Shown here: positions 1 through 64,000 of the stretch, one piece after another
Position numbering within the stretch: position 1 is the first letter of the stretch
How the letters are laid out: every line of letters begins with the position of its first letter
Assembly (NCBI RefSeq): GCF_000380645.1
Contig: NZ_AQXZ01000014.1
Span: forward strand, 248,001-312,000
Origin: Smaragdicoccus niigatensis DSM 44881 = NBRC 103563
GTDB taxonomy: Bacteria; Actinomycetota; Actinomycetes; Mycobacteriales; Mycobacteriaceae
DNA: 64,000 bases
Reading direction: 5' to 3'
The notes under the pieces: model-generated
What the model saw: the letters and a program-made list of their open reading frames with translations, nothing else
What the model was told of the DNA's origin: nothing
Database searches by the model: none
Position numbers and translations under genes: made by a program

Positions 1-827
1 CGCCGATCGCGGCCTTCATCACGTACACGGTGATGGTCAACATCGTCTACTTCGGGGGCGCAGTGCTCGGTGGGCAGGCTGCGTGGCGTGCCGCTCAGCA
101 GCGGGCGCGCCTCGTGGAACAGGCCGAGACGATCGAGCGGCAGTCCGAGGACCTCCAACGTCAGGCCGTCGTGGAGGAGCGCCTGCGGATCGCGCGTGAA
201 TTGCACGATGTTGTCGCCCACCACGTGTCGGTGATCGGCGTCCAGGCCTCGGCCGCGCAGCGGATGCTGCGCCGCGACCCGGACATCGCGGAGGCGTCGC
301 TGCGCTCGATCGAGACCTCGTCGCGCGACGCCGTGACCCAGATGCGCGGACTGCTCGGGACGCTGCGGTCTTCCGACCCGGTCGACGCGAACGACCGTGC
401 GCCCGAACCAAACCTTCCCGACGTGCGCGGGCTGGTCGACGAAGTACGCGATACCGGCTTCGACGTCACGCTCGACGTCGTCGAGGACGAACCTGGTGCA
501 CTTTCCGCGGTATCCGCACCGATCGGACTCTCGTTGTACCGGACCGTTCAAGAAGCGCTGGCGAACGTGCGCCGGCATTCGACCGCTACCAAAGCGCACG
601 TCTCGGTCCGGGTGTCGCATGCCCCGCAACCACGGTTCGCGAACGGATATGCCGAGGTCGAAGTGGTCGACGACGGTCGCCCACGGCCGGGAACCTCCGG
701 CTCCGGACTCGGCCTTCTCGGTGTCCGGGAACGACTGTCGACGCACGGTGGAGTCAGCGAGATCGGACCACGAGTGACCGGCGGCTATCGAGTTCGGGTG
801 CGCCTTCCGTTGGGAGAATCGAAATGA
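1..827 (+). CDS. NarL-family sensor histidine kinase, 5' end cut by window
   Basis: C-terminal part of a two-component sensor kinase. The frame is open to the window edge (reads PIAAFITYT before the first GTG at 30), so the N-terminus and any further membrane helices lie outside. Seen: a helix at the start, a coiled linker, the HisKA_3 phosphoacceptor motif RIARELHDVVAHHVS (His at about base 205), an N-box-like QEALANVRRHS, DDG and GSGLGLLGVRERL, as in HATPase_c of the NarL/DesK group. The gene overlaps the response regulator by four bases (ATGA), so the two are co-translated. The ABC exporter downstream is the likely regulated target (inference). The signal sensed is unknown. Confidence 0.93.
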   Translation, partial: PIAAFITYTVMVNIVYFGGAVLGGQAAWRAAQQRARLVEQAETIERQSEDLQRQAVVEERLRIARELHDVVAHHVSVIGVQASAAQRMLRRDPDIAEASLRSIETSSRDAVTQMRGLLGTLRSSDPVDANDRAPEPNLPDVRGLVDEVRDTGFDVTLDVVEDEPGALSAVSAPIGLSLYRTVQEALANVRRHSTATKAHVSVRVSHAPQPRFANGYAEVEVVDDGRPRPGTSGSGLGLLGVRERLSTHGGVSEIGPRVTGGYRVRVRLPLGESK

Positions 828-1495
828 TCCGGGTCGTACTGGTCGACGACCAGGCGCTCATCCGGTCTGGATTTGCACTGATTCTCGGTGTCGAGGACGA
901 CATCGAGGTTGTGGGGGAAGCGGCGAACGGCCGCGAGGCCATCGACCTGACGCGAAATCAGAGACCTGACGTCGTCCTCATGGACGTTCAGATGCCGATC
1001 CTCGACGGCATCGCCGCGACCCGGGAGATCGTCATGTCGACCGAAGCGCGGGTGCTCATCCTCACGACGTTCGACCGCGACGACTACGTTTTCGACGGTC
1101 TAGCCGCCGGTGCGAGCGGGTTCCTCCTCAAGAACTCCGAAGCCGACCATCTCATCCATGCCGTCCGCACGGTCGCGGCCGGCAACGCGCTGCTCGCGCC
1201 CGAGGTCACCCGGCGGGTGATCTCCCGCATGGCCGCGAAACAGTCGGCGCCACAGTCAGATCCGCGCATTGAAACCCTGACGCCGCGCGAGCTGGAAGTC
1301 GTGCGACTCGTCGGACGAGGTTGGTCGAACGCGGAGATCGCGGCGCACCTCGTCCTCGGGGAAGCCACGGTCAAAACGCATCTGTCGAATGCCTTCGCCA
1401 AACTGCACCTTCGGGACCGAGTCCAGGCGGTCGTGTTCGCCTACGAAGCCGGACTCATCCTCGCGGGGGAAGCCGACCTCGACGGCCACGGCTGA
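824..1495 (+). CDS. NarL/FixJ-family response regulator
   Basis: DNA-binding response regulator, 223 aa, normal family length. The N-terminal receiver domain (about 1-120) shows the acidic pair VDDQ, phosphoacceptor Asp in VLMDVQMPILDG, Thr in LTTF and Lys in FLLKNS. The C-terminal LuxR-type HTH (about 150-215) reads LTPRELEVVRLVGRGWSNAE and ends in VKTHLSNAFAKL. The start ATG overlaps the kinase stop (ATGA), so the kinase upstream is its cognate partner. An ABC exporter follows 53 bases downstream in the same direction and is the plausible regulated operon, as for many actinobacterial HK-RR-ABC loci. Confidence 0.95.
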   Translation: MIRVVLVDDQALIRSGFALILGVEDDIEVVGEAANGREAIDLTRNQRPDVVLMDVQMPILDGIAATREIVMSTEARVLILTTFDRDDYVFDGLAAGASGFLLKNSEADHLIHAVRTVAAGNALLAPEVTRRVISRMAAKQSAPQSDPRIETLTPRELEVVRLVGRGWSNAEIAAHLVLGEATVKTHLSNAFAKLHLRDRVQAVVFAYEAGLILAGEADLDGHG

Positions 1496-1548
1496 TCTCC
1501 ACCGCGCGTCGGATCCGCGTGCGCCGCGACGCCCATACGGTGGAGATC

Positions 1549-2457
1549 ATGAAGCACAGCAAAGAGCGCGGCGGCGACCTCGAATTGCGGCATCTGACGC
1601 GAACGTTCGGTGAGGTCCGGGCCGTCGATGACGTCAGCTTCACCGTCTCGAGCGGTCTGCTGACCGGGTTCGTCGGTGGCAACGGGGCCGGCAAGACAAC
1701 GACGATGCGCATGGCCATGGGCGTTCTCGCGCCGACGAGCGGTGAAGTGCACTGGCAGGGTCATCCGATCACCGGACTCGATCGCCGCACCTTCGGCTAC
1801 ATGCCGGAGGAGCGCGGGCTCTACCCGAAGCAGCCGGTTCTCGATCAGCTCATCTACCTGGCCCGACTCCGTGGAATGAGCACGTCGGCGGCCCGGAAAT
1901 CGGTTCTCGACCACCTCGAGCGCCTCGGTCTGGCCGAGCGTGCGAAGGACCACGTCGAGAAGCTGTCGCTCGGAAACCAGCAGCGGGTGCAGATCATCGC
2001 GGCACTCATGGGACAGCCGCAGGCACTCGTTCTCGACGAGCCGTTCAGCGGTCTCGACCCGGCAGCCGTCGACAGCATGGTCGACCTCCTGCGCGAACAC
2101 ACGTCGCAGGGCGTTCCGGTGCTTTTTTCGTCGCACCAACTCGATCTTGTCGAGCGATTGTGTGAGCGATTGGTCGTGCTCGCGCGCGGCCATGTGGTCG
2201 CGTCGGGAACTCCCGACGAACTGCAGTCGCGTTCGGTCCTCCGGCACCGGCTGGTCCTCGATGGTGACGCCGGCTGGGTTCGTGACCAGCGCGGAATCCA
2301 CGTCGTCGACCTCGCGGGACCGTCGGTCCTCCTCGAAATCATCGATGCGGGCGCCGAACGGGACCTCTTGTCCAAGGCCCTCGATCGCGGTGCCATCCAA
2401 CAGTTCTCGCCCGAGCGCCCGAGCCTCGCGCAGATCTACCGAGAGGTGACGGCATGA
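1549..2457 (+). CDS. ABC exporter ATP-binding subunit (NatA-like)
   Basis: Cytoplasmic ATPase of an ABC-2 type exporter, 302 aa. Seen: Walker A GGNGAGKTTT, Q-loop region MPEERGLYPKQ, signature LSLGNQQRVQ, Walker B ALVLDEPFSGLDP and switch His in LFSSHQLD, followed by the short C-terminal domain typical of the Nat/drug-exporter group. The ATG at 1549 is chosen because GGTGGAG lies about six bases upstream; the frame is open further back to 1321, but that part overlaps the response regulator. It overlaps the permease gene by four bases (ATGA). Resembles NatA (sodium or antimicrobial export); the substrate is not deducible. Confidence 0.92.
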   Translation: MKHSKERGGDLELRHLTRTFGEVRAVDDVSFTVSSGLLTGFVGGNGAGKTTTMRMAMGVLAPTSGEVHWQGHPITGLDRRTFGYMPEERGLYPKQPVLDQLIYLARLRGMSTSAARKSVLDHLERLGLAERAKDHVEKLSLGNQQRVQIIAALMGQPQALVLDEPFSGLDPAAVDSMVDLLREHTSQGVPVLFSSHQLDLVERLCERLVVLARGHVVASGTPDELQSRSVLRHRLVLDGDAGWVRDQRGIHVVDLAGPSVLLEIIDAGAERDLLSKALDRGAIQQFSPERPSLAQIYREVTA

Positions 2458-3629
2458 ACCGCCAGCCACAGCCCTGGATCATCGTCGCCACCCGCGAGAT
2501 CCATGTCCGCCTGACGAACCGAGCCTTCGTCGTGTCCACGCTCATCACGATGCTGCTCATTGCGGGTGGCGCGGCGTTCGGCGTGTGGCAGAGCAGCAAG
2601 GAATCGACCCACACGATCGTCGTGTCCGATCAATCCGCCGAGGCCCTCGTGACTAGCGCCAGCAAGATTGCGCATACCGCCGACGACACGGTGACGATCG
2701 AGGTTGACCGGGTCAGCAGCGACGTGGCCGCGAAGGCGGCCGTCGACGACGGCAAGGCCGATGCCTGGCTGTACAACGGGCCGAGCGGATGGACCCTGAG
2801 CTCGGACGACCAAGTCGACCTGACGGTGAAGACGGCCGTCGAACAGTCGGTGCGGATGAGTGTCCTGGACGCCAACGCTGCCGCTGCGGGGACGTCGGTT
2901 CAAGACCTCATGAAGGGTGCCGACCTCAAGGTCGACCGACTCGACGGCAAGCAGGACAACTCGGGTGCGATCAAGCTGATCACCTTCGCGTTCGCCATCT
3001 TGTTCTTCATGGCGGCGATGATGTTCGGCATTCAGATCGCGCAGAGCGTCGTCGAGGAGAAGCAATCGCGTCTCGTGGAGATCATCGCGACGGCGATCCC
3101 GCTGCGACACCTCCTCAGCGGCAAGGTTGTCGGAAACGCAGTGCTCGCGTTGGCGCAGGTCGTGCTCTATAGCGCCACCGGCCTGGTCGCCCTGTCCTTC
3201 ACGGATCTGTCGGGGCTGCTGCCCGGTCTGAGTTGGGCCGTGGCCTGGTTCATCGCGTTCTTCGCGATCGGATTCCTGGCGCTGGCGTGCCTGTATGCCG
3301 TGGCCGGCGCGCTGGCTTCACGCAATGAGGACATTCAGACGACCACGGCGCCGATGACGTATGCGCTGATGGCGGTGTACCTCGCGAGCTTCGGGTTGTC
3401 CGGCAATGCCCTGGTGATCGTTTCGTACGTGCCGATCGCCTCGGTCATTGCGATGCCGGCCCGCCTGCTCGCCGGCGACGTCGCCTGGTGGGAGCCGGTG
3501 CTGTCGCTCGGAATCACCGGATTGTTCGCGGCCGGAGTCATCTACGTCGGCGAACGAGCCTACCGCCACTCGCTGATGCAGACCGGCGGAAAGTTGTCCT
3601 GGCGGAAGGCACTCGCGCCCGTCGGCTAG
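2454..3629 (+). CDS. ABC-2 type exporter permease (NatB-like)
   Basis: Membrane subunit partner of the preceding ATPase, 391 aa. An N-terminal helix (about 20-42) is followed by a large extracytoplasmic domain (about 45-170) and then five or six hydrophobic helices (about 180-360), the ABC2_membrane_3/NatB architecture. Between them lies the conserved VVEEKQSRLVEIIATAI stretch that couples to the ATPase. The start overlaps the ATPase stop (ATGA), so translation is coupled. It ends about 50 bases before gabT, and no terminator is obvious between them. Confidence 0.92.
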   Translation: MNRQPQPWIIVATREIHVRLTNRAFVVSTLITMLLIAGGAAFGVWQSSKESTHTIVVSDQSAEALVTSASKIAHTADDTVTIEVDRVSSDVAAKAAVDDGKADAWLYNGPSGWTLSSDDQVDLTVKTAVEQSVRMSVLDANAAAAGTSVQDLMKGADLKVDRLDGKQDNSGAIKLITFAFAILFFMAAMMFGIQIAQSVVEEKQSRLVEIIATAIPLRHLLSGKVVGNAVLALAQVVLYSATGLVALSFTDLSGLLPGLSWAVAWFIAFFAIGFLALACLYAVAGALASRNEDIQTTTAPMTYALMAVYLASFGLSGNALVIVSYVPIASVIAMPARLLAGDVAWWEPVLSLGITGLFAAGVIYVGERAYRHSLMQTGGKLSWRKALAPVG

Positions 3630-3678
3630 GTGGCAAGCTCAGAGTCGGTTCCGACCGTGGACGACCCGGAGGCTGTAG

Positions 3679-5022
3679 ATGACCGCCATCGTGTACCGAC
3701 TGGCGCAAGAGCGCAGACTCGTCACCCCGCTTCCCGGCCCGAAATCGCTCGAACTCGCTGCTCGACGCGGCAAGGCCGTGGCAGCGGGGGTGGGTTCGTC
3801 CGCTCCCGTTTATGCCGTGGACGCGGACGGCGGCGTGATCGTCGATGTGGACGGGAACTCGCTCATCGACCTCGGCTCGGGTATTGCCGTCACCGGTGTC
3901 GGAGCGTCGAATCCGGAGGTCGCGGCGGCGGTGGCCGATCAGGCCGCGCGACTGATCCACACCTGCTTCATGGTCACCCCGTACGAGGGGTACATCGAGG
4001 TCGCTGAGCGGCTCAACCGACTCACACCGGGCGACCACGAGAAGCGAACGGTGCTGTTCAACTCGGGTGCGGAGGCGGTCGAGAACGCGGTCAAGGTGGC
4101 CCGCCTGGCAACCGGGCGCCAGGCCGTCGTCGCGTTCGACCACGCCTATCACGGCCGCACGAACCTCACGATGGCGCTCACCGCGAAAGCGATGCCCTAC
4201 AAGACGAACTTCGGCCCCTTCGCGCCGGAGATCTACCGGATGCCGGCCTCCTACCCGTACCGCGACGGCCTCGATGGCAAGGAAGCCGCCGCGGACGCGA
4301 TCGACCGCATCGAGAAGCAGATCGGCGCTTCGTCGGTCGCGGCGCTCATCATCGAGCCGATCCAGGGTGAAGGTGGATTCATCGTTCCCGCGCCCGGGTT
4401 CCTCCCGACGATAGTGGACTGGGCCAAACAGAACGGCATCGTGTTCATCGCCGACGAGGTGCAGACCGGGTTCGCCCGAACGGGTTCGTGGTTCGCATCG
4501 GACGACGAAGGCATCGTTCCGGACCTCATCACGATGGCCAAAGGCATCGCCGGTGGAATGCCGCTCGCGGCTGTCACCGGGCGTGCGGACCTTCTCGACG
4601 CGGTCCACCCCGGTGGGCTCGGCGGCACGTACGGCGGAAACCCGGTCGCCTGCGCGGCCGCGATTGCGGCGATCGACTACATGGCCGCGGCCGACCTGCC
4701 CGCGCGTGCGCGGCACCTGGAGAAGCTGTCCCGGTCCTATCTCGAGAAGCTGCAGGCCGACACCGGCGTCATCGGCGACATTCGTGGTCGCGGCGCGATG
4801 ATCGCGATCGAAATCGTGAAACCGGGTACGAAGGAACCAGACGCGGTGCTCACCAAAGAGGTGGCGACCGCGACGAACAACGCGGGCGTCGTCGTTCTGA
4901 CGTGCGGCACCTACGGCAACATCATCCGGCTGCTGCCACCCCTGGTGATCAGCCACGATCTGCTGATGGAAGGACTTGAAGTGCTCGGCTCGGTTCTGCG
5001 AAACAAGGCAGGTCACGCATGA
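3679..5022 (+). CDS. gabT: 4-aminobutyrate (or 5-aminovalerate) aminotransferase
   Basis: Class III PLP-dependent transaminase, 447 aa: GABA + 2-oxoglutarate to succinate semialdehyde + glutamate. Seen: LFNSGAEAVENAVK (phosphate-binding loop), AYHGRTNLTMALT, EPIQGEGGF, the PLP-ring Asp in FIADEVQTGFARTG, the Schiff-base Lys in ITMAKGIAGGMPL, and GTYGGNPVACAAA. Start ATG at 3679; upstream GGAGG at 3669-3673 is well placed. It overlaps gabD by four bases. Homologous enzymes (DavT) also take 5-aminovalerate, relevant because an amino-acid monooxygenase/amidase/ureohydrolase set lies 5 kb downstream. Confidence 0.95.
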   Translation: MTAIVYRLAQERRLVTPLPGPKSLELAARRGKAVAAGVGSSAPVYAVDADGGVIVDVDGNSLIDLGSGIAVTGVGASNPEVAAAVADQAARLIHTCFMVTPYEGYIEVAERLNRLTPGDHEKRTVLFNSGAEAVENAVKVARLATGRQAVVAFDHAYHGRTNLTMALTAKAMPYKTNFGPFAPEIYRMPASYPYRDGLDGKEAAADAIDRIEKQIGASSVAALIIEPIQGEGGFIVPAPGFLPTIVDWAKQNGIVFIADEVQTGFARTGSWFASDDEGIVPDLITMAKGIAGGMPLAAVTGRADLLDAVHPGGLGGTYGGNPVACAAAIAAIDYMAAADLPARARHLEKLSRSYLEKLQADTGVIGDIRGRGAMIAIEIVKPGTKEPDAVLTKEVATATNNAGVVVLTCGTYGNIIRLLPPLVISHDLLMEGLEVLGSVLRNKAGHA

Positions 5023-6473
5023 CTCCGGAAGAAGCCCTCAAGGCAGTACCGCTGGATCTCTGGATCGGTGGAGTGCAGACGCCGGCCGCGTCCGGCAAGC
5101 GCTTCCCGGTTCATAATCCCGCGACCGGCGAAGTCCTGGTCGAGGTGGCCGACGCCGGTCCCGAAGACGGCGCCCGCGCATTGGATGCAGCAGTGGCCGC
5201 GCAAGCGGAGTGGGCGGCGACGCCGTCCCGCAAGCGCGCCGAGATCCTGCGCAAGGCCTGGGAACTCATCGACGGCAAGTACCGCCCCAACCTCGCCATG
5301 CTCATGACTCTCGAGATGGGCAAGCCGCTCGCGGAGTCGAATGGTGAGGTCACCTACGGCGGCGAGTTCATTCGCTGGTTCGCCGAGGAGGCACCCCGGA
5401 TCAACGGCCGGTACACGACTTCGCCGACCGGTACGGGCCGGATTCTCGTGATGAAGCAGCCGGTCGGGCCGGTGCTCGCGATCACTCCGTGGAACTTCCC
5501 GCTCGCGATGGGCACCCGCAAGATCGGTCCGGCGTTCGCCGCCGGCTGCACCGTCGTGTGCAAGCCCGCCGCGGAGACTCCGCTCACGATGCTCATGCTC
5601 GGCACGGTCTTCGAGGAGGCCGGACTGCCGCACGGCGTCCTGTCGATCCTCCCGACCTCGCACGCCGCGGCGCTGACCGACCCGATGTTCGACGATCCAC
5701 GCCTGCGGAAGGTCACCTTCACCGGTTCGACCGGAGTGGGAAAGCTGCTGCTGGCCCAGGCCGCGAAGCACGTCCTCAACTCCTCGATGGAACTCGGTGG
5801 CAATGCGCCGTTCGTCGTGTTCGACGACGCTGACCTCGACGCCGCGGTCGACGGCGCAATGGCCGCCAAGATGCGCAACACGGGTGAGGCGTGCACGGCC
5901 GCGAACCGCATTCACGTCGACAACTCGGTCCGTGCGGAGTTCACCCGCAAGCTCACGGACCGCATGGCCGCGCTGCGCGTGGGCAATGGAGTCGAAGAAG
6001 GTTCGCAGGTCGGGCCGTTGATCACCGAGAAGCAGCGGGGAACGGTGCAGGATCTCGTCGCGGACGCGGTCGCCAAGGGAGCCAGCATCACCTGCGGTGG
6101 TGAGGCACTTTCGGGCGCGGGCTACTTCTACCCGCCGACCGTCCTTGATGGGGTGTCGGTGGATGCCCGAATCCTCAAGGAAGAAGTCTTCGGCCCGGTT
6201 GCGGCGATCGCTGGATTCGACGGTGAGGAAGCCGGAATCGCGGCCGCCAACGACACCGAATACGGGCTCGCGGCGTACATCTATACGCAGAACCTGAGCC
6301 GCGCTCTGCGTGTCGCGGAGGCCGTCGAGTCCGGAATGGTGGGCGTCAACCGCGGCATCATCTCCGACGTCGCGGCACCGTTCGGTGGCGTCAAGGAGTC
6401 GGGCCTGGGCCGCGAAGCGGGGTCGGAAGGAATCGAGGAGTACCTCGAAACGAAGTACATCGCCTTGCCTTAG
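5019..6473 (+). CDS. gabD: NADP+-type succinate-semialdehyde dehydrogenase
   Basis: Aldehyde dehydrogenase superfamily, 484 aa, usual GabD length. It oxidises succinate semialdehyde to succinate (or glutarate semialdehyde to glutarate), completing GABA catabolism. Seen: PWNFPLAMGTRKIGPA, CKPAAETPLTM (cofactor binding), FTGSTGVGKLL, the catalytic Glu in MELGGNAPFVVFDDADLD, the catalytic Cys in NTGEACTAANRI, and EEVFGPVAAI. Translationally coupled to gabT by an ATGA overlap, so the two enzymes are made together. Confidence 0.95.
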   Translation: MTPEEALKAVPLDLWIGGVQTPAASGKRFPVHNPATGEVLVEVADAGPEDGARALDAAVAAQAEWAATPSRKRAEILRKAWELIDGKYRPNLAMLMTLEMGKPLAESNGEVTYGGEFIRWFAEEAPRINGRYTTSPTGTGRILVMKQPVGPVLAITPWNFPLAMGTRKIGPAFAAGCTVVCKPAAETPLTMLMLGTVFEEAGLPHGVLSILPTSHAAALTDPMFDDPRLRKVTFTGSTGVGKLLLAQAAKHVLNSSMELGGNAPFVVFDDADLDAAVDGAMAAKMRNTGEACTAANRIHVDNSVRAEFTRKLTDRMAALRVGNGVEEGSQVGPLITEKQRGTVQDLVADAVAKGASITCGGEALSGAGYFYPPTVLDGVSVDARILKEEVFGPVAAIAGFDGEEAGIAAANDTEYGLAAYIYTQNLSRALRVAEAVESGMVGVNRGIISDVAAPFGGVKESGLGREAGSEGIEEYLETKYIALP

Positions 6474-6623
6474 AGTTCCTGACCCAGGGTGATGTCCCAT
6501 CGATGACCTGCAGCGATGGCATTCTCGACGACTGACCACGATAGGTCACAGGTCGGTGTCCCCGATTGGTGTCCATCGGCGCGTCTCGGCGGCGGGCTGG
6601 AAAACCGCTGCCACAGTGAATGC

Positions 6624-7631
6624 ATGTTCGGAGTCGTCCGGCCGTGTGCCTCGGGCAAAGAGGCGTGGCGCGAGCACATGTGCGGTCTGTGTCTGTCCCT
6701 GCGCGATGGGCACGGTCAGGTGGCACGGGCCACCACAAACACCGACGCGATCGTCCTCAGCCTCCTGACCGAGGCTCAGTCCGGGCGCGCATCGCGTCGG
6801 ACTGCGGGTCCGTGCCCGCTGCGAGGCATGAAAACAGCGTCCGTCGTGACGTCGGACTCGGCTGGTGCAGAACTCGCAGCCACCGCATCGTTGCTGCTCG
6901 GGGCGGCCAAGGCGACGGACTGGGCGGCCGACGGTGACGGGCGGTTTCGTGCGCGACTGTCGAAGCGTCCCGCGCGAAAGTGGCGCGCCGAAGCGCACGA
7001 GCGCGGAAGTCGCATCGGACTCGACGTTCAACCGCTGTGGACCGCGATCACATCGCAGAAGGCAAGGGAATGCGCAGGCATCGCTCTCGACGAGGTCACC
7101 TGGCCCGCCGAGTTCTGCGCCGGGGAGTTGTACGCGCACTCTGCGGTGCTCGCCGATCGACCGGAGAATGTTGTTCCGCTGCGGACGATTGGTCGAGCGA
7201 TCGGACGGATCGCCCATCTGAGCGACGCGGTCGCGGATCTCAAGGTCGATCGCAAACGCGGTGCCTTCAATCCGATCGACGCGACGGGGACGTCGTTGGC
7301 CGAGGTCGATGACCTTCTCGGTCGTGCGCGTGACCAAGTGCGAAGTGCAACTGCGGTCCTGACCTTGGCGGATCCGGAGCCGGTGTCGACGATCCTGGTC
7401 CATGGGACCAACCGAGCCCTCGCGTCGGCGCAGGAACCGGTCCAACGCCCGGGACTACTGACTGGCGTCGGATTGCTCGTCGGTGGGTACTGCACCGGGT
7501 ACGCGTGCTGTTTCGAGCACACCGCGCCGTGCACTGGGGAGCGGAAGCCGCCGATCGGATGTGATTGTGACTGTGGCGATTGTGCCTGCTGCTGCGACGA
7601 CTGCTGCTGCGACTGTGGCTGCGACTGCTGA
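6624..7631 (+). CDS. DUF5685-family protein with Cys/Asp-rich metal-binding tail
   Basis: 335 aa, function unknown. Family features: N-terminal MFGVVRPC, then CGLCLSLRDGHG and TNTDAIVLSLLTEAQ, helical throughout with no signal peptide. The last 24 residues hold 13 Cys, mostly alternating with Asp (starting GCDCDCGDCACCC at about 311), which looks like a soft-metal ligand or Fe-S site. The ATG at 6624 is preferred because family homology begins at MFGVV; the frame runs open to 6516 with low-complexity sequence and no ribosome site. It stands alone between gabD and an acyltransferase. Membership in DUF5685 is from memory; the metal role is inference. Confidence 0.8.
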   Translation: MFGVVRPCASGKEAWREHMCGLCLSLRDGHGQVARATTNTDAIVLSLLTEAQSGRASRRTAGPCPLRGMKTASVVTSDSAGAELAATASLLLGAAKATDWAADGDGRFRARLSKRPARKWRAEAHERGSRIGLDVQPLWTAITSQKARECAGIALDEVTWPAEFCAGELYAHSAVLADRPENVVPLRTIGRAIGRIAHLSDAVADLKVDRKRGAFNPIDATGTSLAEVDDLLGRARDQVRSATAVLTLADPEPVSTILVHGTNRALASAQEPVQRPGLLTGVGLLVGGYCTGYACCFEHTAPCTGERKPPIGCDCDCGDCACCCDDCCCDCGCDC

Positions 7632-7757
7632 CATCGAGCGTCGTATTGGGCCGTCTAGCAAACGCTCTACATTTGCCGATAATTCGCCGAATACAGTTTG
7701 TCGCGGGCGGTACGAGTGCTCGCCCATGCGAGGATCACGCGGACCGACGGGGAGGTC

Positions 7758-9671
7758 ATGACACTCACGCTCGCACCACCGACGCCCCTCGACGAACCTG
7801 TCGAGGCGGCGCCCGACCGCGTGAGTGCGTTCCTGGGCATTTCGGCCGCGAGGTCGGGCAATGAACCGTACCTGGACGGATTGCGTGCCGTTGCGGTCCT
7901 GTCCGTGCTGGTCTACCACTGCCTCGGCGTCGCCATCGCGCATGGTGAGCTACGGCTTTTCGGCGTCGACGTGGGGTTCATCTTCGCGCGGGCGTACCTC
8001 GGGGTCGACCTGTTCTTCGTTCTCAGCGGGTTCCTGCTGGCCCGGCCGTGGTTTGTCGCTCGACAGCAGGGAACGCCGAGACCGAGCCTGCGCCAGTTCT
8101 GGCGGCGCCGTCTTCTCCGAATCGTGCCCGCCTATTACCTGTGCTTCTTCCTCGTGCTCGGCATCTTCGGGTTCCTCGACGAGACTCCCGAACAGATGCT
8201 CACCGGCACGACCGGGCTGATCAACATCGGCGCGCACCTGCTCTTTCTGCACGGCTACGTTCCGATCGCGTACTCCGACTTCAACTTCAACAGCTTCCCC
8301 TGGTGGACGTTGACGATCGAGATGACCTGGTACGCGCTACTTCCTGTGCTGGTTCTGGCCTTCCTCGGCCGCCGGTGGTGGTTGTCGCTCACGCTCTTCG
8401 GCGCCGTCTCAATGGGCTGGATCTGGCTGTGGTCAACGTCTATGGACTCGGTCATCGAGGCGGCGATCAAGCACAGCGACCCCACGACGTTGCTGCTCAG
8501 CGGATTCAGCTCCGATTTCGACTTCTGGTTCAGCGGGATGTTCGTGAACAGCCTGCCCGCGTTCCTGCTGACATTTGGGCTGGGCGTCGTCCTGGCAAGA
8601 GTGCAGGTCAACGGCGCGTCCGGGCGGTTTATCGGGTCGTTGGCCGCGTCGGCAATCGCGTTGGCAGCCGTCTGCGCGGGACTTATCGAGCTGGCCTGGC
8701 TCAGCCGAGACCCCTTGGAACAGGTCTACTACCGCCCGGTGTTCGGGCTGCTGATCGCGGCCGGCGTCTACCTCGTCGCGTTCGGTCACCCGGCCCTGCG
8801 CCGCCCATTCGAGTGGCTCCCACTGCGCCTCATCGGGTGGGTCAGCTTCGGGATCTACCTGATTCACGAGCCGCTCATCCATATCGAGAACCGTGGTCAG
8901 TGGTTCGATTCGTGGGGTCCGTTCTCGACGTTGCTGGGACTCGCGGCCGTGACGCTGGCGATCTCGACGGCACTTGCCGTCCTGTCGTGGCTGTTCGTCG
9001 AGAGGCCCTTCCTCGTCCGGCAGCCCGATACGGGGAGTTGGCCTCCCCGGGTGAAACGTGGGGCGGTTGCGGCGGCGCTGGCCGTGGTGGCAGTCGGTTG
9101 CTATGTCGTCGGGACGTGGCCGTCGTCCGCGGATCGAGCCTGGACCACCGTCAATGCGGAGATGCGCGAGCAGGGGGTCGAGCCCCTGCTGTCCTACGTG
9201 CCGAAAGTCGATCTCGGGGTTCGCGACTCCGGCCCGATGGCGATCGCGGCAGCGGTCCCGCGACAGCGCATCGACAGTGAGTTGGCGTGGTTCATCGCGA
9301 GTTGTCGTCGGGTCGACAGTCCGGGCGCGGTCTACACGCTGTCGACGGCTGGTCTCTACGTCACCGCCTCTGCGTTTGGGTGTACCGATGAGAGGTCGGC
9401 TGCGCGGGTCATCGATGAGACGCAGCAGCACTCGCAGTTCTATGGGCAGGCGCGATCGATCGCAGGGGTAGGCGAGGCCGCCATCGTTCGGTCGTTGGCG
9501 TTTCCGGGCCAGCCGAATCGCGTGCAGATTCGCTACCGCAGTGACTATTCGGTGGTGACGATCGACGTGCAAGCCGAGAACTCGATGTTGTCGGATCAGC
9601 GTGCGCGCGACCTCTGGTACTTCGCCACCAAGACGTATCCGATCTCTACGACGTTCTACGAACCGCGCTAG
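7758..9671 (+). CDS. Membrane acyltransferase, OafA/YrhL (acyltransferase_3) family
   Basis: Integral membrane O-acyltransferase, 637 aa. The N-terminal acyltransferase_3 domain (about 35-420) begins YLDGLRAVAVLSVLVYH with the catalytic-type His, followed by GVDLFFVLSGFLLARP and about ten hydrophobic helices. A soluble extracytoplasmic C-terminal domain follows (about 440-637) that is not SGNH-like: no GDS is seen. Such proteins acetylate or acylate cell-surface sugars or lipids. The ATG at 7758 follows GGGGAGG; an in-frame extension back to 7698 lacks this. Its stop shares the CTAG at 9668-9671 with the convergent monooxygenase gene. Confidence 0.88.
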   Translation: MTLTLAPPTPLDEPVEAAPDRVSAFLGISAARSGNEPYLDGLRAVAVLSVLVYHCLGVAIAHGELRLFGVDVGFIFARAYLGVDLFFVLSGFLLARPWFVARQQGTPRPSLRQFWRRRLLRIVPAYYLCFFLVLGIFGFLDETPEQMLTGTTGLINIGAHLLFLHGYVPIAYSDFNFNSFPWWTLTIEMTWYALLPVLVLAFLGRRWWLSLTLFGAVSMGWIWLWSTSMDSVIEAAIKHSDPTTLLLSGFSSDFDFWFSGMFVNSLPAFLLTFGLGVVLARVQVNGASGRFIGSLAASAIALAAVCAGLIELAWLSRDPLEQVYYRPVFGLLIAAGVYLVAFGHPALRRPFEWLPLRLIGWVSFGIYLIHEPLIHIENRGQWFDSWGPFSTLLGLAAVTLAISTALAVLSWLFVERPFLVRQPDTGSWPPRVKRGAVAAALAVVAVGCYVVGTWPSSADRAWTTVNAEMREQGVEPLLSYVPKVDLGVRDSGPMAIAAAVPRQRIDSELAWFIASCRRVDSPGAVYTLSTAGLYVTASAFGCTDERSAARVIDETQQHSQFYGQARSIAGVGEAAIVRSLAFPGQPNRVQIRYRSDYSVVTIDVQAENSMLSDQRARDLWYFATKTYPISTTFYEPR

Positions 9672-11353
9672 ATATCGTCCGAAAGACGTAGCGGAGCGAT
9701 GTCGTCGAAGAGATCACCCGGGCCGGGGTTCGCGGGCGATGTTTGGCCATCGAACTGATTCATCACGCCCCACACGGCGTTGAGTGCGGTGGTGATGGCG
9801 CCTTCGGCCCACCCCGCGGTCCACGAGATGTCGTCGCCGGCGAGGTAGATCCCGCGATGCCGGGCGCTCAGGTCGCGTTGCATGAAGTGTGTGTAGAGCC
9901 GTTCCTGGTAGCGGTAGTGGCCCGGCAGATTCGCCTTGAACGCACCCATGAAGTGCCGTTCTGTTTCCCATGAGATGGTCTTCGGGGTCCCGATGATGTG
10001 GCTGCGAATGTCGACGTTCGGATAGATCGCGCGGAGCGATTTGAGCATGAGCTCCATGCGTTCGTTGGCGTCGAGTGGCACGATCTTCCGCGAATCGTCC
10101 TCCCAGGTGTACGAGAGGCACATGACGGCCGGGCCATCACCGTGGCCGAGCAGGTAGGTGCCCCGGCTCATCCGGTCGGTGAGCGTCATGGACATCGAAT
10201 CGCGCCCGCCGGCGACTTTGTCCTTCCAAAACGGGCGGTCGACCAGCACGAACACCTTCGATGAGCCCATGTAGTGCGTCTGCTCGATCGCGGCCCACAG
10301 GTCAGCGGGGAACAGGTCGTCGTCGCAGTGGATGTTGTTGAGCAGCATCCACGACTGTGCGGTGACGATGACCGCCGGATAGGTGCGGATCTCGCCGGAC
10401 GAGTCGGCGATCGTGTAGTTCCGCGGATGCGTGCGCCGGATGCTGGTGACCGCCGGGCGCGGGTCCCCCTCGTGCAGCGATTCGAGCGACGTCCCGTCCG
10501 GCCAGTGCGCAATTCGTCGGGGTGTCCGCTTCCACAGCCGAAGCGGCAGTTGTTGTGAGCCGCCGATGACCCCGCGATGGTTGTCGTCGGCTTCCGTCAG
10601 CACGATGCGCAGGATCTCGAGCATCGAGCTGGGGTAGTCGGTGTCCCAGCCGCCGGTGCCGAATCCCACCTTGCCGAAGATCTCTCTCAAGCTGAATGTA
10701 GGGAAGTGTTTGGAAGCGGCTAGAAAGCCGTAGAAAGTCTGATCGTCGAGTTCGCGAATGAGCTTGTCCCAGAGGAATTTCAGCGTGGGGACATCGCGTT
10801 CGCGGATCGCGGTCTGGATGGCATGCAGGTCGGCGCTGTCTTCGAGGGTCTGCCGCCAAGCGTCGGCGACTTGCGTAAACACGGCGGGCAGCTCGTCGAG
10901 AGTCCGGGCGTAGTACGTCTCGCCCTTGAGGTCGACGACCGTGCTCGGTGTCGCCGCGGCCAGCGGATTCGGGAAGGGGAACGTCTCAATCGCGACCTTG
11001 GCGAAGTACTCCCACAGCGTCGTAGACGATGGCGGGAACCGCATCGCGCCGAGTTCGGCGATGGCGCCGGGCGCCTGCTCGAAGGGCGCCGACCGCATCC
11101 GCCCGCCGATCTGGTCGGCTTCGTACACGACGGGTCGGAAACCCATCTTCATGAGTTCGTAGGCCGCGACGATGCCCGCGACCCCGCCACCGACGATCGC
11201 GACTTCAGTGCCATGAACCTCGTGCGGGATCGAGCCCAGGCCCACTGGGTTTCGCACATAGTCGTCGTAGGCGAAGGGGAAATCGGGCCCGAACATCGTG
11301 AGCGGTTTGCCCGGTTCCGGAGCGTCAGAGTGGGGAGCTACCGGTTGAGTCAT
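9668..11353 (-). CDS. Flavin amino-acid 2-monooxygenase (lysine/arginine 2-monooxygenase type)
   Basis: 561 aa FAD enzyme of the tryptophan/lysine/arginine 2-monooxygenase family, converting an L-amino acid + O2 to the one-carbon-shorter amide + CO2 + water. Seen: [20 protein letters not shown], dinucleotide fold [54 protein letters not shown] and C-terminal [18 protein letters not shown]. These closely resemble recalled Pseudomonas DavB. The ATG at 11353 overlaps the amidase stop (ATGA); the frame is open to 11518 but that part lies within the amidase gene. With the amidase and the divergent ureohydrolase, arginine to 4-guanidinobutyramide is the favoured reaction; lysine to 5-aminovaleramide is the alternative. 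Confidence 0.85.
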
Positions 11354-12138
11354 CGGATGCTCCGGTAGAGGTCTCGGCGGCGATCGTCCAAGTGCGTGTT
11401 TTCCGCGCGGGACTTGGCGAGCTGGCCGGGATCGATGTCGACGACGAGGAGTTCCTCGCCACGACCTGCTCGCGCGAGTTCGGTCCCGTCGGGCGCAATC
11501 GCGCAGCTCAGGCCGCAATACGTAAGTTCACCCTCGGTCCCGACGCGATTGACGTACGCGATGAACAACTGACTCTCGTACGCGCGCGTCGGCACCATGT
11601 GAGTGGCGACGTGGCCGTATGGATCCATGAGTCCAGTCGGAACAATGAGGAGCTCGGTCCCCGAGTCGGCATGTGCCCGAACGTTTTCCGGAAATTCGAC
11701 GTCGTAGCAAATGAGAAGTCCGCATCGGACGCCATCGAGTTCGAACTGCTCGATCCACCGATCGCCCGGGGTGAAGTAGGTGCGGTCGGACCCGAAGAGG
11801 TGGGTTTTCCGGTAGGTGGTGACGGACTTTCCGTCCCCGTCGACGACCTGAATGCTGTTGTAGGGCAATCGATCACCGTTCGACTCTGGGAAGCCATAGA
11901 CAACCGCGATCCCGTTGCGGCGTGCGACGTCGGCCACCGCCTGAAAGATCGAACCGTCGGTGGGTTCGGCCAGTTGGGCGATCAACGAGCCGATGTTGTA
12001 GCCCGTCGCCGACATCTCCGGCGTGATGAGAATCTGGGCTCCGGCCGCTGCAGCGCGAGCCGCGGCGGCGCCGATCGAGGCGAGGTTGGCTGGGACGCCA
12101 GCGGATTCAGGTCCTTGGTACAACGCGACGGTCAGCAT
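11350..12138 (-). CDS. Nitrilase-superfamily amidase (guanidinobutyramidase / 5-aminovaleramidase type)
   Basis: 262 aa carbon-nitrogen hydrolase, full family length. Catalytic triad visible: Glu in [13 protein letters not shown], Lys in TYRKTHLFG, Cys in [13 protein letters not shown]-terminus [12 protein letters not shown], as recalled for DavA. Likely hydrolyses the amide made by the adjacent monooxygenase to the free acid plus ammonia. The ATG at 12138 has GAGG just upstream; the longer frame runs over the divergent gene and is rejected. First gene of a two-gene operon with the monooxygenase (ATGA overlap), divergent from the ureohydrolase across 60 bases. Confidence 0.87.
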
Positions 12139-12198
12139 GAGGCCTCGCACGAAAGTAGTGTTGAGATCAGGAAACCACCAAGTGGAGGCGTCCGCGAC

Positions 12199-13176
12199 AT
12201 GACTCACGAGGGATTCATCAGGGGCGCGCGTCCGGACGGTCGCGAGACCATCGGTCCGGTGGATGCCATCCGCGTGCCGCGTTTTGCCGAGCCGACGACA
12301 TTCGCACGGCTGCCGCGGCTCGACCAAGTCACCGACCCGGACATCACGGTTCTGGGGGTGCCGTTCGACTCGGGAACCACCTACCGGCCCGGCGCTCGAT
12401 TCGGTCCCGGCCACATCCGGGCGTCGTCGAAACTCCTGCGGCCGTACAACTCGACTCTCGACGTATTCCCGTTCGGCGATCAGCAGGCGGCGGACGCCGG
12501 TGATATCGCCGTCAATCCGTTCAACATCACCGAGGCGATCGAGACGATCGACGCCGAGGTCACCGAGCTGCGCAAACACGGCTCGAAGGTGCTCACCCTC
12601 GGCGGCGATCACACGATCGCACTTCCGATCCTGCGTTCGATCGCACGGGACCACGGTCCGGTGGCGGTCCTGCACTTCGACGCCCATCTCGACACGTGGG
12701 ACACCTACTTCGGCGCGGCTTACACGCACGGCACGCCGTTCCGGCGGGCGAGCGAAGAGGGGCTCATCGACCTGGAGCGGTCGCAACACATGGGCATCCG
12801 CGGTCCGCTGTATAGCAAGGCCGACCTCGAAGATGACAGCATCCTCGGATTCCAGGTCATTCGCTCGGACGATTACCAGGTCGACGGGCTGAAAAGCGTC
12901 GTCGAGCGCATGATGAAGCGTCTGGCCGGCGGGCCGGTCTACATCTCGGTCGACATCGACGTTCTCGACCCCGCGCACGCCCCCGGAACCGGAACGCCGG
13001 AAGCCGGCGGACTCACGTCTCGTGAATTGCTCAACACCATTCGAGCCCTGCAGGGGCTGAACATCGTCGGCGCCGACATCGTCGAAGTTTCACCGGCTTA
13101 CGACCATGCCGAAATCACCGGTATCGCTGCAGCTCATGTGGCGTACGAGTTGCTCTCGGTGATGGTAGAGAAGTAA
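12199..13176 (+). CDS. Ureohydrolase: guanidinobutyrase or agmatinase
   Basis: 325 aa arginase/agmatinase-family Mn enzyme releasing urea from a guanidino substrate. Metal ligands visible: [15 protein letters not shown] and [14 protein letters not shown]. Substrate-loop region [16 protein letters not shown]. The ATG at 12199 is preceded by GTGGAGG; the frame extends to 11392 only as antisense of the amidase. It would normally be called agmatinase (speB), but its position divergent from a monooxygenase-amidase operon fits 4-guanidinobutyrate to GABA + urea (guanidinobutyrase), feeding GabT/GabD at 3.7-6.5 kb. Substrate is inference. Confidence 0.88.
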
Positions 13177-13190
13177 CGGGAGGAATGATC

Positions 13191-14027
13191 ATGAACTATC
13201 CACCATCGCCCTCGGGCTGGCAGCAAACGCCCACCGTCGACACCTCGGCCGCGATCGTCTACGGCTGGAAAAAGTTCGCCGCAAACCCGTTGTGGTGGAT
13301 TCTTCTGATCGTCGCCTATGGCGTCGTCCTCATCATCGACAACTTCATCAGTTCCGGCATGCCGTACGTCGTCAGCCTCTTCTTCACGCTGGTCGGGATG
13401 GCGATTGCGGCGGTCTTCCAGGTCGCCTCGTTCCGCGGAGCCCTCTTCGAACTCGACGGCCGCAAACCGGAGTTCGCCGATTTCTTCAAGATCGACAACT
13501 GGCCCCGCGTGCTCGGCGCCTCCCTGCTGGCAACCGTGCTCGGCGGTGTCATCCCGTGGGTGATCTTCGTGATCGGGAGCGCGCTGGCCGTGGCGGCGGG
13601 CAGTCTCGTCGTTCTTCTTCTGTTCGGGCTCGTGGCCTTCGTCGCCTTCGCAGTCGCGATGTTCCTGACGTACTTCACGGTGCCGTTCGCGCTGGACAAG
13701 CAACTGGATCCGGTCTCGGCGGTGCGCGCGAGCTACCAACTGACCAGCAAGAACGTCGGTCCGCTGTTGCTTCTCGCACTCGCGAACGTCGGACTCCTCA
13801 TCGTCGGCGCGATCCCATGTGGGCTCGGTCTGCTGGTGACGATGCCGATGGTGATGATCTCGTCCTCGTTCGCCTTCCGGACTCTGACCCAAGGCCCTAT
13901 TTCGCCTGCCGATGTCGGACCGCAAGCTGCGTATCCGCAGTATCCGAACCAACCTCCGTACCCGCCATACCCGCCGCAGCAGCCACCCGGGGGCCAGCCT
14001 CCGTTCCCGCCGCCTCCACCGCAGTAG
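13191..14027 (+). CDS. Polytopic membrane protein with proline-rich tail
   Basis: 278 aa, function unknown. N-terminal 25 residues hydrophilic, then about six hydrophobic helices (about 35-215), with GYR-like repeats of Trp/Phe and VPFALDKQLDPVSAVRASY, a feature of actinobacterial multi-helix proteins of the DUF975/GYR type. The C-terminal 45 residues are Pro/Tyr/Gln-rich and cytoplasmic or cell-wall interacting. The ATG at 13191 is preferred over 13185 because GGGAGG at 13178-13183 is then seven bases away. It lies 14 bases after the ureohydrolase and may be co-transcribed, but a pathway role is not evident. Confidence 0.8.
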   Translation: MNYPPSPSGWQQTPTVDTSAAIVYGWKKFAANPLWWILLIVAYGVVLIIDNFISSGMPYVVSLFFTLVGMAIAAVFQVASFRGALFELDGRKPEFADFFKIDNWPRVLGASLLATVLGGVIPWVIFVIGSALAVAAGSLVVLLLFGLVAFVAFAVAMFLTYFTVPFALDKQLDPVSAVRASYQLTSKNVGPLLLLALANVGLLIVGAIPCGLGLLVTMPMVMISSSFAFRTLTQGPISPADVGPQAAYPQYPNQPPYPPYPPQQPPGGQPPFPPPPPQ

Positions 14028-14049
14028 GTATTCCTGAGACAATGGTCGG

Positions 14050-14460
14050 GTGACAGGAATCAAGAAACCGAGCGTGTGGCAGTACCTGCGGTACTGCTTG
14101 GGTGCGGTTTTGCCTCCTGACCTGCATGATTGGGTTCGCAACGACCTCATCAGCAAGGGTGCGGCGACGCGCTTCGTGGTCCGCGTGACGACGCCCGTGG
14201 TGCTCGTGCTGGCGCCGGTTTATCTGCTTCCGACGGACATCGTGACGAAACTCATCATGACGATGCCGTTGGCCCTGCCCTTCGTCTACTTCGCGATTGC
14301 CCTGAATCCGGTCTATCGTCGATACCGCCTCAACAAGCACGGCATGGACGGCGACCTCGTGGATCAGTTACGCCGCGAAAAAGAAGCGCCCGACATGCAG
14401 GCTTACTACGCCAGGTATCGCCCCGAGATGCTCGAAGATGAGGCAAACCCGCCAACGTAG
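14050..14460 (+). CDS. DUF5313-like small membrane protein
   Basis: 136 aa. Begins with a GTG; conserved core KKPSVWQYLRYCLGAVLPPDLHDWV, then two hydrophobic helices (about 50-95) and a charged tail RRYRLNKHG. This pattern matches DUF5313 proteins, which as I recall are common in mycobacteria and relatives and are of unknown function. Same direction as its neighbours with 22- and 11-base gaps, so it probably sits in one transcript with them. Confidence 0.75.
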   Translation: MTGIKKPSVWQYLRYCLGAVLPPDLHDWVRNDLISKGAATRFVVRVTTPVVLVLAPVYLLPTDIVTKLIMTMPLALPFVYFAIALNPVYRRYRLNKHGMDGDLVDQLRREKEAPDMQAYYARYRPEMLEDEANPPT

Positions 14461-14471
14461 GGAGTTCACCT

Positions 14472-15221
14472 ATGTGGAAGTCCTCGACCATGATGCCGGT
14501 GCCGTCATCTGGACATATCTTCGAAACGACGCTGCCGGTTCTGTCGAGCGACCTCGATGAAAGCGACCAAGTCCGCCCCGATGGGATCGCCCGTTACCTG
14601 CAGGAAGCCGGTTTCCAGCATCTGATCGCCAACGGAATGGATGAATCGCATCCCCACTGGATCGTCCGCCGGACCGTCATCGACGTGATCGAGCCGATCA
14701 AGTGGCCGGACCAGCTGCGCGCGCGGCGCTGGTGTGCCGCCCTGTCGAGTCGCTGGTGCTCGATGCGCATCCGGCTCGATGGCGGCGACGGTGGCCTCGT
14801 CGAGACCGAGGCCTTCTGGATCTGCATGAACCTGAACACCCAGGCACCGGCCCGCATGTCGGATGAGTTCATCAACACCATCGGCGACACCACCTCCGAG
14901 CACCGACTCAAGTGGAAGTCGTGGCTCTCGAACCCGGTCTCGAAGCAGGCGTCCATCAAGTTCCACGTGCGCCGCACCGATATCGACATGTGGAAGCACG
15001 TCACGAACTCGGCCTACTGGCAGGGCATCCACGAGGTGACCGCCAACCACAGCGACATCACGAGCATTCCGCACCGGTACGTCATCGAGTACAACAAGCC
15101 CATCACCTCCGGTGAGGACGTCCGCATCTGGACCGAACTCGAATCCGACGGCACCCTCCAGATCGCGTTTGCGGTAGGCGACGAAGTTCGTACGCGCGCC
15201 GCGGTTATGGCGTTGCCCTAG
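14472..15221 (+). CDS. Acyl-ACP thioesterase-like double hot-dog protein
   Basis: 249 aa protein resembling FatA/acyl-[ACP] thioesterases conserved in Mycobacteriales. Two hot-dog halves: the first (about 15-120) has DLDESDQVRPDGIARYLQEA and HWIVRRTVIDVIEPI; the second (about 155-245) has HVRRTDIDMWKHVTNSAYWQ, with the Asp/Asn/His-type residues used by plant and bacterial acyl-ACP thioesterases. Likely releases fatty acids from ACP or CoA carriers in the cytoplasm. The ATG at 14472 has GGGAG upstream. The reverse transcriptase gene starts 99 bases downstream. Confidence 0.8.
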   Translation: MWKSSTMMPVPSSGHIFETTLPVLSSDLDESDQVRPDGIARYLQEAGFQHLIANGMDESHPHWIVRRTVIDVIEPIKWPDQLRARRWCAALSSRWCSMRIRLDGGDGGLVETEAFWICMNLNTQAPARMSDEFINTIGDTTSEHRLKWKSWLSNPVSKQASIKFHVRRTDIDMWKHVTNSAYWQGIHEVTANHSDITSIPHRYVIEYNKPITSGEDVRIWTELESDGTLQIAFAVGDEVRTRAAVMALP

Positions 15222-15304
15222 GGCGTCCCAGCCGGTTTGCTGATCGGTTACTCTCGGCACTGTGCGACGGTGGCGCGGTGAGCGAGGACCGAGAAGGTCT
15301 GTCT

Positions 15305-15319
15305 CAGGGGTAACCCCTG
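15305..15319 (+). promoter_or_regulatory. Hairpin directly before the reverse transcriptase GTG start
   Basis: Perfect inverted repeat CAGGGG-TAA-CCCCTG ending one base before the GTG at 15321. It would hide the only purine-rich stretch available as a ribosome site for that start. It could be a translational control hairpin or part of a retron-like non-coding RNA; alternatively the true start is the ATG at 15429 and this region is untranslated. Confidence 0.4.
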
Positions 15320-15320
15320 G

Positions 15321-16676
15321 GTGCGTCGAATCAGTTGGCAACAGCGTCCGAAGCCGCTGGGCACGCTCCGCGTGCGGCCCGGCGACAAAGACAAGAGCAG
15401 GTCGTCGGCCACCGTCGCGCGCCCACTGATGCAGGGCCGGTTTTCACTCCCGCACGCGCAAGCCATCGCGCGCGCGTTCGGCCGGAGGGAGCTTTCCTGG
15501 CGGCGGGAGAACCTCGCTGAGGTCTTCGCCGGCTTTGTCGAAGCAGGTCTGGCGGAATCGTTGGCGTCGCAGGTCATCGACAACGTACCGCTCGAGCCCA
15601 TCGAGCCTTATCCGACGCTGGTGGCCCAACTACGTTCGCTCCGCTGGGAAATCGACCTCAACCCGCCGCTCGCCAAACCCTTGCGGTTTGGCGTTCCGGA
15701 GTTGCCAGACGTCTCGGCGCTCGCGCAGTTTCTCAACCTGACCCCGAGCGAGCTGGACTGGTTCGCGGACTGCGGAGGTTGGTTGCGGACCGCTAGCGGC
15801 CCGCTGTCGCATTATCGCTATCGGCAGCTGCCCAGGCGGTCCGGTCGTCGATTGGTCGAAGCTCCCAAGCCGCGATTGCGGGAGATTCAGCGGACCATCA
15901 ACCGCCGGATATTGGCGTGCTTGCCGGTCCACAGCGCGTGTCACGGGTTCGAATCCGGACGCAACCCAGCCACGTTCTCGGCTCCGCACAGCAGTGCCGG
16001 CCTGCTGATCCGTATGGACCTGAAGAACTACTTCTCGAGCATCGGTGAACCGCGCGTCCGTGCGATCTTCGAGGCCATGGGTTACTCGGAGGTGGTGTCA
16101 CGATCGCTCGCGGGTTTGAGCACCAATGCCTCGTCGATTGCCGCGTTGCGGGGTTTGGACCACGAGCAACGAACATTTCTCCGGGTTCCGCATCTGCCGC
16201 AGGGTGCGCCGACATCGCCCAAACTCGGCAACTTGGCCGCGCGTGGACTCGATCGACGGCTGTCCGGTTTCGCGCTTCGCGTGGGGATGACCTACACGCG
16301 CTATGCCGACGACCTGGCCTTTTCCGGTGCCGATGGCATCAACGCGGGGTCGATAGTCAGCGCCGTCGAGCGCATCATCGCGGCTGAAGGTCTCTTCGTG
16401 AACCGCCAGAAGACGCTCATTCGGCGATCGCACCAGCGGCAGATCCTCGCCGGGTTGGTCGTCAACGACCACCCCCAGGTTCCGCGGGACAGCTACGACA
16501 AGGTGCGCGCGATCCTGCACAACGCCGCTCGAACCGGCGCCGCCGCGCAGAATCGCGGTGGCCATGCGGACTTTCGGGCACATGTTCTGGGCCTCATCAG
16601 CTGGATCGGGGAGACCAACCCGGACCGGCGTGAGCGGCTTCTCGACCTGGCCGCCGAGGTCGACTGGACTACGTGA
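15321..16676 (+). CDS. Retron-type reverse transcriptase
   Basis: 451 aa RNA-directed DNA polymerase. An N-terminal region of about 130 aa has no motif I recognise. The RT core (about 150-430) has all key blocks: [25 protein letters not shown] followed by APH (retron region-X position), motif [12 protein letters not shown], motif [16 protein letters not shown], motif [13 protein letters not shown] with catalytic YADD, NRQKT, and LAGLVVN (retron region-Y position). No maturase or endonuclease domain. Start uncertain: GTG 15321 (next to a hairpin) or ATG 15429 ([11 protein letters not shown]). No effector gene adjoins it: the neighbours are a thioesterase and a convergent copper ATPase overlapping its last eight bases. 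Retron versus domesticated RT cannot be settled here. Confidence 0.88.
15361..15375 (+). repeat. Short perfect hairpin in the 5' part of the reverse transcriptase gene
   Basis: GCACGC-TCC-GCGTGC, six-base perfect stem with three-base loop. It lies between the two candidate starts (15321 and 15429), so if the gene starts at 15429 this belongs to a structured leader together with the 15305-15319 hairpin and the TCTCGG/CCGAGA pair at 15252-15257 and 15289-15294. Confidence 0.35.
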
Positions 16677-18801
16677 ACCGGCGCAGCCGCAGGCTGTTGC
16701 CCACGACGAAGACGCTCGAGCTCGCCATCGCGGCTCCCGCGATCATGGGGTTGAGCAGGCCAGTTGCCGCGAGCGGAATCGCGGCGACGTTGTAGGCGAA
16801 CGCCCAGAAGAGGTTCACCTTGATCGTGCCGAGGGTTCGGCGCGACAGTCGGATCGCATCGGCTGCGCTGCGCAGGTCACCGCGGACGAGCGTCAAATCC
16901 GCCGCTTCGATCGCCACGTCGGTGCCGGTACCCATCGCGAGCCCGAGATCGGCTTGAGCGAGGGCGGCGGCATCGTTCACGCCATCTCCGACCATCGCGA
17001 CGACCTTGCCGTCGCGTTGAAGCCGGGCGATGACGTTCGTCTTGTCCTGCGGAAGCACCTCGGCGAAGACCTGGTCGATCCCAACCTCGCGCGCTATCTC
17101 TTGGGCCACCCGCTCGTTGTCGCCGGTGAGCAGGATGGGCGTGAGACCAAGGTCCTTGAACTGCGCGATCGCTTCGCGGCTCGTCGGTTTGACCGTGTCC
17201 GCGACGACAAGAGCGCCCTTGGCGGCACCGTCCCACGCGGCGAGAACCGCGGTCCGACCCCGGTCTTGTGCGTTCTGCACGGCGGCGCGGAGTTGCTCAT
17301 CGATCACGACCCCGTAGTCGGCGAGCAGTGCTTCCCGGCCGATGACGACGGCATGACCTTCGACGACCCCTGTGACGCCCAGGCCTTCGACGTTCTGGAA
17401 GCTTTCGACGACCGGGAGCTCGGGAACTGCACGTGCGATCGCCATCGCCACCGGGTGTTCGGACGCATTCTCGACGGCTGCGGCGATCCGGAGCAGTTCA
17501 TCGCGCTCCACGCCTGAAACCGGAATGACGTCGACAAGCTCCATGCGACCGGTCGTGACAGTGCCGGTCTTGTCGAGAACGATGGTGTCGACCCGACGAG
17601 TGCTTTCGAGGATCTCAGATCCCTTGATGAGAATTCCCATGCGAGCGCCGCGACCCGTACCGACTAGCAGTGCGGTAGGCGTGGCCAGGCCGAGGGCGCA
17701 GGGGCACGCGATGATCAGGACGGCGACGGCTGCAGTGAAGGCGTCATTCGCCGAATGGCCCGTCAGGAGCCAGCCGGCCAGGACGACGAGGGCGATGCCG
17801 ATGACGACGGGGACGAAGACGCCGGAGATGCGGTCGGCGAGGCGCTGGACCTCAGCTTTTCCGGATTGCGCGTCTTCCACGAGCTTGGCGATCTGGGCCA
17901 GTTGCGTGTCGCTGCCGACGCGTGTGGCACGCACGACGAGCCGACCACCGGCGTTGATCGTCGCGCCGGTGACCGAGTCACCGACCGTGACGTCGACGGG
18001 CACCGATTCGCCGGTCAGCATCGACAGGTCGACCGCGGACGAACCGCTGAGCACGATGCCGTCGGTGGCGATTTTCTCGCCCGGACGAACAACGAACTCA
18101 TCGCCGACTCGCAGTCGGTCGGTCGGGATCCGTTCTTCGATGCCATCCCGCAGGACCGCAACGTCTTTGGCGCCGAGTTGGAGGAGGGCGCGTAATGCGG
18201 CACCAGCCTGGCGCTTCGAGCGCTTCTCGAAGTAGCGGCCACCGAGAACGAACATCGTGACGCCCGCGGCGACTTCGAGGTAGATGTGACCGTTGCTGAT
18301 CGTCAGCGCATACAGGGACCACAGCCACGATGCGCCCGTACCGACGGAGATGAGGGTGTCCATCGTCGACGTGCCATGGCGGAGGTTGGTCCACGCGGCG
18401 TGGTGGAACGGCCAGCCCGACCACCACACGACCGGGGTTGCAAGCGCGAACGCCACCCATTCCCAGCCCGGGAATTGGAGGGCCATGATCATGGACACGG
18501 CAATGACGGGGATGGCCAGCACGGTTGCGACGATGAGCCGGAGGCGCAGCGTGGACAGCTCGACGTCCGGTGTCTCGTCCGTTCGCGGCAGCGACGCGGT
18601 GTAGCCGGCCTTCTCGACCTCAGCGATGAGAAGTTCAACGGGCAGATTGCCGATGACCTGCGCCTTTTCGGTCGCGTAGTTGACGGTCGCCGAGACGCCA
18701 TCGAGCTTGTTGAGCTTTTTCTCGATGCGCGCGGCACACGAAGCGCACGTCATTCCGCCGATCTCGAGTTCGAGAGCGGCGGGCGCTTCAGTCCTGGTCA
18801 T
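16669..18801 (-). CDS. copA: Copper-translocating P-type ATPase
   Basis: 710 aa P1B-type ATPase exporting Cu(I) across the cytoplasmic membrane. N-terminal heavy-metal domain with [13 protein letters not shown] (about 13-25), eight helices, actuator LTGESVPVD, the metal-binding CPC in [15 protein letters not shown], phosphorylation site [20 protein letters not shown] (HP motif), [15 protein letters not shown] and [17 protein letters not shown]; the final helices carry [10 protein letters not shown] and [15 protein letters not shown], as in CopA. The ATG at 18801 overlaps the copZ stop by four bases. Its 3' end overlaps the convergent reverse transcriptase gene by eight bases. Confidence 0.94.
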
Positions 18802-19010
18802 GCGACTCGAACCGCCTGGTATCCGGCTTCGTCGACCGCGGCGACTACGTCGGCATCCGCGACTGGCTCGGATGAGGTGATGACAAGCTTGCCGGTCTTC
18901 GCGCTGACGGCGATCTGCTGGATCGTGCCGATCTTGCTCAATTCCTCGCGGACCGAGGCCTCGCAATGGCCGCAGCTCATTCCGGTGACCTGGTATTCGG
19001 TGGTTGCCAT
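18798..19010 (-). CDS. copZ: CopZ-like copper chaperone
   Basis: 70 aa heavy-metal-associated domain protein. The MTCxxC-equivalent loop reads [11 protein letters not shown] near the N-terminus; the rest forms the short beta-alpha-beta-beta-alpha-beta fold typical of Atx1/CopZ. It delivers Cu(I) to the CopA ATPase whose gene it overlaps (ATGA). The ATG at 19010 is chosen because the conserved [13 protein letters not shown] begins there; the upstream in-frame ATG would place the CsoR-like operator inside the coding region. Confidence 0.9.
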
Positions 19011-19020
19011 GCAAGCCACT

Positions 19021-19037
19021 ATACCCCCTTGGGGTAT
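19021..19037 (-). promoter_or_regulatory. CsoR-type copper operator
   Basis: Perfect palindrome ATACCCC-CTT-GGGGTAT located 11 bases upstream of copZ. G/C-tract palindromes of the form TACCCC...GGGGTA are the known operator type for CsoR, the Cu(I)-responsive repressor, so copZ-copA should be induced by copper. No csoR gene is in the window. Confidence 0.75.
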
Positions 19038-19087
19038 GTGGTCGCCAGGGTAGTTCGCCATCGATGAGAGGGCCTATTGACAAAGAG

Positions 19088-19106
19088 TTAGGTAAACCTG
19101 TCCAAA
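19088..19106 (+). promoter_or_regulatory. IdeR/DtxR-like iron box
   Basis: The 19 bases from 19088 (TTAGGTAAACCTGTCCAAA) agree with the recalled consensus TWAGGTWAGSCTWACCTWA at 15 of 19 positions by eye. They end 18 bases before the GTG at 19125, overlapping the expected core promoter. This predicts iron-repressed expression of the adenylation-acyltransferase gene. The downstream copy TAGCCTAACC at 19130-19139, just inside the gene, could be a second weak half-site. Confidence 0.5.
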
Positions 19107-19124
19107 GCCGCTAGCCTGACAAGT

Positions 19125-21605
19125 GTGCGTAGCCTAACCAACCCTGGGGAGCTGGCTGCGCGCTTGGCACAGTTCGAGGGTCAGTCCGCACTTGTCTGTG
19201 GTGACCTCGAATTGACCTATCGGGCGCTGGCGGATCGAGTCGGCGAAGTCGCCGATCAGCTCGGCACCGAGCGACGACTGGTGCTGATCGAGGCCGACAA
19301 CGACATCGACGGCATCGTGAACTACCTCGGCGCGCTGTCGGCAGGCAATGTCGTCCTGCTCGCCGGCTCCAACAATCGGGACGTCGTCGCGACCTACGAT
19401 CCGGACGTCGTGATTGCGAGTCGGAGTGGGAAGTGGGCGACCACCGAGATCCGCCGCACGACCGAGCACGACCTGCACCCAGACCTCGCCTTGCTCCTCA
19501 GTACCTCAGGCTCGACAGGGTCGCCCAAGCTCGTGCGGTTGTCGTACGAGAACGTCCTCTCCAATGCGGCGTCCATCGCCGGCTATCTGCATCTGACCAG
19601 CGGTGACCGAGCGATCACGACGCTGCCGCCGTACTACTGCTATGGCCTCTCGGTGCTCCACAGCCACCTTCTCGTCGGTGCTTCGATCGTGCTCAACGAG
19701 CACTCGGTCGTCGACCGCGAGTTCTGGGAGGAGTTCCGGAAGCGAGGCTGCACCTCGTTCGCGGGTGTGCCGCACACGTTCGACCTGCTCGATCGCACCG
19801 GCTTCGACGAGATGGATCTGCCGTCGCTGCGGTACGTCACGCAGGCCGGCGGGCGTCTCGGGCCGGATCGAGTGCGTCACTTCGCTGAACTCGGTCAGCG
19901 CCGCGGCTGGGACCTCTACGTCATGTACGGCGCGACTGAGGCGACTGCGCGCATGGGTTATCTGCCTCCGGATCTCGCCGTCGACCATCCCGGAAGCATC
20001 GGCGTCGCGGTGCCCGGGGGAAGCTTTGACATCGACGATGCGGGAGAGCTGATCTACTCGGGCCCGAACGTCATGATGGGCTACGCCGAACGCGACTCCG
20101 ACCTCGGTTTGGGCCGCACTCTCGACCGGCTCCGCACCGGCGACCTCGCTCGGTTCACCAGCGACGGCCTGGTCGAGATCATTGGCCGGAAGTCGCGCTT
20201 CGCGAAGATCTTCGGCCTGCGGATTGACCTGCAGCGCATTGAGTCTGAGTTGGCCGAAGACGGGATCTCCGCCTGCTGCGCCGAATCGGACGGCACGCTC
20301 GTCGTCGCGGTCGAAGGCGACACCGGAGTGATCGGTCGAGTGGCGGCGATCTCGGGGCTGCCGCGCAGTGCGATCACCGAGTGTGCGGTCGACGCGATTC
20401 CGCGTCTGCCCTCCGGCAAGCCGGACTACCCGACGATCCGGACGCTGAGCGCCGGTCTGGCCGACATCTCCGACGTCCGCGCATTGTTCGCCGACGTTCT
20501 CGGTATTCGCCGCGATGAGGTCTCGGCGTCGAGCGCGTTCGTCGACCTCGGTGGTGACTCGCTGTCCTACGTCACGATGTCGGTACGTCTCGAGCGACTC
20601 CTCGGGCATCTCCCACCGAATTGGCACACGACTCCGGTTGGCGGTCTGCGTCCCGCGGTGCGCAAGTCTGGGCTGCGCTCAGTCGAGACGAGTCTGGTGC
20701 TTCGCGCAGTCGCGATCGTTCTCGTCGTCGGGTCGCATGCGGGATTGTTCGCTTTGTGGGGCGGTGCGCACGTGTTGCTCGGGGTGGCCGGCTTCAACTT
20801 CGCGCGCTTCGTGCTGACGGGCAAGAGTCGAGTCGAACGCGTGCGGCATGCGCTGTCGACGGTCGTCGGAATCGCGGTGCCGACCATTCTGTGGATCGGC
20901 GTCGTTATGGCCGCCGGAACCCACTACTACGGCGTGACGAACCTCCTGTTGATGCAGAAGATCCTGGGGCCGGACGGGCCGACGCAGGGTCATCTGTGGT
21001 TTATCGAGATCATCGTGCAGATTCTGCTGCTTGCGACGGCGGTGATCGCGATTCCACAGGTAGATCGCCTCGAGCGCCAGTTCCCCATGGGGTTCGCGTT
21101 GAGCGTGCTCGCCGTCGCGTTGCTGGTGCGGTTCGACGCTTTTGGTTTCCACTCCGGCGATCAGCGTTGGTCGACGTTGCACGCGACCTTCTTCTTCGTC
21201 ATCGGTTGGGCCGCCGCGAAGGCGGTGTCGAACCACATGCGCCTGGTCGTGACCGTCGCCGCGGCGATGTCGACGATGGGTTACTTCAACACCACGCAGC
21301 GCGATCTCATCGTCCTCGGCGGCATCGTCGTGCTGATCTGGTTTCCGACCGTGCGGGTGCCGGCCTTCGTGATCCCCGTGCTGACCGTCCTCGCCGGGGC
21401 GTCGCTGTATATCTACCTCGTGCACTGGCAGATCCTGGAACCGCTGGCGGGGCATCATCTCCCGGCGATCGCGCTGAGCCTCGTGGCGGGGATCGCCATG
21501 TGGTGGCTCGTCAGCAGGACTGGAAGTATTTCTGGAAGGATTTCGGAGCTCCGTCGTGCTTGGCCTGCTGCCAGCACCGGTCCGTTGGGAACTTCACGTA
21601 GGTGA
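19125..21605 (+). CDS. NRPS-like fusion: adenylation domain, carrier domain, membrane acyltransferase
   Basis: 826 aa. Adenylation domain (about 1-435): LLSTSGSTGSPKLVRLS, MYGATEATARMGYL, LRTGDLARFTSDG, and the catalytic Lys in PRLPSGKPDYP. Peptidyl/acyl-carrier domain (about 445-515) with phosphopantetheine Ser in VDLGGDSLSYVTMSV. The rest (about 520-800) is a polytopic acyltransferase_3-like domain opening with LRAVAIVLVVGSHAG and including HLWFIEIIVQ. It plausibly activates an acyl or amino acid, loads it on its own carrier and transfers it at the membrane. No condensation or thioesterase domain. GTG start, iron-box-like site just upstream, which suggests a siderophore or iron-stress role (inference). 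Its last 95 bases overlap the convergent lipoprotein gene. Confidence 0.85.
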   Translation: MRSLTNPGELAARLAQFEGQSALVCGDLELTYRALADRVGEVADQLGTERRLVLIEADNDIDGIVNYLGALSAGNVVLLAGSNNRDVVATYDPDVVIASRSGKWATTEIRRTTEHDLHPDLALLLSTSGSTGSPKLVRLSYENVLSNAASIAGYLHLTSGDRAITTLPPYYCYGLSVLHSHLLVGASIVLNEHSVVDREFWEEFRKRGCTSFAGVPHTFDLLDRTGFDEMDLPSLRYVTQAGGRLGPDRVRHFAELGQRRGWDLYVMYGATEATARMGYLPPDLAVDHPGSIGVAVPGGSFDIDDAGELIYSGPNVMMGYAERDSDLGLGRTLDRLRTGDLARFTSDGLVEIIGRKSRFAKIFGLRIDLQRIESELAEDGISACCAESDGTLVVAVEGDTGVIGRVAAISGLPRSAITECAVDAIPRLPSGKPDYPTIRTLSAGLADISDVRALFADVLGIRRDEVSASSAFVDLGGDSLSYVTMSVRLERLLGHLPPNWHTTPVGGLRPAVRKSGLRSVETSLVLRAVAIVLVVGSHAGLFALWGGAHVLLGVAGFNFARFVLTGKSRVERVRHALSTVVGIAVPTILWIGVVMAAGTHYYGVTNLLLMQKILGPDGPTQGHLWFIEIIVQILLLATAVIAIPQVDRLERQFPMGFALSVLAVALLVRFDAFGFHSGDQRWSTLHATFFFVIGWAAAKAVSNHMRLVVTVAAAMSTMGYFNTTQRDLIVLGGIVVLIWFPTVRVPAFVIPVLTVLAGASLYIYLVHWQILEPLAGHHLPAIALSLVAGIAMWWLVSRTGSISGRISELRRAWPAASTGPLGTSRR

Positions 21606-22206
21606 CCCACTTGTCGCCGAACACGCGAACTGCTCGCTGCGAGTCGCCCGGGACGTCCCAGCTGATGATCGACCAGTTCGGCTCGCACTCGACGATCGTC
21701 GCCTGAGCGTTCTTCTGCTCCGGGGGGAGGTCGAGATCGTCGGAGATCTCCTTCGGGTCGCACTCGCCGCTCGCGCCGTGGCCGGACTTTCCGAACTTCA
21801 GCTCGAGAGACTGTTTGGGATCCGTATCGGTGAGGAAGGCCGCGTGCGCGGTTCCGGCGGCCAAGTGTCGGCCCGCCGGATCGTCGACGCTGATGTTGTA
21901 GCAGCCGAGCGGCAAGTCCTTGAGCTCGACCTTTCCGGTCTTGTCCGTGGTCCCGCTGAAGTGGTTCGTGAACGAGGTGCCCGGCGAGATTGTCTTGTGT
22001 GCGATGTCGCAGTCGAGCGCGCGCTCGATCTCGACCTCGACGCTCGGGACTGGCTTGCCGTGTTCGTCGACTGTGCTGATATTCAACACGCCGGTCGCCG
22101 CCGACTCGCCCGACGTTGTCGTGGAGACATTGGAGGAATTTCCCGATCCGCAGCCGGTCAGTAGGAGCGCAGCGCCAAGCAAGGCAAGCGCGGCGCGAAT
22201 CGACAT
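21511..22206 (-). CDS. Secreted lipoprotein of unknown function
   Basis: 231 aa. Signal peptide with lipobox LLTGC near residue 19, then a Ser/Thr-rich linker. A beta-rich domain (about 40-130) has VDEHGKPVPSVEVEI and TTDKTGKVELKDLPLGCYNI, which resemble Cna_B/carboxypeptidase-regulatory-like folds, and a C-terminal Cys-containing domain follows. Predicted to be anchored outside the membrane. No partner gene is evident; it is convergent with, and overlaps by 95 bases, the adenylation-acyltransferase gene. Confidence 0.82.
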   Translation of the reverse strand: MSIRAALALLGAALLLTGCGSGNSSNVSTTTSGESAATGVLNISTVDEHGKPVPSVEVEIERALDCDIAHKTISPGTSFTNHFSGTTDKTGKVELKDLPLGCYNISVDDPAGRHLAAGTAHAAFLTDTDPKQSLELKFGKSGHGASGECDPKEISDDLDLPPEQKNAQATIVECEPNWSIISWDVPGDSQRAVRVFGDKWVTYVKFPTDRCWQQAKHDGAPKSFQKYFQSC

Positions 22207-22297
22207 GCCCAGAATTTCTCACCTTGCGCGGGCGTGCGCGGCCGATTCCAGAAGATAGGCGACCAGCGGATATACCAAATGACATAAACTTGTCCGT

Positions 22298-22852
22298 ATG
22301 GACGCACGAGATCGCATCATCGCCGGCGCCATCGAGATGTTCGCCGAGCGCGGTGTGGCCGGTACCTCGATCGCCGATGTCATCGAGCGTTCGGGGGGTC
22401 CGCGAGGTTCGATGTACCACTACTTCCCGGCGGGAAAGTCGCAGTTGGCGGAGGAGTCGACGCTGGCCGCGGGACGTCTCATGACCGCGGTGATCAACCG
22501 TCTCTGCGCTGAGCGTGGACCGTCGGAGGCGCTCGCGAAGATCGTGGACTACTTCCGAAAGAGGCTGGTGAACAGCGACTTCGAGTATGGATGTCCGGTC
22601 GCTGCGGGTGCCCTGGCAGGTGCGGAATCTCCGGGTGCCGCGACGGCCGCGGGCGAGGCCTTCGTCATGTGGCAACGCGCGCTGTCGGCCGCGCTGTGGC
22701 AGGCCGGATATGCCGTCGACCAGGCGGAGGACGCAGCCTCAGCTGCGGTTTCGGCGATCGAAGGCGCGCTCCTCGTGTGTCAGGCACAGAAGTCGACGGA
22801 CGCGCTCGATCGCGTCGAACGGTTCTTGACGACCCAGCTGACCGGAGGCTAA
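22298..22852 (+). CDS. TetR-family transcriptional regulator
   Basis: 184 aa. The N-terminal HTH (about 5-50) reads RIIAGAIEMFAERGVAGTSI, continuing ADVIERSGGPRGSMYHYFPAGK, the standard TetR pattern. The C-terminal ligand domain resembles the YxaF/LmrA group (FEYGCPVAAGALAG). The molybdopterin oxidoreductase gene starts 47 bases downstream in the same direction and is the likely target or co-transcribed partner. Inducer unknown. Confidence 0.92.
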   Translation: MDARDRIIAGAIEMFAERGVAGTSIADVIERSGGPRGSMYHYFPAGKSQLAEESTLAAGRLMTAVINRLCAERGPSEALAKIVDYFRKRLVNSDFEYGCPVAAGALAGAESPGAATAAGEAFVMWQRALSAALWQAGYAVDQAEDAASAAVSAIEGALLVCQAQKSTDALDRVERFLTTQLTGG

Positions 22853-22899
22853 CGTCAGCGATTATATCGATCGTCATAATGCGACGGAGCGGGGAAACG

Positions 22900-25344
22900 A
22901 TGTCTGCTGAACCCAAGGCAAAAGGGCAGGTCACCGCGTGCATCCTGTGCGAATGCAACTGCGGCATCACCGTGGAACTCGAGGGCCGCAAGCTCAAGAC
23001 GATCCGTGGCGACAAGAACCACCCCGCCTCGCAGGGCTACACGTGTGAGAAGGCCATGCGCCTGGATCACTATCAGAACGGCGGCAAGCGCCTGACGTCT
23101 CCGTTGCGTCGTCGCGCGGACGGCACCTACGAGGAAATCGACTGGGACACCGCGATTTCCGAGATCGCCGCGAAGATTTCGACGATCCGCGGTGAGCACA
23201 TCCTGTTCTACGGCGGCGCGGGCCAGGGCAACCACCTCGGCCGCACGTATTCGACAGCGTTCCAGGCCGCCATCGGCTCGAAGTACTACAGCAATGCTCT
23301 TGCCCAGGAGAAGACCGGCGAGATGTTCGTCGACGGCAAGATGTACGGCAACCACACCAAGGGCGATTTCGAGCACGCGCAGACCGTCGTGTTCGTCGGC
23401 AAGAACCCGTGGCAGTCGCACAGTTTCCCGCGGGCCCGGCCGGTCCTCAAGGAGATGGCTGCCGACCCGAAGCGAACGATGATCGTGCTCGATCCGCGCC
23501 GGACGGAGACCGCTGCCCTGGCGGACATTCACCTGCAGGTTCGTCCGGGCACCGACGCCTGGTGCCTGGCGGCCATGGGCGCGGTCCTCGTTCAGGAAGA
23601 CCTGCTCGATCACACCTTCATCGCCGAGCACACCGTCGACATCGATCCGGTTCTCGACGCTTTGCGCGCTGTCGATGTCGATGTTTTCGCGGATCGCTGT
23701 GGTGTCGACGCCGATCTGATTCGCCAGGCCGCCCGCCGGATCGGCGAGTCCGAAACCGTCGCGACCTACGAAGACCTCGGAATCCAGCAGGCACCGCACA
23801 GCACGCTGTCGTCGTACCTACAGAAACTGCTCTGGATCCTCACTGGCAACTTCGCGAAGCCGGGCACGATGTCGATGCACTCGTCGTTCGTGCCGCTCGC
23901 CGGCGGAGGTGCGCCGCGTCCGCGCAAGCAGCCCACGCGCGTCGAGGTCATCAAGCAGAAGGCGATCGCTTCCGCCATGCGGAACGGTGCGGCCGCGGTC
24001 TCCGGACTGACCGGTCTCGCCACCCGCAGCGCCGGATCGATCACGAACTCGGCGTACGCGGAGTTGCTCAGCCGCATGCCGGCACCGACGGTGTCCGTGT
24101 CGACCGGCGGCAGCGGCTCGCGCACGACACCGGTCACCGGTGCGCGCATCATCGCCGGTCTCATTCCGGCGAACTCGATGGCCGACGAGATCCTCACCGA
24201 TCACCCGGATCGCTTCCGGTGCATGTGGATCGACAGCTCCAATCCCGCGCACTCGATCGCCGAGTCCGAGCGATTCAAAGCGGCCCTCGACGCGCTCGAC
24301 CTCGTCGTCGTGGTCGACGTGGCCTTCACCGAAACCGCACGTCACGCACACTACGTGCTGCCCGCGAGCTCACAGTTCGAGAAATGTGAGTCGACGTTCT
24401 TCAACTTCGAGTTCCCGCACAACGCCTTTCAGTTGCGTGCGCCGATCCTCGACCCGCTGCCCGGAACGCTGGCCGAGCCGGAGATCTATGGGCGGCTTAT
24501 GCGCGAGCTGAAGGTTGTTCCGGATACGACGATCAAGCGTCTGCGGTCGGCGGCCCACGCGGGTCGATCGGCGTTCGCGGTCGCGTTCTTCTCGGCTGCA
24601 ATGGCCGATCCCTCGCTCATGAAGGTCGCATCCTTCGTTCTGTACGAGACGCTCGGCGAAACCCTGCCGCCCAAGCTCAGGGGCGCGGCGTCGCTGTGGG
24701 GAGTGGCGCACATGTGTGCGACGACGTACCCGAAGGGCGTTCGGGGCGCCGGGTTCACCGGCAAGGGACTCGAGCCGGGCGAGAAGCTCTTCGAGGCGGT
24801 GCTGAACGAGCGCTCTGGCGTGACGTTCACCGTCGACGAGTGGGCAGACACCTGGAGCTACGTGCGCTATCCCGACCGTCGCTTCCGAGTGCACATTCCG
24901 GAACTCGTCGCTCAGATGCACAAGCTTCGGGACGAGGAACCGGGCTGGACGACCCCCGAGTATCCGCTGGTCCTGGCCGCGGGTGAGCGGCGCGCGTTCA
25001 CGGCGAACACGATCATTCGCGATTCAGGTTGGCGTCGTCGGGACTCCGGCGGATCGCTTCGCATCAGTCCCGAGGACGCGGAGAACCTCGGCATCGAGAA
25101 CGGCGCGACGGTTCGCGTGACAACTGAAGCCGGTTCTGCCGTCACGACGGCGGAGATCACCGACACCCTGCGGTCGGGCCACGTCACCCTGCCGAACGGA
25201 CTCGGCGTCGACAACGTGACGTCGGCAGATGGTGGTGCGGGCGTCGGTATTTCGCCCAACGACCTCACCTCGACGCGGTACCAGGATCCGATCGCGGGAA
25301 CCCCGTGGCACAAGTACGTTCCGGCACGGGTGGAAGCCGTCTGA
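22900..25344 (+). CDS. Molybdopterin-dependent oxidoreductase, formate dehydrogenase/nitrate reductase family
   Basis: 814 aa. An N-terminal [4Fe-4S] motif C-x2-C-x3-C with a later Cys (CILCECNCG ... GYTCEKAMR), then the molybdopterin catalytic domain (about 55-560) with YGGAGQGNHLG, VFVGKNPWQSH, LDPRRTETA and GTDAWCLAAMGAV, and a C-terminal molydopterin dinucleotide-binding domain (about 690-814) with LRISPEDAENLGI and LPNGLGV. No Tat signal is seen, so it is probably cytoplasmic. The ATG at 22900 follows GGGGAAA; the longer frame overlaps tetR. No electron-transfer subunit or fdhD adjoins. Substrate unknown. Confidence 0.87.
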   Translation: MSAEPKAKGQVTACILCECNCGITVELEGRKLKTIRGDKNHPASQGYTCEKAMRLDHYQNGGKRLTSPLRRRADGTYEEIDWDTAISEIAAKISTIRGEHILFYGGAGQGNHLGRTYSTAFQAAIGSKYYSNALAQEKTGEMFVDGKMYGNHTKGDFEHAQTVVFVGKNPWQSHSFPRARPVLKEMAADPKRTMIVLDPRRTETAALADIHLQVRPGTDAWCLAAMGAVLVQEDLLDHTFIAEHTVDIDPVLDALRAVDVDVFADRCGVDADLIRQAARRIGESETVATYEDLGIQQAPHSTLSSYLQKLLWILTGNFAKPGTMSMHSSFVPLAGGGAPRPRKQPTRVEVIKQKAIASAMRNGAAAVSGLTGLATRSAGSITNSAYAELLSRMPAPTVSVSTGGSGSRTTPVTGARIIAGLIPANSMADEILTDHPDRFRCMWIDSSNPAHSIAESERFKAALDALDLVVVVDVAFTETARHAHYVLPASSQFEKCESTFFNFEFPHNAFQLRAPILDPLPGTLAEPEIYGRLMRELKVVPDTTIKRLRSAAHAGRSAFAVAFFSAAMADPSLMKVASFVLYETLGETLPPKLRGAASLWGVAHMCATTYPKGVRGAGFTGKGLEPGEKLFEAVLNERSGVTFTVDEWADTWSYVRYPDRRFRVHIPELVAQMHKLRDEEPGWTTPEYPLVLAAGERRAFTANTIIRDSGWRRRDSGGSLRISPEDAENLGIENGATVRVTTEAGSAVTTAEITDTLRSGHVTLPNGLGVDNVTSADGGAGVGISPNDLTSTRYQDPIAGTPWHKYVPARVEAV

Positions 25345-25397
25345 CGTTTGGCGTTCGTTCTCTCCGGGTAGAGATTGGGTACCACTTGGAGGGACCA

Positions 25398-25604
25398 ATG
25401 ACGAAATCCTTGATCGAGTCGACCGTGACGCGACTGTCTATGCAGTTTCCGCGGATTCCGGCGGAGGTGATCGAGGAAACCGTCGAGATGTGTCGTTCTG
25501 ACCTGAGCGGCACGCCACCGGGCGCGCTGCCTGAGCTGGTCGAACGGCTGGCCTACTGGCGTCTGTCCCAAGGGGCGCGCAGCGATTCTGTTGCGGCAAG
25601 TTAA
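25398..25604 (+). CDS. Small three-helix-bundle dimerisation-type protein
   Basis: 68 aa. ATG with a strong GGAGGG seven bases upstream. The sequence predicts helices IESTVTRLSMQFPRI, PAEVIEETVEMCRSDL and ALPELVERLAYWRL, matching the actinobacterial 'three-helix bundle dimerization' domain as I recall it. Function unknown. It lies 74 bases before the ATPase gene and 53 bases after the molybdoenzyme gene in the same direction. Confidence 0.65.
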   Translation: MTKSLIESTVTRLSMQFPRIPAEVIEETVEMCRSDLSGTPPGALPELVERLAYWRLSQGARSDSVAAS

Positions 25605-25677
25605 GGGATGAATAACGACCTCTAGGACACGCCCTAGAGATGCCGATATTGTCCTCGCGCCGCCTTAACTTCGGTCC

Positions 25678-26871
25678 ATGGACCCGGTTCGGAACCCCTA
25701 TGCCCCCGGCGCCGGACAGCGCCCGCCGGAGCTTGCCGGTCGTGACCGACAGCTCGACGCCTTCGATGTCGTGCTCGAACGAATCTCCCGGTCGAGGCCG
25801 GAGCGTTCGGTCGTTCTCACCGGCCTTCGAGGCGTCGGAAAGACGGTGCTGCTCAACCAGCTTCGCTCCGCGGCGATCGCGCGTGGGTGGGGCACCGGGA
25901 AGATCGAAGCCCGCCCCGATCAGGACCTTCGGCGTCCGCTGTCGTCGGCGCTGCACATGGCGATCCGGTCGGTCGCGGGCACACATCGCGACTCCGAGCG
26001 TGTCGATGAATTCCTTGGTGTCCTGAAGGCGTTCGCCCTGCGCGCGTCGGCCGACAAGGCGCTGCGCGACCGGTGGCAGCCGGGTATCGACGTGCCGGCC
26101 GTCAGCGGCCGGGCGGACTCCGGGGACATGGAGATCGACCTCGTCGAGCTGCTCATGGATGCGGCCTCCCTGGCGCAGGACGTCGGCGTCGGGATCGGGA
26201 TCTTCATCGACGAGATGCAGGACATCCGGTCTGATGACCTGTCCGCGATCTGCGGTGCCTGCCACGAACTGAGCCAGAACGGCCTGCCGCTCATCGTCGT
26301 CGGTGCGGGCCTCCCGCACCTGCCGGCGCTGCTGTCGGCGCAGAAGTCGTACTCGGAGCGGCTGTTCAGTTACCACCGCATCGATCGGCTCGATCGTAAG
26401 TCGTTCGACCAGGCGCTCATCCTGCCGGCCGAGCGCGAGGACGTGAAGTTCACCGACGAGGCCCTGGACCTGCTGTACCAGGCCGCCGATGGCTACCCGT
26501 TCTTCGTGCAGGCGTACGGAAAGGCGACGTGGGACGAGGCGGCCGACAGCCCGATCACCGCGCGCGACGTCAAGGTTGCGGCACCGATCGCCGAAGAAGA
26601 GCTTGCGGTCGGATTCTTCGGTTCTCGCTACGAGCGCGCGACCCCCGCGGAGCGCGAGTACATGCGGGCGATGGCTGACCTCTCGGGTGACGACGGACCG
26701 GTGTCGACGGCCAACATCGCGAAGCATCTCGGTCGCCGGCCGGCTTCGGTGTCACCCGCGCGAGACGGACTCATCAAGAAGGGGCTGATCTACTCGGCCG
26801 AGCGCGGAACGATCGGCTTCACGGTGCCGCACTTCGGGAAGTACCTGCGTCGACAGGCGGACGAGAGCTAG
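25678..26871 (+). CDS. AAA/STAND-like ATPase with C-terminal winged helix
   Basis: 397 aa. Walker A GLRGVGKT (about 50-57), Walker B IGIFIDEMQD (about 175-184), sensor-type VVGAGLPHLPALL, and a C-terminal winged-helix-like region (about 330-390: ANIAKHLGRRPASVSPARDG then LIKKGLIYS). This architecture is that of the single-protein ATPases related to ORC/Cdc6-MalT-like regulators. It could couple ATP state to DNA binding; no direct partner is visible except the 68-aa helical protein upstream. Confidence 0.82.
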   Translation: MDPVRNPYAPGAGQRPPELAGRDRQLDAFDVVLERISRSRPERSVVLTGLRGVGKTVLLNQLRSAAIARGWGTGKIEARPDQDLRRPLSSALHMAIRSVAGTHRDSERVDEFLGVLKAFALRASADKALRDRWQPGIDVPAVSGRADSGDMEIDLVELLMDAASLAQDVGVGIGIFIDEMQDIRSDDLSAICGACHELSQNGLPLIVVGAGLPHLPALLSAQKSYSERLFSYHRIDRLDRKSFDQALILPAEREDVKFTDEALDLLYQAADGYPFFVQAYGKATWDEAADSPITARDVKVAAPIAEEELAVGFFGSRYERATPAEREYMRAMADLSGDDGPVSTANIAKHLGRRPASVSPARDGLIKKGLIYSAERGTIGFTVPHFGKYLRRQADES

Positions 26872-26889
26872 GCGCGACGGTGTGGGGTT

Positions 26890-27077
26890 CTCATCGGCGA
26901 CCGCTATCAGCGACAGTGAGCGACTGAGCGGCAGTTGGCTGCTCGTTGTGTGGGCGAAATTTTTCTCTGACGCCCTAATTTTGCCCGCACACCTCTCTTC
27001 TGATCGCTGTCCGGCTGAGGGCGTGCCGACGGTTGTCGCTCAGTCGCTCGATGTCGCTAGTAGTGGTGCGCGACGAG
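26890..27077. repeat. Long nested inverted repeat, possible structured RNA or MITE
   Basis: Arms 26890-26930 and 27037-27077 are complementary at about 32 of 41 positions plus three G-U pairs; the inner 22 (26909-26930 with 27037-27058) match at 20. Inside lie three local hairpins: GCAG-TTGG-CTGC at 26931-26942; GTGTGGG paired with CCCGCACAC across 26948-26992; and CGGC/GCCG at 27012-27028. The result is a closed multi-branch fold of 188 bases. No transposase and no clear target-site duplication flank it. Candidate non-coding RNA, or a miniature mobile element. Confidence 0.55.
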
Positions 27078-27219
27078 GGAGGACCACCCTCCGGCCGGGC
27101 GTTGTCTGACTCTTTCTAGACCCGTCTCGCGCTGACGGTAGAAGTAGTTAGAAATTCAATAAACGCAGGTCAATAACGAATTCGCATCAACCGGAACGAA
27201 CACGCACGGTTCTGCTAAC

Positions 27220-27235
27220 AGTGACGTGCGTCACA
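27220..27235 (+). promoter_or_regulatory. CRP/GlxR-like site
   Basis: AGTGACGTGCGTCACA: half-sites AGTGA and TCACA separated by six bases, one base off the TGTGA-N6-TCACA consensus; the core GTGACG-TG-CGTCAC is a perfect palindrome. It lies 40 bases before the alpha/beta hydrolase ATG, in promoter position, so cAMP-receptor control is plausible. Confidence 0.5.
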
Positions 27236-27275
27236 CCGACACTAGAGATACACCACCGTGAACTGGGAGCCAATG

Positions 27276-28280
27276 ATGTCTACCAGCGGAGTTTTCGCGT
27301 CTGATTTGTTCAGTCGCCGGCGTAAGACCACGGCGGCCGGAGAACCTGCAATGGAGCAGTCCGGTCGCCGGATCTTCGTCGAGGCTGACGACGGAGTGCC
27401 GCTTGCGGTCTGGGAGTACGGGCCCGCCGATGCCGCTCTCACCGTCCTCTTCCTGCATGGCCACTGCCTGCACTCGCGTTCGTGGGACGCGGTCCGGGTC
27501 CAGTTGGAACGTGCCGACCTGCGGATCGTCTGCTACGACCACCGCGGCCACGGCGCCTCCGGCCATGCCTCTCCCGAGACGTACACCGTCGAGCAACTCG
27601 GCTTGGACCTCGCCGCTGTCATGCGGGCGATGTGCCCGGCCGGTCAGGTTGTCCTCGTCGGGCATTCGATGGGCGGAATGTCGGCGCTCGCCTATGCGCG
27701 ACTGCATCCCGAGATGATCGGTGCCCGAGTCGTGGGTATTGCGCTGATCTCGACGGCTGCTCGCGGTCTGACGGAGGCCGGCCTCGGACGCTACGTCATT
27801 CGACGACCACTCACGTTGGTGCGGCGTGCGGTTCGCCGTGCGCCACGGGCCATGGGCGTCGGCAAGAAACTGACCGGATTCATGGCGTTGCCGCTGGTTC
27901 GGCACACGTCCTTCGGGTCCTGGCGAGTGCACCCCCGCCTGCTCACGTTCGCGACGGCGATGGTCAACGAGACGTCGGTCGTGACGATGACGGGATTCCT
28001 CGACGACTTCGTCGAATACGACGAGTCGGATTCATTGGCACTGTTCGGCGGACTGCCGGTCGTCATCATGGGCGGTACGCGCGATCTGATGACGCCGTTC
28101 GAGCACTCGGTCGAAATGGCGAACGTGCTCCCGGATTCGGAGCTGATCTGCCTCGACGGCGCGGGTCACAGCGTGACGATCGAGCGTGCGGCGGATGTCG
28201 CGGAATCGGTGTCGAGGCTCGTCGAGAAGGTCTGGATGGAATTGCGATCCAGCGGCGGACGGCTCGGACTGGTGGGGTGA
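27276..28280 (+). CDS. Alpha/beta hydrolase
   Basis: 334 aa serine hydrolase. Catalytic nucleophile in GHSMGG (about residue 133), Asp region GGTRDLMTP, His in LDGAGHSVTIE; oxyanion-type LFLHGHCLHS near residue 60. ATG 27276 chosen: GGGAG ends six bases upstream, whereas GTG 27258 has no site. A Ser/Arg-rich N-terminus precedes the fold; no signal peptide. A related but N-terminally membrane-anchored paralogue lies at 49367-50707. Substrate unknown; probably an ester or lipid. Confidence 0.88.
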   Translation: MSTSGVFASDLFSRRRKTTAAGEPAMEQSGRRIFVEADDGVPLAVWEYGPADAALTVLFLHGHCLHSRSWDAVRVQLERADLRIVCYDHRGHGASGHASPETYTVEQLGLDLAAVMRAMCPAGQVVLVGHSMGGMSALAYARLHPEMIGARVVGIALISTAARGLTEAGLGRYVIRRPLTLVRRAVRRAPRAMGVGKKLTGFMALPLVRHTSFGSWRVHPRLLTFATAMVNETSVVTMTGFLDDFVEYDESDSLALFGGLPVVIMGGTRDLMTPFEHSVEMANVLPDSELICLDGAGHSVTIERAADVAESVSRLVEKVWMELRSSGGRLGLVG

Positions 28281-28478
28281 AGTCCCCGTTGGCGCTGCGC
28301 CGTTGCAGTGCCAACAGGCAAGTCCGGACGTAGCGCGTCTTCCCCTGCTCTGCAGAACGCGCACCGGTACATCTGTACTTCGGCTTAGGCGGGTCGACCG
28401 TTAACACACGGTGTGGCCCACGACACGTCAATATTCAGATTTCTAACGTTTTCCCAAGAGAATGGCAGAAATCGACGA

Positions 28479-28961
28479 TTACAGTGCTGCTTCGATCGCG
28501 CTGACGATCTTCGGTGAGTCCGGCTGAGTCGTCGGCTTGAAGCGCTGGACCGTTCCATCGGGTGCGATGAGGAACTTCTCGAAGTTCCAGCGGATGTCGC
28601 CGGAATGGCCGTCCGCGTCCTCGATCTGGGTGAGTGCGTCGTACAGCGGGTGGCGGCCCGGGCCGTTGACGTCGGTCTTTGCCAGAAGCGGGAACGTCAC
28701 GCCGTAGGTCGTCGAGCAGAAGGTCTGGATTTCCTCGGACGAGCCAGGCTCCTGGCCGCCGAATTGATTGCACGGCACGCCCAGTACGGACAGTCCGCGG
28801 TCTTCGTAGTCCCGAGCAAGCTGCTCGAGCGCCGCATACTGCGGGGTCAGCCCACATTTGGAGGCGACGTTGACGACAAGAACCGCACGCCCCTCGTAGT
28901 CGGCAAGGGAAGTGGTCGAGCCGTCGATCAGAGTCAGCTCGATTTCGCGAAGGTCAGCCAT
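28479..28961 (-). CDS. Glutathione/thioredoxin peroxidase
   Basis: 160 aa, standard length for the GPx family. Catalytic Cys in NVASKCGLTPQY (about 36), Gln in CNQFGGQEPG (about 70), Trp in WNFEKF (about 125), and a resolving Cys in VPCNQ/TFCS as in thioredoxin-dependent bacterial enzymes. Reduces peroxides in the cytoplasm. Mycobacteriales use mycothiol/thioredoxin rather than glutathione, so thioredoxin is the likely donor. No terminator was recognised in the 198 bases to its 3' side. Confidence 0.93.
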   Translation of the reverse strand: MADLREIELTLIDGSTTSLADYEGRAVLVVNVASKCGLTPQYAALEQLARDYEDRGLSVLGVPCNQFGGQEPGSSEEIQTFCSTTYGVTFPLLAKTDVNGPGRHPLYDALTQIEDADGHSGDIRWNFEKFLIAPDGTVQRFKPTTQPDSPKIVSAIEAAL

Positions 28962-29000
28962 GATTTGTCACAACGCCAAAAGACCCCGGGTAATTCCGGC

Positions 29001-29903
29001 TCAGTGCCACGTGTGATCAGTGACCGCGGTGCGCGGGCCGAACTTCGGCTTGACCGCGAAGCCGGCCACCTCGAGCAAGCGGACCGCGCGATAGCGATGC
29101 GGCCGAACCGAATTCAAGTACTCGACCATTTCGTCGTCGTCGAAGGGGCGGCCTTCGAGCGTCCAGCCGACCATCGCGGCGAGATGGAAGTCGCCCACCG
29201 ACAGGGCATCGCTGTCGCCGAGCGCCCGCTGTCCGACCTCGGCCGCGGTCCAGACGCCGATACCGGGAACCATGCGCAGTCGTTTCTCCGCCTCGGTGCG
29301 ATCCATCGTGGCCGCGGCTTCGAGGTGATCAGCGGACTTCGCGGCGGCGACGATCGTGCGCGATCGCTGCGGGTCCACGTTCGCGCGGTGGTACTCCCAC
29401 GACGGGATCATTCGCCACACCTCGGCGGGCGGCGGAAGCGTCAGGCGGTGTGGTCCGGGTGCGGGCTCGCCGAACTTCGTGACGAGCTTTCGCCACGAGT
29501 TACGCGCGGCGATGCCGTGCACCTTCTGCTCCAGGATCGCCGGCACGAGCGACTCGAAGACGCGGCCGGTGCGGACCATCCGCAGGTCGGGGAAGCGACG
29601 GTGCGCGTCGATGATTTTCGGATGCGCGGGGGCAAAGTCGGAGAGGTCCTCGTCGAGGCACAGAAATCGCTCGAGTCCGTCTAGGAACTCCGCGGTACCC
29701 GCGCCCCAGGCCTGCGCCCGAATGTCGTGTCGGCCGATCTGCCAGATCCGATAGGTCACCGGGCCGCTGACCAGCCGGGACGCGCGCACGATGCTGCCGT
29801 CCCGTTCGTGCCGATGGGTCGGATCGCCGCGGCCCCGACCCAGCGGCGACAGCGTCAGCGCCAGATTGACCGGAATCGCGGTGTGCAGGGAGCGTTCAGC
29901 CAC
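29001..29903 (-). CDS. AlkA-like DNA-3-methyladenine glycosylase
   Basis: 300 aa. C-terminal helix-hairpin-helix glycosylase fold: LRMVPGIGVWTAAEVGQRAL is the HhH, and the catalytic Asp follows in SVGDFHLA. VPAILEQKVHGIAAR is the preceding conserved helix. No 4Fe-4S cluster cysteines. Excises alkylated bases in base-excision repair. GTG start at 29903; overlaps the upstream pirin gene by eight bases, so the two are co-transcribed. Confidence 0.88.
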   Translation of the reverse strand: MAERSLHTAIPVNLALTLSPLGRGRGDPTHRHERDGSIVRASRLVSGPVTYRIWQIGRHDIRAQAWGAGTAEFLDGLERFLCLDEDLSDFAPAHPKIIDAHRRFPDLRMVRTGRVFESLVPAILEQKVHGIAARNSWRKLVTKFGEPAPGPHRLTLPPPAEVWRMIPSWEYHRANVDPQRSRTIVAAAKSADHLEAAATMDRTEAEKRLRMVPGIGVWTAAEVGQRALGDSDALSVGDFHLAAMVGWTLEGRPFDDDEMVEYLNSVRPHRYRAVRLLEVAGFAVKPKFGPRTAVTDHTWH

Positions 29904-30819
29904 GCGGCAACAATGGCGTCGTCGGCATCGCCGGTGCGGGAATGGATCGACCCAGGTAGCCGACGACGGGCCCGAACTGGTGATCGCCGTCGAAAACCCC
30001 GTCGCCGATCTCGGCTTGCCACTGCTTGCGGTAGGCGTGGATCTCCTCCGTCGATCGGCCGACGAAGTTCCACCACATGATGATCTTCTCGCCGAACGGA
30101 GTGCCGCCGAGAATAAGCACCCGGGCCGGCCCGTCGCCCGTGGCGATCGTCAGATGTCGGTGGCCAGGCGAGACGTACGCGAGTTCGTAGCGGTTCGCGG
30201 GCGTGCCCTGCACGGTCACCGCGCCGTGGTCGATGAGGACACCATGCTCGAATTCCGGATCGACCCGGAGAGCGATCGTCGATTCCGGCGCGATCGTCAG
30301 CTCGGCGCCGAGCAGGGGGGTGAACGTCTCGATCGGGGAGGTGTCGCCGGCCAGCGCGCCGAGGAAGACCCGCAGCTCACCGCCCGCCAACGCGACGACG
30401 CCAGGTTCGTAGTGTTCGAAATTCGGTGCCGCATCACGCGACACTTCCGGCAGCGCGACCCACAGCTGAACCCCATGCAGAAGCGTCGTGCTCTTGGTCG
30501 ACACCTCGGAGTGCGCGATTCCGGCGCCTGCGGTCATGAGATTGAGTTGTCCGGGGCGGACGTACGCGTGCGTGCCGAGCGAGTCGCGGTGCTCGATCTC
30601 GCCGGTGAACAACCAGCTGACAGTCTGGAGTCCGGTGTGCGGATGCGGGGCGACGTGCATCCCGCCGGTGTGCGAAACATCGCTGGGCCCATAGTGATCG
30701 GCGAAGCACCAAGCGCCGATGAACGACCGCTTCTTGTGCGGAATCGTTCTCTTGACCGGCATCCCACGGACACCCCCGAGGGGAACTTCCCGAGCGGAGA
30801 TCACTTCGACCGAGTTCAC
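29896..30819 (-). CDS. Pirin-family protein
   Basis: 307 aa bicupin. The metal-binding N-terminal cupin has HVAPHPHTGLQTVSWLFTGE with the conserved His residues, followed by GQLNLMTAGAGIAHSE; the C-terminal cupin has the usual FGEKIIMWWNFVGRSTEEI. Pirins act as quercetinase-like or redox-sensing proteins; the specific role here is unknown. GTG at 30819 chosen where VNSVEVISAREV starts; the frame is open further upstream but enters the kinase array. Divergent from the kinase array across 87 bases. Confidence 0.9.
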   Translation of the reverse strand: MNSVEVISAREVPLGGVRGMPVKRTIPHKKRSFIGAWCFADHYGPSDVSHTGGMHVAPHPHTGLQTVSWLFTGEIEHRDSLGTHAYVRPGQLNLMTAGAGIAHSEVSTKSTTLLHGVQLWVALPEVSRDAAPNFEHYEPGVVALAGGELRVFLGALAGDTSPIETFTPLLGAELTIAPESTIALRVDPEFEHGVLIDHGAVTVQGTPANRYELAYVSPGHRHLTIATGDGPARVLILGGTPFGEKIIMWWNFVGRSTEEIHAYRKQWQAEIGDGVFDGDHQFGPVVGYLGRSIPAPAMPTTPLLPRG

Positions 30820-30906
30820 GTTCCCATTGTGCGCCGGATCCTGGCGGCTCGTTCGTGGCATCATTTCCCCACACCTGGCCCGTCCGACCCGAAAGCCCCT
30901 TCGCGA

Positions 30907-33138
30907 ATGCGTAGTCAGCCGATTGTCGAACCCGGTCTCCCGGGTCTCGTCAAGGCTGGTGCGTTGGCTCAGGCCAACGCCCTCGGAACTGTGGTCCGCA
31001 ACGCAGTGTTCCTGTTCGCCGCCGTGGTGTATCTCGCACAGCCGTTTCACACGCATTGGGGCAACCTGCTTGCGGCCGCGACATTCGCTTGGGGAGTCGG
31101 CCGCCTGCTCACCCTCTCGTTGTCATTCCGCTGGGTCGTGGCGGACGGCGTGTTCGGTGCCGGTCTGTGTGCCGCGGAGGTGCTCCTTGTGGGTCCCGGC
31201 TTCGGGGATCCGAGCATGTCTTTCACGCGGGCCATCGCGGAAGCCGTCGTGGTGTCGGTAGCGATCTCGATGCCGACCCGGATTTCCGCACCGATCATCG
31301 GGAGCGCGATCCTGGCGTGCCTGTTCGGGCACTGGCTGGTTGATGGCTCTCTCGATCCGACCGTGCTCTACCCACTGGTCGACGGTTTCGTGGCCGCCGC
31401 GATTCGCTGGGGATTCGTCCGTGCGGCCTTCGCTGCGGACCAACTCTCCGATGCGGTCCGCGTGGAGAGGCTCCGCAGTGAGGTCGCCCAGGCTCGTCGG
31501 CGCTTCGAGCGAGAACAACTCGCGCTCCTGCACGACACGGCTGCCTCGACGCTGCTCATGGTCGGCGACGGGTCTGCGCCAGACCGAGACCGTTTGGCGC
31601 AGCAAGCCGCTCACGATGTGGTGCGGCTGGAAGCTGCTGCGAAGTCCGCTCGCAACGATGCGCAGGTCGACCTCGTCGCCGCCCTCGCGGAGGTCTGCGC
31701 GGAGTGCCAGTGCTCGGCCCGGTTGGTTTCGTCCGGTCCGGTCACGGTCACGCGGACAATTCTGGGTGCCGTATGCGGCGCGACCCGCGAAGCTCTCAAT
31801 AACGCGAACCGGCATTCGAAGGCGCGCCACGTCGATGTGAGCGTGCAGGGTCGGTTGGTCACGATCACCGACGATGGTGTCGGGTTCGCCGCGTACCGAA
31901 ACGCCGGGTACGGAATCCGCGCATCGATCGAGGACCGGATGCGCCGTGCCGGTGGCGAGGGCACCGTCGAAAGTGTGCCGGGAGTAGGCACCCAAGTGCG
32001 TTTGACGTGGCCGGACGACGAACCGTCGGACCGCCCCGAATCGCCGATCGATCCGGATCGAGTGCAGCGTGGATTCGGCTACGGGATCGCGGCCGGTTCG
32101 CTGGTCGCCACTCTCGAACTAGTGCCAAGGGTCTTCACCGCGCCCGTCCCGTACCTGTGGGCACAGTTGTTGCTCATCACGCTCACGCTTGCCTCGAGTG
32201 TCATCGCGGGCCTGGCGACCGCGGGTGTGGTTGTTCGCCTCGCCGAGTGGTATGCACCGTTTGCTTTCCTCTTGAGTCCGATTGCACTTCTCCTGCTTCC
32301 GGAGCAGGGGCTCATCGGCGGCCAGAACTGGGTGTTCGGCGTCAACGGTTGGGGAGTCGTCGCGTTGCTGGTCGGTGCCGGCCGGCCACGAACCGCTCTC
32401 GCGCTGGGGTCGGTGGCAGCCACATGGACGATCGACTCCGTCATCATCCTCGCGCGATCGGATTCGCCGAACTCGGCGGCTTACGTCGGCTACATGATGG
32501 TCGCGATCGGCACACTGCAGGTGTTCGCGGTCTTGTTCGCGCGACTGTTGCGAACGTCCGTTCTGCGTTCACGCGAGCTCGACGCCGAGCGCACGCGATT
32601 GCAGACCGAGCAGGCCATCGCCGCGGCGCTGCAAGCCGACTACCGGGAACGATTCTCGGACCTGGCGCGGACCGTGATTCCCGTGCTGAGGCTTCTCGCG
32701 GACCGTCCGATCGCGTCCGACGATCCGGAGGTGCAGGAACTCGCGCGTGCGGAGTCGGCCCGCTTGCGCCGGCTCTTCGCACAATCGGATGCCTTCGACC
32801 ATCCGTTGGTCCAGCACCTGCGGCGCGGTCTGGACGAAGCCGAGCGACGGGGGGTGACCGTCGGATTCGACCTCGACAGCCGGCCGCCAGACCTTCCGGT
32901 CGAGGAATCGACGCAGACGGTATCGGCTCTCAACGACCTGATCGACGGTGCCCGTAGCCGCGTCCGCCTCGTCGTGACGTCGTCACCGTCGATAGTCACG
33001 GTCAGCGTCGTGTCCGACTGCGAGTCGGATTTGGTCGACAATGTCCGCGCCAGGCTCGACGGTAGCCGCTACGAGCTCACAACCGACGGCTCCGTGGTCT
33101 GGGTTCGCGTGCATTTTCCGGTGCCGGTGAGTGTATGA
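30907..33138 (+). CDS. Tandem kinase-array member 1: duplicated membrane histidine kinase
   Basis: 743 aa. Half one: about six helices (30-180), coiled linker, phosphoacceptor motif REQLALLHDTAASTLLMVGD (His about 215), N-box TREALNNANRHS, G-boxes ITDDGVGF and GYGIRASIEDRMRRAGG, as in NarL-type kinases. Half two: six more helices (about 385-560), then a kinase-like domain (about 575-740) in which the His motif is FSDLARTVIPVLRLL and the ATP-binding motifs are lost. Ends VVWVRVHFPVPVSV. ATG at 30907; the longer frame is antisense of the pirin gene. Overlaps member 2 by ATGA. Most divergent of the four. No partner regulator is adjacent. Confidence 0.88.
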   Translation: MRSQPIVEPGLPGLVKAGALAQANALGTVVRNAVFLFAAVVYLAQPFHTHWGNLLAAATFAWGVGRLLTLSLSFRWVVADGVFGAGLCAAEVLLVGPGFGDPSMSFTRAIAEAVVVSVAISMPTRISAPIIGSAILACLFGHWLVDGSLDPTVLYPLVDGFVAAAIRWGFVRAAFAADQLSDAVRVERLRSEVAQARRRFEREQLALLHDTAASTLLMVGDGSAPDRDRLAQQAAHDVVRLEAAAKSARNDAQVDLVAALAEVCAECQCSARLVSSGPVTVTRTILGAVCGATREALNNANRHSKARHVDVSVQGRLVTITDDGVGFAAYRNAGYGIRASIEDRMRRAGGEGTVESVPGVGTQVRLTWPDDEPSDRPESPIDPDRVQRGFGYGIAAGSLVATLELVPRVFTAPVPYLWAQLLLITLTLASSVIAGLATAGVVVRLAEWYAPFAFLLSPIALLLLPEQGLIGGQNWVFGVNGWGVVALLVGAGRPRTALALGSVAATWTIDSVIILARSDSPNSAAYVGYMMVAIGTLQVFAVLFARLLRTSVLRSRELDAERTRLQTEQAIAAALQADYRERFSDLARTVIPVLRLLADRPIASDDPEVQELARAESARLRRLFAQSDAFDHPLVQHLRRGLDEAERRGVTVGFDLDSRPPDLPVEESTQTVSALNDLIDGARSRVRLVVTSSPSIVTVSVVSDCESDLVDNVRARLDGSRYELTTDGSVVWVRVHFPVPVSV

Positions 33139-35408
33139 GACCCGTTTCTGCGCTGGTCGGACGTGACACAATCCAAAGGGTGCCGACCTCGATGACGGCG
33201 GAATCCGCCAACTCTGTCGAGACACGTGTGTTCCGGCAAGCACGCGTGGTGGCAATCGTCGGGCGAAACGTCGCGTTTCTTCTCGTCTCACTCGTCTATC
33301 TGATCCAGTCCGCGAAGACCCCCGTCGGCATCGCCTTGTTCGGTGCTCTGCTGATCTGGTCGTCGTTCCGCATCTACACCCGGAACGACAGCCTGTTGCG
33401 CGTTGGCGACGTGGGCTTTGTCGTCGCGGCGGGGCTGCTCGCGCCGCTTATCGTGTCGCCAACGATCATTGACGCATCGATGTCCGCCACCCGGGCAATC
33501 GGTTACCCGATGATCGTCGCCGCTGGCGTGGTGTGGGCGACGCGGTGGTCGTTCACCGTGATGGTCGTGGTCACCGGCGCCGCCGCTATCGGAGACCTGA
33601 TTCTGTTCGGGCGATTGGACATCTCGCTCGCCGCGTTCGTGTTCAGCTGGGCCGCGGCAGCCTGCGTGCACCGACTCATCCAGCGCGCCGCGGCGAGCGC
33701 GGACGCTGCCTACGCCGAAGCGCACCGGGCGCGGCTGCGCGAGCAGGTCGCGGCCGCGCGCATCCGGTTCGAACGCGAGCACTTCGCGATGCTCCACGAC
33801 ACCGCGGCGTCGACGTTGATGATGGTCGGCGACAGTTCCGGCCTCGACGCGAAACGACTGTCCGCGCAGGCGGCGCGCGACATCGAGGTGTTGACGACTG
33901 GTTCGGAGGTCGTGGATCCGGACTGGCAGGTCGATCTGGTCGACCACGTGGAGGTGGTCAGCCTGGAATGCCGGACTCCGGTGACCGTCACGCACGAGGG
34001 TCCGGTCATGGTGCCGTCGCTCATCGCCTCGCTGGTCTCGGCGGCCACGCGGGAGGCCCTCAACAACGTCGATCGGCACTCGGGCGCGAGTCGAACGACG
34101 ATCGACGTCGAGCCGGGCCGGGTGTCGATCGTCGATGATGGAGTTGGCTTCAACCCAGACGAACGTCGCGGATTCGGGCTGCGATTCTCGATCGAGGGGC
34201 GGATGCGGCGCGCCGGCGGAACCGGTTCGGTGTCGAGCGCGCCGGGTGCCGGAACGATCGTCAAACTGATGTGGCCGGTGGTTCCGCCCGAGCCGGCCGG
34301 CAAACCGATTGACGTCGCGGGTGTGGTGCGCGGTTTCCAATATGGGCTTGCGGCAGCATCGTTCCTGGTCAACATCGAGATGCTGGTGATCGGCTTCGGC
34401 GGTTTCACAGGTATCCGGTCGCCGATTACGGCACTCGTGATTTCCGGACTGTTCCTCATGAGCGGGCTTGCCGTTGTCGTCGTTCGCTTCGGCGCCGAAA
34501 GGCTGCGCTGGGTGTGCATCACGATCGTCGTGGTGGTTGCGTTGTTTCGTATCGCGACTCTCCCGCCCGGCCTTCTGACCGCCGTTCCGAACTGGGTGGC
34601 GATTGCGGTCGGTTGGGTCTTGGTGGCCCTGCTCAGCGGGTGGGTCGCAAGCGGCCGCCGGACGGCGATCGCCGTCGGACTGATCTTCGGGTACTGGGTG
34701 ATTCGTGGCGCGATTCGCGTCTGGCGAATGCCGACCAGCGAAATGATCGAATTCTCGGGCTACGGGATCGCCTCTGTGGCGACCATGCAGGCCGCGGCAA
34801 TTGCCTGTGCGTGGGTTCTTGCCGAGGCCGTACGAGTCGCTGCGCGGCTCGGTGAGCAGCGGTACCGGATCGCGACCCACCGCGCCGTCGAAGAGGCTCT
34901 GCAGCAGGACTACCGGCGCCACTTCGCGAGCCTCACGGCCGACATCGTCGGTCTGTTGCGTGGCATCGCCGACGGCACGATGCCAGTCGACCGGCCCGCG
35001 GTCCGGGATCGGGCGCACATCGAATACGCCCGTCTTCGGCGCCTGTTTGCCCAGGCGGAGTCCTTCGAGCATCCACTCATGCAGCGTTTGCGGCCGTTGG
35101 TCGACGCCGCGGCACGACGAAATGTGGACATCACGCTCGATGTGCAGTCGCGACCGCCCGAGCTCGCACCGCAGGACCTCGAAGCGGTGGCCGCCGCGAT
35201 CGGCCACCTGGTCGAGGGTGCGCAAGAGCGGATTCGTCTCGTCGTTTCGTCGTCCCTCGGGCACGTGACGGTGAGCATCGTGAGCGATTCGAACGACGCG
35301 GTCTGCGCGCAGGTGCGCGATGCGCTCGCCGACGGTGACTATCAACTGACTGTTGCCGATCGCGTGACGTGGCTTCGCGTACACATTCCGGTGGCTGTGG
35401 CGGCGTGA
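33135..35408 (+). CDS. Tandem kinase-array member 2: duplicated membrane histidine kinase
   Basis: 757 aa, same architecture as member 1. Active-looking half: helices from VGRNVAFLLVSLVYLIQ onward, His motif REHFAMLHDTAASTLMMVGD (about 243), N-box REALNNVDRHSG, SIVDDGVGFNP, GFGLRFSIEGRMRRAGG. Second half: helices (about 400-570), then HFASLTADIVGLLRGIADG in place of a His box, and RIRLVVSSSLGHVTVSIVSD where the nucleotide-binding domain should be. Ends VTWLRVHIPVAVAA. ATG 33135 overlaps member 1's stop; ATG 33192 is a possible later start. Coupled to member 3 by a GTGA overlap. Confidence 0.88.
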   Translation: MRPVSALVGRDTIQRVPTSMTAESANSVETRVFRQARVVAIVGRNVAFLLVSLVYLIQSAKTPVGIALFGALLIWSSFRIYTRNDSLLRVGDVGFVVAAGLLAPLIVSPTIIDASMSATRAIGYPMIVAAGVVWATRWSFTVMVVVTGAAAIGDLILFGRLDISLAAFVFSWAAAACVHRLIQRAAASADAAYAEAHRARLREQVAAARIRFEREHFAMLHDTAASTLMMVGDSSGLDAKRLSAQAARDIEVLTTGSEVVDPDWQVDLVDHVEVVSLECRTPVTVTHEGPVMVPSLIASLVSAATREALNNVDRHSGASRTTIDVEPGRVSIVDDGVGFNPDERRGFGLRFSIEGRMRRAGGTGSVSSAPGAGTIVKLMWPVVPPEPAGKPIDVAGVVRGFQYGLAAASFLVNIEMLVIGFGGFTGIRSPITALVISGLFLMSGLAVVVVRFGAERLRWVCITIVVVVALFRIATLPPGLLTAVPNWVAIAVGWVLVALLSGWVASGRRTAIAVGLIFGYWVIRGAIRVWRMPTSEMIEFSGYGIASVATMQAAAIACAWVLAEAVRVAARLGEQRYRIATHRAVEEALQQDYRRHFASLTADIVGLLRGIADGTMPVDRPAVRDRAHIEYARLRRLFAQAESFEHPLMQRLRPLVDAAARRNVDITLDVQSRPPELAPQDLEAVAAAIGHLVEGAQERIRLVVSSSLGHVTVSIVSDSNDAVCAQVRDALADGDYQLTVADRVTWLRVHIPVAVAA

Positions 35409-37642
35409 GGATGACTTTGCCGCCCGCCGAGGGCTTGGTTCAGACCGGCATCATCAAACAGGCCGAAGTGGTGGCGCTCCTGATGCGCAACTCGGCATTT
35501 GCGCTGGTCGCCGTGGTGTATTTGCTGCAGACGACGCGCTCGGTCGCCGGAGTCGTGCTGTTTGGGCTGCTGTTCGTCTGGTCGGTCTGGCGGTTGCGCA
35601 GTCGGGACCTGTCGCGGTCGTTGCTGGTCGCCGACGTCGCGTTCGTGGTCGCCGCCGCGCTGCTCGAGTCGGAGATCGTGCCGGTGACAGTCGCCGACCT
35701 GTCAATGGCGTCGACGCGGATGATCGCGTACCCGGTGGTGGTATCCGTCGCGATCGCACAGCCGAAGCGATGGTCGTTCACGATCGCGGCGGTGATCTCG
35801 GCGGCCAGTGGAATCGGGGATTACGTGCTCTTCGGGGCCCCGAGCATTTCGACCATTGCGATCTTCGCGCTCAACTGGTGGGCGGCGACGTGGGTGCGGC
35901 GGATGGTGCTGCGGGCCGGTGCGGAAAGCGATGCGGCGGATGCCCTGGCGCGTCGGGCCCAACTCCGGGAACAGGTCGCGGCGGCGCGGATCAGATTCGA
36001 ACGTGAGCAGTTTGCGACGCTGCACGACACCGCGGCCTCGACACTTCTCATGGTCGCGGACACCGATGTACTGGATCCGCATCGATTGGCGAACCAGGCT
36101 GCGCGGGACATCGCCATCTTGACCGAGGCAACGAGCCGGGTCAGATCGGATTCGACGGTCGACCTCGTGGCATGCGTCGAGGGAGTGTGCGCCGAGTTCT
36201 CGACTCCCGTCGAGGTCTGGTCAGACGGGCCGGTCGTGGTGTCGCAGCTGATCGCGGCAGCGGTCGCGGCGGCGGTGCGGGAGGCGCTCAACAACGTCGA
36301 CCGGCATGCTTGTGCCACGTCGGTTCGGGTGACAGTGGCTCCGGAGGCGGTGACGGTGACCGACGACGGCGTCGGATTCGACCCCGCGCGGGCGAGTGCC
36401 GGCTTCGGTTTGCGTGCGTCGATTGACGCCCGGATGCGTCGAGCCGGTGGTTCGTCGGCAGTCGTCAGTTCCCCGGGTGCGGGCACGACGGTCTCGCTGC
36501 AGTGGCAGCAGGCGCCGGTCGATGACGATCCCGAGCAGTCGATCGACGTGAGCCGGGTGCTGCGCAGTTATCAGTACGGACTCGCCGCCGCCCAGATTCT
36601 GGTCCTGACCGAGATGGTGTTTCTCGCGTACGGCGGTTTGAGCGCGATCGGGCTGGGCTTACCGGCCGCGGTGATCGCCATGCTCGCCATCACCGGACCG
36701 ATTGTCGTGATTGCCGTGCGCGCCGATCTCACGCCGGCGCGGTGGGTGTGGGTCATCGCGTTGTCACTGCTCGACCACTGGTACCTCGCGGTACTGCCGA
36801 CCCGTGAGATGTTGACGATGCAGAACTGGGTCTCGACCTCGGTGGGTTGGGCCACGGTCGCCGTGTTCGCGGGGTGGGTCAGAAGTCGACAGCGCGTCCT
36901 GGCGGCCGCGACGATGGTGGTCACGATGTGGGTCATCGACAGCGCGATCATGGTGTGGAGGGTCCCGACCAGCGCGGTCGTCGAGTACGCGGGGTATGGC
37001 CTTGCATCAATCGCATCGATGCAGGTCGGTGCGCTGTTCTTCGGTTGGCTTCTCGCCGAGGCGGTGCGCCGGGCGGAGCTCCTGGGCCACGCACAGCTCA
37101 CGGCGGCGACCCATCTGGCCGTGGAAAAGGCAGTGCAGGAGGACTACCGCAAGCGATTCGAAAGGCTGACGACCGAGGTCGTCGAGCTCCTGCGTGGGCT
37201 GGCGGATCGGTCGCTCAGTGCCGGACAGCCCGCAGTGCAAGAGCGAGCGCAGACCGAGTACGCCCGCCTCCGGAGGCTTTTCGCGCAAGCAGACTCCTTC
37301 GAGCATCCCCTCATGCAACGGCTCCGCCCGGTTTTCGACGCAGCGGCTGAGCGCGGGGTCGAGGTGACGTTCGACGTGCAGTCACGGCCGCCGGATCTCG
37401 CCGAGCGGGACATCGAGCCACTCGCCGCCGCGATCGATCAGCTGGTTCAGGGGTCGAGCGATCGGGTCCGCTTGGTCGTCTCATCGTCCGATGAGCGGGT
37501 GACCGTGAGTGTGGTCAGCGACTGCATCGATCGCTGCCGCGCGCAGGCGAGCGATGTGCTGGCGGGTACGGAGTTCCAGCTGACGGTCGCCGACCGCGTG
37601 ACGTGGCTTCGCGTACACCTCCCGGTGGTCGTTGCCGCGTGA
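35405..37642 (+). CDS. Tandem kinase-array member 3: duplicated membrane histidine kinase
   Basis: 745 aa, same architecture. Half one: MRNSAFALVAVVYLLQ and further helices, His motif REQFATLHDTAASTLLMVAD, REALNNVDRHAC, VTDDGVGFDP, GFGLRASIDARMRRAGG. Half two: six helices, FERLTTEVVELLRGLADRS without the His, YARLRRLFAQADSFEHPLMQ, and degenerate RVRLVVSSSDERVTVSVVSD. GTG at 35405 overlaps the previous stop (GTGA) and is followed by an in-frame ATG at 35411. The 24 bases at 37595-37618 near its end are identical to 35361-35384 in member 2. Confidence 0.88.
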   Translation: MRMTLPPAEGLVQTGIIKQAEVVALLMRNSAFALVAVVYLLQTTRSVAGVVLFGLLFVWSVWRLRSRDLSRSLLVADVAFVVAAALLESEIVPVTVADLSMASTRMIAYPVVVSVAIAQPKRWSFTIAAVISAASGIGDYVLFGAPSISTIAIFALNWWAATWVRRMVLRAGAESDAADALARRAQLREQVAAARIRFEREQFATLHDTAASTLLMVADTDVLDPHRLANQAARDIAILTEATSRVRSDSTVDLVACVEGVCAEFSTPVEVWSDGPVVVSQLIAAAVAAAVREALNNVDRHACATSVRVTVAPEAVTVTDDGVGFDPARASAGFGLRASIDARMRRAGGSSAVVSSPGAGTTVSLQWQQAPVDDDPEQSIDVSRVLRSYQYGLAAAQILVLTEMVFLAYGGLSAIGLGLPAAVIAMLAITGPIVVIAVRADLTPARWVWVIALSLLDHWYLAVLPTREMLTMQNWVSTSVGWATVAVFAGWVRSRQRVLAAATMVVTMWVIDSAIMVWRVPTSAVVEYAGYGLASIASMQVGALFFGWLLAEAVRRAELLGHAQLTAATHLAVEKAVQEDYRKRFERLTTEVVELLRGLADRSLSAGQPAVQERAQTEYARLRRLFAQADSFEHPLMQRLRPVFDAAAERGVEVTFDVQSRPPDLAERDIEPLAAAIDQLVQGSSDRVRLVVSSSDERVTVSVVSDCIDRCRAQASDVLAGTEFQLTVADRVTWLRVHLPVVVAA

Positions 37643-39870
37643 GTGCGATGGTCCGGCCCGTTCCGGGCCTTGTTCAAGCTGGCATTCGGCAGCAGTCCGA
37701 CATCGTCGCGCTGGTCATGCGGAACGCCGCATTCCTGCTCGTGTCGCTGGTTTACCTGTCGCAGTCCGGGCGCACGGTGACCGGTGTTGTCCTTTTCGGG
37801 CTGACAGTGGTCTGGTCAGTCTGGCGGCTCCGCCGCCGTGACCTGTCGGCGCGCTATCTCGTGTGCGATGTCGCGATCGTGGTCGTCGCGGCCCTGCTCG
37901 AGTTCGCGATCGTGCCCGCGACCGTCGCGGACATCACCCAGTCGGTGACCCGGGTGCTCGCGTACCCAGTCGTCGTCTCGGTGGCGATATCGCGTCAGAA
38001 GCGGTGGTCATTCGCGGTGATGGCGGCCGTGACGGTGTCTAGCGCCGTCGGCGATCAGCTCCTCTTCGGGGCACCGAGTTCAACCGTCATGATCTTCGCG
38101 CTCAATTGGTGGGCGGCTACGTGGATTCGTCGGATGGTGCTCAAGGCGGCCGCGGCGAGCGATACCGCGGATGCCGAGGCGCGCCGGGCCCAGTTGCGGG
38201 AGCGCGTTGCGGTGGCCCGAATCCGGTACGAGCGAGAACAGTTCGCGACCCTGCACGATACGGCCGCGTCGACGCTCCTCATGGTCGCCAATGCGGGCCG
38301 GCTCGATCCCGAGCGACTGGCGACTCAGGCGGCGCGCGATGTCGCCGTGCTGACTGATTCGTCGAACATTGTCGGCTCGGATCTCGAGGTCGACCTCGTG
38401 GCCGGATTGGAGCGGGTCGGCGCCGAGTGCCGGACGTTGGTCACGGTGCGCAGTTCGGGACCGGTCGTGGTCAGCCCGTTGATCGCCGGTTCGGTGATGG
38501 CTGCCGTTCGGGAAGCGCTCAACAATGTCGACCGGCATGCGTTCGCGACCTCGGTGCAGGTGGACGTCACCCCGGACCTCGTCACGGTGACCGACGACGG
38601 GATCGGATTCGATCCCACCGAACCCCGGCTCGGATTCGGATTGCGATTTTCGATCGAGGAACGCATGCGACGAGCGAACGGATCAGCTGAGATTTCGAGT
38701 TCGCCGGGTGCGGGTACCACGGTGTCGCTGGGCTGGGTTGCGCCGTCGGTCGAGGTCGAGGCCAGTTCACCGACCGATGTCGGCCGAGTGCTGCGGAGCT
38801 TTCAATACGGGCTCGCGTTCGCGCAGGTTCTCCTGCTCATACAACTGGTGCTCATCGTGTTCGGGGTCGACGGGATCAAGTGGGGGCTGTCGACCGTCAC
38901 CGCTGCGATGCTGTTCGGTACGTGGGTCGTGGTGACATTGCTCGTGCGCGAGCGGTTCATGTTCCTACGCTGGCTGTGGGTCGTGCTGCTGGCCGTTCTC
39001 GACCACTGGTACCTCGTCACGCTGCCGACCTCGGACTTCCTCAGCCCGCAGAACTGGGTGACGAACGCCGTGGGATGGGCCGTGGTGGCGGTGCTGTGCG
39101 GATGGGTCGGATCGTGGCGTCGAGTCTGGATCGGGACAGCAATCCTCGGCGCGATGTGGGTCATCGACACGGTGATCATGGTGTGGCGGGATCCGAGCGG
39201 GCCGGTCATCGAGTGGGCGGGCTACAACCTCGCGGCGATCGCGAGCATGCAGTTCGCGGGCTTGTTCTGTGGCTGGCTGCTCGCCGAAGCCGTGCACCGG
39301 GCCGACGACCTCGGTCGCGGGCAGCACGCCGCGGAAACGCGTTTCGCGGTGGAACAAGCCCTGCAGCAGGACTACCGGAAGCGGTTCGAACGACTGACGA
39401 CCGAGGTCATCGTTCTGCTCCGCGGGTTGGCCGATCGTTCGCTTCAGGCCGGAGACGTGCGGGTCCAAGAGCGGGCGCAGGCCGAGTACTCGCGTCTGCG
39501 CAGGCTCTTCGCGCAGGCAGACTCGTTCGAGCATCCCCTCATGCAGCGTCTGCGGCCGGTGTTCGATGCGGCCGCTGACCGAGGTGTTGACGTGACGTTC
39601 GACGTCCAGTCGCGGCCACCGGATCTCGCCGACCAGGACATCGAACCGATCGCCGCGGCGATCGATCACCTGGTGGAGGGCTCGAACAATCGGGTTCGGC
39701 TGGTGGTGTCGTCGTCCCAGGAGACGGTGACCGTGAGCGTGGTGAGCGACAGCACCGACAACGTCCGAGCTCTGGTGCGGGATGCCTTGGCGGACGGCGA
39801 GTTTCAGCTGACGGTAGCCGACACGGTCACCTGGCTACGGGTTCATCTGCCGGTACCCATCGCCGCGTAG
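37639..39870 (+). CDS. Tandem kinase-array member 4: duplicated membrane histidine kinase
   Basis: 743 aa, same architecture. Half one: MRNAAFLLVSLVYLSQ, His motif REQFATLHDTAASTLLMVAN, REALNNVDRHAF, VTDDGIGFDP, GFGLRFSIEERMRRANG. Half two: helices, FERLTTEVIVLLRGLADRS, YSRLRRLFAQADSFEHPLMQ, RVRLVVSSSQETVTVSVVSD, ending VTWLRVHLPVPIAA. GTG at 37639 forms a GTGA overlap with member 3's stop. Closest to member 3. Its last 28 bases overlap the convergent FAD/Fe-S dehydrogenase gene, which closes the array. Confidence 0.88.
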   Translation: MSAMVRPVPGLVQAGIRQQSDIVALVMRNAAFLLVSLVYLSQSGRTVTGVVLFGLTVVWSVWRLRRRDLSARYLVCDVAIVVVAALLEFAIVPATVADITQSVTRVLAYPVVVSVAISRQKRWSFAVMAAVTVSSAVGDQLLFGAPSSTVMIFALNWWAATWIRRMVLKAAAASDTADAEARRAQLRERVAVARIRYEREQFATLHDTAASTLLMVANAGRLDPERLATQAARDVAVLTDSSNIVGSDLEVDLVAGLERVGAECRTLVTVRSSGPVVVSPLIAGSVMAAVREALNNVDRHAFATSVQVDVTPDLVTVTDDGIGFDPTEPRLGFGLRFSIEERMRRANGSAEISSSPGAGTTVSLGWVAPSVEVEASSPTDVGRVLRSFQYGLAFAQVLLLIQLVLIVFGVDGIKWGLSTVTAAMLFGTWVVVTLLVRERFMFLRWLWVVLLAVLDHWYLVTLPTSDFLSPQNWVTNAVGWAVVAVLCGWVGSWRRVWIGTAILGAMWVIDTVIMVWRDPSGPVIEWAGYNLAAIASMQFAGLFCGWLLAEAVHRADDLGRGQHAAETRFAVEQALQQDYRKRFERLTTEVIVLLRGLADRSLQAGDVRVQERAQAEYSRLRRLFAQADSFEHPLMQRLRPVFDAAADRGVDVTFDVQSRPPDLADQDIEPIAAAIDHLVEGSNNRVRLVVSSSQETVTVSVVSDSTDNVRALVRDALADGEFQLTVADTVTWLRVHLPVPIAA

Positions 39871-42533
39871 AGCACTTCGGCGAGGGTGAGCGCGGGTGCA
39901 TTGAGCTGTGCGGCTTGCGTGCGGCACGAAAAGCCGTCAGCGAGCAGGGTTTCGCCCGTCGCGAGGGCCGGTCCGATTCCGTTGGCGGCGATCGCCATCG
40001 ACACGTCGAAGTGCCCGGTTTCCATGCCGAAGTTGCCCGCCAGGCCACAACACCCGCTGATTTCGGTCACGGTGGCGCCGGCCCTTCGGAGCAAGGACCG
40101 ATCGTGGGCGAATCCGAAGACTGCGTGCTGGTGACAGTGCGGTTGGGCGACGAATCGCTTCCCCTGCAGGTCGGGGATCTGCCATTCCGGCTGCTCGAGG
40201 AGGAACTGTGCGAGCGTGCGGGTCGCGGCGGCAATCTGCCGGGCTCTTGCGTCGTCTACCAATTCCGGTAGATCGCTCTTGAGAGCCGCCAGGCACGACG
40301 GTTCGACGCCGACGATGAGTCCACCCCGGCTCACGTGCGGCCACAGGGCGTCGACGGTTCGCTCGAGACGCCGCTTGGCGGTCGTCAGTTGGCCGGTTGT
40401 GACCCACGTGAGCGCGCAGCAAGCGGATTCGGGACTCACTCCGACCGAGTGGCCGGTCGATGCGATAACGTGCCGCGCGGCCTCGAGCACCTGCGGCGCA
40501 AACGCCCGCGTGAAGGAGTCGGCGAACAGCATGACCTCGCCCGTTCCGGACCGGGTGAATCGTTTGTTCGCGAGCTTCGGGAGAGTGCGCCGGGGATCGA
40601 TGCCGGCCAGTCGCTTCGCGGTTCGAGTTCGCGTCAGGGCGTTCGTGAAGCGCGGAATCCTTGTCGCCATGGTCAGCCACGCCGGCAGACGTCCCAGGGA
40701 GTAGTGGCTCAGGGGCCGCAGTCTTCGCTGGTAGCGACGGTGTAGGACCTCGGACTTGTAGGTCGCCATATCGATCCCGGCCGGGCAGTCCGTGGCACAT
40801 GCCTTGCACGAGAGACAGAGATCGAGCGATTCCTCAACCGCATCGGATGACCAGGAGAGGTTGCCGTCGATGACTTCCTGCAGTACCCGTGCGCGGCCCC
40901 GGGTGCTGTCCTTCTCATCGCGGGTCGCGCGGAAACTCGGGCACATGAAGCCGGGTGCGTCGGCGCGACACTTCCCGACTCCGACGCACCGGTGCACGGC
41001 CATCGACAGGTCGCCGCGGTCGTTCGAGAGGGCGAAGGCGGATTTTCCGGCTGGCCTGCGTGGCCGCCGAAGGTCGGTGTCGAGCGGCTGGGGATCGACC
41101 ATGACGCCCGGATTCAGCAGTCCGATCGGGTCGAAAAGGTGCTTGAACTCGGCGAACGCGCGCAGCACTTCCGGCGAGTAGAGGATCGACAGCAGTTCGC
41201 CGCGGGCTCGTCCGTCGCCGTGTTCGCCGGACAGCGAGCCGTTGTGTTTGGCGACGAGTCGGGCCGCATCGAGCATGAACGCACGGAAGTGCTTGGGTGC
41301 CTTGGCCATCGGCAGAGTCAGGCGAGTGTGGATGCAGCCGTCGGCGAAGTGGCCGTAGGTCAGACCAGAAGCGTTGTACGAGCGCTTCAGGTCGTCGAAT
41401 TCGCGCAGGTAGGCGGCCAGATTCTGTTGCGGTACCGCCGCGTCTTCCCAACCCGGCCACGCAGGTTCACCGTTGATCCGCCCGGCCAGGCCGGCGCCGT
41501 CCGCGCGGATCGCCCACAGCACGACGGCCTCGGCGTGGTCGGCAACGATGCGTGCGGTCCGCCCGGCGGCGACCTGTTGGGCCACCGCCATCGCCTCGGC
41601 AAACGTGTCGCCGGCGAGCTCCACGAACAGCCAGCCGTTGCCTTTCGGCAGCTCAGGTGGGGTGCGGCCGTGCTGCCGCACGATGTCGATGAGTCCGGAG
41701 TCGAAGCCCTCGACCGCGGTCGGTCCGAGGTGGGCGAAGTTTGCGACGTCCACGGCTGCTTCGGCCATGTCGGCGTACCCGAGGATGACGAGGACGGTCG
41801 CCTTCGGGATCTCGACGAGCCGCACCGTCGCCTGTGTGACGACGCCGAGCGTGCCCTCCGATCCGACGAACGCCTTGGCGACATCGGCCCCGCGCTCGGG
41901 GAGCAGGTGCTCGAGGCCGTAGCCCGATCCCTGCCGTTCGAATTGGCCGAGTTCGGTGCGGATCACCGCCAGGTGCGCGAGCGTGAAGTCTTCGAATCCA
42001 GCGGTGCCCGGACCGAGGATCAGCGGTGAGGCATCGCTTCGCAGGACCTCGAGTTCGACCACGTTGTCGCTGGTCCGGCCCCAGGCGACCGCTCGCGGAC
42101 CACACGCGTTGTTGCCGATCATCCCGCCGAGCGTGCAACGACTCTGCGTCGAGGGGTCCGGCCCGAAACGCAGGCCGTGCGGTGCAGCGGCGGCTTGGAG
42201 CGACGCCAGGACGATGCCGGGTTCGACGATCGCCGTGCGTTTGTCGGGGTCGATGTCGACGAGCCGATTGAAGTGCCGGCTGAGGTCGACGACGAAGCCC
42301 GGCCCCACGGCATTGCCGGCGACCGACGTGCCGCCACCGCGTGCCGTGATCGGAATTCCGTTGGCGGACGCGAACTCCAAGGTCGACGCGACGTCTTCGC
42401 TCGACCGGGGGAACACGACCGCCTGCGGCAGCACGCGGTAGTTGGAGGCGTCCGAGGAGTACTCGGCGCGACGTCGCGGCGAAGCATCTACCTCGCCGGC
42501 GATCCGGCGGCTCAACTCCTGGGCCGCGTCCAT
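39843..42533 (-). CDS. FAD- and Fe-S-containing 2-hydroxyacid dehydrogenase (D-lactate/D-2-hydroxyglutarate type)
   Basis: 896 aa fusion. FAD_binding_4 domain (about 30-170) with ARGGGTSVAGNAVGPG and GGMIGNNACGPRAVAWGRTS; FAD-oxidase C domain (about 220-490) with FVGSEGTLGVVTQA, HFADGCIHTRL and SGEHGDGRARGELL; two Fe-S motifs (about 545-645) of which LCLSCKACATDCP is clear; a C-terminal CCG domain with EISGCCGLAGNFG. Oxidises a D-2-hydroxyacid and passes electrons to the respiratory chain. ATG at 42533, where MDAAQELSRRI starts. An L-2-hydroxyglutarate oxidase gene lies 9.5 kb away, so D-2-hydroxyglutarate is a reasonable guess; D-lactate is equally likely. Confidence 0.88.
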   Translation of the reverse strand: MDAAQELSRRIAGEVDASPRRRAEYSSDASNYRVLPQAVVFPRSSEDVASTLEFASANGIPITARGGGTSVAGNAVGPGFVVDLSRHFNRLVDIDPDKRTAIVEPGIVLASLQAAAAPHGLRFGPDPSTQSRCTLGGMIGNNACGPRAVAWGRTSDNVVELEVLRSDASPLILGPGTAGFEDFTLAHLAVIRTELGQFERQGSGYGLEHLLPERGADVAKAFVGSEGTLGVVTQATVRLVEIPKATVLVILGYADMAEAAVDVANFAHLGPTAVEGFDSGLIDIVRQHGRTPPELPKGNGWLFVELAGDTFAEAMAVAQQVAAGRTARIVADHAEAVVLWAIRADGAGLAGRINGEPAWPGWEDAAVPQQNLAAYLREFDDLKRSYNASGLTYGHFADGCIHTRLTLPMAKAPKHFRAFMLDAARLVAKHNGSLSGEHGDGRARGELLSILYSPEVLRAFAEFKHLFDPIGLLNPGVMVDPQPLDTDLRRPRRPAGKSAFALSNDRGDLSMAVHRCVGVGKCRADAPGFMCPSFRATRDEKDSTRGRARVLQEVIDGNLSWSSDAVEESLDLCLSCKACATDCPAGIDMATYKSEVLHRRYQRRLRPLSHYSLGRLPAWLTMATRIPRFTNALTRTRTAKRLAGIDPRRTLPKLANKRFTRSGTGEVMLFADSFTRAFAPQVLEAARHVIASTGHSVGVSPESACCALTWVTTGQLTTAKRRLERTVDALWPHVSRGGLIVGVEPSCLAALKSDLPELVDDARARQIAAATRTLAQFLLEQPEWQIPDLQGKRFVAQPHCHQHAVFGFAHDRSLLRRAGATVTEISGCCGLAGNFGMETGHFDVSMAIAANGIGPALATGETLLADGFSCRTQAAQLNAPALTLAEVLYAAMGTGR

Positions 42534-42558
42534 GTCTCTCAGCGTATTTCTCCTTGAC

Positions 42559-43806
42559 CTAGATGACCGGTGGTGCGGTGGATTCGTAGGTGTGTCCGGT
42601 GGGTGTTCGGGTTTCGAAGGTGTGCCTTTCGCCGTTGATGGGTTTCTCGGAGAATCCGGGTGCCTCCTTGTGGTAGTTACAGGCTTCGCAACGGCAGGCT
42701 CCGTCTTCGGCGCTGGTCGCTCCGCCGTGGCGGGACCGGATGATGTGGTCGTGGTGCTTGATCGGTGCCCCGCAATAGGGTGTGCGGCAGCGGTCATCGC
42801 GCAGGTCGAGGAACTCGGCCAGCGGTCGGGGGAACAGGCGCCTGCGCGAGTCCATCGCCACGAGTTCCCCAGTGGCGGGTGCCAGGTACAGCCGCCGAAT
42901 CCAGGTTTTGAGCCTCGCCGCGACCGAGTCCCGGATCCACTGTCGCGCGATCGGCCCCGGGATGGTGCCGTACCCGGGGACGCGGGCTGGGTGATCGTCA
43001 CCGGCGAGCAGGGTCAGGTCGGTGATGACGAGCCCAACCGAGACCGGGATGTCGGTGGCGCGACTGATCCCGAGCACACGTTCGACCAGCAAATCGGCCT
43101 CGTACTGGGCGGGGGTCCTCGGCTCGCCGCTGGTGATCCACTTGGCTGCTTTGGCCAGCGTGGCTTTCACGGCAATGGCCTGCTTGAGCGGGAGCAAGGC
43201 GGTCAGGTAGGCCATGCCGTCGGCGGCGGTGCGGACCGTGACTCGTCGCTGGGTTTCGGCGAGCTTGTTCCGCCGCAGTCGCGCCTCGACATCGAGCAGG
43301 TCGGCGGCTTTGCGGGTTTCGGTTTCGAACCGGTTGTCGCTCCAGCCGGCGAATCGGGATGCCTCACTGCAGAGGGTGGTGTCGACCGCCTGGCGGTCGA
43401 TGGCGTCCAAATGGCTGATGCCGCGGCGGATGATTTGCGCGCGGTATTCACTCAGTACGCCGTCTTGCATGCGGGCAAGCGCGTTCGGCATTTCCGTCAT
43501 CGGGGCGCGAGCCAGCGTGAGATGCGCTTGGCCGGCCGTCGGAGACTCACGCCGGGCGAGAGCAACTTGCGCCGCCACCCCAACCCCGTGCTTGTCTTTC
43601 GGCAGCCCCATCGCGGCGTGCTCAGTCCGCACCGCGCGGTACAAGTCCGCGGTATCGATGGCCTGAGCCGCGCAGATCTGCGCCTTCAATTCCTCCATCT
43701 GCGCGACCCGATCGACCCGAGTCGCGTTATCCACATGCCGATCCAGCGCCACCACGTGGCGCTGAAACTCTGTGATCACATCGCTTCGCGCCATTCGAAC
43801 ATACAT
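42559..43806 (-). CDS. DUF222/HNH endonuclease-domain protein (13E12-like)
   Basis: 415 aa. A helical DUF222 region (about 30-290: RFAGWSDNRFETETRKAADL, VTVRTAADGMAYLTALLP) is followed by a C-terminal HNH domain (about 345-395): CRTPYCGAPIKHHDHI, then GGATSAEDGACRCEACNYHKE with paired Cys for zinc. Resembles the 13E12 repeat family that is multicopy in mycolata. Possible DNA endonuclease of mobile or phage-like origin; function unproven. Start at 43806 or the ATG at 43794 (MARSDV). Single copy in this window. Confidence 0.88.
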   Translation of the reverse strand: MYVRMARSDVITEFQRHVVALDRHVDNATRVDRVAQMEELKAQICAAQAIDTADLYRAVRTEHAAMGLPKDKHGVGVAAQVALARRESPTAGQAHLTLARAPMTEMPNALARMQDGVLSEYRAQIIRRGISHLDAIDRQAVDTTLCSEASRFAGWSDNRFETETRKAADLLDVEARLRRNKLAETQRRVTVRTAADGMAYLTALLPLKQAIAVKATLAKAAKWITSGEPRTPAQYEADLLVERVLGISRATDIPVSVGLVITDLTLLAGDDHPARVPGYGTIPGPIARQWIRDSVAARLKTWIRRLYLAPATGELVAMDSRRRLFPRPLAEFLDLRDDRCRTPYCGAPIKHHDHIIRSRHGGATSAEDGACRCEACNYHKEAPGFSEKPINGERHTFETRTPTGHTYESTAPPVI

Positions 43807-43882
43807 GCGACCTACGACAAGTGGCCAACCTATAACTGCAGGTCAGAGACTTAAGTGCAGTTTCTAATGTGGCTAGTCAGCA

Positions 43883-43915
43883 CCACTTTGTTTACGCCCA
43901 GCGCAAACAAAGTGG
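43883..43915. promoter_or_regulatory. 33-base palindrome upstream of ABC exporter
   Basis: CCACTTTGTTTACGC-CCA-GCGCAAACAAAGTGG: 15-base arms with a single mismatch and a three-base centre. It lies 34 bases before the ABC exporter GTG, in the divergent region with the DUF222-HNH gene. No T-run follows on either side, so it is more likely a repressor operator (TetR/MarR type) or a leader hairpin than a terminator. No regulator gene is adjacent. Confidence 0.55.
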
Positions 43916-43948
43916 GCCCTTGTCGGTACCCCGGCCTACCCTCATTTG

Positions 43949-45820
43949 GTGAGTATGGAAATGGTGGCGTTTCGCCAGCTGATGCAACGGTCGTCCGGCG
44001 TAGACGATCAGCGTCCGTTCTCGTGGGCGACGGTCAAGCGGGTCGGCACCTTTGCGGGCCCGCACCGCAACCAAATCATCGCGTTCGTCATGTTGAGCGT
44101 CGTGTCTGCCGGGCTCGCGGTGTGGACCCCGGTCCTCGCGGGCCAGGTGGTGAACGGGATCGTCGGCCACAAGGCTGCCGATGTGGTCGTGAAGCTCGCG
44201 CTGTTGATCGCCGGGCTCGCGGTTGCCGATGCTGTTCTGGGTCTCATCATTCGCTGGCTGTCGGCCAACATCGGTGAGGGTCTGATCCTCGATCTGCGCA
44301 CCGCGGTGTTCGATCACGTACAGCGGATGCCGATCGCGTTCTTCACCCGCACCCGGACTGGCGCGCTGGTCAGCCGCCTCAACAACGACGTCATCGGAGC
44401 GCAGCGCGCCTTCAGTGACATCCTGTCGGGCGTCGTGTCGAACATCGTCATGCTCATCCTGACACTGGTGGTCATGGTCGGGATCTCCTGGCAGATCACG
44501 CTGCTCGCGCTCCTCCTTCTTCCGGTCTTCGTGATTCCGGGCCGGCGCATGGGCGACAAGGTCGTCGGAATCCGGCGCGAGGCCGCGAACCTGAACGCGG
44601 CGATGAACACGCAGATGACCGAGCGATTCTCGGCGCCGGGCGCGACTCTCGTGAAGCTGTTCGGACGTCCCGATGCGGAGTCGGCCGAATTCTCGGCACG
44701 CGCGAGCCGGGTCGCCGAGATCGGCGTGCGTTCGGCGTTGCTGCAGACGGTCTTCGTGACCTCGCTGACGCTGGTGTCGTCGCTGGCGGTCGCGCTCGTC
44801 TACGGACTCGGTGGCTACTACGCGATCAAGGGTCAGTTGGACGCCGGAGATGTAGTGGCACTTGCCCTTCTGCTGACCCGCCTGTACACGCCACTCACGT
44901 CGCTGGCCAGCGCGAACGTCGACGTCATGGGCGCGCTGGTGAGCTTCGAGCGGGTCTTCGAGATCCTCGACCTCGAGCCGCTCATCAAGGACAAGCCCGA
45001 CGCGAAGTCGGTTCCAGCCGGCGCGGTGTCGGTGGAACTCGACCACGTGAAATTCGCCTACCCGTCCGCGGACAAGGTCTCGCTGGCGTCGCTGGAGGAG
45101 GTCCGCGTTCTCGACACTCGCGGCGGCGAACAGGTTATTCATGACATCTCACTGCGTGCCGATCCAGGTCAGGTCATTGCCCTCGTGGGTTCGTCGGGTG
45201 CCGGCAAGTCGACGATCGCGCAGCTCGTGGCTCGCCTCTACGACGTCGACTCCGGCGCGGTTCGCCTCAATGGTGTCGACGTGCGCGACCTCTCGGCCGA
45301 GTCGATCCGCCGCACGGTCGGCATGGTGACCCAAGACGGTCACCTCTTCCACGAGACCATTCGCTCGAACCTCACCCTTGCTGCGCACGAAGCCAGTGAC
45401 TCGCAGATCTGGGACGCGTTGGAGCGGGCCCGGTTGGCGGATCTCGTGCGATCCCTGCCGGACCAGCTGGAGACCGTCGTCGGCGAGCGCGGCTATCGAC
45501 TTTCGGGTGGTGAGCGGCAGCGACTGACCATCGCCCGACTGCTGCTGGCGCAGCCGCGAGTCGTGATTCTCGACGAGGCCACGGCCTCGCTCGACTCGAC
45601 CAACGAGGCCGCGGTGCAAGAAGCGCTCAACGAGGCGCTCGATGGACGCACCGCCTTGGTGATTGCCCACCGTTTGTCGACGATTCGCGCAGCCGACCGC
45701 ATCCTGGTGATCGAAGACGGCCGAATCGTCGAGCAGGGCAGCCACATTGAGCTGTTGGCGGCCGGTGGACGGTACGAGGAGCTGTACCGTACGCAGTTCG
45801 AAACCGAGCCGGTGGAATGA
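43949..45820 (+). CDS. ABC exporter, fused membrane and ATPase domains (ABCB/MsbA type)
   Basis: About 623 aa half-transporter, works as a dimer. Six-helix transmembrane domain (about 30-330) and C-terminal ATPase (about 350-610): Walker A VGSSGAGKSTIAQL, Q-loop GMVTQDGHLFH, signature LSGGERQRLTIARLLL, Walker B RVVILDEATASLDS, His in VIAHRLSTI. Likely multidrug or lipid export. Start uncertain: TTG 43946, GTG 43949 and ATG 43955 all fit and no ribosome site is clear. The 33-base palindrome upstream probably controls it; an MMPL transporter gene follows 44 bases downstream. Confidence 0.92.
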   Translation: MSMEMVAFRQLMQRSSGVDDQRPFSWATVKRVGTFAGPHRNQIIAFVMLSVVSAGLAVWTPVLAGQVVNGIVGHKAADVVVKLALLIAGLAVADAVLGLIIRWLSANIGEGLILDLRTAVFDHVQRMPIAFFTRTRTGALVSRLNNDVIGAQRAFSDILSGVVSNIVMLILTLVVMVGISWQITLLALLLLPVFVIPGRRMGDKVVGIRREAANLNAAMNTQMTERFSAPGATLVKLFGRPDAESAEFSARASRVAEIGVRSALLQTVFVTSLTLVSSLAVALVYGLGGYYAIKGQLDAGDVVALALLLTRLYTPLTSLASANVDVMGALVSFERVFEILDLEPLIKDKPDAKSVPAGAVSVELDHVKFAYPSADKVSLASLEEVRVLDTRGGEQVIHDISLRADPGQVIALVGSSGAGKSTIAQLVARLYDVDSGAVRLNGVDVRDLSAESIRRTVGMVTQDGHLFHETIRSNLTLAAHEASDSQIWDALERARLADLVRSLPDQLETVVGERGYRLSGGERQRLTIARLLLAQPRVVILDEATASLDSTNEAAVQEALNEALDGRTALVIAHRLSTIRAADRILVIEDGRIVEQGSHIELLAAGGRYEELYRTQFETEPVE

Positions 45821-45864
45821 CAACAATCCCGAAGTAGCTGTCAGTATGCCGGTATACAGCCAAT

Positions 45865-47997
45865 ATGTATGCCGTGACTGATGTTGCTGCTGAGGCGCCC
45901 CACGATTCGGGGCCGGTGCGCGATCGAAAGAGTTGGGCGCCCGTTGCCGTGTTGCTCCTGGCCCTGGCGGTCATGGCGGGTGCGTTGTTCTATGGCCTCG
46001 GATCGCAGGGTTCGATGGCGCCGACGGTCCTCACGGTCGACGGATCGGATTCCGCCCGCGCGGACGAGATCCTCACCAGCGACTTCACCGTTGGCCGGCC
46101 ACAACTCCTGTTCAAGGTCGACACTCCCAAGGGCGTCGACGACCCGACCATGGAGCAGCAGGGTCTTGCCCTCACCGCACGTATCGCGGCCGCTCCCGGC
46201 GTCACGGAGGCGGGTTCCTACTGGTCCGAGGAAAAGCTCCCACTCATGCGTGGGTCGGACAAAGACTTCGCGCTGATCCTCATCTCGCTGAAGGGCTCAC
46301 GCGCCGAGCAGCGGGATACGGCCGTCCGTCTCATGGACGAGTTCACCGGCAAGCAGGGCGACCTGACGCTGGAACCGACGGGCGAAGTACCGACCCAGAT
46401 TGCGATCGAAAAGCAGAGCCGGCACGACCTCTGGCGTGCGGTCCTACTGCCCGCGCCGATCGTGGTGCTGTTGCTCGTCGCCTTCTTCGGGCCGGTGACG
46501 GCGCTCATCACTCTTGGAATCGGCGCGTTCGGGGTTTCGGTGGGTATCGGCCTGCTGCGCGTCGTCGATCAGTTCACCCCGATGTCCGTTTTCGCGATCA
46601 ATATCGTGACCGCGCTCGGGCTTGGTCTCGCGGCCAACTTCACGCTGTACGTCATCTCCCGGCAACGCCGTGTGGGCAATGCAGCGTCGGCACTGCGGGT
46701 GGTCAGTTTTTCGGTCGCGACCATCGCGGTCGGATCGTGCGCACTGTTCGTCTTCCCGCTGGGGCAGTTGCGATCGTTCGCCTTCGCGGGCATCGTGGGC
46801 GCGATCGGCGCAGGTGTCGGCGCCCTCGTGGTGCTGCCCGCGGTTTTGACCCTGCTGGGTGGCCGAATCAACCGATTCAACACCGGGCTGCTGACGCGGG
46901 GGATCGGCGCTCGGTGGGACGGGCTCGGCCGGGCGATTGTGCGCTGGCCGACGCTGCCGGCACTGATTGCTACTGGCGTGGCGATTGTCATTGCCTCGCC
47001 GGCTGCCCATGGCATCCACTTCGCGGAGTCGAACGAGAAGGTGTTGCCGACCGAGAACTCGGTGCGCGCCACGACCGACGCCATCAATGCGGGGATGGGT
47101 GGTCCTAAGGGAAGCGTCATGGTGGTGCTGCCGGGTGTCGACGCGTCGGCACGCACGACCGAAGTCTCGAACTATGCGACCGAGTTGTCCAAGGTCGACG
47201 GTGTCGTTCGCGTCGACGCTGCGACCGGCTCGTACGCGATGGGCATGCTCGTCAAAGCCCCGTTCGAACAGAGCAAGCGCTTGGCCTCTCCGGAGGGCTC
47301 GGTGCTGAGTGTCGGGATGAAGTATCCCGGCGATGATTCCCGCGCGATCGAACTCGTGCGTTACCTCCGCGGCATGCCAGCGCCCAGCGAACCGCTCGTG
47401 ACGGGCGGTGCGGCATCGATCCTCGATGCCAAGAACGCGCTGGTCAAGTGGCTGCCCGTGGCCGGCGGCCTGCTCGCCGCGTTCGTCGTTCTGGTCATGC
47501 TGTGGTTCAGCCGGAGCGTTGTCACCGGCCTTCTCGCCGTGGTCAGCTGCGGGTTGACCCTCACCGCGATGGTCGGTGCCGTGGTCTATCTGTTCCCGAC
47601 GGGCATCGATGTCGATATGACGATGTTGATGCTGGTCGTGGCGTTCTTCTTCGCGATCGACCGGCACATCTTCCTCATCGGCGCGATCGGCGAGCAACGC
47701 GAAGAGGGCAATTCCTCGGCGACGATCGTGGCGAAGGGAGTCGGGGTGTCGGCTCCGATCATCGTCGGCACGACCATCATCGTGGCGGTCGTCCTCGCGG
47801 CGTTCGCGACCTCCGGCCTGGCTCCGATGCGCATGCTCGGCATCGGACTGGGCGTGGGCGTCATCCTCGACGCGGTCCTCATGCGTCTGCTGCTCGTTCC
47901 GGCGGTCATGACGCTCGCCGGTCCCGTGGTGTGGAAGCTACCGGAACCTGCGGAAAAGCTTGCCGATGCCGGCCGACACCACCGGGGTAATCGGTAG
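45865..47997 (+). CDS. MMPL-family transporter
   Basis: 710 aa RND-superfamily exporter of lipids or small molecules. Twelve helices in two sets, each preceded by an extracytoplasmic loop domain: first loop about 55-185, helices 190-370, second loop about 390-520, helices 525-700. VTALGLGLAANFTLYVISRQRR and its repeat VDMTMLMLVVAFFFAIDRHIF carry the MMPL pattern. Shorter than cell-envelope MmpL3, and no MmpS gene adjoins. Start ATG at 45865, no clear ribosome site; GTG 45874 is an alternative. Its 3' end overlaps the convergent lipase gene by 60 bases. Confidence 0.9.
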   Translation: MYAVTDVAAEAPHDSGPVRDRKSWAPVAVLLLALAVMAGALFYGLGSQGSMAPTVLTVDGSDSARADEILTSDFTVGRPQLLFKVDTPKGVDDPTMEQQGLALTARIAAAPGVTEAGSYWSEEKLPLMRGSDKDFALILISLKGSRAEQRDTAVRLMDEFTGKQGDLTLEPTGEVPTQIAIEKQSRHDLWRAVLLPAPIVVLLLVAFFGPVTALITLGIGAFGVSVGIGLLRVVDQFTPMSVFAINIVTALGLGLAANFTLYVISRQRRVGNAASALRVVSFSVATIAVGSCALFVFPLGQLRSFAFAGIVGAIGAGVGALVVLPAVLTLLGGRINRFNTGLLTRGIGARWDGLGRAIVRWPTLPALIATGVAIVIASPAAHGIHFAESNEKVLPTENSVRATTDAINAGMGGPKGSVMVVLPGVDASARTTEVSNYATELSKVDGVVRVDAATGSYAMGMLVKAPFEQSKRLASPEGSVLSVGMKYPGDDSRAIELVRYLRGMPAPSEPLVTGGAASILDAKNALVKWLPVAGGLLAAFVVLVMLWFSRSVVTGLLAVVSCGLTLTAMVGAVVYLFPTGIDVDMTMLMLVVAFFFAIDRHIFLIGAIGEQREEGNSSATIVAKGVGVSAPIIVGTTIIVAVVLAAFATSGLAPMRMLGIGLGVGVILDAVLMRLLLVPAVMTLAGPVVWKLPEPAEKLADAGRHHRGNR

Positions 47998-49296
47998 TCC
48001 GATCAGCATTCGGACCGTCGTGGCACACAACGACGCGTAGGCGAACGGCCTGGACCGGAATGTCCAGACGGTGCGGATACCTGGTGTGGTCGGACGACCC
48101 TGGACTCGAGCACTGATCCACTCCAGCGCGGTCGGCACCGAGAGCGGCAACCCGCTGAGGTGTTCCGCAAATTGAACCCGAATGTAGGTGACGTCGGCAC
48201 CGGCGGAAATGTAGCGCTCGACCTGACCGTCGACATCGGTGACCGAGATGATCTGGTCGTGGACGGGCTGCACGACGAGCAGCGGGCACGACGGTTTGTG
48301 TGTGCCAAGCTGCAGGTCATCGAGGACCGCGACGACTTCGGGGGTGCCGAGCAACTCTTTGAGCGGCTCGTCGACGTAGTCGTCGAAGTCGGTGTGGGCC
48401 AACCGCAGAATGGCACCGACGGTGGTGAGCCGACCGGCGAGATCCAGTAGCCGACGACCTTCGAGCGTCACGTGGTCGTGGATGACCGCGGACAGCGCCG
48501 GGTAGCGGGGTCGGATCCCGGCGATCACCAACGCGGCGAGCCCGGCATGGAACGTGCCGTTGAGCCGCCAGAAGGCGTTGTGCGGATTGCCGACCGGTGC
48601 ACCGAGGACGCCGCCGACGAGGTTGATCTCCGGGGCGTACGTCCCCGCCATTTCGACCACCCACGACGTCGCCATGCCGCCACCGGAGTATCCCCACGCC
48701 GCGACCGGGACGTCGGAGCGAATGACCCCGTGGTTCATCGCCGCGCGCAGACCATCGAGGACGCGGTAACCCGGTTCGCGCGGAGCACCGAATCGACCGT
48801 CAAGGCCTTCGTGGTCGGTGACCACGACCGCCCAGCCCTTGCGGAGTGCGGCGCCGATGAAGAAGAACTCGATGGGCACCGCGGAGCCGAGCGTCTTGGC
48901 GCCGCGTTGCAGCAGGTAGGACGGGAATCCTTGGGACGTCACGACGTCGATCGCGCACTGGTAGGCCACGACCGGACGCGGAACCGCGGGGTCTGCGCCC
49001 CGCGGTAGCAGAACGGTCGTGACGGCCGCTTCCGGGTGACCGTCGAGGTCGGTGCTGCGATAGAGGAGTTGAACTGCGTCGATCCGCTGGGGCACGACAC
49101 TGAGCGCCGCGACGTGAACGTAGCGGGTGCGAATCACGGTGCCTGGTTCCAGCGCCGCGAACGTGCGTGGCGGTCGGTAGAACGGATCGTCGGCGGGGAG
49201 AAGAGGGCGTTTACGCAGGTCCCATCGCCTGCGCTCGGCAGGCGCGACCGGCGCGGTCGTTGCACCGAACTCGCTGAGCTCAACGCTGACGCTCAT
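47938..49296 (-). CDS. Secretory-lipase-family alpha/beta hydrolase
   Basis: 452 aa, LIP (secretory lipase) family as found in Nocardia and fungi. Nucleophile Ser in AAWGYSGGGMAT (about 205), Asp in VVQPVHDQIISV, His in FAEHLSGLPLS; oxyanion-type VTDHEGLDGRFG. FRRPP-like PFYRPPRTF at about 40 is the family start. No classical signal peptide is visible, so it may be cytoplasmic or have its signal lost. Convergent with the MMPL gene, sharing 60 coding bases. Confidence 0.87.
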   Translation of the reverse strand: MSVSVELSEFGATTAPVAPAERRRWDLRKRPLLPADDPFYRPPRTFAALEPGTVIRTRYVHVAALSVVPQRIDAVQLLYRSTDLDGHPEAAVTTVLLPRGADPAVPRPVVAYQCAIDVVTSQGFPSYLLQRGAKTLGSAVPIEFFFIGAALRKGWAVVVTDHEGLDGRFGAPREPGYRVLDGLRAAMNHGVIRSDVPVAAWGYSGGGMATSWVVEMAGTYAPEINLVGGVLGAPVGNPHNAFWRLNGTFHAGLAALVIAGIRPRYPALSAVIHDHVTLEGRRLLDLAGRLTTVGAILRLAHTDFDDYVDEPLKELLGTPEVVAVLDDLQLGTHKPSCPLLVVQPVHDQIISVTDVDGQVERYISAGADVTYIRVQFAEHLSGLPLSVPTALEWISARVQGRPTTPGIRTVWTFRSRPFAYASLCATTVRMLIGLPITPVVSAGIGKLFRRFR

Positions 49297-49366
49297 AGCA
49301 CCCCACTCGGAAGCATCGTTACTTCACTACCGAATGTAGCGCTTCGACGAAGAATGCCCGCGCCCC

Positions 49367-50707
49367 TTACGGAGTCGACACGATCTGGCGGTACATCCAC
49401 CTGACAGCGCTCGAAACCGGCAGCGGCAAAGCCAGAGCGGCGGGGGCTTGCTCCGCAGGCGCGGTGTCCGCCGGGATCGCCGCCGGGCGGCCCCGGTCTA
49501 CCAAGAGTTCCAGTTCCCGATTGACGAGATCGGCGCGGACCAACATCGTCATGTGTCCGCTGTCCGGCACGGAGACGAACCGTGCTTCGGGAAGCGCGTG
49601 GAGCCAGCCGTCATAGCTCGAAGGCCTGACCAGTCGGTCCTTTTCGCCGGCGATGATCGTCGTCGGGATTGGCGCGAGCCGCCGGAGGTGGGGTCGTTCA
49701 TCGTGTTCGAAGATTCCCGCGATGTGGCTGGCATATCGGCGTGGATTCGATTCGTAGACCATCCGAGCGGTGAGGCGTCGAGCGGTGAGATCGACGCTGT
49801 CGTTTCCGGCGACGGCGAGCCAGCGCATCGCGAGCAGGTAGGGGCCCATCCCCAGTATTCGAAGGGTGAATGCCGGCAGAAGACCGGACAGTCGGGCCAC
49901 TGCGGCGGCGTACTTCTGGATGAGCCACACGACGGGCCGGAAGATCCAGGAAAGGCCGAACCAGACGGCATCCTTGGCCGGACCGGGGGTCGCGTCCAGA
50001 ATCAGGACACCGCGCACCCGGGCGAAGATGTCCGGGCGAATCGCCGCGAGCGCGAAGATGGTCATTCCGCCCATGGAGTGACCGACGAGGACCAACTCGC
50101 GGGTCGGGGCGCACTTATCGATCACGGTCGCGAGATCGTCGGCGAGAACGCGTAGGCCGGGAACGTTGTTGTCGAGTTTTCCGTTTCCGGATCGGCCGTG
50201 CCCGCGGGCGTCGTAGAACACCGCACGGCAGTCGGCGGGGATGGCCGCTCGCTGAAAATGCCAGGCCCGCATGTCATTGCAGATTCCATGCGCGAACACG
50301 ATCGTGCGGGTCGCGTTGGCGGGCCCTTCCACCTCGGTGCGCAAAAGTACGCGGTCGCGTGTCTGGATCTGCCGGGCCAGTCGCTCGGATTTTGGAATCT
50401 GGTCGTAGGGCGATCCGCAGGACAACGAATTGACGTAGACCAGGCCCAGCGCCAATGCGCCGCCGGTCAACACGACTGCGGCGACACCTATTCCTGCTGG
50501 CAGGAGGGCCTCTTTGCCCCCGATCCGGAACAGCACGTAGGCAGCGCCGCCGAGCGCGATGAGAGCGGCGGCTCCGGCGCCGAAACTGAGGCCGAGGAGG
50601 CCGAGAACCTGACGTGCCATCGACGGGCGACGGCGGGCGTACTGCTGGTCGTTCTCACTGAGCCACCAGGGCGATTCGTTGGCCGTCACGCTGTGCCACT
50701 CCTGCAT
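49367..50707 (-). CDS. Membrane-anchored alpha/beta hydrolase
   Basis: 446 aa. Two N-terminal helices (about 33-95), then a hydrolase fold: HGICNDMRAW (oxyanion), YDARGHGRSG, nucleophile in GHSMGG (about 210), Asp region AGEKDRLVRPSS, His in VPDSGHMTM. Pro/Ala-rich C-terminal tail. Likely acts on lipids at the membrane. Starts possible at ATG 50707 or GTG 50689 (the latter with AGGAG eight bases upstream). Two palindromic operators lie at 50716-50756 just upstream, shared with a small overlapping gene. Confidence 0.88.
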   Translation of the reverse strand: MQEWHSVTANESPWWLSENDQQYARRRPSMARQVLGLLGLSFGAGAAALIALGGAAYVLFRIGGKEALLPAGIGVAAVVLTGGALALGLVYVNSLSCGSPYDQIPKSERLARQIQTRDRVLLRTEVEGPANATRTIVFAHGICNDMRAWHFQRAAIPADCRAVFYDARGHGRSGNGKLDNNVPGLRVLADDLATVIDKCAPTRELVLVGHSMGGMTIFALAAIRPDIFARVRGVLILDATPGPAKDAVWFGLSWIFRPVVWLIQKYAAAVARLSGLLPAFTLRILGMGPYLLAMRWLAVAGNDSVDLTARRLTARMVYESNPRRYASHIAGIFEHDERPHLRRLAPIPTTIIAGEKDRLVRPSSYDGWLHALPEARFVSVPDSGHMTMLVRADLVNRELELLVDRGRPAAIPADTAPAEQAPAALALPLPVSSAVRWMYRQIVSTP

Positions 50708-51038
50708 ATCGCTTTTTCCTACAATGTGTAGGAACGTAATCTACAACGTGTAGGAATGCAATGGCTGGCGCGAGAACGAGTTCGATCAGGGTGATGATCC
50801 GGCCGAGGCGAAGGATTAGGTTGTCGGCCTCGGTGACGAATTCGGAGAACTGCTGCATCGTAGAGGTGCCCAACCGGGTGAAGTCGTCCAGCTGGTTGAG
50901 CGTCGTTTCGACCTGGAGGGCTGCCGCGCTAAGTGAGCGGACTCGGCCGGCCATTGCCGAATTGCGCACTCGGGCCCGTGCGGCAGCCACGCGCCCAGGG
51001 TCTTGTCTCGTCGCTGTTGGGGTGGGCGATACCGGCAC
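50655..51038 (-). CDS. Small amphipathic protein, phasin-like in look, unknown
   Basis: About 127 aa (GTG 51038; ATG 50954 or an upstream TTG at 51068 also possible). The clearest coding part is about residues 30-95, with high third-position GC: helices LSAAALQVETTLNQLDDFTR, MQQFSEFVTEADNLILRLG and a hydrophobic end IELVLAPAIAF. The last 30 codons run through the two operators and overlap the hydrolase start by 53 bases, so the genes may be coupled. A third operator copy lies just upstream. Function unknown; the helical amphipathic pattern is only a resemblance. Confidence 0.5.
   Translation of the reverse strand: MPVSPTPTATRQDPGRVAAARARVRNSAMAGRVRSLSAAALQVETTLNQLDDFTRLGTSTMQQFSEFVTEADNLILRLGRIITLIELVLAPAIAFLHVVDYVPTHCRKKRYAGVAQRDGQRIALVAQ
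50716..50756. promoter_or_regulatory. Two palindromic operators before the membrane hydrolase
   Basis: TTCCTACA-ATG-TGTAGGAA (50716-50734) is a perfect 8-3-8 palindrome; AATCTACA-ACG-TGTAGGAA (50738-50756) is a near-perfect second copy. Centres are 22 bases apart, two helical turns, so bound dimers would sit on the same face. They lie 9-49 bases upstream of the hydrolase ATG. The core TACA-N3-TGTA does not match an operator I can name. Confidence 0.65.
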
Positions 51039-51068
51039 CTGCTCCGCCTTCGGTTGACCTCGGACCAA

Positions 51069-51087
51069 TTCCTACATCGTGTAGAAT
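51069..51087. promoter_or_regulatory. Third copy of the TTCCTACA-N3-TGTAGGAA operator
   Basis: TTCCTACA-TCG-TGTAGAAT, 14 of 16 arm bases as in the two copies 330 bases away. It lies in promoter position for the small gene at 50655-51038, which suggests one regulator controls both it and the hydrolase. Confidence 0.55.
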
Positions 51088-51125
51088 TATGGCGGCTCGG
51101 TCGCCTGTCAAGGCGGAGGCGTCGG

Positions 51126-51824
51126 TTACGGCTGGACCGACTTGAGTGCGTTGAGGAGGAACTCCTCGGTCGCGGCCGCCTCGACGCCGAGCGTTCCGAA
51201 GACTCCGCTGCTCTGGTCGATGAGGGCGAGAAGTAGATGCTCGGTACCCACATAGTTGTGGCCGAGACGCAGTGCTTCGCGGACCGTCAGTTCGAGCGCC
51301 TTCTTCGACGCACCGTCGAACGGGATCATCGTCGGGATCTCAGCGCCCTCGGCCGCTGGATTGATCGAGCCGGTTGCCACTTCGGTCAACTGCTCGATGG
51401 AGACGTTCTGCGCCGCAAGGGCTTTGATTGCGAGGCTGTCCGGGCTGGCGGTGAGGCCCAGGATGAGGTGCCCGATCTGGATGTCGGTGTTACCGAGCTT
51501 CCGTGCCTTCTCCTGTGCGGTCACGATCGCCAAACGCGCCTTTTCGGTGAAGCGCGTGAACATGTTCTCGGTTTCCTTGGGCGTGAAGCGCTGCTGCGCG
51601 GCCTGGCGGGTGACGCCGATCGAGCCTCCGATGTCCGTCCAGGAGGCGCCGCTGCGACGGGCCTGGTCGACGAAATGGCCGATCAGGTGGTCGGAGACCT
51701 CGCCGATGTGGTCGGCGATCATCACCGCTGCGGTCAGTTGCTCGAGAGGCTTTTCCGGGTAGCCACGGCGGATGCCTTCGATGAGTTCGTCCAGTCGGAT
51801 GTTCTTCATTGCGTCGCTCGTCAT
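51126..51824 (-). CDS. Clp N-terminal-domain protein with N-terminal HTH
   Basis: 232 aa. N-terminal part (about 1-80): DELIEGIRRGYPEKPLEQLT, then WTDIGGSIGVTRQAAQQRF, a helix-turn-helix-like segment. C-terminal part (about 85-230) is a two-repeat Clp N domain as in ClpC/ClpA: FTRFTEKARLAIVTAQEKAR, IQIGHLILGL, GHNYVGTEHLLLALI. There is no AAA ATPase, so it is not a chaperone by itself; it may be an adaptor or a protein-stress regulator. ATG at 51824. A phased array of four half-sites begins 3 bases upstream, suggesting autoregulation (inference). Confidence 0.88.
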   Translation of the reverse strand: MTSDAMKNIRLDELIEGIRRGYPEKPLEQLTAAVMIADHIGEVSDHLIGHFVDQARRSGASWTDIGGSIGVTRQAAQQRFTPKETENMFTRFTEKARLAIVTAQEKARKLGNTDIQIGHLILGLTASPDSLAIKALAAQNVSIEQLTEVATGSINPAAEGAEIPTMIPFDGASKKALELTVREALRLGHNYVGTEHLLLALIDQSSGVFGTLGVEAAATEEFLLNALKSVQP

Positions 51825-51826
51825 GG

Positions 51827-51874
51827 TGTCAAGGCTAGGTTGACAGGAAGGCACTGTCAACCGTCTCTTGACAG
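51827..51874. promoter_or_regulatory. Phased array of four TTGACA/TGTCAA half-sites
   Basis: TGTCAA (51827-51832), TTGACAG (51840-51846), CTGTCAA (51854-51860) and TTGACAG (51868-51874), alternating in orientation with exactly seven bases between each. Spacing resembles the HAIR element (7-base arms, N7) but the arm sequence differs. It lies directly before the Clp-N/HTH gene start, consistent with a cooperative repressor. Confidence 0.65.
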
Positions 51875-51921
51875 TAGCGCCCGAGGTGCCGGTCAAATCT
51901 GCACCCCATTCGCGTAGAAGT

Positions 51922-51966
51922 ACCCCTAACTTGTCGCTGGCCGTGATGTTTCTGGCAAGTAGGGGT
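51922..51966. repeat. Inverted repeat in the Clp-N/lhgO divergent region
   Basis: ACCCCTAACTTG (51922-51933) pairs with CAAGTAGGGGT (51956-51966), one bulged A, 22-base loop. It is 44 bases upstream of lhgO. Could be an lhgO operator or a leader hairpin; no T-run follows. Confidence 0.4.
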
Positions 51967-52010
51967 GCGGATTTCGTGGGGTCATTGCGTGCTCGGCCAC
52001 AATGCAAGTT

Positions 52011-53198
52011 ATGTCCTACGACTTCTGCGTCATCGGCGGCGGCATCGTCGGGTTGGCGGTTGCACACCGCCTCTTGTCCGAGCGCCCGGGGGCATCGCTC
52101 GTCGTGCTGGAGAAGGAAAACGCGCTCGCGGTTCACCAGACCGGCCACAACAGCGGGGTCATCCACTCTGGCATCTACTACGAGCCGGGCAGTATGAAGG
52201 CCCGGTTCTGCCGCGAAGGTGCCGCGGCGACAAAGGAATTCGCGAAGGAACACGGCATCGCGCTCGATGTCCGCGGCAAGCTGCTGGTCGCGACCGACGA
52301 GGCCGAGTACGCCCGGATGCTGCGGCTCGACGAACGGGCCCGCGTCAACGGCATTCGCGCCGAGCTCATTGATGCCGCGGAGCTGCGCAAACGTGAACCG
52401 AACGTGCGCGGGACCGGTGCACTCTTCATCCCGGACACCGGCATCGTCGACTATCCGGCGATCACTCGGAAGCTCGGGGAACTGGTCCAGGCGGCAGGCG
52501 GCGAGATCGTGCTCGGAACTGCGGTGACCGCCATTCGAGAGGCGTCCGATGGCGTCGAAATTCGTGCGGGCGATCGGGTGTGGACTGCGAGGCACTTGGT
52601 CGTGTGCGGCGGCCTGCAGGCAGACCGGCTGGCGAAGCTCGCCGGCGTCGACCCCGGCTGTCAGATCGTGCCGTTCCGCGGCGAGTACTACCAATTGCCC
52701 ACTGCGAGATCGGGTCTCGTCCACCACCTCATCTATCCGATCCCGGACCCAGCCCTGCCGTTCCTCGGCGTTCACCTCAACCCGACGATCGACGGAAGCC
52801 TCACCGTCGGACCGAACGCGGTGCTCGGACTCGCGCGCGAGGGCTACCGGAAATGGAGCTTCAATCGGCGGGACTTCGGCGAGATGGCGCGCTTCCGCGG
52901 CAATTACCGAATGGGTAGACAACACGTCCGGACCGGCGTCCGGGAGCTGCGGAACTCGGCGTTCAAGCGCGGCTACCTGGCTGAATGCCGCAAATACTGC
53001 CCGTCACTCGAGCTGTCCGACCTGCAGCCGCGTCCCGCCGGAATTCGCGCGCAGGCGGTTTTGAAGGACGGCACCCTCGTGCACGACTTCATGCTGGTCA
53101 GGACCGTTCGGATGCTCCACGTCCTCAATGCGCCGTCGCCCGCCGCGACTTCTGCGTTGCCGATTTCGCGCCACGTCGTCGCGGAGTTACTGGGCTGA
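52011..53198 (+). CDS. lhgO: L-2-hydroxyglutarate oxidase
   Basis: 395 aa FAD enzyme (DAO family) oxidising L-2-hydroxyglutarate to 2-oxoglutarate, repairing a by-product of malate dehydrogenase or part of glutarate catabolism. Seen: FCVIGGGIVGLAVAHRLL, VHQTGHNSGVIHSGIYYEPG (family hallmark), IVPFRGEYYQL, FLGVHLNPTIDG, GPNAVLGLAREGY. ATG 52011 preferred over 52002 since MSYDFCVIGGG is the usual start. Divergent from the Clp-N gene. RNase H follows 26 bases downstream. Confidence 0.92.
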   Translation: MSYDFCVIGGGIVGLAVAHRLLSERPGASLVVLEKENALAVHQTGHNSGVIHSGIYYEPGSMKARFCREGAAATKEFAKEHGIALDVRGKLLVATDEAEYARMLRLDERARVNGIRAELIDAAELRKREPNVRGTGALFIPDTGIVDYPAITRKLGELVQAAGGEIVLGTAVTAIREASDGVEIRAGDRVWTARHLVVCGGLQADRLAKLAGVDPGCQIVPFRGEYYQLPTARSGLVHHLIYPIPDPALPFLGVHLNPTIDGSLTVGPNAVLGLAREGYRKWSFNRRDFGEMARFRGNYRMGRQHVRTGVRELRNSAFKRGYLAECRKYCPSLELSDLQPRPAGIRAQAVLKDGTLVHDFMLVRTVRMLHVLNAPSPAATSALPISRHVVAELLG

Positions 53199-53224
53199 GA
53201 CCCGCCGCCCTTAGGCTGATCGAC

Positions 53225-53782
53225 GTGATCATCGTGAGCACCGACGGATCGTGTCTGAAGAACCCGGGCGGGGCGATCGGCTGGGCGTGGGTCAACCACA
53301 ACGGCCCTTCGGCCAGCGGCGGAGCGCCGGTCGGCACGAACCAGATCGCCGAACTGCGTGCAGTTCTCGAGGCGATTCGCGCCCATGGCGGAGACGAGCC
53401 GCTGCTCATCGAGAGCGACTCGCAGTATGCGATCAAGTGCGCTTCCGAGTGGATTCACGGCTGGAAGCGCAAGAACTGGCGTACCGCCGACGGCAAGCCG
53501 GTGAAGAACCTCGAACTCATCCAGGGGATCGACTCGGCGATCAACTCCCGCAAGGGTCCGGTCCGTTTCCGCTGGGTGCGCGGCCACGTCGGCAACTACT
53601 ACAACGAGCAGGCCGACCAGCTCGCCGGGGAAGCCGCACGTGCGGTCCGCGACGAGATCGTGGTCGAAGACGTTGTGGTCGAGGAACCGATCGTCATCGA
53701 ACCCCGAAAGACGCCCGTGCTGGTCGGTGCGCCCGCAGAAGAGATGGCTCTCTTCCCGGGCAACGACCTGACGCTTTTCTAG
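53225..53782 (+). CDS. rnhA: Ribonuclease HI family protein
   Basis: 185 aa. Catalytic acids visible: Asp in STDGSCLKNPGGAIGWAWV, Glu in IAELRAVLEAI, Asp in ESDSQYAIKC and the last Asp in GNYYNEQADQLAGEAAR. Cleaves RNA in RNA-DNA hybrids. GTG at 53225 chosen because VIIVSTDGS is the family start; the frame extends upstream only within lhgO. A 45-residue acidic C-terminal extension (VEDVVVEEPIVIE ...) is not part of the fold. Convergent with the crotonase gene. Confidence 0.9.
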   Translation: MIIVSTDGSCLKNPGGAIGWAWVNHNGPSASGGAPVGTNQIAELRAVLEAIRAHGGDEPLLIESDSQYAIKCASEWIHGWKRKNWRTADGKPVKNLELIQGIDSAINSRKGPVRFRWVRGHVGNYYNEQADQLAGEAARAVRDEIVVEDVVVEEPIVIEPRKTPVLVGAPAEEMALFPGNDLTLF

Positions 53783-53795
53783 AATCCGCGCTTGA

Positions 53796-54614
53796 TCACT
53801 CGCCCGTGAAGTTCGGGGTGCGCTTCTCGAATACTGCGCCGATGGCTTCGAGCAAGTCCTTCGACGCGAAGAAGGCCGCGTTCCAGGCGGCGACGTAGTT
53901 CAGGCCGTCGGCAACGGCGCCCGCGCGCTGCCGGTGGAGAACGTCCTTGACGCCTTGCACAGTCAGGGGAGCGTTTGCGGCGATCTCTCGAGCCGTCGCG
54001 TGCGCCGCTTCGAGGCACTCTTCAGGGGTCGCGAACACGTCGTTGACGAGCCCGATCTTCTCCGCGCGAGCACTGTCGATGTCTTTACCGGTGAGCGCGA
54101 GCTCGCGCATGTGCCCGTCCCCGATGATCGCGGGGAGGCGCTGGAGGGAACCGATGTCGGCGACGATGGCGATCTTCGCCTCGCGCACGCTGAACTTCGC
54201 GTCGGCGCTGGCGTACCGGATGTCGACGGCGGCGATGAGGTCGACGCCGCCGCCGATGCACCAGCCCTGGACCGCCGCGATAGTCGGCTTCCGGCATTCG
54301 GCTACCGCGGTCACCGAGCCCTGCCACCGCTTGACCATGTCGTGGAATTCGGTCCGTGGGCCGGCGAGGGCGTTCTCGCTGCCGACGAGCGGCGCGATGA
54401 ATCCGGCGGCCGCCTTGAGGTCGAGGCCGACGGAGAAGTGTGCGCCGGAGCCGGCGAGGACGACCGCCCGGACTTCCGGGTCCCGGTCCAACTGACGGAA
54501 GATCTGCGGCAACTCGTCCCAGAAATCGGGACCCATCGCATTGCCCTTACCCGGGCCGGTCAAAGTCACCTGTGCGACGTGATCCTTGGTCTCAACTGTG
54601 AATGCTTTCCACAT
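53796..54614 (-). CDS. Enoyl-CoA hydratase/isomerase (crotonase) family
   Basis: 272 aa. Oxyanion-hole motifs: AGSGAHFSVGLDLKA and AAVQGWCIGGGVDLIAAVDI; catalytic-acid region IAIVADIGSLQRLP. D-x-G at this place (VADIGSL) is the pattern of delta3,5-delta2,4-dienoyl-CoA isomerases. ATG 54614 with GAGGGG nine bases upstream. Probably fatty-acid or steroid side-chain degradation. It follows, on the same strand, the Mce-associated genes but is separated from them by a strong terminator. Confidence 0.9.
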   Translation of the reverse strand: MWKAFTVETKDHVAQVTLTGPGKGNAMGPDFWDELPQIFRQLDRDPEVRAVVLAGSGAHFSVGLDLKAAAGFIAPLVGSENALAGPRTEFHDMVKRWQGSVTAVAECRKPTIAAVQGWCIGGGVDLIAAVDIRYASADAKFSVREAKIAIVADIGSLQRLPAIIGDGHMRELALTGKDIDSARAEKIGLVNDVFATPEECLEAAHATAREIAANAPLTVQGVKDVLHRQRAGAVADGLNYVAAWNAAFFASKDLLEAIGAVFEKRTPNFTGE

Positions 54615-54738
54615 CCGAATTCCCCTCGCCGGTGAGCACTGGCCGCCAGCATATCCAGCCAGCCACAGCGAGTTCACGAACAGACATCAGAGCGCTTCGA
54701 GGCGAAACGCGGGGCCCACGAGACCCGAAAAACAAGAT

Positions 54739-54786
54739 GGCACCCTCAGGCAGGAGAGACCGGCGAGTCGACTGCCTGAGGGTGCC
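54739..54786 (-). terminator. Terminator after the Mce-associated genes
   Basis: GGCACCCTCAGGCAG (54739-54753) and CTGCCTGAGGGTGCC (54772-54786): perfect 15-base stem, 18-base loop. Reading the minus strand, it is followed by CTTGTTTTTC, so it is a rho-independent terminator for the genes at 54808-56545 and separates them from the crotonase. Confidence 0.85.
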
Positions 54787-54807
54787 AAGTTTGTGGCGGT
54801 TACCCGC

Positions 54808-55374
54808 TTACTTCACCAAAGGACCGTCCACCTTGGTGACCATCCACTTGCCGTCCTGCTTCTCGACCGTCGCGACGACCGAGAGCGTGGTGTCCATGGA
54901 ACTGCCGCCCGTGGCGATCGACATGATGGACTGGCTGATGCCGATGACGATCCGCAGGTGTCCGGTCGAGGTGTCGACGCCGCAGCTGGTGCCCGTCGCC
55001 CGCGACGAGACCTCACCCTGCTTGAGCCAGTTGCCGAGTTCGCTCTGTCCCTTGAGGAACTGCGACTTGAAGTCGCCCGAAGCGCGCGACAGGACCTTCG
55101 CGTAGTAGTCGTTAAGGTTTCGGTAGTTGTACGTCGCCAGGATCGGGGCATAGGCGCAGATCTCGTTGCGCGCTTCCTGCTGCGCAGAAAGCTCGGACTG
55201 CGCCTTGCCGCCGAGAACCGGCAGCGGGACGAACATACCCACGATGAGGCCCACGATCAGCACGACCGAGACTGCGAGCGGCGTCCAGAACAGCCAGCGC
55301 CGATCCTTCGGCTGGGCGTTGGCGGTTGCGGGTGCTGCTTCTTCGAGTGTGTCTATGTCATCGGTGAGGGTCAT
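54808..55374 (-). CDS. Mce-associated membrane protein 3
   Basis: 188 aa. One N-terminal helix (about 28-50: WLFWTPLAVSVVLIVGLIVG), then an extracytoplasmic domain with RNLNDYYAKVLSRASGDFKS and a final DGKWMVTKVDGPLVK, the NTF2-like fold of Mas/Mam proteins linked to mce operons. Thought to stabilise the Mce transporter. ATG 55374, 16 bases after the previous gene's stop. Closed by the 54739-54786 terminator. Confidence 0.85.
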   Translation of the reverse strand: MTLTDDIDTLEEAAPATANAQPKDRRWLFWTPLAVSVVLIVGLIVGMFVPLPVLGGKAQSELSAQQEARNEICAYAPILATYNYRNLNDYYAKVLSRASGDFKSQFLKGQSELGNWLKQGEVSSRATGTSCGVDTSTGHLRIVIGISQSIMSIATGGSSMDTTLSVVATVEKQDGKWMVTKVDGPLVK

Positions 55375-55390
55375 TCCCCGTCCTCTCGGG

Positions 55391-55942
55391 TCAGTCGAAC
55401 ATTGGAGCGTTGAGCTTGGTGCAGAGCCACGTACCGTCGTGCAGTTCCATCTCGGCGACCATCGCAACCTGGGCGGGTCGCGGTGCGGCATCGGCGGAGG
55501 TCTTGAGGCTCTGCGCGACGGCGACGACAACCGTCGCGGTCGTCCCGTCCGACTCGACGAGGCCGCATTCGGTGTCGCCGGCTCCGGACACCATCTGCGA
55601 TCGAGTCAGGACGTCCCGCATACGGTCGGCGGTGTCGGAGAAGTCCTTCTTCCACTCGCCGGTCGCGCCGTCGAGGATCTTCTTGAAGAACGGATCCAGG
55701 TTCCGGTAGTCGAAGGTGACGATCTCCGGCACGTAGTAGCAAGCCGCCCGACGTGCCTGTTCGCCGGCCGCCGCACGACTCTGTGCGGCGGACTTCGACT
55801 GGTTCTGCACGAAGAAGTACACCGCTGCGATAGTCACGACTGCCAACAGCACGGCGAGCAACGCGGTGACCGGGTGGCCATCGCGTGCGGGCTCGGGCGC
55901 CGGCGCGGGCCGGCGTCGCTGGAGGGTCGCGGACTTGGTCAT
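55391..55942 (-). CDS. Mce-associated membrane protein 2
   Basis: 183 aa. Arg/Pro-rich cytoplasmic start, one helix (about 24-46), then the extracytoplasmic Mas domain: FDYRNLDPFFKKILDGATGE at about 75, conserved Cys in TECGL, end GTWLCTKLNAPMF. Paralogue of its two neighbours, with 12- and 16-base spacing in one operon. Confidence 0.85.
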   Translation of the reverse strand: MTKSATLQRRRPAPAPEPARDGHPVTALLAVLLAVVTIAAVYFFVQNQSKSAAQSRAAAGEQARRAACYYVPEIVTFDYRNLDPFFKKILDGATGEWKKDFSDTADRMRDVLTRSQMVSGAGDTECGLVESDGTTATVVVAVAQSLKTSADAAPRPAQVAMVAEMELHDGTWLCTKLNAPMFD

Positions 55943-55954
55943 GAAAAGGTGCCG

Positions 55955-56545
55955 CTACTTCGTCAGGAACGGCACGTCGACCTTGCTGCAGAGCCACTTG
56001 CCGTCGATGAGTGACATCGTCGCGACAACGCCGACCTGCTTCGGAACCATCTGACCCTGGGTCCCCACACTGCCCGAGCGGACCGACATCACGACCACGA
56101 CATCGACCTGGTCAGTCGTGCCGCCGCGAACGCCGCACTGCGCGTCATCGACGTGCGACGTGGCCTTGGCCTGCACGAGGGTGTTCCGTAGCTCCTGGAA
56201 CGCGGCCGTCGCTGCGAATTCCTTCTTGGCTTCCCCGGTCGCGCCGTTGATGAGGTCCTTGAAGAACGGGTCTAGGTTCTTGGAGTCGTAATTCTCGAGC
56301 TTGGGTGCATAGGCACAAGCCGCCTTCTGCGCTGCGCTGTACGCGTCACGAAGGTTTGAATCCTGGTTCCAGAAGAACAGGGATGTGCCGGCCACACCCA
56401 GTGAGGCGAGGACAACGGTGCTCGCACCGCCGAACGCCGCCCACTGCCTGCGGGACCAATCGGGCAGAGTCGGCCGAGGCAGCGAGATCTTCCGCTTGGC
56501 CTTCTTACCTGCCTCGTCGGCCTTTGTGTCGAGTGTCGCAGTCAT
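55955..56545 (-). CDS. Mce-associated membrane protein 1
   Basis: 196 aa. Lys/Arg-rich start, helix (about 37-60: GASTVVLASLGVAGTSLFFW), then YDSKNLDPFFKDLINGATGE, AQCGV, and end GKWLCSKVDVPFLTK. First gene of the three-gene Mce-associated set, about 207 bases downstream of mceF across a strong terminator, so it has its own promoter or relies on read-through. Confidence 0.85.
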   Translation of the reverse strand: MTATLDTKADEAGKKAKRKISLPRPTLPDWSRRQWAAFGGASTVVLASLGVAGTSLFFWNQDSNLRDAYSAAQKAACAYAPKLENYDSKNLDPFFKDLINGATGEAKKEFAATAAFQELRNTLVQAKATSHVDDAQCGVRGGTTDQVDVVVVMSVRSGSVGTQGQMVPKQVGVVATMSLIDGKWLCSKVDVPFLTK

Positions 56546-56712
56546 CAGTTCACCTCGATTTTTGGAGCGCCCAAGAGGGCATCTGCGCTGATGCTGCCAG
56601 CCCGAACGGTGTTCGACATCACACCAGGTCGTTTAGTTAGGAAACGGTGCTCAAGCTGTGGGCAGGCCGAGACCTGAGTACGAACGTGCAGGAAAACATG
56701 CCCGAAAACGCA

Positions 56713-56744
56713 GAACGCCCCGCCGGATAACCGGCGGGGCGTTC
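56713..56744 (-). terminator. Terminator after mceF
   Basis: GAACGCCCCGCCGG-ATAA-CCGGCGGGGCGTTC: perfect 14-base stem, four-base loop, nine bases after the mceF stop. On the minus strand TGCGTTTTCG and a later TTTT follow. Ends the mceA-F transcript. Confidence 0.85.
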
Positions 56745-56751
56745 GTGCCTT

Positions 56752-58155
56752 CTAGTGGGGCGGCCCGGAACCTGAGTGCTTGTCCGGCTCGATGAGCGGG
56801 ATCGGCGCCAAGAAGGCCTCCGGGTTCTCCACGGCTCCGCCAGGAGGCAGAGCGCGGTAGTCGAACGGGGGCAGATCCTTCGGCACGTTCGGGTGCCACG
56901 ACACGGATGTCAATGGCGTGAGCTTCCAGTTCGGGTCGTACTGGGTCAGCTTCTTCGGGTCTTCCCAACCCGTCGTGCCGTGCTCGTAGCCGTTCGGCGT
57001 GATGCCGGGCGGCGGGCCGGACGTGTTGTCGGGTCCGGGCGGTCGTGGTGCGTTCGCCGCACCGCGGACCTGCGTCGCCGGCATGTTCGGCTCGAGGCAG
57101 TAGTTGTACAGCGGCACCCGTGGATCCTGCGGGATCTTCGGGTCACGCGGCTGGACGTAGTACTCACAGTTCGGCCGGATCCAGATGTCACCCATGACGT
57201 GGAAGTCAAAACGACCCGGAGGACCGGCGATGGTCTGGTGCCACGGAATCTGCAGGCGCTGGCCGGCGAAGGCCATGGCGGGGAACAGGGCGCGGAAGGC
57301 CGGTGCTCGGACCGTCGCCGCTTTCATGATTCGCGCGAACGTGTGGGTGAACTCGGTTGCCGGGTCGGCGATGTCGTTGACCGTGTCACCGAGAGAGGTG
57401 GTCTCACCGGGTGCGTTGTCGAGGAACTTTCGCAACTCGGCGTTTGCCTTCGTCAGGTTGTCGAAGATGGTCTGCGAGTTTGCCGCCAGCGTTCCCAGGT
57501 CGGGCTGCGCCAGAGAGGTTGTGCCCAGGATGACCTTGAGGTTGTCGATGAGCCCCTTCGTCTGCGGAAGCAGGCCGTCGAAGCCGGCGATGGCGATCGA
57601 GGTACCCGACACCACGGTGTGGAGTGGGGCTGAGCCGTCCTTGAAGGCCTTGTCGAGCTCGCTGACGATCGTGTCGAAGCGGTCCGGCGGGATCTGGCTC
57701 ACCAGGTTCGTCAGGTTGTCGAGAACCGATGACAACGGCTGCGGCGTCTTGACGTTCGTCCCGTAATCGATATGCGCGCCGTCGGTGAGGTACGGTCCGC
57801 TGTCGGTCTTCGGCTTGAAGTCGATGTACTGCTCGCCGGCCGCCGAAAGTGCCTGGACCGAGACATCGACATCCTTGGGGATGTTGTAGTTCTTGTTGAT
57901 CTCGACTTCGGCCTGAACACCGGTCGGCGTGATCTTGAGATCCTTGACCTGACCGACGCGGAGACCGCGGTAGGTGACGTCGTTACCCGGCTGCAGACCG
58001 CCTGATCGGTTGAGGTCGACCGACACGGTGTTGAACCGCTCCAGCGGGTTGATGCGCATGATCGCCACCAACAGGTAGCCGGCGCCGACCACGAGCAGCA
58101 GGACGAGACCGAGGTTGGCGAGCATAACCTTTCGACCGAGCAAATTCTTGATCAT
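56752..58155 (-). CDS. mceF: Mce family protein F
   Basis: 467 aa. One N-terminal helix (about 10-33), MlaD/MCE domain (about 40-115: NRSGGLQPGNDVTYRGLRVG), coiled-coil needle region (about 150-290) and a long Pro-rich C-terminal tail (PPGPDNTSGPPPG). Substrate-binding subunit of a lipid or steroid importer that forms a hexamer with MceA-E. Overlaps mceE by four bases. Last gene of the operon. Confidence 0.92.
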   Translation of the reverse strand: MIKNLLGRKVMLANLGLVLLLVVGAGYLLVAIMRINPLERFNTVSVDLNRSGGLQPGNDVTYRGLRVGQVKDLKITPTGVQAEVEINKNYNIPKDVDVSVQALSAAGEQYIDFKPKTDSGPYLTDGAHIDYGTNVKTPQPLSSVLDNLTNLVSQIPPDRFDTIVSELDKAFKDGSAPLHTVVSGTSIAIAGFDGLLPQTKGLIDNLKVILGTTSLAQPDLGTLAANSQTIFDNLTKANAELRKFLDNAPGETTSLGDTVNDIADPATEFTHTFARIMKAATVRAPAFRALFPAMAFAGQRLQIPWHQTIAGPPGRFDFHVMGDIWIRPNCEYYVQPRDPKIPQDPRVPLYNYCLEPNMPATQVRGAANAPRPPGPDNTSGPPPGITPNGYEHGTTGWEDPKKLTQYDPNWKLTPLTSVSWHPNVPKDLPPFDYRALPPGGAVENPEAFLAPIPLIEPDKHSGSGPPH

Positions 58156-59237
58156 CGGTTGCTCCCTGCGAACTTGGCGTATGCCTTCTGCAGCATGTAC
58201 GTCATGCTGATGACCAGGAGGTTCACGTCACCCAGAGTCGGCAAGCGGCTTCCGGTGTCGTAGAGGACACCGATTGACAGCGCCCCAAGGACAAGGTCGG
58301 TGCCGACCGCGCTGCTCTCGGTGTTGACGCGGATCCGCGGCTCCAAGGCGTGGATCTTGTCCGCGAGCCCCGCGAGGTGATCGTCCCAGACGTTGACCGC
58401 TGTCGTGATCTTGTCGGTGCTCTGCAACAGGACGTTCATCGCACCGGTGCTGGTCGCCGAGAAGTCGCCCAGAGCGTCGAAAGCCTGCGCCGTCGAGCGG
58501 ACCGCGTTCCCGAGGTTCTGGTTGTTCGTCGCCAGGACGCTGATCGTGCCCGGAAGAGAGTCGGCAACATCGCCGAGCTTCTTCTTGTTGTTGTTCAGCG
58601 TGTTCATGAGCTCGGTCGTCTGATTGAGTGTGCCGTCGAGGGACTCGGTGCGCCCGTTGATCGTGGTGATCATCGAGGTCAGCCGGTTCAAGGTATCGAC
58701 CAGAGTCTGGTCTTTGCCGGCCACGGCCGAGCTGATCTGGTTCAGGACGTCCACCGCGCGCGTCAACGCGCCACCGTTGATGAGGATGCTCGCTTGCGAC
58801 AGCAGTTCCTCGACGGTCGCCGCCGCCTTGGTGTGCGTGTTGTCCAGCCTGCCACCGTCCTTGATGGGCGGTCCGGCTTGATCCGCCGGCGGCAGGGTCA
58901 GCGAAATGAAGACGTCACCGAGTGGAGTTGCCTGGCGAAGTTCCGCCGTCGTTCCCTCGGGCAGGATGACTTCCTTCTTGATCTTCATCTCGACTGAGGC
59001 CTTGTAGTTCTTGGTCGAGATGTTTTCGACGGACCCGATGTCGGCACCACCGGACTTGACCTTTGCGTCAGTCGGCAGATTGAGTGCGTTGTCGAAGTCA
59101 GCCGTGATCGTATAGCCCTCGCCCGCCGGATTCGGCTTCGGCATCGGGAGATCGGAAACGCTGAGACCACAGCCGGCCACGGTCACGCTGGTCACGGCGA
59201 CCAGCGAAGTCATGATGAGCCCTTGCCTGAGTTTCAT
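58152..59237 (-). CDS. mceE: Mce family lipoprotein E
   Basis: 361 aa. Signal peptide with lipobox TVAGC (about 18-23), MCE domain (about 45-115: LPTDAKVKSGGADIGSVENI), then helical coiled coil with repeated NxTxxL-type heptads. MceE (LprK-type) anchors the Mce needle by a lipid. Four-base overlaps with mceD and mceF. Confidence 0.93.
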   Translation of the reverse strand: MKLRQGLIMTSLVAVTSVTVAGCGLSVSDLPMPKPNPAGEGYTITADFDNALNLPTDAKVKSGGADIGSVENISTKNYKASVEMKIKKEVILPEGTTAELRQATPLGDVFISLTLPPADQAGPPIKDGGRLDNTHTKAAATVEELLSQASILINGGALTRAVDVLNQISSAVAGKDQTLVDTLNRLTSMITTINGRTESLDGTLNQTTELMNTLNNNKKKLGDVADSLPGTISVLATNNQNLGNAVRSTAQAFDALGDFSATSTGAMNVLLQSTDKITTAVNVWDDHLAGLADKIHALEPRIRVNTESSAVGTDLVLGALSIGVLYDTGSRLPTLGDVNLLVISMTYMLQKAYAKFAGSNR

Positions 59238-60343
59238 TTGAGATTCACCACTCCCAGCATGGCCTCGGTGATACCGAAGTCCGGTCCAAAGTCCTTCAGG
59301 CGACCTGTGCGGCAGCCGTCGGCGTGCATCAGAATTCGCTGACAGAACACTGCGATGTGCTCACCGTCAAGGATTTCCTTGTCCAAGTTCAAGTGGATTC
59401 GGGTCGATCGGTCCTGGACGCTGACCGCGTTGCCGAGGTTCTGCATTGTCAACGGCAAGACGTCAATAGTCTCCGTGAGCTTCCGGGCGTTGTCCTGCAG
59501 CTGCTGGGACACCGAGGTCAGGTTGACCAGCGATTCCTTGAGCTGAGGACGGTGCGCCTCGAGCACGGTCGAGGTGTTCTTGAGGAACGCGTTGACCTGG
59601 TTGAGTGTGGCCTCAAGGCCGGGAGACTGCTCGGCGAGCAGGTTGGTGAGTTTTGTGAGGTTCTTGGACAGATCGCGGACCGACGAGTCGTTCTCGGCAA
59701 CGATCTGCGTCAACTCGTTGAGGTTGACGATGATGTTGCCGACCGCGTCCTTGTTGTCGATACCGACCTTCAGCGACTTCGACAAGTTGTCGATGATCTC
59801 GCGCAGATGATCGCCCTGTCCGTTCAGAACGTTGTAGGCGACTCGACCGGATAGCGGTCCGAGCTGGTCCTTTCCGGCCGTACCCTGCAGGTCCTTACCG
59901 ATTCGGTCCAAGGTGTTGAGGACCTCTTCAAGCTCGATCGGGGTTCGCGTCCGGCTGAGCGGAAGGTGTGCCCCCGGCTCGAGAGTCGGCCCGTCACCGC
60001 TGTACGCGGGGACGAGTTCGACATGCCGGTTCGTCACGATGCCGGGCGAAATAAGCGCTGCCATAGCGTCTTTCGGCAGCTTCACACTTTTGTCGACCGA
60101 GAATTCGACCCGGACGAACGTGCCCATCGGCGTGACCTTTTGGATCTCGCCGACCGGGACACCGAGAACGTCGACTTCGTTGCCCTCATACATGCCGGCA
60201 ACGTTGGAGAAGTCGGCGCTGTAAAGGTTCTGCCCGGTCAGCGCCGCATTTGCGGAGTCTGGGAGAGCCGAGCAGCTCGCGGCGGCCAGGCTGAGGACGC
60301 CGACTGCGGCGACCCGAGCGAGGGTGGTCAGTCTTGTATTCAT
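59234..60343 (-). CDS. mceD: Mce family protein D, also a lipoprotein
   Basis: 369 aa. Signal peptide with lipobox AAASC (about 19-23), MCE domain (about 40-110: AGMYEGNEVDVLGVPVGEIQ), then coiled coil, and a short Cys-containing end (VFCQRILMHADGC). Position fourth of six marks it as MceD; here it is lipidated like MceE. ATG 60343 overlaps mceC's TGA by one base (TGATG). Confidence 0.9.
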   Translation of the reverse strand: MNTRLTTLARVAAVGVLSLAAASCSALPDSANAALTGQNLYSADFSNVAGMYEGNEVDVLGVPVGEIQKVTPMGTFVRVEFSVDKSVKLPKDAMAALISPGIVTNRHVELVPAYSGDGPTLEPGAHLPLSRTRTPIELEEVLNTLDRIGKDLQGTAGKDQLGPLSGRVAYNVLNGQGDHLREIIDNLSKSLKVGIDNKDAVGNIIVNLNELTQIVAENDSSVRDLSKNLTKLTNLLAEQSPGLEATLNQVNAFLKNTSTVLEAHRPQLKESLVNLTSVSQQLQDNARKLTETIDVLPLTMQNLGNAVSVQDRSTRIHLNLDKEILDGEHIAVFCQRILMHADGCRTGRLKDFGPDFGITEAMLGVVNLK

Positions 60344-61377
60344 CAGCGGCACCCCGGAATCACGTTGACGGCACACAGCCAGTTGTCTGGGAACAGCCAA
60401 GGCGCGAACACCTCGATGTAGTTACCGTTTCCGGAGGCATTGGCGAGCTGGCGGAAGGTGACGGGGAAGATCTCGTACAGTCGCTCGAGGTTGTCCCGGT
60501 TTTTCGTCAGACCCTGGCCGAGCGTGTTGAGTTGGTCGATGAGACCACCGAACTGGTCGGCGTTGTCGATACCCATCTGCTGGAGCTGCGCGGACATCTG
60601 TGCGATGTTGTCCAGCAAATTCCTGATGAGCGTCTCGCGGTCTTCGATGGCCGTGAAGATCTCCTGGCCCTGCGTGACGATCGACAGCACGCTGTTGTGG
60701 TTCTCGCTCAGCAGCTGGCTCACCGAGTCTGTGTTCTTCAGCAGCTTGTCGAACTGTTCCTGCCGCTTGGCAACGACGTTTCCGATGACGCCGAGGGCGT
60801 CAAGCGAATTGATCAGATCCTGCGGGTTCTTGCCGAACTGGTGGTTCACCGCGTCGAGAGCCTCAGCAAGCTTCTTGGTGTCGATGTTCTCGAGTTTGTC
60901 GAACTGGTTCGGGTTGTTGGGGTCGAAGGAGTTCGGGTCCTGGTCGGTGCCGTACACGAGCTTGGCCAGCGAGAACGGAACTTCCGTGTTGCTGAGCTTG
61001 ATCCGGTCATCGGGGAGGCCTTTGCCGTTACCGGGCGTGAGGTCGATGAACTGCGTACCGAGGATCGTTGACAGCTTGATCACTGCCTTGGCGTCCGGAC
61101 CCAGCTCGACGTCCTTGTCCAGGTCCAAGGTCGCCACCACATGGTCGTTTTCCAGGGCCACGGACTTGACCGAACCGACGGTGATGCCGGCGGTCTTGAC
61201 CTTCTGGCCGGCTTTCATCCCGGCGGCCTGCTCGAACTCGGCCTTGACGCTGTTCTGCCCGATACCGGCGACCTTCCATGCCGACGAGCCGAGGATCAGC
61301 ACGCCGATCAGGATGACACCCGCTACACCGAGCCAGAACATTCTCTGGCCCTTGAAATCTGGTCTTGGGATTGCCAT
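60343..61377 (-). CDS. mceC: Mce family protein C
   Basis: 344 aa. N-terminal helix (about 12-32: MFWLGVAGVILIGVLILG), MCE domain (about 38-110: EQAAGMKAGQKVKTAGITVG), coiled coil. Ends with two Cys (NWLCAVNVIPGC). ATG 61377 overlaps mceB's stop by one base (TAATG). Third subunit of the Mce needle. Confidence 0.9.
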   Translation of the reverse strand: MAIPRPDFKGQRMFWLGVAGVILIGVLILGSSAWKVAGIGQNSVKAEFEQAAGMKAGQKVKTAGITVGSVKSVALENDHVVATLDLDKDVELGPDAKAVIKLSTILGTQFIDLTPGNGKGLPDDRIKLSNTEVPFSLAKLVYGTDQDPNSFDPNNPNQFDKLENIDTKKLAEALDAVNHQFGKNPQDLINSLDALGVIGNVVAKRQEQFDKLLKNTDSVSQLLSENHNSVLSIVTQGQEIFTAIEDRETLIRNLLDNIAQMSAQLQQMGIDNADQFGGLIDQLNTLGQGLTKNRDNLERLYEIFPVTFRQLANASGNGNYIEVFAPWLFPDNWLCAVNVIPGCR

Positions 61378-62417
61378 TAGCGGCACACCTCCGAATGACT
61401 CGATCCACCGATCTGCTCGAAGAGGCCGCGGGGGAAGATGACACCCCACAGCGAGACGTCCAACAGACAGACATTGATTCCCAGGTACGCACCTTCGCTT
61501 GAGATGCGAGCTAGGTCCGTCAGGACCAGCGGAGCCTCCACCGCGAGTCGATCCAACTTCGGACCGTCCGCGATCAGCAGGTTGAGAGCGCCTGTGGCGG
61601 AGTCCTGGGCGTCCTTGAGCGCCGGCCGGATCGTGGTGATCAGATTGACGAGGTCGGTGCTCGTGTTGGCTAGCCGGTCCGTGGCGTCCTTGAGCGAGGC
61701 ACCCTGATCGGATAGACCCTGGATCAGGACACGGGACTGCGCCAGCAGCGTGTCGAGCTGGCCACTGCGGTTCGCGAGGCCTTGGGTGACGTTGGCGATA
61801 CTTTCGATCAGGTCGCCAAGGATCTGGTCCCGGTCGCTGAACGTCTTGGACAACGCGGTTGCCTGGACGACGAAGTTGCTCAGCGACAGCTTGTCGCCCT
61901 GGAGAGCGTTGACGAACGTCTCCGACATGGAGTTCACAGCCTTCGGGTCCATGACCTTGAACAGTGGCTGGAGGCCGCCGAGCAGTCCCGAGACATCAAA
62001 GGACGGTTCGGTGTTCTTCATCGGGATGGTGCCGCCGACGGGGAGGGGTTCCGGCGAGCCTTCGCCCATCTCGAGTGCCACGTACCGCTGACCGATGAGG
62101 TTCTGATACCGGACCAGCGCCTTCGTGTTCTTGAAGATCTTCTGATCCTTCTCCATCTGGAAGTCGACGGTCGCATAGTCCGACGGTGTGACGTTGTTGT
62201 CGTGCTTCAGCGCGATCTTGTCGACACGGCCGACGCGGACACCGGCGATACGAACGTCGTCGCCGACCTTGAGTCCCATGACGTTGCTGAAGTTCGCGTG
62301 GAAGTCGTTGGTCGCCCCGACGACTTGGCGCTGCAGGGTCGAATAGATCAGAACCGTTAGTGCGACGGCCAGCACCATGAAGGCGGTGAAGCCGATAAGT
62401 GGTTTCCGGATACTCAC
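61377..62417 (-). CDS. mceB: Mce family protein B
   Basis: 346 aa. GTG start overlapping mceA's TAG by one base (TAGTG). N-terminal helix (about 6-27: LIGFTAFMVLAVALTVLIY), MCE domain (about 35-120: VMGLKVGDDVRIAGVRVGRV), coiled coil to the C-terminus. Second subunit of the Mce transporter. Confidence 0.92.
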   Translation of the reverse strand: MSIRKPLIGFTAFMVLAVALTVLIYSTLQRQVVGATNDFHANFSNVMGLKVGDDVRIAGVRVGRVDKIALKHDNNVTPSDYATVDFQMEKDQKIFKNTKALVRYQNLIGQRYVALEMGEGSPEPLPVGGTIPMKNTEPSFDVSGLLGGLQPLFKVMDPKAVNSMSETFVNALQGDKLSLSNFVVQATALSKTFSDRDQILGDLIESIANVTQGLANRSGQLDTLLAQSRVLIQGLSDQGASLKDATDRLANTSTDLVNLITTIRPALKDAQDSATGALNLLIADGPKLDRLAVEAPLVLTDLARISSEGAYLGINVCLLDVSLWGVIFPRGLFEQIGGSSHSEVCR

Positions 62418-63874
62418 TAAACCGCTCCTTCCCCTGGGCTGACCGTGATGTATCCGCCTTGCAGGGCGGTGCCAATCAGCATGTACTCGAGTGGGCTGGG
62501 AGCCCGGCCGAGCAGTGCTTCCATCGCTGCCGCGCCGGTGAAGGACGCGGGAGTGAAGCTCGCCGGCTTCGTGCCGGGTGCGGACGGAACCATCCACGGG
62601 AACGGAGTCGGGTTCTTGGCACTCGGTGCCTTCGGAGCCGCTGGTGCCGTGGGTGCGCCGTGGCTGTCGCCCTTGGGCGGCAGGAACGGCGCCAGTGGTC
62701 CGGCTTCGTTCACGTTGCCCTTGGCGGCGGCGTCCGCGTTGTGGCCCAACGAGTGCGGGTACATGTTCTCCGGCAGGTAACCGGGGTCACCGTGGATCGG
62801 AGCGGTGTAGCAGCTTGGCCCTTCCATGTCGCCGTAGCGCGGGCAGTCGGCCCGGACGTACGGACGGAACGGCGTGAACGAGATGTTCGCGACCTGGGTC
62901 AGGTACGGCTGCGGGGCCCACGGTCCGGACTTCTTGAACGCTCCCACGATGCCGATCAAGGATTTGTCGAGTTCCGGAATCGAGGCGTTCAACGCACCCT
63001 GGTCAGCGGACAGGTTGTCAAAGACGACCGCGGTCGACTGAACCAGAACCTTGCCGAGGTCGGGGTTCCGAGCGAACAGGTCGTGCGCCGAGTCAAAGGC
63101 GTAAACACCGGCGAAGAGCAGGTTCTCGAACTGGGTCTGCTTCTCGATGAGGGTCAGGTTGGTCGTGACGGAGGCCGCGAGGCCATCGATGAGTTGCGGC
63201 ATCGACACATTGAGCGCGGCGAAACCAGCCGAGGTCCTGGCCAGGAGGTCCTGACCAGTCGGAGTTCCGTCGTCGAGCGCCTTGAGAACGCGGTCGAGTC
63301 GCTCGAGCGTCGATCCGGGAACACGGCCCTCCGGATCGAGACCGCCGGCTATCGCGTTGAGGATGTTGCCGAGGCGTTCCGGCTGGATCGCCTTGAGCAG
63401 CGTCCGAACGTCGGTCAGCGTGGACTGCAGTGCCGTGGTCTCGACGCTGGTGTCCTGGGCGACCTCGTCACCCGAGGCGAGCGTCTTGTTCGAGGCCGTC
63501 TCCGGTGCGAGCAGCTCGATCGAGTTGACCGCGAACACGTTGGACGGAACGGTTCGGGCGGTGACGTTCGAGGGGATCGAATCCGCGAACTCGGGCTTGA
63601 GGTGAATCGAGACGTCCTGGTTAGCGCCACCCTCAGTCGACTTCACGGAGTCGACTTCGCCGACGAGCACGCCCTTGTACTTGACGTCCGCTTTCGGCAT
63701 GAGGCCGTCGCCGGTTGTCTTCATGATCGCGTTGATCGGGACGTACTTATCGAAGAAGCCGACGTAGCGCAACATCAGCAGTGTGAGTGCGACCGCAATG
63801 ATGAGGAACATTGCGATGCCAGCCACGTATAGCTGGCGCATCGTGGGTCCGCGTCCACTCGGATCAATGAGCAT
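62417..63874 (-). CDS. mceA: Mce family protein A
   Basis: 485 aa. Helix (about 15-38), MCE domain (about 40-120: GDGLMPKADVKYKGVLVGEV), coiled coil (about 150-330) and a Pro/Ala-rich tail (about 385-450) typical of MceA. First mce gene of the operon; start ATG 63874 is 10 bases after the permease stop with GGGGTGA upstream. Confidence 0.92.
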   Translation of the reverse strand: MLIDPSGRGPTMRQLYVAGIAMFLIIAVALTLLMLRYVGFFDKYVPINAIMKTTGDGLMPKADVKYKGVLVGEVDSVKSTEGGANQDVSIHLKPEFADSIPSNVTARTVPSNVFAVNSIELLAPETASNKTLASGDEVAQDTSVETTALQSTLTDVRTLLKAIQPERLGNILNAIAGGLDPEGRVPGSTLERLDRVLKALDDGTPTGQDLLARTSAGFAALNVSMPQLIDGLAASVTTNLTLIEKQTQFENLLFAGVYAFDSAHDLFARNPDLGKVLVQSTAVVFDNLSADQGALNASIPELDKSLIGIVGAFKKSGPWAPQPYLTQVANISFTPFRPYVRADCPRYGDMEGPSCYTAPIHGDPGYLPENMYPHSLGHNADAAAKGNVNEAGPLAPFLPPKGDSHGAPTAPAAPKAPSAKNPTPFPWMVPSAPGTKPASFTPASFTGAAAMEALLGRAPSPLEYMLIGTALQGGYITVSPGEGAV

Positions 63875-63884
63875 CAGTTCACCC

Positions 63885-64000
63885 CTATCCCGAGATCCGG
63901 ATGCCTGGGGTGATGCCCCAGATGGCGAGTGTGAGGAACATGTTGGCGAAGACGACGACGATGAAGCACATTTTGATGGCGCGGCCGGCGGCGACGCCGA
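63885..64000 (-). CDS. yrbEB: YrbE/MlaE-type Mce permease, C-terminus only
   Basis: The 38 codons present (window edge cuts the rest) read VAAGRAIKMCFIVVVFANM followed by FLTLAIWG and ITPGIRISG, the characteristic end of the second YrbE (MlaE-like) permease that precedes mceA. It forms the membrane channel for the Mce system. Assignment to the B copy is from gene order. Confidence 0.85.
   Translation of the reverse strand, partial: GVAAGRAIKMCFIVVVFANMFLTLAIWGITPGIRISG

Follow-up and report, generated by a model that had tools for sequence, protein, structure and literature searches.

A tandem array of four fused histidine kinase-pseudokinase genes without a linked response regulator in Smaragdicoccus

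The window analysed here, a 64,000-nt stretch of the Smaragdicoccus niigatensis genome, carries four consecutive genes, arranged head to tail on the plus strand, each of which encodes a fused kinase-pseudokinase protein. Gene 1 (30907..33138, 743 codons) comprises an active-type kinase half at 30907-32034 and a pseudokinase half at 32035-33135, and the same division applies to gene 2 (33135..35408, 757 codons; halves 33135-34298 and 34299-35405), gene 3 (35405..37642, 745 codons; halves 35405-36529 and 36530-37639) and gene 4 (37639..39870, 743 codons; halves 37639-38760 and 38761-39867). The open frames confirmed the initial annotation of four genes of 743-757 codons, in which gene 2 overlaps gene 1 through an ATGA tetramer, gene 3 overlaps gene 2 through GTGA and gene 4 overlaps gene 3 through GTGA. 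Every protein follows the order transmembrane (TM) block, active-type kinase, TM block, kinase-like part, and the four are 38-66% identical in pairwise comparison. The TM blocks are the most divergent parts among the four copies (mean identity 43% and 35%), which fits differing inputs, and DHp helix 1 around the histidine is near-invariant, which fits either four kinases addressing one response regulator (RR) or pairing of the kinases among themselves. A genome search returned no further full-length copies beyond the array, and an assembly artefact was ruled out as the source of the four genes, since they lie mid-contig and are present in a second species.

All four first halves retain the motifs LHDTAAST, REALNN and DDGxGF, that is, the DHp histidine motif, the N-box and the G-box, with the catalytic histidine of gene 3 (residue 207) encoded at 36023-36025 on the plus strand. 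Each matched HATPase_c (PF02518) at 29.3-34.9 bits against a cut-off of 26.4, and HisKA_3 (PF07730) was unmatched in the array proteins in the Pfam search. The histidine column is retained in all 46 RR-adjacent first halves as well as in the four from the window. The best named NCBIfam match of all four first halves was the MacS family (NF047322, 41-63 bits), membership of which was rejected against the curated cut-off of 300; its model of 367 positions corresponds to about one half of an array protein. The active module would be a NarL-type histidine kinase (HK) composed of about six TM helices, a DHp domain with the histidine and a CA domain.

Intact kinase motifs, which the initial annotation had ascribed to each protein, are found in the first halves but not in the second halves, which are homologous but degenerate. 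Alignment by hhalign of profiles of the first halves (A6, 14 rows) and the second halves (A3, 22 rows) gave a probability of 97.5 and an E value of 6.8e-12, and the column opposite the phosphoacceptor histidine holds T, A, G, I, V, S or L, with histidine in 0 of the 22 second-half rows. No ATPase family in Pfam or NCBIfam matched the second halves. For gene 3, the structure predicted for the second half (mean pLDDT 76.5, pTM 0.51, from 8 sequences) shows TM-like helices, long helices of DHp type and a small alpha/beta domain. The latter matched the CA domains of AgrC (110 residues aligned at rmsd 2.7, Z 12.5) and of DesK (104 aligned at rmsd 2.3, Z 12.3), structural matches that test mainly residues ~259-369 of the model. 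On this predicted GHKL fold, the second half is a pseudokinase without the histidine or recognisable ATP motifs, and the module would consist of about six TM helices, histidine-free DHp-like helices and a CA-like fold. To our knowledge, few natural histidine pseudokinases have been described. A predicted full-length model (mean pLDDT 73.7, pTM 0.54) suggests a topology of six plus six TM helices, about 12 per chain, which on our own reading of the model helices would place both kinase modules in the cytoplasm.

The second species of the genus (genome G001, locus L014) carries all four genes in an order identical to that of the window and with identical overlap tetramers (ATGA, GTGA, GTGA), and its array is flanked by glutathione-peroxidase-like and FAD-oxidase-like genes as in the window, these identities being a sequence reading on the G001 side. 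Whole-gene dN/dS between the window and L014 orthologues ranges from 0.13 to 0.26. In all four orthologue pairs of these two species the CA-like part of the pseudokinase is better conserved than the active CA domain (gene 1, 86% vs 59%; gene 2, 95% vs 92%; gene 3, 90% vs 84%; gene 4, 94% vs 82%). Judged from these comparisons, the four-fold array is maintained by selection, and the possibility of an isolated duplication in one strain, raised with the initial annotation, is contradicted by the matching gene order and overlaps of the second species. Gene 1 stands apart, with an orthologue identity of 68% vs 85-90% for genes 2-4. At synonymous sites it diverges by 0.9-1.5 along most of its first two thirds, where one brief segment reaches saturation, and by 0.42-0.62 at the pseudokinase end; the front (window ~30907-32530 vs L014 ~5536-7160) is two to three times as divergent at these sites as genes 2-4, and the 3' end is not. 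Because divergence is high at the front and low at the pseudokinase end, gene 1 is likely a recombined mosaic or the product of allele replacement.

The 4-bp overlaps and gene order shared by two species, together with the near-identity of DHp helix 1 in all four proteins, also favor a putative obligate hetero-oligomeric sensor, in which co-translated subunits would pair via their DHp helices, the pseudokinases would set the partners, and the output would be the orphan regulator P0018, described below, or another RR. A precedent exists in the FasBCA system of group A Streptococcus, which includes two kinase-like membrane proteins, FasB and FasC, that form a heterodimer by two-hybrid analysis and feed one RR, FasA (PMC12675982). 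FasBCA resembles the array in that kinase-like membrane proteins, with six putative TM segments each in FasB and FasC, feed one RR (PMC12675982), but its genes are separate and unfused, and the two systems are likened here at the level of description. Obligate pairing is countered by the relatives of the array, which are mostly single copies beside one RR, so that partners are not generally required, and by gene 1, which diverges faster than the other three. We consider an obligate hetero-oligomer rather unlikely. An elaborated form, in which one heteromeric receptor of about 12 TM helices per chain would use its pseudokinases to choose partners and gate kinase access to the distant regulator as a combinatorial many-to-one switch, appears distinctly unlikely. 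We favor kinase-pseudokinase sensors, each contained in one chain, that would converge on one unlinked RR.

A search of the genome for receiver domains gave 38 matches, two of them on the contig of the array. The nearest RR gene, outside the system at 824..1495 on the plus strand, ends 29.4 kb before gene 1, bearing out the earlier statement that the only receiver gene in the window lies about 30 kb away, and no RR was found in the 24 kb between the array and the contig end. This RR gene pairs with an HK gene that ends at its start and was ruled out as the partner of the array on account of its own HATPase partner 18 bp away. A linked RR overlooked by the initial annotation was also ruled out, as none of the 38 receiver matches genome-wide is nearer than 29 kb. 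A second, larger kinase array was observed elsewhere in the same genome (G000:C17, ~150.9-169.1 kb; L137 4891-13669 and L138 254-9640), where five kinases on the plus strand, a receiver-only protein (120 aa), a NarL-type RR (221 aa, L137:13004-13669) and then six kinases on the minus strand follow one another. HATPase was matched in 11 of these 11 kinases, with HAMP, HisKA_3 and HATPase_c present in all 5 that were scanned, and similar matches occur in the second species (G001:C185).

To place the array among its relatives we searched genomes of the family, order and class, scoring the best 2 candidates per genome (the family scan among these searches) or the best 5 (class scan) in ~400 genomes each, so that copy numbers in these scans are lower bounds. 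Full-type matches occurred in 17 of 401 family genomes at E <= 1e-45, the own genome and G001 counted, and pseudokinase-half matches in 51 of 394 class genomes at E <= 1e-12. The loci examined were the best-scoring ones (30 loci of a longer match list in the class scan), and the surroundings read spanned 17-20 kb at loci from the order and family scans, 14-19.5 kb in family f32 and 4 kb at most of the class loci that do not belong to f32; the RR profile used for these loci included P0018 and its G001 orthologue. Across Actinomycetes the HK and the pseudokinase are encoded either by a single fused gene or by two neighboring ones, and, with the genus and f32 set aside, a NarL-type RR adjoins 49 of the 49 best-scoring loci examined. 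The order scan contributed 20 fused and 3 split loci to this set, the class scan 12 loci and the family scan 14. The gap between the pseudokinase half and the RR closest to it is below 0.3 kb or negative in 43 of the 49 and at most 1.5 kb; the RR lies on the opposite strand in five, and in one (L256) its HTH part matches poorly. Left out of the 49 were the repeats L144 and L189, secondary rows in L154 and L254, and three weakly matching rows in L262 and L263, where the RR lies at a distance of 1.2-3.9 kb. Locus L255 (G1041, 8664-18839) contains, within ~10 kb, two kinase/RR units and a stand-alone HTH in addition to a fused kinase-RR unit.

By these measures the array proteins are full-length two-module members of one clade of an actinomycete fused HK-pseudokinase family, and the adjacent NarL-type RR that is usual for this family is absent at the window array and at L014. 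The systems most like the array are the fused (e.g. L057, L248, L015) or split (e.g. L074) loci of Actinomycetes, among which those of the same family are its closest kin by tree; they share with it a two-module protein whose second half lacks the histidine but have one copy per stretch and a neighboring RR, where the array has four copies and no RR nearby. Among relatives, fused copies per 14-20 kb stretch number at most two by profile, the two in G323 being accompanied by two RRs. The suggestion that homologues might prove to be solitary kinases with a cognate regulator in a well-known pathway is largely borne out for the homologues as far as gene order is concerned; we know of no pathway for homologues of the array kinases. 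The four window kinases group with their orthologues as a single clade of the kinase tree (bootstrap/SH-aLRT 100/99), which branches as (1,(2,(3,4))), with gene 1 earliest, and adjoins the g29 kinases (94/89). The usual family state is a fused sensor with an adjoining RR, and we infer that in an ancestor of the genus the sensor gene would have been duplicated in tandem in the order (1,(2,(3,4))), giving an array without an RR.

Family f32 is another orphan-rich lineage. An RR was absent from the fetched stretch at 16 of 17 f32 loci (14 genomes) and present at an additional f32 locus (L156), and HDT is kept in 16 of the 17 copies; unlinked fused kinases therefore exist outside the genus of the array too. 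The f32 genomes (L172-L188) were also seen to contain long fused frames of 743-1252 codons, with at least four matches in some genomes. The lack of an RR linked to the array and the f32 fused kinases without a nearby RR (16 of 17 loci) could both be read as signs of a membrane ATPase or scaffold outside two-component signaling, as the initial annotation had proposed in the form of a non-phosphorelay ATPase system. This proposal is at odds with the catalytic histidine, N-box and G-box kept in all four kinases and in the second species, with the HDT of the f32 copies and with relatives that are kinases adjoining a NarL-type RR, and we regard it as highly improbable. The preferred reading, phosphotransfer from the array to one unlinked RR, leads to the question of which regulator that would be.

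The own genome encodes 16 NarL-type RRs (receiver and GerE matches paired by us), 14 of which have a HATPase match within 2.7 kb; the two with none within 3 kb are P0018 (G000:C18:553357-554073), whose neighbor genes we take to be Mpa/ARC-like and TrmI-like, and the RR at C16:219458, which falls outside P0018's part of the RR tree. A tree built from 58 RRs places P0018 among those next to kinase-pseudokinase genes, within a group of 9 (SH-aLRT 98) nested in one of 25 (100), and the surrounding set of 43 rows contains one other own RR, that of contig C7. With more family loci added, and L256 left out for its poorly matching HTH, P0018 is sister to the RR of G797 (96/81) at 73.5% identity. The sister groups differ between the kinase tree (array with g29, 94/89) and the RR tree (P0018 with G797, 96/81), although they fall in the same region, and many forks of the RR tree are unresolved. 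P0018 is 97% conserved in G001. Across 46 pairs of kinase and RR, the identity of a kinase to the array and that of its RR to P0018 rise together (Spearman coefficient 0.86, species history being ignored). The corresponding coefficients are -0.65 to 0.39 for 14 of the genome's 15 remaining NarL RRs (C19:838528 was left out of the controls); with DHp alone the values are 0.65 for P0018 and -0.61 to 0.47 for other own RRs. A comparison of gene order that took in the array, the surroundings of P0018 and 22 stretches from relatives showed nothing shared, with isolated matches only, to the secretory-lipase gene of the window in three stretches; its pirin-like query gave no usable result. The RR tree, the kinase-RR correlation and the genome context together suggest that P0018 is most likely the partner RR of the array.

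P0018 may instead serve another kinase, given its relatives in two genomes: G012 carries one (61-63% identity) with no fused kinase detectable by profile search, and in G026 one (54-55% identity) lies apart from weakly matching kinase-pseudokinase genes. The occurrence of a P0018-type RR without array kinases in G012 would be compatible with array kinases that address other RRs, such as the C7 RR of the own genome, or several NarL RRs by cross-talk. The C7 operon is itself a probable split arrangement of HK, pseudokinase-like protein, RR and HTH: at G000:C7 94.6-97.9 kb (L018 6577-9888) we observed a kinase, a membrane protein, an RR and a free-standing GerE helix-turn-helix protein that lacks a receiver. 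We read the membrane protein, which has no Pfam match and was missed by our profile, as a degenerate kinase. The C7 RR, however, shares 28% identity with P0018, its distances show the opposite trend to those of the array (rho -0.65) and it has a kinase of its own, and we hold wiring of the array to other RRs to be very unlikely. Stand-alone LuxR-type HTH proteins also occur elsewhere in the own genome (90-131 aa; C16:138077, C16:305219, C17:429115) and in relatives (L206, L207), with a tail, roughly GRxAxxKxxLxxRAxxD, that resembles that of the P0018-type RR family; these small proteins are possible receiver-less competitors or partners.

The reading that we find reasonably probable is that of tandem-multiplied kinase-pseudokinase sensors, each in one chain, which converge on the unlinked regulator P0018 and in which the pseudokinase half is regulatory. 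The four kinases would phosphorylate one RR, most likely the orphan P0018, so that four parallel inputs would converge on one switch. The pseudokinase half would serve the kinase half of its own chain as an integral regulatory partner, plausibly tuning the kinase/phosphatase balance.

No account of a four-fold array was found in the openly licensed literature, an absence that agrees, weakly, with the initial remark that no such system had been described, and no name for the HK-pseudokinase module was found in the family libraries and openly licensed papers searched. The KinA-KinE kinases differ from the array in that they belong to a phosphorelay, have no pseudokinase half and are not known to be encoded in one array. 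They provide a case of several sensors with one receiver, Spo0F (PMC12471899). Dead kinases that affect the signaling of an active kinase are described for DivL of Caulobacter and for an evolved ChrS of C. glutamicum, where the authors saw no significant heterodimer of truncated ChrS with HrrS (PMC9491836, PMC12471899); neither pseudokinase is fused to the active kinase, unlike in the array. The 'dual histidine kinase' of PMC7516205 was rejected as a description of this architecture, being unrelated and annotated as PrrAB.

What is new here is the tandem four-copy array without a linked RR; HK-pseudokinase genes as such are not wholly new, being widespread in Actinomycetes. In this clade a pseudokinase regularly accompanies an active NarL-type kinase, either as a separate gene or as an in-frame fusion, and since fusion fixes the stoichiometry of the two modules, the role of the pseudokinase is testable in one polypeptide. 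The four-copy array without an adjacent RR provides a test case for whether duplicated kinases are insulated, mix or converge on one regulator.
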